Assembly (NCBI RefSeq): GCF_016097555.1
Contig: NC_054704.1
Span: 94,603,772 to 94,667,771 of the forward strand
Source: Gigantopelta aegis
Lineage: Eukaryota; Mollusca; Gastropoda; Neomphalida; Peltospiridae
Length of the DNA: 64,000 nucleotides
Reading direction: 5' to 3'
The notes under the pieces are model-generated. The model saw only the letters and a program-made list of their open reading frames with translations. It had not been told where the DNA came from and ran no database searches. The position numbers and the translations under genes were made by a program. Positions 1 through 64,000 of the stretch are shown piece by piece (positions within the stretch are counted from its first letter, which is position 1; each line of letters begins with the position of its first letter).

Positions 1-2
1 AC

Positions 3-1062
3 TGTGACGGAACATGCTCTTAATTTTGTTACGTGATACCTCCGCGCGACCGTGGTCGAGCTGTGCCTAATACACACCCAGCCCAGCTGCGGAGGCCATG
101 TGGCCAGTAGTTACGTAATACCTCCGCTAGTTCGGTACGTTCGGGGTATTGCTGGCGAACTAGGCGTCAGCAAGTCTGGCCATCTAAGGAAAATTTCTGT
201 CTTGGTCGCTGTGGAAATATCACTTGTAGGTATTCGGTGCCGCGATGTACTCCCAGGCGATACTGGGATTTTATGATAAATAGCTAGGGTTTTAGAGATA
301 TCAGGGAGAAACATATTGGAAGGCTTCCAGGGAACGCGTCCGTTTGGACTTGGTAAATATTATTTCTGCTCTGTTGTATAACCTTGATGTGATTGATGTG
401 ACTTTAAATATTTTAATACTGTATTATACCAATATTATTTAGACGGTGCTGCCGGTAATCTGACGCAGTAAACTGTAGGTTCACTGTCTAATATATATAA
501 AGCTTAACCAGTCATCCTAGAGGACCTAGGTAAACTGTAGGTTATTGTCTTTATTGTGATAGGTACCAGTATTAATTCTGTATTACAAGGTTACTGAATG
601 AGTAGTTAAGGGTTAATTAAAAATTAACCAGTTAGGAATAGAGTTGTAATTCCTTTATTAATTAAGTTCCCCTGGAAGCGTTTCTCAATTATCACACGTG
701 TGGGTGTTGTGTCACGGTGAAGTGATTACAATATTGTGTAAACTAGACACCTAGAGATTAACTAATTAAGTGATCAGTTCTGGGTTGTTATTATTTGTTG
801 TTGTTAATTAACTACTGCGGCAGTACATTTGTCAGCGTAGGTTAATACAGATTCCAAAGTGTATTGTGTTTTTGTTGTGTTTTCTAGTGAACTAAACGTG
901 CTATATTATACATTCTTTATATAAGATCGTATCTCTGATCATACCTAGAGACGAGCCACTAGGGTATAACCGCCCGTTACAGAGAGATCTAATAGATATA
1001 CAGTTAGGAGAGATATTTTGATAATCGTGTTTCATTCAGTTACGGGTATTATAGGATCCCCG

Positions 1063-1067
<5 letters not shown>
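3..1067 (+). mobile_element. LTR copy (probable solo or terminal LTR), about 1.07 kb
   Basis: The segment begins TGTGACGG and ends CCGTCACA, the TG...CA form of an LTR with an 8-bp inverted end. A clearly homologous copy lies in opposite orientation at 33447-34590. No coding part of a retroelement is seen next to it. The left target duplication cannot be seen because the window starts 2 bp before the end; the right end runs straight into an (AC)n tract. It is a fossil LTR; the family (Gypsy or BEL type) is not determined. Plus here is only relative to the second copy. Confidence 0.65.
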
Positions 1068-1126
<59 letters not shown>

Positions 1127-1147
1127 AGACACACACACACACACACA
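1062..1147. repeat. (AC)n microsatellite
   Basis: About 40 AC dinucleotides with two interruptions, directly abutting the LTR end. An A-rich stretch follows to about 1230. From there to about 1980 I see only AT-rich non-coding sequence. Confidence 0.95.
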
Positions 1148-1978
1148 AGAAGTGGAAAGAGATAAAAAGAAGTGAACAAGACGCAGTAAAGCAAAGAAAA
1201 AAAAAGAAAAAAAAATTAAATAAAAATAAAAAATACAACTGCAGAAATGTGATGTATGTAAAATGATATCAATTTCTAAGCCATGTATAGAAAAAACACC
1301 ATAGTTTACTTATATATAAAAGTAGAGTTAGTGAAATAAATTATACCACTTTATCCAATACTTTTAAAACGATTCATATTCACAATTTTATTTTCTAATT
1401 CGTTTTAAAGTACCTTTTGTAATGCTTTTAAGTTTAGCTTCTGTTTTTGCATTTTTGTAGAATATATATAATATTTTATATTAGTAACAGCCAGTTTACC
1501 ACATTACTATTGGTTTGATTAAGTAATACCAAAATAACTATATCTTTATTGAAAATAAGTTGTTCGCCATTAGAGTCTGCACATCTTGTCATAGCTTTCT
1601 GGTAACAGGTTACAAAAAGAGCACTTTTCGGAGACTAAGTAATGGATTTTATATAGAAAACTATTTGTTGCAAGAATTCAATGTAATATTCTGTATTGAA
1701 ACCACCGTACACTTGTGTCTCATACACATTTAAAAGGTACACTGTAATATATTTTCCATTGTCTTGGTGAACATTTAAAATCTTTTTCCTCAAATTTTAA
1801 TTGCGATTTTGGAATTATGGATGTATAACTTAATATTTTGTACTGTTCTTTGCACACCTGTATGTCTTTTAAAAATGTTTTTTCTTTTTAACTTTTGAGG
1901 AAAGACTTGTGAAAGATTAGGTTAAACGTTTGAGTCTGGCAATTTTGCTTTCCATATTTTGCAAATAGACTTAAACTT

Positions 1979-2265
1979 TGTTTTGTTTAACTACACCACT
2001 AGAGCACATTGATTTATAAACCATCGGCTATTGGATATCAAACATTTGGTAATTGTGATGTATAAGTCTTAGAGAGGAAACACGCTACATTTTCCCTTAT
2101 CTTGTATATGCACAATCCCACAGACAGGATAATACATACCCCGACCTTTGATATACGAGTCGTGGTGCACTGGCTGGAACGAGAAATAGGGCCCAATGGG
2201 TCCATCGACGGGAATCGATCCTAGACCGACCGCGCACCAAGCTTTACCGATGGGCTACGTAGAGT
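1979..2265 (-). mobile_element. tRNA-derived SINE, near full length
   Basis: In reverse complement it has the tRNA-like head with the B-box-like GATCGATCC core, the central CACCACGACTGG / GGTATGTGCTATCCTGTCTGTGGGATGGTGCAT-type body (seen here with substitutions), and the tail ATTGATGAT...GTCGTTAAACAAAAC common to all copies in this window. It is upstream of the first visible TRPA1 exon, probably inside an intron. Confidence 0.8.
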
Positions 2266-2487
2266 TACAGATGCTGTTTGATTTTCATGAGGATAGTCCA
2301 TGTTTTACAGTTATGATTCTTTAACTTAGGAGATACGAAAATGTGCTGGGCCTGTAGTGGACATTATTGCTTTAGCAGTAGTCTTAGGATCCTCGTTTTA
2401 TTTTGATGTTGTAAACCTGTAGAGACTAAGTATCCGTGGATTGATGAAAACAAGTTAATTCATAGGTGTGATGGTTTTGTTTCACAG

Positions 2488-17736
<15,249 letters not shown>

Positions 17737-17744
17737 AAGTAGCA

Positions 17745-17936
17745 CCACGTGGTATGTGCTGTCCTGTCTGTGGGATGGTGCATGTAAACGAACCCTTGCT
17801 ACTGATGGAAAACTGTAGCGGGTTTCCTTTCCAAGACTATAATATTATGTTATAATTTACAAATGTTTGACATCCAAAAGCCGATGATTAATAAATCAAC
17901 GTGCTCTTGTGGTGTCGTTAAACAAAACATAAATAT
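17745..17936 (+). mobile_element. 5'-truncated SINE forming the TRPA1 3' UTR
   Basis: Begins 8 bp after the TRPA1 stop codon with CCACGTGGTATGTGCTGTCC and runs to GTGTCGTTAAACAAAACA. Its tail contributes AATAAA at 17890-17895, with another at 17938-17943, so the SINE probably supplies most of the 3' UTR and a cleavage signal. Confidence 0.75.
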
Positions 17937-17943
17937 AAATAAA
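17890..17943 (+). terminator. Candidate TRPA1 polyadenylation signals
   Basis: Two AATAAA hexamers (17890-17895 and 17938-17943), followed by a T/G-rich stretch from about 17955. They are the first such hexamers after the stop codon. Confidence 0.5.
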
Positions 17944-18097
17944 TTTTAAAACAGGATTTGTGTTTTATTTTTAATGTAATTGTTATGATATTCACTAAAG
18001 AAAACAATTAATTTTGTTTCATTTAACTTGATTTTCGTCTCTCTTTTGGTAAAACCCCCACAAATAAACCAAACAACTGAGATCGCATTCGCCCAGA

Positions 18098-18206
18098 ACG
18101 CATTTTAACGGTTTAAAAGGATGATGTGTGTAGCTACCACGAGCATGTGATTATATTGTGAGAGTGGTAGCTTCACACATCATCCTTTTAAACCGTTAAA
18201 ACGCGT
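18098..18206. repeat. Hairpin element, ~43-bp arms
   Basis: The arms 18098-18140 and 18164-18206 (blocks TTTTAACGGTTTAAAAGGAT and GTAGCTACCAC) pair with about two mismatches around a 23-nt loop. Confidence 0.85.
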
Positions 18207-18420
18207 CGGTATTCTAAACAAACAAAATCTACGTTTTAACCAGCAATATGTACAGTACATTGACACTAAAGGTAGAACCGTGCTTTCTCTACGTTTGCTA
18301 TTCCACCAGTTGTCCACATTCCTGCATTACAAAATAAGAATTAGCATATGCAATTGTATGATCATTTGTAAAGAAACTTTTTTTTATTTACACTGAATTT
18401 TTTTGAATTCTTTTTTATTT

Positions 18421-18566
18421 GAGTTTGTATGGGTTTAAAACTTTAACTTTATTCATTATAGAGTTTATGCTAATTCATCGGTTCCCTTGTTACGCAAACG
18501 GACTATAACTATGTACAATATAATGCTATAGTAACATATTACTAAGTTTTAAACCCATACTAAACT
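18421..18566. repeat. Inverted-repeat element (GTATGGGTTTAAAACTT)
   Basis: The ends GTTTGTATGGGTTTAAAACTT-like and AAGTTTTAAACCCATACTAAAC-like are inverted. The inside matches the partial repeat at 3120-3230. Confidence 0.65.
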
Positions 18567-18902
18567 TACATTAGTTTCACAGAAACATAAATGGAAATAA
18601 AACTATTTTATTAGCAAATCATCAAATTGTATAGATTAAAGTTCATTGGTAATAAAGGGGTGATGACAAACTGCTGGAACAGCCAATATGTGTAGTTTCA
18701 CCTGAAGTAATCGATATAATGCAGTACACAGAGACTAAAGGCAGAATTGCGGGTGTTTTACGTTGGCTGTTCTGTCAGTTGCCTTTATTCCTGTATTGAA
18801 AAAAGGAGATTAAACCTAATTTTATTTCGTATGCAGTTTGATGGCACTGCAGATTATTTGTGAACTCACAACTGACCGACATGGAACATTGCATGTCGGG
18901 AT

Positions 18903-20075
18903 TTAGCTTCGTCGGTGGGGCGGAATTTAGCTCAGTCGATGGGGCGGAATTTAGCTCAGTCGATGGGGCGGAATTTAGCTCAGTCGGTGGGGCGGATTTT
19001 ATCTAAGTCGGTGGGCGGAATTTAGCTCAGTCGATGGGGCGGAATTTAGATCAGTCGATGGGGCGGAATTTAGCTCAGTCGATGGGGCGGGTTTTAGATC
19101 AGTCGATGGGGCGGGTTTTAGCTCAGTCGATGGGGCGGGTTTTAGATCAGTCGATGGGGCGGAATTTAGCTCAGTCGATGGGGCGGAATTTAGCTCAGTC
19201 GATGGGGCGGGTTTTAGATCAGTCGATGGGGCGGGTTTTAGCTCAGTCGATGGGGCGGGTTTTAGATCAGTCGATGGGGCGGGTTTTAGCTCAGTCGATG
19301 GGGCGGGTTTTAGATCAGTCGATGGGGCGGAATTTAGCTCAGTCGATGGGGCGGAATTTAGCTCAGTCGATGGGGCGGGTTTTAGATCAGTCGATGGGGC
19401 GGGTTTTAGCTCAGTCGATGGGGCGGGTTTTAGATCAGTCGATGGGGCGGAATTTAACTCAGTCGTTGGGCGGATTTTAGCTCAGTCGATGGGGCGGAAT
19501 TTAGCTCAGTCGGTGGGGCGGAATTTAGCTAAGTCGATGGGGCGGAATTTAGCTCAGTCGGTGGGGCGGAATTTAGCTCAGTCAATGGGGCGGAATTTAG
19601 CTCAGTAGGTGGAGCGGAATTTAGCTCAGTCGGTGGGGCGGAATTTAACTCAGTCGTTGGGCGGATTTTAGCTCAGTCGATGGGGCGGATTTTAGCTCAG
19701 TCGATGGGGCGGAATTTAGCTCAGTCGGTGGGGCGGAATTTAGCTAAGTCGATGGGGCGGAATTTAGCTCAGTCGGTGGGGCGGAATTTAGCTCAGTCAA
19801 TGGGGCGGAATTTAGCTCAGTAGGTGGAGCGGAATTTAGATCAGTCGATGGGGCGGAATTTAACTCAGTCGTTGGGCGGATTTTAGCTCAGTCGATGGGG
19901 CGGAATTTAGCTCAGTCGGTGGGGCGGAATTTAGCTAAGTCGATGGGGCGGAATTTAGCTCAGTCGGTGGGGCGGAATTTAGCTCAGTCAATGGGGCGGA
20001 ATTTAGCTCAGTAGGTGGAGCGGAATTTAGCTCAGTCGGTGGGGCGGAATTTAGCTCAGTCGGTGGGGCGCTCGC
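18903..20075 (+). repeat. 24-bp minisatellite of a SINE promoter box (~48 copies)
   Basis: The unit is GATGGGGCGGAATTTAGCTC plus AGTC, with variants (GGTTTTAGATC, 23-bp units). The last unit runs straight into the SINE at 20071, whose head is this same sequence. Most units contain TAGCTCAGTCG, which fits the RNA polymerase III A-box consensus TRGYNNANNNG. The open frame across it (19034-19480) is a by-product of the 24-bp period, not a gene. Higher-order blocks repeat within it, for example around 19480-19660, 19670-19850 and 19870-20040. Confidence 0.95.
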
Positions 20076-20355
20076 ATGACGTGATTTGATCGTAGAATTG
20101 AATCCTCTCCACGGACCCATTGGGGTTTCCCGTCCCAACCAGTGCCCTTTGACTAGTGTTTCAAATACCGTGGTATGTGCTGTCATATATGTGGAGGGCG
20201 TGCGTATAAAAATCATCTTCTACTAATGAAAAACACAGGTAACGGGTTTCCTGTGAAGACTACGTGTCAGAATTATTAAAATGTTTAATGTTTGACATTC
20301 AGTAGTTGATGTACACAGTGTGATCTAGTGGGGTCTTAATAAAACACATTTTAAC
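20071..20355 (+). mobile_element. SINE of the GGGGCGGAATTTAGCTCAG head type
   Basis: The head is continuous with the 24-bp array; body (CCGTGGTATGTGCTGTC) and tail (TTGACATTCAGTAGTTGAT...TAATAAAACA) are diverged. Confidence 0.75.
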
Positions 20356-20529
20356 TTGCACTTTGAACATGAGCACACTTTTACATCTACATAGAATGAA
20401 CATGTAATTTAAGATTTACAAACCTGACACTAGTGACAGTAATGTATTCAGACCGAATACAGCGAAGATTGTCGAAATCATAGACCATACGTTCATCCTG
20501 TGTATCACATTTAAAGTTGTTTTATTTAT

Positions 20530-20790
20530 TATTTACCGACACCACTAGAGCACATTGATTACTTAATCATCGGCTATTGGATGTCAAATATTTGGTAATT
20601 CTGACACGTAGCAATCAAGAGGAAAACCGCTACATGTTTTCATTAGTAACATGGGATCTGTTATATGCATCATCCCACAAACAGGACAGCATATACCACG
20701 GCCTTTGACTAGTGTTGCACTAGTTGAATAAAAAAATTAAAAACCGCCTGAGTTAAATTCCGCCCCCCCCCCCCCCCCCCCCCCCCCCGT
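20530..20790 (-). mobile_element. SINE, same head type, central deletion, poly-C end
   Basis: Minus-strand tail at 20535, body, then CCTGAGTTAAATTCCGCC, the reverse complement of the same head that seeded the 24-bp array, followed by about 27 C. Confidence 0.75.
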
Positions 20791-21520
20791 ACCCCGTATC
20801 ACGTTTAATGCCACCGTCCACTACCTTGTATTTATTGGTCGAATTGTTCCAAGGGATCCTGCCATTTTGGGTTTTAATCATTTTTGTTTTGGTTTTTTTG
20901 TTTGTTGTTTAATTTTGGTTGTTGTTGTATTTGTTTCTTTTTGTTTTATCTTCTTTTCTTTTCTGGGGTTTTTTTTTGGGGGGGAGGCGGGTGGGGGATT
21001 TGTAGCTTTATATAAAGAATGTGCTCAAAGGCGTGAATTAATAATTAACTCGCCCCAACTTCGCCGGTGAATTATATATTTTTCACGATTTAGACTTTCT
21101 CGTGCAGTCTCCATTACATAACTGTCTGCCATTTACCTGGGTTGGTTTATCTTTTCGCTGTCTAATATATAATACGCTATCGATAAAGGCTTTGCAATTC
21201 TAGTTTTATCTATAACCCACGTAGACATTCCAAACTGGTGAAGCTCGGTTTAAAACCCAGCAAGGAATAGCGGGTGTTTATACAAGGCGTGGTATAACGA
21301 AGATAACATTCAACACCGTTAGCGAACCCGCTCCAAAGTAAAGTGTATTGAACGACATATTAGCTCACTGTCTTATTTATTTAAAGGTGAATTGTCACAG
21401 TTGCAAGTTCCATAGTTTTTTTTCCTAGGCTATTTATCTAAATAGCAGACTGTTCTTCGCCCTAAATTCTTACTTGGGTTGGTTTATCTTTTCGCTGTCT
21501 AATATATAATACTTAATTGT

Positions 21521-21740
21521 GAGGGGCAGGATGTAAAACACTTGCCTGCTACGTGGTCGGTCTAGGATCGATCCCGTTTAAGCTATTTGTGGTGAAAAAC
21601 AGGTTGTGGTATGTGCTGTCCTGTCTGTGAGATGGTGCATATGAACGATTCCTTGCTGCTAATCGAAAATAGTAGCCCATACAACCGTAATTAAAAATGT
21701 GTTGAGTGAGTCGTTAAATAAAATATTTCTTTCTTTCTTT
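21521..21740 (+). mobile_element. SINE, internally deleted
   Basis: GGTCGGTCTAGGATCGATCC head, GGTATGTGCTGTCCTGTCTG body, tail GTTGAGTGAGTCGTTAAATA and (TTTC)n. Confidence 0.8.
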
Positions 21741-21974
21741 AAAAGAATTGAATGCAAATCACATATGTGATATCTGTGTAGTTCAACCTGCCCATCACTC
21801 TCCAAAGATTTCTCAATTTAATATTTCTGATAGTGAATGAAATAATTTTGGGAGCATCTTCTTCAAAATATAATGTTTACATTTTAAAATAAAAATCGCC
21901 ATTATGCAACTTTCAGGTAGCCTCTTTAACTCAAAAATAAAGAGCAATAAAATTACTTATGCAGCCTATCTTTT

Positions 21975-22147
21975 TCAAACTGGTATATCAAAAGTCTTGA
22001 TATGTACTGCCCTGTATTTGAGGGAAGTGCATATAAAATATCCCTTTTCCTCTGAAAACTACGTGTCAGAATGACCAAATGTTTGACATCCAATAGCTGA
22101 TGCTAATTAATCAATCTGCTGTAATGGCTTCGTTAAACAAAACTAAT
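21975..22147 (+). mobile_element. 5'-truncated SINE
   Basis: CTGGTATATCAAAAGTC body to GGCTTCGTTAAACAAAACTA tail. Confidence 0.75.
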
Positions 22148-22529
22148 GTTTCAAGTGAAAATAGATAACTGCTAATGCCTTTAACTCTAACTCTAACTGT
22201 ATAAACCGATTTACTCCCATTTGGTCGAAGTTTTAAATAAACGTTACAAACGAATGAGTGATTCGCTAATTACCTGCCTGTTATCGGTAATATGAAAAAC
22301 TGGGACTTGTCCGCATTTCGACGAAAGAATATTTAACCAAACTCTGACAACCTGTGCTCATGTTGAGGCAGCGTTAAAAATATATATTCTTTACATCCGA
22401 CCCTAGCAAGGCTTAATCGTTTAATCTTGCACTCTGACGGAATTTGTATTCAGAATAATATCGTACACATACTGGCCTGAGTGCGCCGCTATTGTTAAGG
22501 TGTTAGAGACTGACTGTTTTAGCGATTGA

Positions 22530-23155
22530 AATTACAAATTCAATACATGTTCTAGCTTATAATAGACATGTATAAGTAGTTCCAGTGTCCTTCTGAATGT
22601 CATAATGTTTCTAATAGCTAAACTTTCAATTTATTTCTTAAGATTGTTTTTCGTTCGTACAAACGACATTATTGAGACGGAAAATCTAGTTTGGGCTACT
22701 ATAAATTTTGTTTTGTTTAACGACACCACTAGAGCACATTGATTTATTAGTCATCGGTTATTGGATGTGCAACATTTGGTAATTCTGACATACAGTCATA
22801 TAGAGAGGAAACCCGCTACATTTTTCAATTAGTAGCAAGGGGTCTTTGATATGCACCATCCCACAGACAGGATAACACATACCACGGTCTTTGATGTACT
22901 AGTCATGGTGCACTGGCTTGAACTAGAATTACCCAATAGGCTCACCGACAGGGATCGATCTCAGACCGACCGTGCCGTGCCGTGCATCAAGGGAGCGCTT
23001 GAACTATAAACTTTAGGACGAACAGAAACATATCGAATATACAGACACTGATATTCTACCAGAAATTGTATTTTGTATGTTATTTTAGAAGTTAAAATAA
23101 AAAGGTTCTGTTAAACAGAAGCATGTCACAATGGCAGCAAACTCTGTAAAATGTT
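22530..23155 (-). mobile_element. Degraded TTAA-type MITE split by a SINE
   Basis: TTTTTCGTTCGTAC..., TAGTTTGGGCTACTATA and ACAGACACTGATATTCTA match the interior of the MITEs at 5432 and 32431. The SINE at 22707-23000 interrupts it. The ends are poorly kept. Confidence 0.55.
22707..23000 (-). mobile_element. tRNA-derived SINE, near full length
   Basis: Reads on the minus strand from a head with a (GTGCC)n-like expansion near 22970 to the tail GTCGTTAAACAAAAC at 22712. Inserted in the MITE remnant. Confidence 0.85.
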
Positions 23156-23158
23156 AGT

Positions 23159-23600
23159 TTGGTTTGTTTATCGACACTACTAGAGCACATTAATTTATTA
23201 ATCATCGGTTTTTTAATGTTAACCATTTTGGCAATTCTGGCTCGTAGTCTTCAGAGGAGACCCGCTACATTTTTCCAATAGCAGCAAGGGATCTTTTATA
23301 TGCACTTCCCCACAGCAAATTCAGAAACCTATCTTTAATAATTTTGTAACACTATTAGAATTTTTTTTTATTTATTTATTTCATGAAACCTCAACATAAC
23401 ATCGGGTTATTTCGACATACTTCGTCCAGAAAGAAACATGTTGCCGCCACACAGGCTATTCCTGCTGACAAACCAACAAGGTGTCTTTGTAGTGCACTTT
23501 CCTACAGACAGGCAGCATATACCTCATGTGGCACTGGTTAGGACGGGGTAAAACCCAGTCCATTGCGGGTGATCGATCCTATGATCCACTGTGCCTCAAA
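23159..23600 (-). mobile_element. Two degraded SINE fragments
   Basis: A tail-plus-body piece at 23159-23316 (CACTACTAGAGCACATTAAT ... GGGATCTTTTATATGCACTT) and a more eroded copy around 23440-23600 (ACAGACAGGCAGCATATACC ... GGGTGATCGATCC). No gene is seen from here to 24735. Confidence 0.6.
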
Positions 23601-24739
23601 CAAATTAGTTTTAGAAACCTCTTTGAGGAGAAGAACTCTGTTAAAGTGCCCATATACGACGAAGGTTTCAGGCACGTTTGCCGTGGGCCCAACCTCTGGG
23701 TATGTCAATGACTGGTCAGTAATAACGATCCACTTTAACCTGGGTCGTTAAAAGGAATACACATAAACTGCGCATACCTGTGAGACATAATCTCAAACCC
23801 TTGACGACCCAACGCCTTTCATTAAAAAAAACAGAGTCGGAGATAACGACCTCCTTCTTTGTTTGTCATGCAATGCCATTTCCATAGAGAACACCAGTCT
23901 GGCCAAATCTTCAAGTGCTTAAAAGTTTCTTTTCTATTTGTTTGTTATGTATGAGCGACCGTAGGAAAGACCTCATAAAAAAACCCACAGATTTTTCCAA
24001 CTGATAATACCACAACACAATGCAGATTTGACAAAGCACTGGTTTATCAGGTAGCAAGGTAAAGAACGATATTTATGCTTTATTATATATGTGCATAATC
24101 TTAAACTTGGAAATAACTGCAATACATTGGTTTGTAGTTTGTGAGAATTGTAATATATTTCTTGAAGTCAGTGGAAAAAGCATACACATTTAATAATTAA
24201 AGATCACAGATAACAGTTTAATGGCAATAAAGCGGTTTTTCGCAGTTAAGATACGTATTATGTTATGTGAAATTTTATCTTCTTTCTTATTCAATATTTT
24301 TAGTAAAAACGAGAGATTTTTTAAAAACTACTAAAATAAAATAATAGATTTTTGGACCAGGTTCTCTTGCACTATTGCGTATTGGTACAAATCAATAATT
24401 TCCATTGCTGATAATATTAAAACCTTCTAACAACATTGATATAATCTTGTTCAATTGATTTATTTAATGTTCAGTTATCCAAACACAAATTTTAAATGAT
24501 ATATGTAATAAAAATTGTATAACTAAATTATAAATGATCAAAAATGATTAGCGTTGCGGTTTCTTGCATGTCATAAATTTAAAGGCCCATTCACGGTTGA
24601 TACAAACATTTTAAATTGCCAGTGAACAGTACCCACTGAATTTGCAAGTTCGCACCTATATGATGTTTGCTATGATAAATCATTAATACGTTGTTTGTCT
24701 ACAAGTGGTTTTTAAAAAACCCAATTAGTCACGGGATGG

Positions 24740-25073
24740 AAGGAAGGAAATCTTTTATTTAACGACGCGCTCAACACATTTTATTTACGGTTCTTATGGT
24801 GTCAGACATATGGTTAAGGACCGCACAGATATTGAGGGAGGAACCCCGCTGTCGCCACTTCATGGGCTACTCTTTTCGGTTAGCAGCAAGGGATCTTTTA
24901 TATGCACCATCCCACAGACAGGATAGTACATACCACGGCCTTTGTTGTTACACCAGTTGTGGAGCACTGGCTGGAACGAGGTATAGCCCAATGTGTCCAC
25001 CAACGGGGATCGATCCTAGACCGACCGCGCTTCAAGTGAACGCTTTACCACTGGGCTACATCCCGCCCCTTAA
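24740..25073 (-). mobile_element. Full-length SINE (MGYSFR-type tail family)
   Basis: Complete from the head (reverse complement GGGGCGGGATGTAGCCCAGT) at 25073 to the tail ACGACGCGCTCAACACATTT at 24760. Open frames across it are the usual by-products of this SINE. Confidence 0.85.
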
Positions 25074-25382
25074 TCACGGGACGGAGAAAATTACATGCAT
25101 TTTGTATAAGGAGCGTACACAGTACTAAGCTCTTCGTCTGTTGTTCCAATTAAGGACGTTACCGAGATCAGAATACGTTTATTGGGAAGATATATGACCC
25201 TCGAGCAAACCCATGACTATATGTCCAGTAATCTTAACAGTAAAGGACTTTCGGTTCCAGCGATGACTTTTTAACTGCTTTTGAAGACTTTTTATTATGA
25301 CGTCATAGCGAGATTAGAGCAGTGTCGAACAAAATATTTTGAGGAACAATTTGAATAATGCTGTTAAAACATCTGAGAAAAA

Positions 25383-25605
25383 AAGAAATGTTTTATTTAA
25401 CGACGCACTCAACACATTTTATTTACGGTTATATGGCGTCAGACATATGGTTAAGGACCACACAGATTTTGAGAGGAAACCCGCTGTCGCCACTACATGG
25501 GCTACTCTTTCCGATTAGCAGCAAGGGATCTTTTATTTGCGCTTCCCACAGGCAGGATAGCACAAACCATGGCCTTTGTTGAACAAGTTATGGATCACTG
25601 GTCGG
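25383..25605 (-). mobile_element. 5'-truncated SINE
   Basis: Tail TTTAACGACGCACTCAACAC, body with CTGTCGCCACTACATGGGC, ending at AAGTTATGGATCACTGGTC. Confidence 0.8.
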
Positions 25606-25686
25606 TGAAACATCTGAGAAGGCTCCTGTAAAAGTATATCTGGCAGAGAACAGTTCGTCGTGTAGATATTCGAGTTACTAGTGGTT

Positions 25687-25693
25687 ATGTTGT

Positions 25694-25755
<62 letters not shown>

Positions 25756-25889
25756 GATAGAGAGAGGGAGCAACACAATTGTGATACAATTTTCTTAAAT
25801 TTAGTATAGGATGCATACGGCTGTGATAATTTATGTCTTTATGATAAGAATGTGGGTATGTGTAAACAATATAATTCCCTACCAAACAG

Positions 25890-25975
<86 letters not shown>
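25687..25975 (-). repeat. (AG)n tracts around an inverted copy of the 6.36-kb segment
   Basis: Two AG tracts (25697-25765 and 25890-25974) bracket about 120 bp that is the near-exact reverse complement of 6358-6478. The short motif GTTAAC that follows the segment at 6481 is also present at the outer end here (25692). Confidence 0.9.
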
Positions 25976-26036
25976 AAAAGAGATCATATTTTTAGTACAA
26001 GTTTAAATGAAACTGAATAATCAGAGTAAAATATAG

Positions 26037-28470
26037 TTAGACTTTCTTGCCGGTTACAAACTGGAAATGTCTCCTTTTAACACTACTTAACAACATATCG
26101 CTGTACGTTCTAAGTCTGTCATCTTTGATTTTCTCTTTCACCCCAGACACCCAGCGATAGTGGTACAATAATCCGTCCTTGGGAGACACCACGTACGCCT
26201 CAAACTGTTTTCTGTACATATGTTTGTCAACTAAATGAATCCTCACAGACCGAACCCTTTCTGGAATCACAATTTGCTTGGTTCTTGAAAATGCAGGCAA
26301 TATTTTTTTGTCTCTCCAAACACGAAGAAGAGGAGTTACACGATACAGCCGCGCCTCTTTCGACTGGTTATATCCTTTAGTGTCCATCCGCCAATTTCCA
26401 TTTGTGCCAAAGAAGGTGTTCCTAAACGCAATAGACCCAACATTTGGAGTACGTTTACGAACACTCTGTATCAAAGCCATCCAGGTTTTATGTTTTTGGG
26501 GCATAATTAGTTCATCCACGTCCGAGTACGCCAGATACCGCGACACGTGAAGATGCTTGTATAAGCAGTCATTGATTATAACATTCTGGCCGAAATAATG
26601 AATATCTTTTACAGGTATATCCCACTGCACGAGTTCAAGAAGACCCTCTTTTACATATCCACTGAGAACGAGGCTCACTTCCGGTGTCACACTGTAGTTG
26701 TATAAAACGAATCTCTGAGCGCCTAGAAGTATGTTCATTTCTATAAAAGAAATAATGGCATGTACGTGTTTGTAGTGGGAATGTAGCACGGGTCCGCATA
26801 CCGTTATGTTATTCTTATTCTTCTGTGATGGGTAGGTAATTTTTATGATGTTTGTTATCGAAGTTGAATTATTCGTGGTGACCGAAATCGCAAATGGCCT
26901 ACTTCGTTCTTTGACTGGGCATGATATAATGACAGCAGAATAGCTGAAATTAAAAAAGGTACAACAGCGTTTAATACACTTGGAACTTATGGCTCTTCAT
27001 TACCAATAAATAAAACAGAATTTTTTTTAATATCTAAATAATTACTTGTTAAAGAGTTGTCATACGTTTGCTGCCATTGTTAACATGTCTCCACTAATAG
27101 GTTCTGTAACGACCACACCAGACATCGCCATCAACGCAAATTGAGGAGAGTCATGAACTGCTCCTCTAACTTAAATTATGTGGAGTCTTTAAAGATATAT
27201 TACCACATCGATACCACATAAATTAAGGGGAGCTAAAATTGCCTTCCTTGAATTAGTTCCAAGGGAGTAATCTGGAGCCAGAATGATAGTTCTCCTGAAA
27301 TGGCGAGGTCTGCTAAACTTGCATATGGAATACAGAGGCGTCATTTTAACTAACACTACATTTGAATATGACCTATATTGTATATAAGAACCAAAGAAAG
27401 TGGATGATGTGTATTTACTAAGGCATTTAGAATAGATGGGGCGGGACGTAGCTCTGTGGCACAGCGCTCGCTTGATGCACGATCGATCTAGGATCGATCC
27501 CCGTCGGTGTGCATATTGGGCTATTTTTCGTTTAGCCAGTGCTCCACAACTGGTGTAACAAAGGCGCTGGTATGTACTATTTTGTCTTTGGAATGGTTCA
27601 TATAAAATATCCCTTGCTGCAAATCGAAAAGCCCATGAACTGGCGACAGCGGGTTTCCGTATGGTTCTTAACCATATGTCCAACGCCATATAACCGTAAA
27701 TAAAATGAGTTGTGTGCGTCGTTAAATCAAAAATTTCCTTCCATTAGAATAGATCGCCAAGTTACATTTTCTTTCTGTGACATGTAATTCTTTAATTAGG
27801 TAAGATAGGATACCACCAAAACAAATTGCATAGGCAGTGTTTAGTCAACTTAATAAACACTATGGATATAAATACACCCACCACTCACCTTAAAGAAAAT
27901 TATTAATATCGGTCTTCTAGAATTAATCAGAATTAATAGCATACCAGTAGTATTCAAACATTACCTTCTTTTCATTATATCGGGTAAATACCCAATATGC
28001 CCTTCAACTGGTTTTGGATTGTTGTCGTCTGAAGCATTCCATATGTGACACCGCACAGAAATCGTTGAATTCAGCACTTTGGCCATTCCTAATATTCGTA
28101 TTTCCCATTCCAAATCATCCAAGTACGACGAATAAACGTAAACGTTGCAATTGTCGTCTGCCATTTGCCAGTGCAATGAAACTAACGTTCTTTTCTTCAG
28201 AGCAGTCGCCGCTGTTTCTCTCTTGGAATAAATCCGTTTTCCAACATGATTACACAAACTAGTATTTTTGTCTTCAACCTGTCCGTTGTGGGGAAGGTGG
28301 CCATATCTCTTTGATGACTTTGATCCTACAATCGTGGAAAATCGTTCTTTATTAATAATATTTATTTCCAAGTCGCATTTTGCGATTTCCAGATACCACA
28401 ACGTTATGCTTGGAAGCATGCACGAAATGACTGCTATTACTATAAGAAATTGAAAATATCTTCTCCGCAT
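26037..28470 (-). CDS. GT92-family glycosyltransferase, copy A (2 exons)
   Basis: Exon 1 is 28470-27965 and exon 2 is 26943-26037, joined at a phase-2 GT/AG intron of 1,021 bp: DIMKR then SYSAVIISCPVKE. The product is 470 aa. Residues 1-28 hold a short basic N-terminus and one hydrophobic segment (FQFLIVIAVISCMLP), the layout of a type II Golgi membrane enzyme. The rest is a glycosyltransferase family 92 (formerly DUF23) domain: GAQRFVLYN, LLELVQWDIP, QNVIINDCLY, the acidic metal/nucleotide-sugar motif DVDELIMP, and the C-terminal DGLLYHYR. Known GT92 members such as C. elegans GALT-1 add galactose to core fucose on N-glycans; the acceptor here is unknown. A SINE sits in the intron. The paralogue is at 48341-57916. 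Confidence 0.92.
27165..27312 (+). repeat. Unclassified dispersed repeat, copy 2
   Basis: Shares AAATTAAGGGGAGCTAAAAT, GGGAGTAATCTGGAG and GGCGAGGTCTG with 15738-15945. Inside the GT92 copy A intron. Confidence 0.5.
27438..27745 (+). mobile_element. Full-length SINE
   Basis: GGGGCGGGACGTAGCTCTGT head through GGATCGATCCCCGTCGG to tail GTGCGTCGTTAAATCAAAAA. In the intron of the GT92 copy A gene, on the opposite strand. Confidence 0.85.
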
Positions 28471-29067
28471 TATTTACAGAAATATAAAATAAATAAATAA
28501 TTAAATAAATAAATAAGTACAAAGAGGAAAATGTAATACTTAGTAAAGCCTTTCGATAGTCTTGTTGAAAATTGTTGGATGAAAGAACTTGCGAGATCAC
28601 CTATAAAGATTTCACTTCGTCCGCTAAGGGTGTTAAACTAAACGCCACAGGTATGGATTAATAAACGTGCCTGGTCTATACGTCACTTCACAACCGTCCA
28701 GACGGCAAACTGAACGTTATCCGTCCATTTCAGCCAATCATAGACTTGCATTTGGAGAGTCCTAATCGTAAAGAACCGGTAGAAAAGCTGTTTTAATGAC
28801 GAAACACGCGACAATATAATATACGTTACGACGTGTTTGACCTGTCAAGACCCGCAGTTTGTATCTGTGTTATACAAATTTGTATACAAATGTGATATGT
28901 ATACATTACTACTATATTATAATTAAGTAATTGTCGCCATTATATTGTATGTATACAGGAGAGGGCCTAGTAAGTTGGAAAACTTGTGCCCGATTATTTT
29001 GTTGTTTATGCAATAAAATATGTTTTCAATGAATCTATGTTACATGTGTGACGGTCTTTCGAGTAAT

Positions 29068-29270
29068 CACCGGCCTCAGTGGGGTAGTGGTTAAGCCATC
29101 GGACTTAACGATGGTAAATACTGGGATCGCATCTTGTTACCGGTTCGTACTTACTCAGAGCACGTTTAACGGCTCAGTTGGTTGGTGTAATCACTAACTC
29201 ATTGTTCTGGACGGACAACCCAGATAGTAAAGCTTAAGCACGAAAGTAGGTATAATAGTTTAGTGTGTAG
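29068..29270 (+). mobile_element. SINE with CCGGCCTCAGTGG head, truncated
   Basis: CCGGCCTCAGTGGGGTAGTG, a GGATCGCATC B-box-like site, then TTCTGGACGGACAACCCAGA and TTAAGCACGAAAGTAGG, the distinctive 3' part also seen at 46385-46560 and 55700-55960. Confidence 0.65.
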
Positions 29271-29327
29271 AGAGGGTAGCGGTAACAAGTGAATGACGAA
29301 CGTATATATTGAACATGAACTAAAACA

Positions 29328-29592
29328 ATTAATCATCGGCTACTGGATGTCAAACATTTGGTAATTCTGACATGTAGTCATCATCAGAAAAAAACGCTAC
29401 ATTTTTTCCTAATGCAGCAGGGGATCTTTTATATGAACTTTCCCACAGACAGGAAAGCACATACCACGGCTTTTGACCAGTTGTGGTGCACTGGTTGGAA
29501 CGAGAAAACACCAATCAGTTGAGTGGATCCACTGAGGTGGTTCGATCCTGTGACGCAAGCACCTCAATTGAGCACTCAACTGATTGAGCTAA
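29328..29592 (-). mobile_element. SINE, diverged head
   Basis: Tail TTAATCATCGGCTACTGGAT, body, then GGTTCGATCCTGTGACGCAA and AGCACTCAACTGATTGAGCT, a head type also visible at 59778-60072. Confidence 0.75.
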
Positions 29593-29939
29593 AATGCTTA
29601 TGGACCAAGCGACTCTTAGAAACAGTACACCAAAAAGTACACATAACCTCAACAATGTCGGATTATTTCAAAAGGCATACGATAATTCGGATATTTTGCA
29701 ACAGCGCGACTCTAACTCCAACTAAATCACAATAATTAGAAGTAAACACTAACCTGCATACGTAGATAGTTCCAATATGCAATATAAAGTGTTTGCTAAT
29801 CAAGAGCAAATGTTAATCTACTTTTAGCACTCCATTGAATAATTGTCCATGTTTCAATGTTTGTTTGTTTATCTTACACACTCGTTGGTGAGAACACCAT
29901 GCGTTATTTAAGATAACACATACTCTGTTTACACATGTA

Positions 29940-30480
29940 CGTGTGTTAACAATTTCAAGACTGGCTGCTCCTAGATGATGACCGGGTCACCAATGTCATA
30001 TATCCAATGACAAACAACACGATGGAAATCGATTACCGTGTAACGTATAGATAACCTGACAAGCATGTATCTGTGACGCGTAAGTCAGCAACAATGAATG
30101 AATGAATGAATGTTTAACGACACCCCATCACGAAAAATACATCGGCTATTGGGTGTCAAACTATGGTAATGCAAACAAATAAGGTGATGATCAACATCAA
30201 TATAAGAATTCAAGATTTAAATAAAAACAGTGTAAAAAAAACTGTGCAAAAATACATATATCACAGATAGATACTGACTTTTACTCAAAATTTCAATTTG
30301 TGCTGTATTGGCCATTCTCAAAGAGAATGTTACACCCCTGCACCACGGTGAGGTTACAGCACGCGCAGGGAAAAGTCAGCTACAAGTGCAGAGGGTTGTA
30401 AATATCTTTTAGTCGAAAAATATGTTAAAATTTGCTTAAAACCTGGTTTTTGAGGATATGTAAGATATACATATCTTGTT
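29940..30480 (+). repeat. Dispersed repeat R1, copy split by a SINE-like insertion
   Basis: CTGGCTGCTCCTAGATGATG, CGATTACCGTGTAACGTATA, CTGTGACGCGTAAGTCAGC then, after the insertion, GTCAGCTACAAGTGCAGAG and AAACCTGGTTTTTGAGGATA. The uninterrupted order is found at 52560-52830. Confidence 0.65.
30090..30372 (-). mobile_element. SINE-like insertion with (ATTC)n tail and AAGTCAGC target duplication
   Basis: The 8-mer AAGTCAGC occurs at 30082-30089 and again at 30373-30380. The matching single site (AAGTTAGC) is at about 52727-52734 in the sister R1 copy. On the minus strand the insert ends with a (ATTC)n tail. Relatives are at 4335-4460 and 52080-52460. Confidence 0.7.
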
Positions 30481-30621
30481 GGCTTGTAAGCAAATGACCC
30501 ATCTACAACAACACATTTCCTAGAAATCTTGCAAATTTGTATACCATTATTAACCGGGTTAATACACTAAAAGTATTACATGGTTTATGACATGGATATC
30601 ATGGGTAAGTTATAGGATAAC

Positions 30622-30622
<1 letters not shown>

Positions 30623-30653
<31 letters not shown>

Positions 30654-30654
30654 T
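30623..30654. repeat. (ATAG)n microsatellite
   Basis: About seven ATAG repeats. Confidence 0.9.
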
Positions 30655-31128
30655 AGATATATATAGGAAGAAACCCAACTGCACCCACTTTCAATAATGT
30701 TCTGGTTGAATACGTATTTGCTGACGGGTTTTTTCCTGTATTGTGTGTATTAGTCATTAATATGTTAAATTATTTTTATCCGGTATTTAGCGTCAAATAT
30801 AGGGTTATTGTATTAGAACGGGAATCTTTGATTACCGTTTGGTAGGCAGCGTCTGCGCAGAATTTGTACAGATTGGTCTCTGGCGGTAAGAGAGTGTTGA
30901 TAACTGTCCAAATGTCCGTCTAGCTCTATTATTGTCAGAGTACTAGAGGGCTAGTTCACCTCATATGACCATCCGGGTCCGGCCCACAAGGTCTAACAAT
31001 ATTTTAAACATAGATTTTCTACAACCCGCGGGAATGAGCCCCAAACTGAAGATGACAAAAGTCGTAATGTTGCTTGAATCGCCCATTTGAAGGGATTAAC
31101 AAATGAAATACATTGAGGATATTTCATG

Positions 31129-31260
31129 GTTTTTGTCAAATATGATTTATATCTCATTTCGTGAAGTTTGCAATCATATATCACGAATCACGCTTGCGCG
31201 ACGAGTGTGATATGATGGCAAACTTCACGAGATGAGATATAAATCATATTTGACAAAAAC
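31129..31260. repeat. Hairpin element, 43-bp arms
   Basis: The arms 31129-31171 and 31218-31260 pair with one mismatch (GTTTTTGTCAAATATGATTT... against its complement). The loop carries TCACGCTTGCGCGACGAGTG. Related in layout to 35831-35969 and 52853-53291. Confidence 0.9.
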
Positions 31261-32019
31261 AAATTAAAATTTTCTATTTATTATATAACTTTTGGCAATT
31301 TACCTTTATTTTTCAAATGCCAGCAGCAAAATAGTTCCGGCTTTCTTACAGTGAAGATAATACTTTCTATAGTGACGATAACATATTTTAGAGTGAAATA
31401 GTGAAATTTGTGTCATCGTCACTGAGTGACTGGTAACACTTTTATTTCACTGATATTTTAAGATATTTCACTAAATGTTATATAATAAACATTATTATTT
31501 CTGAACAAAACTGTTAATGTCTTCTAATCTATACCTAATCTCCAAAACCACATGCATTGACCTACTTGTAAACAAATGGATGCATGCATATCTGTGTAGC
31601 GAAGACATTATATAATTGCCACAGCCGAGTGTCTTACATCAAATAATATCCCATAGTCGACAATGTTAACATACGTAGCTAAAGCTATGTAACGTTTTAA
31701 TTAACATACGTATGCACAAGAAATATAAATACTACAACACCTTGACCTTAAAATTAAAAAAAGAATATGGAACATTTTATTTATTTCGGATATTTAATAG
31801 AAATGAACAACAAAACAGTTATGTTGTTTTATATCGGTGAGGTGAAAAGATGTTTTGACATGGCTGTGACAAATAATCTTCAGTTAGCCTAGACATATGG
31901 GGTAACATTTTATTAAGGAGCAGGGCTGTAAGAATGGTGTGTGAAGCGGGGGATCACACGCTGTAAAATGGCCTAAATAGATGGTAGAGTAAAAACATAA
32001 ATGTTTTAGACCTCATCGG

Positions 32020-32043
32020 GGGGGGGGGGGGGGGGGGGGGGGG
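32020..32043. repeat. Poly-G tract
   Basis: About 24 G in a row. Confidence 0.95.
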
Positions 32044-32089
32044 CATGAAAGTTAGAGCAGTCAATCACATAATTATTTTAGCACAGTGA

Positions 32090-32342
32090 TGTAATAATCA
32101 TCGGCTGTTGGATGTTAAACATTTGGTAATTTTGACGTATAGTCTTAGGAAGAACACCCGCTATATGAGCAGCAAATGATCTTTTATATGCACCATGCCA
32201 CAAAAAGGATAGTACATACTACATACCATGGCCTTTGATATACCAGTCGTAGTGCACTGGCTGAAATAACCAAAAGGCCCTAACGATGTAATAGCCGCGG
32301 ATCAGTGGAACGCGTTACCACTAGGCTACATCCCGCCCCTTA
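32090..32342 (-). mobile_element. SINE, degraded head
   Basis: TAATCATCGGCTGTTGGATG tail to CTAGGCTACATCCCGCCCC head (minus strand). Confidence 0.8.
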
Positions 32343-32430
32343 ATTACTTTTATTACACACATAGTAATTATAGTAGCAAGTACTTATGCAATTTATAAAA
32401 TCATAAAGAATCAGATGGATCAGTCCTTAA

Positions 32431-32813
32431 AGGGACGTTCCTGAGTTTGTTTCAATTGTTAACATATTACTGACTAACAGATATTTTTGACGACTGTAAT
32501 TACATATCAAATATATTTTTCTGCATAAAATATTAGTGGCTGTATATTAAACGTGTATTTGATCGTTCTAGTATTTTTGCTAGGTTAAATTTCATTTTAT
32601 TTCATAAAAAAATATTTTGTTCGTACGTACGAAATTATTTGAAGACAAAATCCAGTTTGGGCTTCTTACAAATATTGCGACAACCAGAAACACACTGAAT
32701 ACACAGACACTGATATTCTAAACAAGAAAATATATTTAATATCTAAGTTTAATCGTAGAAATATTTTATTAGTCGGAAACATCTTACAATGCAGCAAACT
32801 CGGGAATGTCCCA
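32431..32813 (-). mobile_element. TTAA-flanked MITE, second copy
   Basis: Flanked by TTAA at 32427-32430 and 32814-32817. Ends AGGGACGTTCCTGAGTTTG and (minus) TGGGACATTCCCGAGTTTG. The inside matches 5432-5764 in reverse orientation (GTACGTACGAAATTATTTGA, CCAGTTTGGGCTTCTTACAA). Confidence 0.8.
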
Positions 32814-33446
32814 TTAAGCAGTCGGCATTTGCCATGAACAAGTTTGAATTCTTGCCACCCTTCACGCTCCCACCTTCACACTCATGAGGACAAACAAATG
32901 TCTGCACGAAAAATACAAAAGTGTAACTTTTCTATTTTAAAAGATTCCTTTCTGTCTAGCTAGAACAGACGTTTTTCTTAACCATGCATGTTCTATGGCT
33001 GGATATAGTGTTCGGTTTAACCACCGTTATTTACTCTAGGTAATTCTATAACAACAACTTGTATATCAGAATATAGTCTGTGAACAATACAACAATATTG
33101 AGAGGGTCACGTAACTATTGGTTTTAGGGGGCACTCTCCTTTCACAATTGCAAAAATCAAAATAGGTCGACTTGAAAACATTTCAGTTAGCCACCCTAGT
33201 GCCAGGATACCGCCTCATGTTGTAGTTATACAAGTGGCAGTATACCACTTACATAGTTGTTATCAGTTAGTACTGAAAATAACAAGTAACTTCAAACCAA
33301 TGGATTATTTAACTACGACAGCGCTCAATCTACTGGTAGTCATCCAAGGAAGATTTCTAAAAGCATTTTAGAATTTAGTATAATAATATTTTTAATGAGA
33401 AACTATTTTGCTGAACGCAAGGCGGGTAGCATATCCACTATAGAAC

Positions 33447-34590
33447 TGTCACGGGGATCCTATAATACCCGTAACTGAATGAAACACGATTATCCAAATA
33501 TCTCTCCTAACTGTATATCTATTAGATCTCTATAACGGGCAGTTATACCCGCGTGGCTCGTCTAGGAATGATCAGAGATAAGATCTTATAAAAAGTATGT
33601 TTTATTATAGCACGTTTAGTTCACTAGAAAACACAACAAAAACACAATACACTTTGGAATCTGTATTAACCTACGCTGACAAATGTACTGCCGCAGTAGT
33701 TAATTAACAACAACAAATAATAACAACCCAGAACTGATCACTTAATTAGTTAATCTCTAGGTGTCTAGTTTACACAATATTCTAATCACTTCACCGTGAC
33801 ACAACACCCACACGTGTGATAATTGAGAAACGCTTCCAGGGGAACTTAATTAATAAAGGAATTACAACTCTATTCCTAACTGGTTAATTTTTAATTAACC
33901 CTTATCTACTCATTCAGTAACCTTGTAATACAGAATTAATACTGGTACCTATCACAATAAAGACAATAACCTACAGTTTACCTAGGTCTCTAGGATGACT
34001 GGTTAAGGTTTATATATATTAGAACAGTGAGCCTACAGTTTACTGCGTCAGATGACCGGCAGCACTGTCTAAATAATATTGGTATAATACAGTATTAAAA
34101 TATTTAAATTCACATCAATCACATCAAGGTTATACAACAGAGCAGAACTAATATTTACCAAGTCCAAACGAACGCGTTCCCTGGAAGCCTTCCAATATGT
34201 TTCTTCCCGATATCTCTAAAACCCTGGCTATTTATTATAAAATCCCAGACTGGTCCGGAGACAGTACGCGGAACCGAATCTTATGATGTGTATATCTCCA
34301 CAGCGACCAAGCGGTATTTTGTTTGTTACAAGCCTAGACTGGTCGTCCCCTAGTTCGCCAGCAATACCCCGAACGTACCGAACTAGCGGAGGTATTACGT
34401 AACTACTGGCCACATGGCCTCCGCACCTGGTCTGGGTGTGTATTAGAAGGAGCTCGACGACCGTCGCGCAGAGGTATTACGTAACAAAGTGCCCACCTGG
34501 GCTTAAGTGCATATTGGAACTGCACACGGCCCTCTAAAACAATTAATATTGCCACAGGCTAAAACAAAATTAAGAGCATGTTCCGTCACA
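33447..34590 (-). mobile_element. Solo LTR with 5-bp target duplication
   Basis: Starts TGTCACGGGG and ends CCGTCACA; flanked on both sides by AGAAC (33442-33446 and 34591-34595). It is the inverted homologue of 3-1067 over almost its whole length. No internal retroelement sequence lies next to it, so it looks like a solo LTR left by recombination. Moderate divergence between the copies suggests they are not very recent. Confidence 0.75.
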
Positions 34591-35830
34591 AGAACACACA
34601 AGAATGTTAGGTTGGTAGTGTACGCCATGCGTCAGCTGAATGCCCGTTATTCGCGTATTCGTTGGCCATTGATTTATAGCGCCTAGCGCGATAAAAGAAT
34701 GTTTATTTTCAATAAAGAAAACGAAAAAAAACGTTCGTGCTAAAACGCGATTAATTTTTAAGTACTGGGTAATTATTTTTACTGTCTAACAAATCGTAGG
34801 AAAGTGCAATCACCCAAACGTACCTGGCTGTAAAAATTAGATTGGTTTGTTTGGATTGGATTTCCATTTTGCATTTCAAAGCAAACACTGCCTCAGCTAT
34901 AATCACTTGTTAAGTGGCATGAAGAAACTTGATACAGGTAGACCACATTTATTTTTATTTTTTATGTCCACTCAAACGTGAGAGAACCGTTTTATTTTGC
35001 TCCTCAGTACCAGTGTTCGTGTGACCGCGTACCACACTTAGAAATGCTGTTACTAACATGAAACCACGTATTATCATGCAGCCTTGCTTCCTCTGACCCA
35101 ATAACCGATAATTCGATGTGTTATTATATCACTGCATGATAACACATCCGTTGCTAGCATAATAACCTAGGCGTTGGTATGTATTATCAGGTCACTAAAA
35201 AATTAATTCTGCGCATGGCAGTGGGTTAGTAGAAAATGAATTCTGCGCATGGCGGATGTTTGCTCAATTTTCAGGTAGTTCGTTTACTAATTTTTCAAAC
35301 ATTCATTTACAGCAATAATTGTAGAACTGCATAAATAAATATAATATTTACACTAACTGTAACATCAAATTGCCTCTTATTTTTCAATTCTACATTCCTC
35401 GCTCCCATTCGGAACTAGCCAGCGTTTTGAATTAAACATTTTAAAACTAAAAGGCAAGTAGCTTCCTACAAAGATTGTTTACACTGGAACAGCGTCTGAC
35501 GTCACAGTCACTAGCAGCCAGTAAAGTAGCCTAGAACTTCTGCAGCATTCAGGTCACACGTAAACTTTCGTTTATTTTCATAGAAAACGTTACACAAATC
35601 GTAATGTGACACAACATACTTTGAAATATAATCAAAGTATCTTATTTAAGACTTGGAAACACATAACTTGTCTGGCTGGCTATGTCACTCCCAAGATGCT
35701 TTCTGGCACCTGCTATTATCCGACTTCCGGTAGTAGTTTAACATGACAATATTAATATATTCTATATCGCTTTTTACTGAAACATATTACACAAATACAA
35801 CTTCAAATGGGTTGCATGATTTAAAAAAAA

Positions 35831-35969
35831 ATATCAAGTTATGACGTTTTGATATCGTGGTTAGTTAGTTCAGTTCGATAACGGTCTAACACGCTCGCTG
35901 AAGCTCGCCTGTTACTCCGTTATCTAAATCTCGCCAAATAACCACGATATCAACATATAAACCTGATAT
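35831..35969. repeat. Hairpin element (GATATCGTGGTTA arms)
   Basis: Outer arms TTGATATCGTGGTTA / TAACCACGATATCAA, inner arms GATAACGG / CCGTTATC, and a core with CACGCTCGCTGAAGCTCGCC. It lies 128 bp outside the left end of the TTAA transposon. Confidence 0.75.
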
Positions 35970-36280
35970 TTTAATATTACAAAGGTCAACCTATTTGTAA
36001 TCATCAATAAAGAAAAAAAACTTTGAAAAAAGCATTTATCTTTTTTATTATTTTTTTTAAAATGAAAACTCTATTTTCTAAACTGGACTGTATTAAAGGA
36101 AACATGACACGTAACCACATTATAGCTCATTTTAAAAACAAAATGATATAAAAATAATATACAAATAAGTTTATAACAATAAAATGCGTGTAGTTATCTT
36201 AAAACGAAGAAATTACACCGATCAGTATCAAAGTATGATTTATGCATATTTTTCCGTAAGCTTTCGGAAAAAAACGAAAG

Positions 36281-36288
36281 TGACGTCA
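36281..36288 (+). promoter_or_regulatory. CRE-like palindrome, left promoter of transposon
   Basis: GTGACGTCAGAG, containing the full palindrome TGACGTCA, lies about 70 bp upstream of the THAP start codon. The same 12-mer occurs facing the other way near the right end. Confidence 0.5.
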
Positions 36289-36355
36289 GAGCCGCTATAC
36301 TCTTTCATTGTTTATATATGGAGTAAGGGGCTTATGATCTTTTCAGAGCCCAACA

Positions 36356-37028
36356 ATGCCGTACTGTGCGGCCTTTGGGTGTCAAAATAAACAGTTTAAA
36401 GGATCGGGATTATCTTTTTTCGGTTTTCCAAAGGATTGTATTCGAAGAAAGGCGTGGATATTTTATTGCAAAAGAAAAGATTGGACACCAACGCCGTATA
36501 GTACTTTGTGTTCCGTACATTTTTCACCTTCAAATTACGAGACTTTTCCAGCAACGAAAGCAAGTTACGGATATCGTAATGCTAGAGCAAAATTATTTGT
36601 AACAGCTATCCCTGATGTTCACCTATTACTAGCACCAGAAGAGCCAAAGACGCCAAAAACATCACGAGGGGCATATGCTAAACGAAGACAAGCTGAGGTA
36701 AGTTTATCTGTTCATTTCATTTTCTTGTGCATGTCGAAATACTTCCATCCCAACTTCCAATAGAAGTGTTTGGGTTTTTTCATTATCAATAATTACACAG
36801 TAATTTGATAATTTTAGGACTTTCCTTTGACACATTATAAATACTTATAAATATTAGGGTTACCTTCCCTCTTAACGGACTAGATAATGCACGTGTACCT
36901 AAAAGAAATTACTTTATTTTCAATATTTTTGCTCTCACCAGCACGAATCGGAAAGAGAGAAACTGTATGTTCCGGGGGAATATTTTAACATGGATTTATG
37001 TAGATACAAAAATACTATTATCAATTAA
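36356..37028 (+). CDS. THAP-domain protein, N-terminal exons of Kolobok-like transposase
   Basis: Exon 1 is 36356-36697 (114 codons). It starts MPYCAAFGCQN and has the C2CH zinc-finger signature of THAP domains: Cys-x4-Cys near residues 4 and 9, TLCSVHF with the second Cys and His near residues 57-60, and a GFPKD motif plus aromatic and proline positions. THAP domains bind DNA and occur in P-element and Kolobok transposases. The exon ends QAE before a good donor (GTAAGT). The most likely next exon, 36942-37028, follows CTCTCACCAG in phase 0 (HESEREKLYVPGEYFN) and soon meets a stop. The exon-1 frame would also read on to 36763 if unspliced. I do not find the expected DDE core downstream, so this is either a broken transposase or a short THAP protein. 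Confidence 0.75.
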
Positions 37029-38811
37029 TTCTATGTTTTGACCAGAAAGTTAATTATTGATAATCCACCAATTTACAGAATATTGTATTCATACCAAATA
37101 CATCCATTTTATGAATCCAAACTGGTGTACACATACAATTAGTATTGTGTCAAAGAATTGTTCAAATACAATATGTGCTGCTAAAATATTTTATTCATTA
37201 ACAGATACAGGTATCAAACATGTATTGGAATATATAAACCAACATTTGTCCAGTGAAGGATATATGGTAGCCCCACTTCCATGGCTAGTAATATTCAACG
37301 TTGGGCTAGTAAATAACTACTATTGCCATGCCCAATGGCATTTTTTGGGTTAAATGTTGCAGTTAAGTCTATTTTGTAAATATGAATATCCTGCCCCAAC
37401 CCCTCAATGTTAGTGTTTTTAGAGTTTAGGTGACATATTTGATTATTACTGTTATTTAGTAAAATTGTATTAACTTTCAAGTAAAGTAGAGCTAGTAAAT
37501 TTATAAAATCACTGATCCCATGGCTAGTGGATTTTATAAAAATTCTAGAAGCCCTGAGGATATAATCGATAAAGATACATGATACAAGATAAAAACTTGG
37601 GTTGGGGGAATTCAAATCAATTGTGTCGTTGAGATTGTTGCTATTGTCAATCATCAACAGTTTAATTATTTATATTAATATACATTGTTGACGGTTTGGC
37701 ATATCAGATAATGATGAACAGAAAGAAGAAACTGTCCAAAAACTATAATTTCTTTACTGACTGGGGTTTATATTTTGAATTCGAATTAAATCAGATTATC
37801 ATACAAATACCAACAAAAGGCAAAATATAATATATTATCTAAAAATATATAATAAATTGCAAACAATAATTCTACAGAATTAAATGTCTTGCCTACCATA
37901 AACTTATTCAGTGTCATTAATAGTGCATCTGTAGATATATATCCATCTCAATGAATGTTATTTTTGTTTTTTAAACATTAAAAAAAATTAAACTTCAAAA
38001 TTTTTTATTAACATTTTTAAATAATAAATTTTGACATGCACTGGGATGAACATTCATAGATAGAACTATAAATGCAGCTTTACTGATGCAGGACATATAA
38101 TTTATGAGAAATGTAGCTACATTTGTACAATCAGTGTTGAGCTAAATGCAAAAGTTGATGCTGCAGCCAACGAAAAAGTAATACCTATACTTCGTCTATA
38201 CTTCGTCTGTTTAGTTTGTACATGTATTGTAAAGATAAGACAAAAATCACCAGACTTAGCAACTTCAGGATAACGATGTTGTTGACAACTGGTATGGTTA
38301 CTGGTTATAAACTATATTATATGAATATTGTATGAGAAGTTTATTTTTGCTCGACAGTTCAATTAATTAGGATTTTATGAACTTATTTTGATAATGAAAA
38401 CACTTAAAACCAGTAAATATAATTGGTTTCATAAATTAACATTGTTTCATCAGTAGTATTTGATATACATATCATTTATTAGTTGTTTAAGTGAACTGGA
38501 CAAAATGTCACGTCCTGGCTCGTACTGAAATTTTAAAAAGTAAATATTACATCATACAGGATATTTTTTTAGTAATTTGCTATATGGCATTTAGAAATAG
38601 ACTGGATATTGTATTAAACAGTGTATTTCAATAAGCAAACATTCTACCAGGAGAGTAGAGTTTTGGAAATAACTGCAGTGTTAAAAAAGTGATGTCCATT
38701 TTTGTCACGTCCTGGCACATTTTACTTTTCACTTTATAAGTCTTTTTTTTTTTTTTATACGAAAAATGAAATTAGGCCTGACATGCTTATACTACTATAT
38801 GTAATGAATCC

Positions 38812-38942
38812 GGGTCGTTTCGCCCTTATTCTTATTCGCCCCCGAGTCGTTTCGCCCTTATTCCCGTTCGCCCCGAGTCATTTCGCCCTTAGAATGAGTC
38901 GTTTCGTCCTCCATTATGAGTCGTTTCGCCCCTATGTATTGG
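38812..38942 (+). repeat. Array of GAGTCGTTTCGCCC units
   Basis: Five or so copies of GTCGTTTCGCCC with spacers of different lengths, plus extra TTCGCCCC copies. GC-rich against the AT-rich surroundings, inside the transposon. Confidence 0.8.
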
Positions 38943-39107
38943 GGTGGTCCGAAACAAAATGTGGACAACTACAATAAATTGCTCCTACCTTAATTACTCA
39001 TTATACTACAAAGATATATTTGTTTAATACCGATTCTATTCGAGATCAAGAAAAGGCCCAAAGAGGCCCAAATTCAAGTAATCACATAGGCTACTCATGC
39101 TAAGGAT

Positions 39108-39262
39108 GACCTGCTAATTAAGCAGACAATCCCCTGCAAGGCTATATTGTACCAGGAGTAAATATCCCTTCAGATTCTTTTAACTGCTAATTAAGCAGAT
39201 AATACCCTGCAAGATTCTCTTGTACTTTCAGTTTCTCCGAGCTGCTAATTAAACAAACAATA
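39108..39262 (+). repeat. Three spaced copies of CTGCTAATTAAGCAGA
   Basis: GCTAATTAAGCAGACAAT and related blocks recur at about 39112, 39185 and 39243, the first two each followed by CCCTGCAAG. Non-coding. Confidence 0.6.
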
Positions 39263-39827
39263 GACTCGCTCAATGATTACATCTACTACAATGAATTGCA
39301 TTAAAATTACATTTTGTTATAAGTTTAAAACCAAATACAAAGACATAAACGCACTCTTTAAACTACATGACATCATTTTGTGTTTGCCAAATCGTGATGT
39401 CATATTTAGTACCAACAAGGTAATTGGTTTGGAAGCGTCAAATTATCCAATAATACTGTTCGATAAACCAATGCAGAATATTTCTCACTGAGAAAATATG
39501 AAAAATATTTCCCGCTACGAGTGACCTCTGGGGTAATAATAGCAAATATCTCTCACTTCTCTGTAAACCGTAAAGCAGCATTCTCGTTAAGAGATGGGTC
39601 ACACCCAAGTGTCAGCCCTACAATAATCAGAACATACAAGACTGTAGTCGTTCTGATTTAGGTATTCGCACAGTACGGTTTGATTGCATACGACAAGTTG
39701 TGCAACTAATCGCATAATGAGAACGCCCAATACCATTCTCCAATAGGTAACAAATAGCCATACATGATACAAATATCAGATGTTCTCCAATATGGTTGTT
39801 GATATACAATATACATTTAATTTTCAG

Positions 39828-40497
39828 ACTGCATCTTGCTGCTTTCCATTATAACGAAAATGGAAATAAAGCTCAAGTCGTAACAAAGGATGGCAATCTA
39901 TGTTGGCGATTGGTTTATCCCAAAGCAAAGAAAGGAAAGGATGCGGTCATAAAAGCTGTGAAGGAATCCTCTAGCTACAGTAAGTAAACACTGCACAGTA
40001 ATAATATTTGGTACATTAAACTACATATATATTATAGATTCAGGGTGAGATAGTAGAGTATTGACCTCAACCAGTGTTATTCCCCATTCAGACAAATGCT
40101 GTATGTCTATTTGCCACATACTGTACTGTTTACTATCTCATATATGTGAAATTGCATATAAAGTACCTGCTGCAGATGATAAATAATAAATGTAGCCTTT
40201 GTGATAGTTACAGGTTCCTCCCAAGATTATTAGATCTTCGACACAGAATACTAGTAGCTATAGTATAAAATGTTGGAGGTGTGCTCAAATATACCATTAT
40301 TATATTACAAGGAAGAACTAATCAACAGTATAATGCCTGTTGCTTCATTTTATATGTTTTCATATTTTTAAACTTCATTTTCAGAGTATGTGGATACACT
40401 GATGGAATCTTTAATGCAAAGACGATACCAGCTGGATAATTACGGAGTTGCAAGAACAGATGTCAAGCAGACAATGTCAAGCATGCCTGGATTCTAA
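39828..40497 (+). pseudogene. C-terminal exons of the Kolobok-like transposase
   Basis: Exons 39828-39979 and 40385-40497 join in phase. The first starts LHLAAFHYNENGNKAQVV and continues LVYPKAKKGKD; the second reads YVDTLMESL and ends SSMPGF. This matches the recalled C-terminus of a large family of invertebrate transposon-type proteins (L-AALHYNEN ... FPK-KKG ... YV--L). Both splice sites of the internal intron are good. The upstream part of that family, with an SPGHSAKYGSY-like block and a DRH/DVWH-like catalytic region, is not found between 37029 and 39827, so the middle of the gene is deleted or eroded. The tail could also be expressed from an alternative start. Confidence 0.6.
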
Positions 40498-40647
40498 ACA
40501 AATGACTATCACAGAGTGGAGAAAACAGAAGCTGTGCAAAGACACAGATCACGATTCAATGCTATTTGATAAGCTGTTTATGTGATGAATATCAAGTGAT
40601 GACCAAAACAAGATATTATAGTGTTATGAACATTTTTATTAATTTAT

Positions 40648-43600
40648 TTATGGTCTAGCATATTGAAAGCCGGTGTAGATTTCTGATGGGAAACTGTCTC
40701 TAATCTTCACAACAACACATGCAGGAAGCACACGGCGATTTCTTTGACCAATCCATCTCGCAAATCGTCTATAAGCAACATATCTGTAAAGGAAGAAACA
40801 GCAAAGAAATTGTAAATATTCAATACATCGTGCATATTTTATGGAAACATTACTGTTTCAATGTGTTTGCATCAGATGATTGTTGTTCTAATAATTATCT
40901 TTAGAAACTAAAACGTGACCATGTTTTAATTGTTTATTAAATAAAGGTCATTTTGTGAGGGCACATGTACCTTGAAAATATTGGCATTTAAATAATATCA
41001 CATGACTTTATATTTTTATGTGTACAATAGAGCTATTCTAGGAAATGCATTAAAAAAGATGAAATTGTATGCTAAACTATGCCAGGGTCTACTATGCTGC
41101 ATTTGACCATTAATTTTTACTGTGTCAAATGGATACAATTATGTAAATTGAATCAGATTGTTCTTCTTACTCGTGAATGGGATCATTGTCATCGAGTGGT
41201 CCGTCCATACGAACATAGTCCAACATGGCCAACTCCAAGACATGCATGTTGAGGCAGTTTACAATAAATCCCTCGTGCTGTGACACACACTCAACATCTG
41301 CCATGTCGGCCTTGTATCTAGCTGCTGGCACCTCCATACAACATAGGCATTCTTCTACAGTGGCCATCAAGGCACAATTACCACAGTCACACCTGAAACA
41401 AACATGTATTTATTAACCAAAAGTGAAGGAAATGGATTGTATTCTTAAAGATGTCATGAATATTTATTAAAAGTAACTGACCTACTTTTCTTTCCAACTT
41501 TTTTCTCCACAAAGACAGCAGACCCTAGTTTTATTAAGTACATAATAGGTACTACATACACTGAGAAGATCAGAAACACATTGGATGTTGAAAAATAAAT
41601 AATATGAGCAAGTTGTAAGCAGCATTTTGTAACAATGACTTGATAATATTAATATACCATAATCCCTTTTACGATTAAAAAAACACCCCGTTATTGATAA
41701 ATAGTAGATGTATATATTTTTTAATGTTTTTATTTGTAATGTGTGTTGGTTTTTTATTATTATTTATTGTAAAATACTTATGGAAGGCCTTGAAAAGAAA
41801 TTGTATGTTTCTGGAAAATCAAACCTACCAAGAAAAAAGGCTGGCTTTTATTTTTGATTTGTTAAAAAATGTTTGTGAAATGAGTACATGTACATATGAA
41901 ACACTTTATCTGGACGAACAAGGATGAATGTAGTTATTAATAGCTTGTATTTGTACAAATCTGGTCACTTCCCCTACCCCATGAAGAAAATAGTTGACAG
42001 GGCTTTAGATATCTCTAATTTGGACACAACAGGGATTTTTTTTTAAAGTACATCAAGGTCTTATAATACTGTAATGTTATTTCAATTACTGAAGGGCCGG
42101 CATGTTGTACTTAATTTGAGCATGTTTATGTTGGGTATACTTATTTGGAGTAAAGCATTTATCACCTTAGCTTCGTTGCAATCTAAAGCCCAGACTTCAT
42201 AGGAATATGATATTAATTCTTTAGGGATGTTCCACAATTGATCCAACAGGTGGGAGAGCACAATAACTATTTTACACTTGGTGATGTATAATTTTCTATG
42301 CATACATGATTTAAGCATATTTATTTTGTGGGTGGTGGGTATCTAAAACCGGACACCCTCCATCTTTCATGGAACAGCCCTTAGTTAATTACGCGTGTTT
42401 GTGTGTGTGTGTGTGGGGGGGGGGGGGGAATTAATATTTATATACATGTCCAAATAATAAATTATTATTTTATCATCATTTGTTATTATTATTGTTATTA
42501 TTATTTTATCATGACCTACTGAAAACCAGAAATGCCTGCAAACATCTTGAGGTACTAGTATTCTTTGAATTTGCTTCTTCGGCAATTGAAGTAAATTAAA
42601 CAATGTCACCATTTTTGGTGGGTACACTGAGGTGGTTTGATTCTCGGGTAAGCACTCAAAACTAACTTAATACTCCATACCCACAAGCTGTTTGAGCACT
42701 CAAAAGTAAAATGAGCACCGATATTACAGCACAGAGGTGGATCCAGTCATTACAACATTTAAAAAAGGATTCGTGAGTTTTCAGATGGCAAATGATCCGA
42801 GTTTCCAAAGGGACTGAAATCTCTAAAGGGGTTTGGGGGCATTGTGCCAGAAAATTATGAAATGTGTTAGCAGGGCAAATTAGTGTTATATTGTGAATGT
42901 TTAATTTGAAGAAAAAAAGAAAAGAAAAAAAAGGACATTCAAATTGATGCAAACTGGCCAGGATTTTATATTGGAGTGGGGAGGGGACCTACAATATGTA
43001 TGTGTGTAATTATTTGTAAAAATGGGTGGGACATAACCCACTGGTCTCATGCACTGTCGGTTTAGGATTGCCCATTGGACTACTTCTCTTTCCATCCATC
43101 CTTAACCAATGTCTGACGTCATATAACCGTAAATAAAATATGTTGAATAAAACACTTCTTTCTTTCCATCCAGTACACCATGACTCGTATATCAAGGACT
43201 GTAGTATGTGCTATCCTGTCTGTGGGTTGGTACACAAAGTTCACTTGCTACTAATGGATTTTTTAAAATTTATTTGTCATGTAATTTAGTTTGCATGGTG
43301 AGGGGCCCCCGAACCTGAAGTGCCCAGACCCAACCCAAGGTCTATATTCCGGCTCTGCCTTAATAACTGTAAAAAAAATGACCATATGTTTGATATCCAA
43401 TAGGCTAGCTGATGATTAATAAATCAATGTGCTCTAGTGGTGTCGTTAAAAAACAACTAACTTACTTTAAAAAAAAAAAGGTTTGATAAGAATGGGGTGG
43501 GGCATGGCCTCCCTCTCCCCACCCCCGTCTCTCTGGCGTAGCCAGAATTTTATATATTGGGGGGGGGGGGGGGAGAGAGAGACACTGAATACATGTATAT

Positions 43601-44182
43601 ATGATTTAAAAATAAAAAAAACCTAACAAAAGCAACAAACGATGGGGTGGGGAAAAGGCTTTCTTTCAGAAAAATTTAAATTGGAAATAATTTCAATTTG
43701 GGTTCACGTAAGAACAAAAGTAAATGTTTTGGGACTAACAAAAATACTATTGTTGTGTGCAATTTAGAAAACAATTGTCCTATAACAGTATAACTTATAT
43801 AACTTAGGCCCTATACCGTATACGTGGTCGGACACCGTTTGAAGGTTCTGACAACCGACGCTGATGTCGCGTATTCATTTAATTTTCAACTTCAACAGAA
43901 ATAAAAGAAGTATAATAAATGACAAACGTAATACAAAAATCGCGTACAAGCGGTACAAACAAAAGGTAGGTAATCCTACTAATAGTCATTACCGTCCACA
44001 ACTTACCAGCCAAGATCGCCAAATCTGCCGTCTGGTATGGGCCTGGCACCATCGGTGTCTCCACCCTCCGACTCGCTATCCGTTTCTTCTTCCGTATCAC
44101 TGTTGTTAATAAATATGTGTCTTTCTTCATTTACCAACGGCTCAAACTGATATGGCAAAATGTTTTGCGAACGAACATTCAT
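40648..44182 (-). CDS. P2X7-type ballast-domain protein, transposon-borne (3 exons)
   Basis: Exons 44182-44007, 41392-41171 and 40783-40648 join in phase at GT/AG sites to a 177-aa open frame. Residues 1-58 are an acidic lead with the short motif ILPYQFEP. Then come WCDCGNC (59-65), ECLCCMEVP, ECVSQHEGF, NCLNMHVLELAMLDY, EYVAYRRFARW, VLPACVVVKIRDSFP and IYTGFQ. These follow, in order, the cytoplasmic ballast domain of vertebrate P2X7 (WCQCGSC, LEELCC, LVLSRHVLQ, CAYRCYATWRFG, ILPSCCRWRIRKEFP, QYSGF), which binds zinc ions through Cys/His. No P2X channel, signal peptide or membrane segment is present. AATAAA overlaps the stop codon. The gene is convergent with the THAP gene in the same TTAA element; its role there is unknown. 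Confidence 0.9.
43020..43465 (+). mobile_element. SINE with internal rearrangement and MITE fragment
   Basis: A SINE head and tail (GGTGGGACATAACCCACTGG, CATATAACCGTAAATAAAAT), then a SINE body, then at about 43262-43375 a fragment of the hAT-like MITE seen at 3966-4173, then the SINE tail GTGGTGTCGTTAAAAAAC. In intron 1 of the ballast gene. Confidence 0.65.
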
Positions 44183-44274
44183 TTTTTTTGGTAAGCTCTG
44201 CTAGTCTTGGATTCTTTGTGAGCGGTACCGACTAATGCTAAGTGTAAGGCTTTTCAGATCAAGCGTCTCGTCTC

Positions 44275-44282
44275 TGACGTCA
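44275..44282 (-). promoter_or_regulatory. CRE-like palindrome, right promoter of transposon
   Basis: TGACGTCA, on the minus strand in the context GTGACGTCAGAG, 93 bp upstream of the ballast-gene start codon. It mirrors the left-end site. Confidence 0.5.
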
Positions 44283-44738
44283 CGGACCACGTGATCGCCT
44301 TGCTCATTAAAGATCGGCAATTTCCGCTAAGAGCTCGTATCTGGGGTTCTTTTATGGAGATATTTTAAGTAATTAATTTTTTATAATTTTTTTTTTTAGG
44401 TGATTCAATTTATAATTAATTGTACATGGTTGGTGCCAAATATGGTTTACGTGTCATGTTTCCTTTAAGCTGCTACAGTTGGTAACGACACGGCAAATTG
44501 TAGTGTGGTCTTTTTATTACATAACTTTAACAGTATAGTGCCTACCAATACATATCATCCCCCCAAAAACATTTACAAGCTATTATATTAATTTATATTA
44601 ATGCAAATGACCGACAGGTTAACAGGTGACGTCACAGTTTGAAGTTGAATTGCATCATTCTCCACATTAACAAGCTAATGGCTGCTATTTCACTGAATAC
44701 GCGATGAATATTTTCTATGTACTTTATATTTTTCAGGG

Positions 44739-45073
44739 GGGCGAGACGTAGCCCAGTGGTAAAGCCCCCGCTTGATGCGCGGTCGGTTGGGGATCGATCC
44801 CCTTCAGTGGGCCCGTTGCGCTATTTCTCGCTCCAGCCAGTGCACCACGACTGGTACAACAAAGGCCGTGGTATGTGCTATCCTGTCTATTGGATGGTGT
44901 ATATAAAACATCCCTTGCTGCTAATCGAAAAGAGTAGCCCATGAAGTGGCGACAGCGGGTTTCTTCTCAATATATGTGTGGTCCTTAACCATATGTCCGA
45001 CGCCATATAACCGTAAAATAAAATGTGTTGAGTGCGTCGTTAAATAAAACATTTCCTTTCCTTCCTTTCCTTA
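44739..45073 (+). mobile_element. Full-length SINE
   Basis: GCGAGACGTAGCCCAGTGGT head, GGGGATCGATCCCC B-box region, complete body and tail GTGCGTCGTTAAATAAAACA with (CCTTTCCTTT) end. Among the best preserved copies here. Confidence 0.9.
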
Positions 45074-45189
45074 TAGTTTTCAGTTGGAGTCACAAGGAAA
45101 GAATTGTTTACACCGAGTGGCAGCACATTACAAGTTTGAGATGCTTGAGTTAATCATGCAAACAGGATACGTGGCATCCATTCATTTGT

Positions 45190-45520
45190 AGCTACTTTGA
45201 GAAACCAAATCCCATAGGCGACAATAGTAACACATGTGGGTAAAACTCCTACCTGCAGCGTATAACTCGACATATACACCACGCATTTAAATACTACCAC
45301 CCCTCACCCTTACAGTAAATCAGACAAAAATGGGGGTCAAGCTGCTCATTTGAGCGATAACGGGTAGCGTCTATGATCACCCTAGTTCCGCACATAGTTT
45401 GAGTACTGTTGTTTTACAGGTACCTCATACATGTTTCAAGCACAAGGCTACTCAACACAGTAGTACAAGATGAAATAAAATTGCATTCATGTTTTGCCCA
45501 GATGAATGGCCTTGTGCTGT
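45190..45520 (-). repeat. Unclassified dispersed repeat, copy B (inverted)
   Basis: Reverse complement of 11480-11850 in the same block order, with the far end diverged. Confidence 0.7.
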
Positions 45521-45522
45521 TA

Positions 45523-45930
45523 ACTGCTCTATTAAAATCGGTTGATTTAGGATCGATCCCCGTTGGTGGGCCCATTGTGCTATTTCTCTTTCCGCAACAG
45601 GTATATCAAAGGCCGTGCTATGTAGAAACATATCGGGTTTCCTCTCTGAGACTATATATACAAATTGTCAAATGTTTCACACCCAGTAGCTGTGATTAAT
45701 ATATCAGTGTCAGGGCCGTAGCTAGCAACTGCCCCCTTGCCCCCCCCCCCCCCCGAAAAAAATCCGGAAAGCATTAAAGAAACTTAAACAAAAATTCTCT
45801 TCTTAACTGTTTAAGGAGTTTTAGACTATTAACTACTCAGTTGCCCCCCCCCCCCCCCCATACAAAAAATCCTAGCTACGGCCCTGAGTGTGCTCCAGTG
45901 GTAACACCTCACCCACTAAAAATAAATATT
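45523..45930 (+). mobile_element. SINE interrupted by a MITE
   Basis: GGATCGATCCCCGTTGGTGG head, body and tail (TTTCACACCCAGTAGCTGTG), split in the tail by the 176-bp MITE at 45711-45886. Confidence 0.8.
45711..45886. mobile_element. MITE (TIR CAGGGCCGTAGCTAG) with AGTGT target duplication
   Basis: Perfect 15-bp inverted ends CAGGGCCGTAGCTAG / CTAGCTACGGCCCTG, flanked by AGTGT at 45706-45710 and 45887-45891. Two poly-C tracts inside. Relatives or fragments: near 43527 (GGCGTAGCCAGAATTTTATA), 51166 (CAGGGCCGTGTTTAGGGG) and possibly 12601-12754. Confidence 0.85.
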
Positions 45931-46384
45931 CATTATTATTATTGTTTTGTGGTTTTATTTGGGAAGTTTAGGGGGAGGGGGTGTTGTTGGTGTTGCTTTT
46001 GGTGGTGTTGTTGTTGTTTTGTTTGTTTGTTTGTTGTTGGGTTTGTTTTGTTTGTTTTTTAGTTATTATTTTGGGGTGTTGGGGGGGTGTTGTTGGGTTG
46101 GGGGGGTTTGGGAGGGGGGTTTTGGGGGGGATGTTTATTTGTTTTTGTACCTGGTGTCCTGATCTTAGTTCAAATCAAATTGCGGTCATTTACTGGCTAG
46201 ATAAAAACACTAAGACAAGTCCTGCCACGTGTATAACCATTGTCAGCCATAGCGGTATTGAATTCTCGGGGAGATGCTGTTTGCTATATACTCTATAGCT
46301 ATACCTTTATGTTATACTGTTATACATTGTACATCACATAGTGCATGTACACTGTAAATCAAATACATTTAATATCCAGGGTAG

Positions 46385-46560
46385 ATAATTCTTAACGGCT
46401 TGATTGTTTTGTGTTTTATCTCCCTTCTCGATGGACTTGCAATACAGTTGAAGTGAATAATATATGTCCTGGACAGACAGCTTAAATAGATTAGGTGTAT
46501 GCCCAGGACAGCGTGCTTGAACCTGGATTGGATATAAGCACGAAAATAAGTTGAAATGAA
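46385..46560 (+). mobile_element. 3' fragment of the CCGGCCTC-head SINE
   Basis: TGTCCTGGACAGACAGC, CCCAGGACAGCGTGCTTGAA and GCACGAAAATAA blocks match the element at 55700-55960. The 46080-46140 region before it is G/T-rich simple sequence. Confidence 0.55.
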
Positions 46561-46769
46561 AAATGAATTATATCAACCAAACATATTTAGTTGAAAATCA
46601 ATCTAATATTAGTAATGTCAATCAGTAGCAAACGTTTATAGATGAATAGTGTATAGTATGCTGTGACTAAAATGATATATTGCTTGTAAATGGATGAACG
46701 TGAAAATAATGTTTATTTAGTTTCTTGGATAATAAGACAGAATATGGAGAAAATATGTTCTTTTACATT

Positions 46770-46960
46770 CGATGGAGATATGTGGCGATTTAAAGAAATT
46801 GATTTGGCTGCTCCTTGGTGATCACCTAGATGTCAAAGCTAAACTGTCCATTGAAATTAACTCTACCGAAACAGGGTTTTTTGTTTGTTGGAAAACCTGG
46901 TTTTTGAGTATATATAAGAAATATAATATTGTATTCGTTATAAACCTATCAAACTATCTT
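46770..46960 (+). repeat. Dispersed repeat R1, third copy
   Basis: TTGGCTGCTCCTTGGTGATC, CTGTCCATTGAAATTAACTC and AAAACCTGGTTTTTGAGTAT match the order in the R1 copies at 29940 and 52560. Confidence 0.5.
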
Positions 46961-47596
46961 TCGCTCATCATTTGGCATTTTGACACAACTCAAAACTTAT
47001 GATATTTAATGACCACATATTATGTTTTTTTGTTTCTATAACAACAAAACATTTTCTTTTAATGTACATATACATAAACAAAATCAAATAAAAAAAAGTT
47101 CTTTCGCTCACAAGTATCCACGCACACAGAGATACGCACAGACGCACGCGCACACTCGCAACGTACTTAAAAATACGTACACGTCATATACATCAGACCA
47201 CAAGGAAAGTAAACAATGAATGAAACCTCAAATACAAATCTTAAAATAAACCGCTACAATTCACAGCTGTATTAGTGTTATGTCCATCAGTATAAATATA
47301 AATCTACTCGGGGCAGTTAGTACGTGTCAGTAGTACGTGCGTTTCTACATTTGTCATGGAAAGGGAATATTACATAATAATTGTTGAATACAATTACGGT
47401 GACAATAGACGGTCGTCATTACCAGCAGGTATTCGGATTATGTGTCAAGTATAGTTATAAATACAAGATGCACGCAAACAAATCTAAACATCGCTAATGC
47501 GAGCACAGATTCTGTTATTTAGAACAGCTTTTTCAGTCATTGTTACAAATCGTCAAATAGCTGTGCCGATCCATCTTGGTGTTTGAACCCTAATTG

Positions 47597-47780
47597 GTTG
47601 TTGTATGAGTAGTAGTAGTTGTTGTTGTTCTTCTTCTTCTTCTTGTTCTGATTGTATTATTATTATTATTATTGTTATTATTGTTATTATTATTTATTGT
47701 TATTGCTGCTGCTGTTCTTGTTATTACTATCATCATTGTTATTGATATTGTTATTATTATCATCATTATCATCATCATCA

Positions 47781-47839
<59 letters not shown>

Positions 47840-47840
47840 G
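47597..47840. repeat. Compound trinucleotide microsatellite (TTG/TTC/ATT)n
   Basis: About 240 bp of GTT, TTC, ATT, ATC and again ATT repeats. Open frames across it are low-complexity by-products. Confidence 0.95.
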
Positions 47841-48020
47841 AAATCATCAATAGCAGCAGCAGCTGTATTGGTTCACCAAAGAAGGAGGTCAAGGTGGCAG
47901 TTCCATCCTACGTGCCCTTTTAGTTTCAAAAAGCCCCATTTGTCTACCAGGAGAAGACCCTATACCACTGATCCCAAATTACCTTTGTCTACAATCATAT
48001 TTATTTCAAGCTATGTCATG

Positions 48021-48384
48021 TTACACGTTTAATATTCAAATGTCGATTTATTTTAAACTGTTACGTTCCACGTTTAATAGCCAATTGTCGATGTATTTTA
48101 ATACATGTTACGTTCCACGTTTAACTGTCAAATGTTGATTAATTTTAAACTATGTTAGGTTCCACGTTTAATTGTCAAATGTCGATTTCTTTTTAACTAT
48201 GTTACGTTCCACGTTTGTCAAATGTCAGTGTAGTTTAATCCATGTTACGTTCCACGTTTAATAGTCAAAATGTCGATGTATTTTAAAGTATATTACGTTC
48301 AACGTTTGAACAGTCAAATGTTGATGTATTTTAAACCGTGTTACGTTTCATGTTTAATAGTCAAATGTCGATGTTTGACATTGG
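48021..48384 (-). repeat. ~47-bp tandem array overlapping the 3' end of the GT92 copy B gene
   Basis: Eight imperfect units (TTACGTTCCACGTTTAATAG...CAAATGTCGATG) start near 48021, 48061, 48108, 48155, 48202, 48245, 48293 and 48341. The last, at 48341-48384, is coding: on the minus strand it gives the final residues HRHLTIKHET and the stop. The other units lie downstream of the stop and probably in the 3' UTR. Confidence 0.9.
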
Positions 48385-51300
48385 CCAATAACTGATCAGA
48401 ATGTATTCTAACTCTGTCGTCTCTGGCGGTTTCCGTCACTCCACGACAAAACCTATAGTGGTGTAGCAGTCCGTCGTCAGGGGAGACCAGATGGACCTTA
48501 AACCCAGCTCTGTACATGTCTTTGTCAATCAGGTGAATCCTGACCGCGGAGACTCGCTCGGATATCACGATCTGTTTGCTTCTTCTTTTCCATGGAAACT
48601 CTGTTTTGTCTCGACGTATTCGCAACAGCGGCGTCACGTCATACTTCTGAACGTCGGCAGAGTTCGAGAGACCGTCTGTATCCGGCTTCCATTCACTGTT
48701 AGTGCAGAAAAATGCATTCTGGAACAAAAGCGATCCAACATTTGGGAATTTTCTTTCAACACTCTTAATATAACTTCGCAAGTCGGCGTGTTTTTTAGGC
48801 ATTATTACTTCATCCAAGTCAGCGAACATGATGTATCTGGAGACGAACATGTTTCTGTACAGACAGTCGTTGTTTACAACATCTTGCCCGTAGTAATGAG
48901 CGTTTCGTACTGGCAGAGCCCAGTTTACAATCTCAAGCAGGCCATCGTTCACGTATGTGTCCAAAATGGTATTCACGTCCGGCGAAGCACTTGAGTAGTA
49001 AATAACAAATCGCTGCGCACCGAGAAGTCTGTTCGTTTCAATGATAGAGATGGTCTTATTCGTTTCTCTGAAGTTCGAATGTACCACGGGTATACACACG
49101 GTTATGTCCGTCCTTTTCCTGTCTGGGTATCTGACCTCTATGATGTTGGTGACATTTTTAAAATCATTTACAGTAACTGACACGGCAAAAGGTCTTTGTC
49201 CTTTCTTGACTGGACATGAGGTAATCGTACCAGTGTACCTACAAACAATGAATAATACAACGCATTAATTCCTTTAATTTTCAACATATGCATTATTCTT
49301 CAATTTTCAACAATCAACTATATTTTTCCTGGGCCAGTTTATAATTTTATTAAGGGCATTTTGTTGCATCTAAGTCATGCTTAAGATCTACAAACGTTCT
49401 TAAACTAATGATCAGTTACTGTACGTTATAAACAAAATTGTGCAACTAATAGAAAGAAAGAAGGAAATGTTTTATTTGACGACGCACTCAACACATTTTA
49501 TTTACGGTTATATGGCGTCAGACATATGGTTAAGGACCAGACAGATATTGAGAGTGGAAACCCACTGTCGCCACTTCATGGGCTACTCTTTTCGATTAAC
49601 AGCAAGGGAGTTTTTATATGCACCATCCCATAGACAGGATAGCACATACCACGGCCTTTGATGTACCAGTCGTGGTGCACTGGCTGGAGCGAGATGTAGC
49701 CCAATGGGCCCACTGACTGAGATTAAAGATGACACTATTTGAACATTTAAGCTGTGTGCACAGTGTAGACATCTAAACTGTTTACAATCAGGGGTGAGAG
49801 GTCGGGCTAGGCCTATTTCTCGTTCCTGCCAGTGTTCTACAGCTGGAGTAACAAGAACCGTGTAATGTATTATTATATATATGGGATCATTGTGCATACA
49901 CTTTAGATCCCTTGCTGCTAATCCAAATGAGTAGCCAATGGCGTGGCGGCAGCGTGTTTCCTCTCTCATTTTGTGAGTGGCCCTTAACCATATGTTTGAT
50001 ACCATGTAACAGTAATTGACATGTGTTGAGTACATTGTTAAAATTGTTATTCCTTATTGTATACAATGACTAAAATGTTTATAAACAACAATTACATGAC
50101 GCGGTGTAGCTCGACTTTCGAACTCTGTATTCGATGCTTTCCGTGAAATTTTTGAAATTTAATTAGATGTGCTGAGAAGCAATTTCCTGCATACTATAAA
50201 CATTGTTACAGTTTATCACAAATAATCAATTGCATTGTCTGCCCCTCCTACCCCCCACCTCATCTATCTCTCTTAAGAACGTTTTCAACCAAATCATAAT
50301 CTCGTGAGTGCTGCAAAACACAATGTTACCTTAACTTCATTGCCCATTTACTCTGCTCAAATTCAACACATTGACATTTGCAGATGGTATTTTTGTAAAT
50401 GTCAGTGATTATCTGATAATTTGACGCGCTCTGGCATCATGCATTATATTAATAATAAAAAATATATATATACAGTATATTAGTATGTATATGTAAACGT
50501 TGAAGAAGGTGTTGTAGTTCTGTTTAATAGTTTTTTGCAAATGTTACGTTTAATTCCTATTCAATCCTTGTTTTCTTTACATTTGCATGAAAACAAACCC
50601 AAACCCCGACAAGTTTTATATACAATATATCATCTAAAATGTACGAAGTTGACTTATTTCCATTTTACAAAATTCTCTGTATGTTTCGAATACAGGTTCG
50701 TTCTCCTATAAATAACTACGGCTAATCGCATAACAAAAGCATCACTCTATAGTGTGTTTCAAACTAATGTTGTTTTCCACCTTCCTAGCGGAATATATTG
50801 TAGTATGATCTATATTTAAGAAACAATTTGAAAACATAAGACAATAAACGGCGCGGATTCAGGCGGGGAGTCCAGGTGACACGCCTCCCTCTATTTTTGT
50901 CAAACAATATACAGTGTATATATATAGAATACACAACAAATGAAAACATTCTATCCACCTGTTGGAAAGCAACAACGGGTTTTGGGCCCCTGCTATTAAA
51001 CAAAACTTCTGGATCTGTGCTTGCTATGTCATTAATGTAATGTACTCATACAAAAATAAATATGCACGTGCAATCATAGATTATACTTCGAAAATAATAT
51101 GTTATTGACCATCGACTTGATATCTACAAGCAATGTTATAGTATTTTGGACATTCAGGGCCGTGTTTAGGGGATGGGCAAGTGGTGGAACCCCCCAAAAA
51201 ATCTGAACAATAGCTTTTTGGTTTACAAAATTGCTTTGCGCATTACAAAAAGTACAACTTCGTGCATTTTAAATGATGATTTGTATATAAAATATGTCGG

Positions 51301-54300
51301 GGTTGGCGTTTGTTTTCATGCAAATGTAAAGAAAACAAGTAATGAATAGGAATTAAACGTAACATTTGCAAAAAACTTAGGGTCTAAACAAATGAACAGG
51401 ACTATACAATCTAATTAAAATTAGCTCCACTATTACATGTGGACCTAAAGACAGCCAGTTGGAGCTCATGTCCACCAATCAAAACCTTACTTGCAGAATC
51501 CTGCCAGTGATTTAAAATAATTTGAAAACATTCCGAATTATCCTGAGGGTATACGATATGTTTCGTGTGAATTACGAACGCCTTAAAACATGTTTTATTT
51601 TATAAAATAAATAATTTGTAATGTAAAACTGAAGACTGATTTAGTTGGGGTTTTTTTTTATAAATAAATAAAGAATTTTTAATGTAAAATTGAAGACTGA
51701 TAACGTATTGGTATGGTTCGCTGTACTGCGGCCACTAAAATAGACTCGCCCGATATTTTTATGCTCCCAAATAATGTTATAAAAGGCGAAGTGTGATTGG
51801 TCAATATTTAAATTATTATTTACAGACGAAATGTTACCTGGACATTGGGGACTACGCAGTGTTGTTAGTTTTAAATCACTGGCAGGATTCTGCAAGTAAG
51901 GTTTTGATTGGTGGACATGAGCTCCAACTGGCTGTCTTTAGATCCACATGTAATAGTGGAGCTAATTTTAATTAGATTGAGGACTATAGTAGATAATTCA
52001 GCGAGATTTTTACTCAATCCTTATATTATATATTCTTAATATATTTCTAAATCAGATCAAATAACGGAATTAAAAAGATGAATGAATGAATGAATGAATG
52101 AACTAAAGTGTAAGAAAGAAAGAATCTTTAACGACATCAAAGTGCTAAACAATACATCGGCTGTTGGGTTTCAAACAAAATTAATGTAAGTGTACGAATG
52201 AAATGATGATCAAAATAAATTATCACTAAAAATTCAAAAGTTAAATTAATATAGTGTTAAGAGCTGCACAAAACTACAAACATCACAGGTATCTATATTT
52301 ACATTTTAAAATAAAATTATGAATCTTGTAAAAAAAATAAAAAGATTCCACCATATTTTGTCTATATAAATTATCTTTCCTCGTCGGCTTCAGATCCTAT
52401 TACACTACATTATCAGTAGCCCCCCGAGAAATGGAAGTAAACACTAGAGATTACACTCTCAGGCGAGATTAAATTGGGTTTATCTCACTGCTCTTACTGT
52501 TTTGTCTGCTTATTTAAACACATTCTTTTTTCTCAAGAAGTCTATTTTTGATAACACATGCGTTGTTTACATATGTACGTGTGTTGGCAATTTCAAGACC
52601 TACGACTGGCTGCTCCTAGGTGATGACCAGGTCACTGGTGTCATGCAGCCAATAAAAAACAACACCGTTGAAATAGATTACACTGTGACGTATAGTTAAC
52701 CTGACAATCATATGTCTGTGACGCGTAAGTTAGCTACAAGTGCAACGGTTGTAAATAACTTTGGGTTGAAAAAGATGTTAAAATTTGCATAAAACCTGTT
52801 TTGTTTTTAGGATATGTAAGAAATAGAACAATACATTCGTGTCCTTTATATACGGTACCATGTATCTCACAACTCGTTATTTAAAAACGTATCATACTCG
52901 CTTTCGCTCGTTAGATACGTTTTAAAGGCATACTGTCACGGATTTCTCTTATTTCTCTAAAAATGGATGCTAAATAAAAATTACATTAATTGTTGGAAAC
53001 CAAATCTAGCTATCGCATCACCTTAACTGAACCATGATGGAGTGAAATCCATGTCAACCCTCTCGGCAATTTTAGTTTTTGAATTATGGACCATTGCCAT
53101 AATTCAATTATTTTTACAAAATGTCATTAATAAATGGAGTATGGTGGTTATGAAGATGGTTGAATAAAGTACATTTATGGACAAATCAAATAATTTTTGT
53201 TAAAGTAATACTTTGTTAGACCATTAAATAGGTCAGTAGTCTGTGACAATATGCCTTTAAAACAATTTATTGTGAGATAAATGGTATCTAACGGCCGCTC
53301 ATTTATTATTCTCTATATAATGTTCATTGTAATCATTTACAACAGAACAGAACAGAACAGAACTTTATTTACACTTATGGCCCCCATTCGGTGGCATCAG
53401 AGGAACATATATAATAATAAACATACAAATTGTCAAGATGATTTCAGGAATATATATACCACAATACAAACAGATGAGCAGCTAAATATTACAAACAGTT
53501 AAAATTACACGTAAGTCAAGAAGCACAAAATTGTGTGCTAATAATTGATATAAACTTACACAATTTTTTAAGAACACTAATACGTTTTGAGCTGAAGAGT
53601 TGTTGGAATTTGTATATATTTGATCTATTTACATAGTATTTGTTAAGATATTTTAATCTTTCTTGTCTAAATTTTTTGCATATAAATAGATAATGAAATT
53701 CATCTCCAACAATATTGCTATTACAAAGCGTACAGTTTCTATTTTCATATAAACTATTTGTCCACTTCCCCTTTTCAACTGGTAAAACGTGATTTGAAAT
53801 TCTAAATCGAAAAAATGTTGTGTACATTGTTTTATCCAGAATGTTAAAATATGATTCTAGTTCCAATTGTTCTTTAAATATTCTATAAGTAGTTCCTTTG
53901 CTGGTCGTAAAGATGTCATTTCTCCATGTTTGTAGATACTGATCAGACAGTCTTCTCTTCACAACTCTTTTTAACCACTCCACTGATTTAAATGACTGCT
54001 GGTCTCAAACGTTATTCAATCCAAGCTGGTAAAATATATATCTGATGTTAATTATCCATTTATAATGCGTACCGAATTGAATAAAATCGTAATACATTAT
54101 TTGGTAAGCCTTTACAGATGGTTTTAGGCTTTTAGCCGTTAACAGGCGTGACCAAAAGCAAATTATTCTTAGATGTATTTTCAGAGATAGAGGTGTTCTT
54201 CCATATTCACCATATAACATATATATTGGAGTACTTTTCCTGACAGGCGCTAAATATCGTAAGAATTGAATATGAAACTTTTCTATAATATTTATATTTT

Positions 54301-57300
54301 CAAATCCCAAAATTTCACAGCCATATAGTAATATAGGAACAACTATCACAGTGTAATCTATTTCAACAAACCTTTCAAAACTGACACATCTTAAAATTAA
54401 TCGGTCTTTATTTGTATTATTATTATTTAAAATGCAGAGAGACAATATAAGACTAAGACGATAATATGCTGGGAATACAAATTTAAATCGTCTGCTATTT
54501 GGTTTTTTCGGTGTTTATGAAATTAAATTACTTTCTCGATAAACTACACTCACTTGATCTCTAAACGTAACTGTATATTGATGGAACGAATTGAGGAATT
54601 AAGTCAACCGTGTTACCGCTATTCAGTCCCACATTATATCTTTGAATGTTATACAGACATTAAGACACTAATTATTTCTTTCTCTCGGTAAACGTTTGTG
54701 TACTTTTGAAGCCATGTTTCTAATGACAGCCAACCGCTGTTCTGGATTTGCGAATACATGTTCTTATCTTTCAGTGAACTAGTTTACTTTGTGTTGTTGG
54801 CGGATATAAACACTCGAACCAGACACACGATTAGACATCTGGCGACTCAGAAATCAGACGTGGACGTGGTGTAGCTCAGTGCTAGAAGGAAGGAAGTGTT
54901 TTATTTAAATACGCACTCAACACATTTTATTTACGGTATATGGTGTCGGACATAATATATTATGGTTAAGGATCACACAGATATTGAGAGAGGAACCCGC
55001 TATCGCCACTTCATGGACTACTCGTTTCGATTAGCTGCAAGGGATCGTTTATATGCACCATCCCACAGACAGTATAACACATACCACGGCCTTTGATATA
55101 TAACACTGGCTGGAGTGAGAAATAACCCAATGGGCCCACCGATGGGAATCGATCCCAGACCGACCGCGCATCAAGCGAACGCTTTACCACTGTGCTACGT
55201 CCCGCCCCCTCGGTGGTAGAATGCTGGCCGTTGAGGTGTAATGGGTTGAATGCTGGCCGTCGAGGTGCAATGGGTTGAATGCTGGCCGTCCAGGTGCAAT
55301 GGTTTGAATGCTGGCCGTCGAGGTACAATGGGTAGAATGCTGGCCGTCGAGGTGCAATGGGTTGAATGCTGCCCGTCGAGGTGCAATGGGTTGAATGCTG
55401 CCCGTCGAGGTGCAATGGGTTGAGGTGCAATGGGTTGAATGCTGGCCGTCGAGGTGCAATGGGTTGAATGCTGGCCGTCGAGGTGCAGTGGGTTCAATGC
55501 TGGCCGTCGAGGTGCAATGGGTTGAATGCTGCCCGTCGAGGTGCAATGGGTTGAATGCTGGCCGTCGAGGTGCAATGGGTTGAAATGCTGGCCGTTGAGG
55601 TGCAATGGGTTGCAGTATCTACCGCTCTCAACAGACTCCGTTTTTTTCCCGATCCAGCCAGCCGATTTCCATAAACGTTTTTAAACAAATTTTCATTCAT
55701 TTGAAGTTATTTTCGTGCTTGTATCCAATTAATGTTCAAGCACGCTGTCCTGGGCACATTTCTCTGCTATCTGGGCTGTGTGTCCAGGACAGTAAGTTAG
55801 TTGTTGGTGAGAGAGAGAAAAGAAGGTGTACTGGTCTTACACCTACCCACTGAGTCGTTAAAACTCACTCTGGGTGGGAGGCGGTACCAAGCTGCGAACC
55901 CAGTACCTACCAGCTGTATGTCCTACAGCTTAACCACGACACCACTGAGGCCGGTTATAAACTAATTTAACTGGTTCCAATAGTGGCCAATTGGTTTAAT
56001 GCGTAGCATAAAAACCAGTCTAGCTAGCGTTAGCACTTAACGGCTAGCTGAATTGATCTCAGTGCAGCATGGCTGGTACATCAAAGATTGTGGCATGTCC
56101 TGTCCTTTCTATGGGAAAATGAATATAAAAGATCCCTGCCTGCCTTATCGGTAGGAGTAGCCTGTATGATGGCAGCGGGTTTCATGTTTTTCTCTCTATC
56201 GATCAAATGTAAAAAAATAGTATGTTATGATACACACCAAATGGTCGTAGTTTAAAATGTGCTCATGTGTCGTCAAACAAATAATATCCTTTCATTTCCC
56301 GAAATTTGATCTTATTCTGTACTCGGCCGTTTGCGCTTGCCAGGCCTAGATCTGAACAAAAACAACGCTGGCCCTTATCTACTGGGTCTTTCGTTCAACC
56401 AATTTGAGTACCACTGACATAAATCTGTTAGCAGCTGTATTCAATTAGAATAGGTTTCACTACTACGAATCACCTCCCCCCCCCCCCCCCCCCCCTGGAA
56501 TTTATTATTTGATGCATATGGCTTACAGATACAAAAACATGTTGAAAAACAAAGGTTAGGCAAATTACTGGATCGTTACGAACTTTTTCACAAGCCATAA
56601 TTATATGTATCTATAGTCTGTCCCATCCTCCTACACAAATGTTTGTTTTGGTTGGGTTTTTTTTTTATAATTTCAGTTTAGTTTGATGTATGAAGAAAAG
56701 AAAAAGTGTTTTGAAACTAACAAAAACAATTACTTTTATTGTTAGTAATTTAGAAAACAATGGGCTCAGAAATGAATAACTTATAGTAAATTCCATGACA
56801 TGAAAAAGACGTTTCCTATGGGAAGGACTGTAACTGACGGGAATAAATTAAGAGGTTGTGTCACTGTATAATGTTCATTTGATTATTTCTTGTTCCAGCC
56901 ACTGCTCCACAACTGGTGTAACAAAAGCCGTGGTATGTGCCGTGGTATGCCTGGTGCCTATAAAATATCCCTTGCTGCTAATCAAAAAGAGTAGCCCATA
57001 GAGTGACAGCAGCGGGTTTCTATTAACCTTTGTGGTCCGACGCCATATAACCGTAGGTCCTAATTAAAGCGTGTTGAGTGCCATAGACGTGCGGGCTTCC
57101 ATTTTTGTAGGGGGTGAAGGCTGGGTTTTGCACGAATTAAACGAAAATGCCCGAATCTGGATGACAACATTTGTTCACATTAGCTTTATTACCAAACAGC
57201 TATATAGAGTTGCAAACGAATCACTACACATTTTTACGTGGATTACAACTAATTTTGAGGGTAGAATAATGGAAATACATGGTAAAAAAGGTCTCAGGTT

Positions 57301-57916
57301 AACACATTTTGCCCAAATATCTGTATCAATATTGCCCGAATTTGAGGTTTTGCTCCAGCCCCTCCCTGCTACCATGCCTCGTACATTTTTGTTGAGTGCG
57401 TCGGCAAATATATATATTTTTTAATTCTTTCTTTCTAAATTAATGAATACTTATAAATTACCTGTTTTTTCCACCAGAAATATATTTAATATCCCCAACT
57501 GATATTTCCGGTTTTCTGGTCGCACGAGTCTTCCATATGTAACAGCGTATTGAGACGGATCCGTTTAATCGTCGACTTAATCCCATAATGCGTATCTTCC
57601 AGGCGATCTGATCTCTGTACGCGGAATAAAGGTAGAAATCGCAGTTCTTGTCCGCAGTCTGCCAGTCCATGGCAACCAGTGTTCTCTGCGTCCATGCGGA
57701 GTAGGCTGGTATTTTACCCAGGTCAATCTGTTTACCATGTCCACACCGGAGATCACTTACTGTTTTAACTCTCTTCGGACTGTTCGGCGTGTGATGAAAG
57801 CTAATTTGAGTCTTCGTTCGTCTGTGATTTGTCAGCTGGATCAACAGCATTACGAAAAACGACGAAAAACTCGCAAGAATCAAAAGTTTTAAAAACAAGC
57901 AGTACGTACGGGACAT
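48341..57916 (-). CDS. GT92-family glycosyltransferase, copy B (2 exons)
   Basis: Exon 1 is 57916-57462 and exon 2 is 49238-48341, joined in phase 2 across an 8,223-bp GT/AG intron: YISGGKN, a split Arg, then YTGTITSCPVKKG. The product is 450 aa. The N-terminus has one hydrophobic anchor (LFLKLLILASFSSFFVMLLI is residues 7-26), as in a type II Golgi enzyme. The lumenal part has the GT92 landmarks seen in copy A: TAWDWQT-like AMDWQTADKNCDFYLYS, GAQRFVIYY, QDVVNNDCLY, the acidic motif DLDEVIMP, and DGLLHHYRF. The intron position and phase are identical to copy A, showing tandem duplication. The intron is packed with SINEs, MITEs and a LINE. The C-terminal 10 residues lie in a tandem repeat and differ from copy A. 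Acceptor and donor sugars are unknown. Confidence 0.92.
49451..49726 (-). mobile_element. SINE, head truncated
   Basis: TTTGACGACGCACTCAACAC tail through body to GGAGCGAGATGTAGCCCAAT. In the GT92 copy B intron. Confidence 0.8.
49810..50057 (+). mobile_element. Diverged SINE
   Basis: TATTTCTCGTTCCTGCCAGT body start, GGCGGCAGCGTGTTTCCTCT, tail ATGTGTTGAGTACATTGTTA. Confidence 0.7.
50530..51376. mobile_element. Element with ~126-bp terminal inverted repeats
   Basis: The arm 50530-50655 (GTTTTTTGCAAATGTTACGT...) is the near-exact complement of about 51250-51376. It is 847 bp, non-coding inside, with a possible CAGGGCCG MITE fragment at 51166. No target duplication was recognised. Its right end lies 31 bp from the Mutator-like MITE. 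Confidence 0.75.
51407..51979. mobile_element. Mutator-like MITE with ~105-bp TIRs and 9-bp target duplication
   Basis: The ends CAATCTAATTAAAATTAGCT and their complement extend for about 105 bp with very few differences. The 9-mer AGGACTATA flanks it at 51398-51406 and 51980-51988. Long TIRs with a 9-bp duplication are the hallmark of Mutator-like elements. It is 573 bp and non-coding. An older sibling is at 16876-17355. Confidence 0.9.
52080..52460 (-). mobile_element. SINE-like element with (ATTC)n tail
   Basis: GAATGAATGAATGAATGAA and TTAACGACATC tail, then ATACATCGGCTGTTGGG and ATGATGATCAAAAT blocks shared with 30090-30372. The head end is not clear. Confidence 0.5.
52560..52830 (+). 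repeat. Dispersed repeat R1, uninterrupted copy
   Basis: CTGGCTGCTCCTAGGTGATG, TAGATTACACTGTGACGTAT, CTGTGACGCGTAAGTTAGCT and TTTTTAGGATATGTAAGAAA in the same order as 29940-30480. An open frame over 52502-52699 (TYDWLLLGDDQVTGV) has no recognised homologue. Confidence 0.65.
52853..53291. repeat. Hairpin element split by a TTAA MITE
   Basis: The outer arms GTACCATGTATCTCACAA and TTGTGAGATAAATGGTATC pair, as do the inner AAACGTATC / GATACGTTT around ACTCGCTTTCGCTCGTTA. Its right arm is interrupted by 52926-53256. Confidence 0.75.
52926..53256. mobile_element. TTAA-flanked MITE (TIR AGGCATACTGTCACGGA)
   Basis: Ends AGGCATACTGTCACGGA and, on the minus strand, AGGCATATTGTCACAGA, flanked by TTAA at 52922-52925 and 53257-53260. 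It is 331 bp, in the right arm of the hairpin repeat. Confidence 0.85.
53340..54450 (-). mobile_element. 5'-truncated LINE (non-LTR retrotransposon), 3' end
   Basis: On the minus strand about 300 residues follow the reverse-transcriptase thumb: VPILLYGCEILGF, YGEYGRTPL, IICFWSRLL, then WLKRVVKRRLSD, FRFRISNHVLPVEKGKW and the Cys-rich CTLCNSNIVGDEFHYLFIC. One in-frame TGA at 54005-54007 separates two open stretches of the same frame. The 3' end is a (GTTCT)n repeat after AATAAA, with no long poly-A. The palm domain and endonuclease are missing. Tail form and C-terminal motif suggest a CR1/L2/Jockey-group LINE; the clade is not certain. Confidence 0.8.
54890..55207 (-). mobile_element. SINE, nearly full length
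   Basis: Tail ACGCACTCAACACATTTTAT, body, and head at 55207 (reverse complement GGGGCGGGACGTAGCACAGT). Its head end touches the 29-bp array. Confidence 0.85.
55207..55615. repeat. 29-bp minisatellite (~14 copies) at a SINE head
   Basis: The unit is AATGCTGGCCGTCGAGGTGC plus AATGGGTTG, with one short 18-bp unit near 55425. Because 29 is not a multiple of 3, the same array is open in several frames as HLDGQHSTHCTSTASIQPIA-like text; these are not genes. Confidence 0.95.
55700..55960 (-). mobile_element. CCGGCCTC-head SINE
   Basis: On the minus strand it begins AACCGGCCTCAGTGGTGTCG, has the TGGGTTCGCAGC B-box region, CAGTGGGTAGGTGTAAGACC and the GTCCAGGACA...GCACGAAAATAA 3' part. Confidence 0.8.
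56060..56295 (+). mobile_element. 5'-truncated SINE
   Basis: CATGGCTGGTACATCAAAGA, ATAAAAGATCCCTGCCTGCC, GATGGCAGCGGGTTTCATGT, tail TGTGTCGTCAAACAAATAA. Confidence 0.7.
56880..57412 (+). mobile_element. SINE interrupted by a 310-bp insertion
   Basis: Body GTTCCAGCCACTGCTCCACA onward; the tail GTGTTGAGTG | GTGCGTCG is split by 57081-57390. Confidence 0.8.
57081..57390. mobile_element. Insertion with 8-bp target duplication GTTGAGTG
   Basis: GTTGAGTG occurs at 57073-57080 and 57391-57398, where an intact SINE has it once. The insert starts CCATAGACGTGCGGGCTTCC. A GGGTGAAGGCTGGGTTTTGC block near the left and a complementary-like AGGTTTTGCTCCAGCCCCTC near the right suggest an inverted structure. 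8 bp fits hAT, but the ends do not show a hAT consensus. The open frame across it is not recognised. Confidence 0.65.
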
Positions 57917-58436
57917 TGTTAATGGCAGGTTTCAAATAAACCAAATACAGTTATTTTTAGTTGTGGCGCTCTTATTCAGCTATCATGCGCCTCGGAAATC
58001 CAAAACGTATCCAGCCTGTATAGTGGAACTGAATACAGTCCATCATTTTCTAATTTCTCATTTTAAAGGTACAGTCGCACGGAGTACAGGGTTCGTTATC
58101 TCTCATACTGAATTATAACTTGGCTAACTCGCTTACATGCAGGAATTCATGCAGGGTGGGTCTAGATGGTGGTGAAGGAGTCGAGCCATGCTCCCTCGAA
58201 AAATATATGTTAATAACTAAGCTGGTTTACCGTTTAACACGTGTTCTTCCATCTTACGACCGAGGTAATTCTATATCAATGTATACCATGATCTTAGAAG
58301 ATTCCAGTATGCAAGGTGCCGCAGAACAGGGGTCAACTGAGAAATGTTCTTAATTTCAGGTTGGGTGGGGTTGGGGCAATTTATCGATATTAAAACCAGT
58401 GGCCCTACATTTTAGGTAGTATAAAATGTATTCGGC

Positions 58437-58548
58437 TTTAATAAATTTGTTACCGTATGGTCAGCGTGGCTTTAATAATTTGTTACCGTATGGTCAGCGC
58501 GGCTTTAATAATTTGTTACCGTATGGTCAGCGCGGCTTTAATGTGTTT
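58437..58548 (+). repeat. 33-bp tandem repeat, three copies
   Basis: TTGTTACCGTATGGTCAGCG followed by TGGCTTTAATAAT-like sequence, three times. Confidence 0.9.
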
Positions 58549-58852
58549 TTATTACCCTACCACCACCTCAGTTCAAAATGCCCTGGCTACTTATACTCGA
58601 ACTTAAGAATTTGTCTCCTACGGCAATATTGTTTTTTCAATGCCGTGGATGAAACGGCCCACCGACAGCAATTTTGACCCTGCCGATGGCAACTGGTTTT
58701 TAAAAGTGACTTTTGTAGCAAATAAACATGACTGAAAGGCTAATTTGCTGTATATAGACATATTTCAAATGTACAAATGATATATACTGGCAGATAATGT
58801 TGAGGAGCTATACCGACGGCACAGAAGAGCCGTCGGTGATGCTCCCGACTTG

Positions 58853-58945
58853 CGGCAATTTTGTATATCTCAACAACGGCAATTGTGTACATCTCAACAA
58901 CGGCAATTGTGTACATCTCAACAACGGCAATTGTCGTCGATGCCG
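58853..58945 (+). repeat. 24-bp tandem repeat, about four copies
   Basis: CAACAACGGCAATTGTGTAC plus ATCT. It follows a short hairpin ACCGACGGC / GCCGTCGGT at about 58812-58837. Confidence 0.9.
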
Positions 58946-59777
58946 TCGTTAAGTTCGAGCTCTGTAGATTTACATTCGAAATTCTGCATACTTAATTTAA
59001 GATATATATTTGCAAGAACTTGTTACAGTTAATACAGTCACACGCAGACAGACACACACACACACACACTGGGAGAGAGGGGAGAGGGAGGGAGAGACCG
59101 AGGGGGGGGGGGGGGCACATTTTTGTAGCTTAATATTGAAAAGCATTCAAAATTATTTGCCCTTAATTTGTATAAACATTTGTTTTATTTCAGCTTGAAA
59201 AAATCTGGTGTTTTGTTACAACTTAAAAAGGCATTCAAGCGATAATTGTTCGAGTGTTTTACTGTAAATCCTACAGTTTATTGGGTGTGGCTAACTGAAC
59301 GGGACTGAGTTCGTGCCGTGGTGTAAAAAGATATTCGTTCTAGACAGTCTATTTCGAGTTAAATGTGATAGTTTTCGGTTTACTGTTAAAATAGAACGGG
59401 GCTTTTTTTCTTTTTTTTCTTGTGCCAATGTTTGCGCAAGTATAAAAAGGTAAACCGAGGGACAATAGAATTTCCGAAACTATGAAAGAAAGGCAAACAG
59501 TGATCACCACTACAACTGAGGGATACGGACTAGTACAGCCCAATTATACGACGCCCAGTGTTGTGTTTGTACGTGACTGTTCGGCGGGTTGCAGTATGAA
59601 ATGAGCACGAGCTCAGTGTAGTTGGCTCATATGACGCAAACACCCACGTGTGTTCAGCACTAACTACTTACTTAGATCCACTTTAGATCTCCGTGAGCAA
59701 GTGTAAGAATATTTAAAGGGGGGGGGGGGGGGGGGGGACGAACTATTCAGGGAAATGTTCGTTCAAGTTTATTTTGT

Positions 59778-60072
59778 ATAAATCACCACAAGAGCACCTT
59801 GATTGATTGATTGATTGATTGATTGATTCATTCATTCATTCATTAGTTAATCATCGGCTATTGATGTCAAAGATTTGGTCATTCTGACTCGTAGTCATCA
59901 GAGAAAACCGGCCTACAGCAAGGGATCTTTTATATGCACATACCACGGCATTTAACCAGTTGTGGTGTACTGGCTGGAACAGAGAGAGAAAAAAAAAGTT
60001 GAAAAGATCCACAGAGGTGAATCGATCCTGCGTCGCAAACACCTTTGGGGAACGATCAACTGCGCTAAATCC
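59778..60072 (-). mobile_element. SINE with (TTGA)n/(TTCA)n expansion in the tail
   Basis: Tail CACCACAAGAGCACCTTGA, a simple-repeat expansion near 59800-59845, body, and head with GAATCGATCCTGCGTCGCAA and GGAACGATCAACTGCGC. Confidence 0.75.
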
Positions 60073-60399
60073 CTCAGGAAATGTTAGTTTTTTATAGCCT
60101 GAAACGCGATTTGTTGGTATCTGGTGAAGGTGTTTTAGATGACGATATTCCCATGATTCTGTTATTTTATGTTATGTTTATATGAGGACAAAAACATAAC
60201 ACGTTAAGTGGGGATGCACGCCCCTCTCCTCCCGGTTTCTACTTGCCAGTCAGCACATCTGACTAAACAGAATGTTACCATTTGTCCAGCAGATGATTCT
60301 TCAGTTGACTATATAATGCCGACTGACATAAATTTATGTGACAGTGCTAAACACAGGATATTGTTCAGCCAGCAGTTTTTCACCAGAAACGTTTGGCCA

Positions 60400-60845
60400 C
60401 GGATGTATATACGCTATATGTTTCTATATAACATTAGATGCTATATAGCACTTTAAAAATAATTAATATCGGTAGGCCCGTGGATTTTTATACACATTTG
60501 CCTGCCTAGGGGCGACATATTCTAAAATGGACAACCCCAGCTTTCTCCTAGGGTGTTGGTTTAAACAATACATCCATTAAACCTGGCCTGAACACCCCCT
60601 TTTTACTCTTAACAGTACTACATTTGCATGGATTAGAAGTACAGCGAAGTCTCCAAATAAAACAAGTTAAACTTTTGCAAACTACATGCTGTCATCTATC
60701 AACTGATGTCCACTAATTGCCACTACAAAGCGGTCTTCCATTAAATTTTCATAGTGAAACAGCACACTACTTGTGCGGTTAGATTTCCAAATGGGAAGAT
60801 AACTGTGATGTAAAGATAACTGTGATTTGTGGCCGTTTACAAAAT
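60400..60845 (+). repeat. Dispersed repeat R3, uninterrupted copy
   Basis: Collinear with 16360-16875, and continues past GATAACTGTGATTTGTGGCC, the empty target site of the Mutator-like MITE at 16876. Confidence 0.75.
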
Positions 60846-61019
60846 ATATGCATTTTCATTGGTTCCCGTAGAGGTAATTCGGTTTAATGGCTAGTGTAAA
60901 CCCCAGTTTAGCAAGCGTTAGCGATGAAAAGCAGCCGCTGACCGAACTTAAGCGACGAACACTCACGTTCGTTTAAACGTGAATGCGTTATCCGTATGCG
61001 TAAAAAAAATGTTTGTGTT

Positions 61020-61132
61020 CTGGGCCGCGTTCCACAAAGCGATCTTAGCACTAAGGTCATCTTAAGGGCATACGGTAGTTATGCACTTATGGTGATCTTA
61101 GTGCTACGATCGCTTTGTGGAACGGGGCCCAG
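61020..61132. repeat. Palindromic repeat, ~50-bp arms
   Basis: CTGGGCCGCGTTCCACAAAG, CGATCTTAGCACTAAG and their complements face each other around a short loop near 61075. Confidence 0.9.
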
Positions 61133-61294
61133 GACCTTGCACACGAACGCTTGCGCAATGGGATTGCGATGTTGTCATATTATCATCAGCAGTAATTTTC
61201 CCCAACTATGTGTTGCACAAACAACAAAATAGGTGAAATATTGATCGCTTTTCTAGAAATGGTTACACATACTGAAGAACTTGATCGCATGCTT

Positions 61295-61450
61295 TCGGCT
61301 CATTCTAATGCCAACCTCAGACTACCAACTGTCACGACAGAGTTGGCCAAATCTCCGATATCACGACTTCTATGACTATCCAGTTGCTAATCGGAGCGCT
61401 TTTGCAACGCGATTCTCGTCGTATACAACTCCTACGCCGACCATTTTACC
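61295..61450 (+). repeat. Partial MITE copy
   Basis: CAGACTACCAACTGTCACGA and CGTCGTATACAACTCCTACG match the inside of 7882-8118 in part. Confidence 0.45.
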
Positions 61451-61833
61451 AGATTAAAATAATCGAGCCCAACATTTGTTGCTAATCGGAGTGGCACTAC
61501 AACTCAACAAGACCTTCGGCAGTCAACAGGCCAATCACAGCGCAGCATTTGGCCACGTGATATTATCCAGTGGAGTACCAAAACGTGGCCTCTTAACATA
61601 TATCAATTTCTAATATATTAGATGCTAAGGGGCAACCATGAAAGACCAACAAAGACGGTCCCCAATAGGCAAGGTACCAGAAAAGAGCTATATTTCTACC
61701 AATTAAGTTAAAACTACTCAAATAGCTCCTTAATTTTAATTTCGATGAACCGTTCCTAAATATGCGCCCAATTACTTCACCAAAACGGAGCAATTTAAAA
61801 AAAAAAAAAATGACAATCCTACAGGACACTTAA

Positions 61834-62645
61834 AGGGACACACCCTAGTTACGGCTAGTTGTTAACCATTACGGCGTTGTTTTTCGCTATTAAACCCATT
61901 TTTTCACAAATACAATTGCACTTTACTTACCGTTTATTACTTAGAATATACATTTCCATTCACCTGAAGTGTTTTTTGGTAATCCTGGTTTTTGTAATAC
62001 CACAAAATGCATTTTTCGTATTTCATAAATCGCACGCACGTCTGAGAAAAAAACGTTGAGCAGACAAGGTCTAATCTATTTTTAGAGGGGATATTTCCAT
62101 TTCAATGTCACAGACGTTGGTATATCACGTGACCGTTATCCTTTTGGTTCGGTTTGTTTTCTCGTGCACGTTTCGCGCAATCAAAATCAGATTTGTTGTT
62201 GTTCATTTGTGAGATTTTTCTTCACAGTTCGTGAACATTTTCAGTAACAATAAAGTTCAGACAAGTAAGTGTCTCAATACAAAACGTTACAAACCCTTAA
62301 AACCAATAATTTTGCTAAGTCTTACGATATCTGGAGAGGGGATACAACCAGGACAGAACAGTTGGAACATGTCCAGGAGAGGTGAAAGAAACACACCCCC
62401 AAGTCTGTGAAATTTGTCGTGACGTAGGCATTGTTGTGCTTCGAGCGACATCTACCGGTGACATCAGAATACTAACTTTCAAAATTATTTCAAGCAATTG
62501 GGACATGGGGATTCCCATGGTATTTATCGATATAAAACCTGCTTTTTCACTCCATTTGATAAAAACGTGATCTAAGTGTGTTACAGGTTTGTAGATTAAC
62601 CAAATTATAATTTATTTTCGCTGGATGGAACTAGGGTGTGCGGCT
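61834..62645. mobile_element. TTAA-flanked element (TIR with CACACCCTAGTT)
   Basis: Left AGGGACACACCCTAGTTACG and right (minus) AGCCGCACACCCTAGTTCC, flanked by TTAA at 61830-61833 and 62646-62649. It is 812 bp. No protein recognised inside. Confidence 0.75.
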
Positions 62646-62770
62646 TTAAAATTCAATAGCACCACAAATGCCCCCACCTGTTACCAATCCTGGTCAGGCT
62701 GCCAGTACTCTCTTGTACTGGACTAGCGCTTGCGGGCTCTTCTCCCACCCACCCCAACCCTTTCCTGGAC

Positions 62771-63095
62771 GAAGGAAATGTTTTATTTAACGATTCACTC
62801 AACACATTTTATTAACAGTTATATGGCGTCAGTCTTATGGTTAAGGACCACACAGATATTGAGAGAGGAAACCCGCTGCCACCACTCCATGGGCTACTCT
62901 TTTCGATTAGCAGCAAGGGATCTTTTATATGCACCATCCCAGACAGGATAGTACATACCACGGCCTTTGTTACACCAGTTGTGGAGCACTGGGTGGAACG
63001 AGAAATAGCCCAATGGATCCACCGACGGGGATCAATCCTAGACCGACCATGCATCAAGCGAACGCTTTAACATTGGGCTACATCTCCGCTACTTA
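62771..63095 (-). mobile_element. SINE, nearly full length
   Basis: TTTAACGATTCACTCAACAC tail to GGGCTACATCTCCGCTACTT head (minus strand). Confidence 0.85.
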
Positions 63096-63882
63096 AACAA
63101 AAAGAACAAAACCTCGCCATGTATTATTTTCAACATTGCTTTCCATATCCCTGTTCAAAATCAAATGGTGCCCAAGACTATTTTTAGACGTCCATCTATG
63201 CGTTTCAAAAAAATGCGACGTATAATACATGCACATCGATTACATAAGCGTACGAGATGGAAAGGGGGGTCGAGAGGGACATAAACTATGGATATATTTG
63301 GGCAAAATGAGCTGGTCTAAAACGTTTTCTAAAATGAGGCCTTGTTTTTATAAGTGCTGACATTGGCATTCTGGGATACAAATACATTCCGTTTGCATTT
63401 TCATTCGAAACCTTTCCCAGACTGCATATTTTACGGACACCACCTAAAATGCTAACATTATAGACTGAATACTAATACTGGGAATAAATAAAATTCAATT
63501 AATAATAGGTTATATTATATATTATTTTGCAGTGGCTGCGGCATAGGCATGCCTGTAATAAAGATATGTGAAGTGGGAGGGGTGCGCACAGACACTTTTT
63601 TAGTTTTTTGTTGTACAATGAAATGCGTTATCAGTTCTGTTTGCAGTGATTAGGTTATTTAGATCGATGAATGAAGAATGTTTATTGCTTACTAGTATAA
63701 ATTAAAAACAAAGACATTTTGCTGAAAATTGTTATTTACAAATATCTCTATAAACAAATGAACACGACATGTATTGTTCTAGTGTTCAAAGCTGGGGGAA
63801 AAAACAAAAATAAACATGTCCTCGAAATCAGTTTCACCTACACACGACATTAACAAAAGTTAATATTAACGCCACAAAAGGT

Positions 63883-63961
63883 TTATTTGAATATCTGTCC
63901 AGTGCTCCAGTCATAACCAGGACCAGCTTTAGGGAGAGGCTTGTTACTCGATGGCATCTCT
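63883..63961 (-). CDS. Possible terminal exon of a gene at the right edge
   Basis: On the minus strand GTCTCTTTTCAG is a strong acceptor. The following frame (first base completing a codon) reads EMPSSNKPLPKAGPGYDW, then STGQIFK and a stop. An AATAAA hexamer lies about 200 bp further on (near 63685), consistent with a short 3' UTR. The protein was not recognised and the rest is outside the window. It could be a chance open stretch. Confidence 0.4.
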
Positions 63962-64000
63962 CTGAAAAGAGACAAATGTACACATTACTAACAAATTTAC

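Follow-up and report, generated by a model that had tools for sequence, protein, structure and literature searches.

The closest described relatives of the locus studied here are the Kolobok DNA transposons. In the parts of Kojima and Bao 2022 (PMC9587614) that we draw on, the Kol0 lineage of Kolobok is reported to encode a protein named KolX together with its transposase, KolX is matched to the P2X7 ballast, with its fold and the seven cysteines included, and P2X7 is proposed to be a P2X4-like gene fused with KolX, an equal origin being proposed for the fish protein nanor. The Kol0 hosts given there are vertebrates, annelids, cnidarians and sponges, and molluscs are mentioned for Kolobok generally. 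A THAP domain is said to be usual in Kolobok transposases in PMC6004289, a word not used in the corresponding parts of PMC9587614. The ballast has also been described in invertebrates by Rump 2020 (PMC7016195), where the passages concerned name no transposons and where an Ixodes protein has a domain printed 'TAHP', probably THAP, ahead of the ZCD. Among open-licence papers on KolX, Kolobok or transposons and the ballast with P2X7, PMC9587614 and PMC9319628 were found and, as far as the accessible parts of that literature go, nothing else relevant. A transposon as the likely origin of the P2X7 domain, an idea supported here, has therefore been in print since 2022 (Kojima and Bao, PMC9587614). 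New here is a young family with its parents, a short copy, and a core-less derivative that retains KolX.

The family was found from one copy in Gigantopelta aegis, in a stretch of 64,000 nucleotides (C6:94603772) called the window below. With high confidence we assign the feature to the Kolobok superfamily as a non-autonomous, Kol0-type DNA transposon copy, whose parent of about 14.9 kb encodes a THAP-DDE transposase and a convergent KolX. The name follows the Kolobok descriptions in the consulted parts of PMC9587614 and PMC6004289, namely TTAA, 5'-RR...YY-3' ends, THAP, DDE/DxxH and KolX.

The element in the window

Positions 36093-44468 of the window are a DNA transposon flanked by TTAA, with inverted ends and two convergent genes. 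Its features are as follows.

36093..36096, no strand: left TTAA target site duplication (direct reading)
36097..36114, plus strand: left terminal inverted repeat AGGAAACATGACACGTAA, 18 bp, 5'-RR end (end-repeat search)
36356..36697, plus strand: transposase exon 1, THAP DNA-binding domain, donor gtaagt from 36698 (PF05485)
39282..39288, no strand: junction of the ~6.5-kb deletion, approximate, element 3192/3194 being parent 3304/9811 (parent comparison)
39828..39979, plus strand: transposase C-terminal exon, LHLAAFHYNENG...YPKAKKG (frame and parent comparison)
40385..40497, plus strand: last transposase exon, YVDTLMESL...SSMPGF and stop (frame and parent comparison)
40648..40783, minus strand: KolX exon 3 (spliced frame)
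41171..41392, minus strand: KolX exon 2, cysteine clusters CDCGNC / CLCC / VEC (spliced frame and alignment)
43040..43470, plus strand: SINE-like repeat nested in the transposon (limits by eye)
44007..44182, minus strand: KolX (P2X7 ballast) exon 1, start codon at 44182 (spliced frame)
44190..44464, minus strand: right subterminal region, common to a short non-autonomous copy (563-bp copy in L045)
44447..44464, minus strand: right terminal inverted repeat, 18 bp (end-repeat search)
44465..44468, no strand: right TTAA target site duplication (direct reading and copy comparison)

The original prediction of perfect 18-bp inverted ends with TTAA on both sides agrees with what is read in the window copy, where the left end on the plus strand and the right end on the minus strand differ at 0 positions. 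Searching AGGAAACATGACACGTAA with up to 3 mismatches gave 3 matches where 0.08 would be expected, namely both ends and a third site that has 3 mismatches. Further inverted TTAA-flanked pairs are also present inside the window, so the end pair is weak evidence by itself and the genome-wide copies decide. These pairs are what would speak for a normal host ballast gene flanked by two 18-bp ends through chance. Against such a reading, the probability of which is negligible, stand the copies of the element that lie elsewhere, at sites unrelated to each other and cleanly bordered by TTAA. Among 10 copies in which both ends were inspected, 9 have TTAA and the repeat at the left end, with differing flanks, and 8 have TTAA at both sides, with unrelated flanks; across the genome TTAA plus the repeat, with up to 3 mismatches, has 1191 matches against 26 for the reversed pattern. 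The inspected copies thus bear out that the window element recurs as TTAA-flanked copies at unrelated sites, and a host gene between chance ends is refuted by the TTAA-bordered copies in unrelated flanks. The perfection of the ends does not extend to the family, since in all 8 of the other copies with a readable right end this end mismatches the left one, by one base in 7 and by two in the C3 parent. The window copy has AG...CT termini, as do 7 of these 8 copies, the C3 parent ending in CG.

The two genes start where predicted, 259 and 282 bp from the ends (THAP start at 36356, ballast start at 44182), and their stop codons at 40495-40497 (THAP gene) and 40648-40650 (ballast gene) leave 150 bp between them, in agreement with the predicted convergent arrangement. 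Two side observations concern the surroundings: part of the SINE-like repeat (43165-43231) belongs to repeat family D13, with 8 copies in the window, and the element has a glycosyltransferase 92 frame on either side, both of them on the minus strand (PF01697, E 9.4e-35 and 9.6e-34).

The ballast gene of the window consists of three exons joined at GT/AG junctions; its frame is open and has the 177 aa claimed for it. Its identity is confirmed by comparison of the spliced protein with PF20478 (E 5.8e-11, 43.1 bits against a Pfam cut-off of 23.5) and with solved P2X7 chains (best E 1.5e-5). The seven zinc-binding cysteines follow, by eye, in the same order as in P2X7 (CxCxxC, CC, C, C), the CC pairs of the two proteins falling in different columns of the alignment. 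No relatives of KolX, and none of the transposase C-terminus, were found in viral contigs.

For the other gene, the claimed THAP zinc finger is borne out by a Pfam match of exon 1 to PF05485 (E 7.6e-15), and the C-terminal exons are also present; the gene is nevertheless not a complete transposase. The transposase in the window is broken, its DDE catalytic core having been removed by an internal deletion of about 6.5 kb. The exon phases clash, as the exon at 39828 needs two preceding bases whereas exon 1 ends in phase 0; no catalytic core was found in the stop-free stretches between the exons of the window copy; and comparison of the transposase frame P0001 with the window element matched the C-terminal exon only (E 0.046). 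Moreover, the last exon of the window copy stops earlier, both parents continuing beyond GF.

Parent copies and core-less derivatives

The same 1.149-Gb genome contains one parent copy on C8 and another on C3, both about 14.9 kb long and with 99.69% identity to each other across 14,884 aligned bases. Both have the THAP exon, an intact KolX, and the core frames that are missing from the window copy: the first part of the core, with GGDARCDSPGH, lies in a stop-free frame of 357 aa, and LVTDRH, DVWH and LEVYHN are found in others. By eye, the Kolobok feature DDD/E with C/DxxH is present in both parents and absent from the window copy, and between DxxH and E the parents have a CEHETC stretch, which may be the zinc finger expected there in Kolobok transposases. 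KolX as a second gene, which is the Kol0 feature, is found in the window copy as well as in both parents. Each parent has a defect of its own, namely a frameshift in one C-terminal exon on C8 and the loss of the right-end TTAA on C3.

These copies also bear on a piggyBac-type element, which would share the TTAA target. Its ends would have to be reconciled with 5'-AG...CT-3', which are as the Kolobok ends in the parts of PMC9587614 that treat them, and its transposase with THAP and DxWH; besides, the three parent core frames matched none of the Pfam families, piggyBac included, with E up to 1. We consider this identity very improbable, and it is ruled out by the THAP-DDE transposase with DxWH together with the AG...CT ends.

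Apart from the roughly 6.5 kb that it lacks, the window copy corresponds to a parent, with BLAST identity of 98.2-98.4% outside the gap and 0.8% substitutions to the parents outside the listed exons; at the breakpoint the shared sequence is a few bases only. The junction was found over its full length of 201 bp in at least 7 places including the window, at least 6 of them at 100%, with 40 of 1187 candidates scored. KolX exon 2 (41173-41396) has at least 16 places in the genome, 6 of which, among the matches listed, are at 100% with the top score, and six junction copies also have KolX exon 2 at 100%. Other forms of the family are a 563-bp copy in L045, which is two element ends joined, and a derivative on C9 that lacks 16 letters at each end, TTAA together with 12 bp of repeat. 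The transposon in the window has been recently active.

The state of KolX in the derivatives may be compared with that of the surrounding sequence. Of the three core-deleted copies read, the window copy and L030 have an open KolX frame, and that of L029 is broken. Between the window copy and both parents, and likewise L030, KolX has 1 substitution in 534 against 0.8-0.9% elsewhere, a deficit between young copies that does not reach significance (P 0.05-0.19); in L029 the trend is the opposite, with 14 substitutions in 526 against 1.7% elsewhere. Conservation of KolX between copies is thus only suggestive. These data are relevant to the idea that the derivative without a core acts as a repressor or is a domesticated locus, with a KP-like THAP protein and KolX, and not a passive copy. 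The open frame in two of the three copies (window and L030) and the 100% KolX exon 2 common to six junction copies would fit it; the copies, however, are too young for selection to show, and KolX of L029 is broken, and we regard this as improbable.

We prefer a mechanism that follows from family membership and copy structure. The transposase encoded by the parents would bind the element ends through its THAP domain, pair and cut them, and then join the element to TTAA, and the core-less window copy would be moved by it in trans. The most likely role of KolX, given with lower confidence than these steps, would be that of a zinc-stabilised accessory protein of transposition; as it would act in trans, a core-less copy can retain it. 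The leftover THAP exon of the derivative might at most serve as a competitor for end binding, by analogy with KP for P elements.

Ballast genes beside transposases in the genome

We then consider all ballast genes of this genome. At least 24 places from the Pfam model, a list that is incomplete because the window copy is not among them, were merged with the at least 16 places of exon 2 into 38 distinct ballast loci, one being a 52-bp fragment; 44 distinct transposase loci result from two queries combined. A transposase lies within 20 kb at 17 of the 38 ballast loci (16 within 10 kb), where chance gives about 0.0015 per locus or about 0.06 for 38 loci, and all 17 pairs are oriented tail to tail. 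The prediction that ballast genes may be genes of a mobile element is thus supported by their recurrence beside one type of transposase, convergent in 17 of 17 cases. Conversely, 27 of the 44 transposase loci have none of the listed ballast genes within 20 kb.

No partner is listed for the other 21 ballast loci. Eight of them belong to the window family as copies that have lost the core, and L010 and L022 gain a convergent partner through the profile search. That search showed a transposase at 10 of the 20 ballast loci examined, always convergent, one of the 10 (L013) being the source of half the transposase profile; no transposase was found in its controls, which were 55 kb of window sequence flanking the element and the same loci reversed. 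For the remaining 11 of the 38 loci no transposase partner was found, and none of them was identified as a deletion derivative. Six of these have stop codons within the Pfam match and so may be relics, and another of the 11, L026, has a weak convergent transposase match (E 0.41). Copy comparison at the ends of other KolX families (L012/L016, L018/L019, L010/L017) gave no clean TTAA border. As a side observation, the longest contiguous ballast frame is that of L009, which seems to run through an intron.

The same counts enter into an alternative in which the window transposon family took up a ballast gene of the host in a single event and carries it as a passenger, KolX having no role in transposition. 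The 1191 matches to TTAA and the end, compared with at least 16 places of KolX exon 2, suggest that KolX is missing from most elements with these ends, and the sole short copy read, that of 563 bp, consists of two joined ends without it, so KolX is not needed in cis; the 11 loci with neither partner nor derivative point in the same direction. Against this, the tail-to-tail pairing is kept in 17 of 17 cases across divergent KolX types of one genome, and the Kol0 hosts reported in the relevant parts of PMC9587614 range from vertebrates to sponges, which is unlike the outcome of a single late capture. We therefore hold such a capture to be unlikely, and favour KolX as an accessory protein.

The guanosine site and comparison with known systems

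The guanosine-site residues R546, H547, R574, R578 and K583 of P2X7 lie outside the Pfam definition of PF20478 and were surveyed in 16 KolX C-terminal exons, the L016 and L022 rows by eye. The R-H pair at 546-547 occurs in 5 of the 16 (L009, L010, L011, L015, L025), a count in which L017 and L028 are included although these positions are not covered there, and from which L013, also R-H, is excluded because its exon start is unclear. By eye, R578 is present in all 16; R574 is present in 0 of 16, and K583 in L021 only. R546, H547 and R578 thus occur together at the five loci, and the window KolX retains R578 alone. A convergent transposase accompanies three of the five (L009, L010, L015), and none was found at L011 and L025. 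KolX copies bearing the R546-H547 pair are new here, H547 reportedly not being found in invertebrates in the parts of Rump 2020 (PMC7016195) concerned.

On the model of the GTP-binding domain built into the P-element transposase, KolX might be a guanine-nucleotide-binding cofactor acting in trans for the Kolobok transposase, from which the P2X7 ballast would have inherited its guanosine site. This is a minority reading and a doubtful one; if it were true, the core-less derivatives that retain KolX would be more than passive passengers. The window element belongs to a young family with several clean copies at known sites, long parents and a core-less derivative among them, and exemplifies the type of source proposed for the P2X7 ballast; if KolX entered a transposition assay, the original job of that ballast would become open to experiment.

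Compared with the invertebrate stand-alone ZCD genes in the consulted parts of Rump 2020 (PMC7016195), the window gene has the same domain in a short protein. The difference is that a linkage of two markers was taken there as ancestral synteny, 'transpos' being absent from the main text as far as it was available; we would only suggest that the linked markers could be a transposase travelling with KolX. With the P element, as described in the parts of PMC7776569 used here, the family shares a THAP transposase and copies with internal deletions, which in the P element include ones coding for repressors such as KP; P elements differ in their 8-bp target duplications and in the GTP-binding domain inside the transposase. 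The P2X7 ballast (PF20478) and KolX have in common, by eye and in equal order, the zinc cysteines and the motifs AYR...W and SC/AC...IR..FP...YTGF, whereas KolX stands alone as a protein of 177 aa whose N-terminal part is acidic. The window KolX further differs from the guanosine site of rat P2X7 in missing R574 and K583 and likewise R546-H547. The nearest system is Kol0, of the Kolobok-1_XT type, in the relevant sections of PMC9587614. Differing from it in a 14.9-kb parent with introns and convergent genes, and in a window copy without the DDE core, the family agrees with it in the TTAA target, the 5'-RR...YY-3' ends, a DDE transposase with DxxH, and a KolX with the ballast cysteines.

Surroundings of the transposon in the window

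The TTAA-flanked transposon of the window (36093-44468) is bracketed by two frames of glycosyltransferase 92 (GT92, PF01697), and the features lying around it are as follows.

25-908 and 33603-34488, arms of a large inverted repeat, about 33 kb apart
18798 to ~19800, 24-bp tandem repeat
26037-28473, minus strand, GT92 frame
48341-57931, minus strand, GT92 frame

Upstream of each GT92 frame lies a frame without Pfam match, which may be its first exon. The inverted repeat consists of three blocks with complementarity of 88%, 91% and 99%, and a GT92 frame sits between its arms; for this repeat, none of the frames of at least 130 aa was identified as belonging to a mobile element. Across the tandem repeat, several frames stay open on both strands.

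Copies and ballast frames at other loci

In the core-deleted copy on contig C9 of the same genome (L043, L044), the alignment to the element ends 16 letters early at both ends, and therefore this copy lacks TTAA and most of the terminal repeat on either side. At locus L009, a stop-free ballast frame of 237 aa (4219-4929) is found in which the CC pair of zinc-binding cysteines is absent, and the frame appears to run on through an intron. We also observe a second family of short TTAA-flanked repeats, with ends resembling TTAAAGGGACATTCCTGAGTTTG, at the following positions of the fetched loci.

L011, 7001-8009
L013, 1018
L018, 1315 and 1703

Possible distant relatives of the transposase

The Gigantopelta genome also contains long frames (C4:46123650, C10:66552652, C13:23189084 and similar ones) that share about 25% identity with the transposase linked to KolX. 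No listed ballast gene lies near these frames, and they perhaps represent another lineage without KolX.
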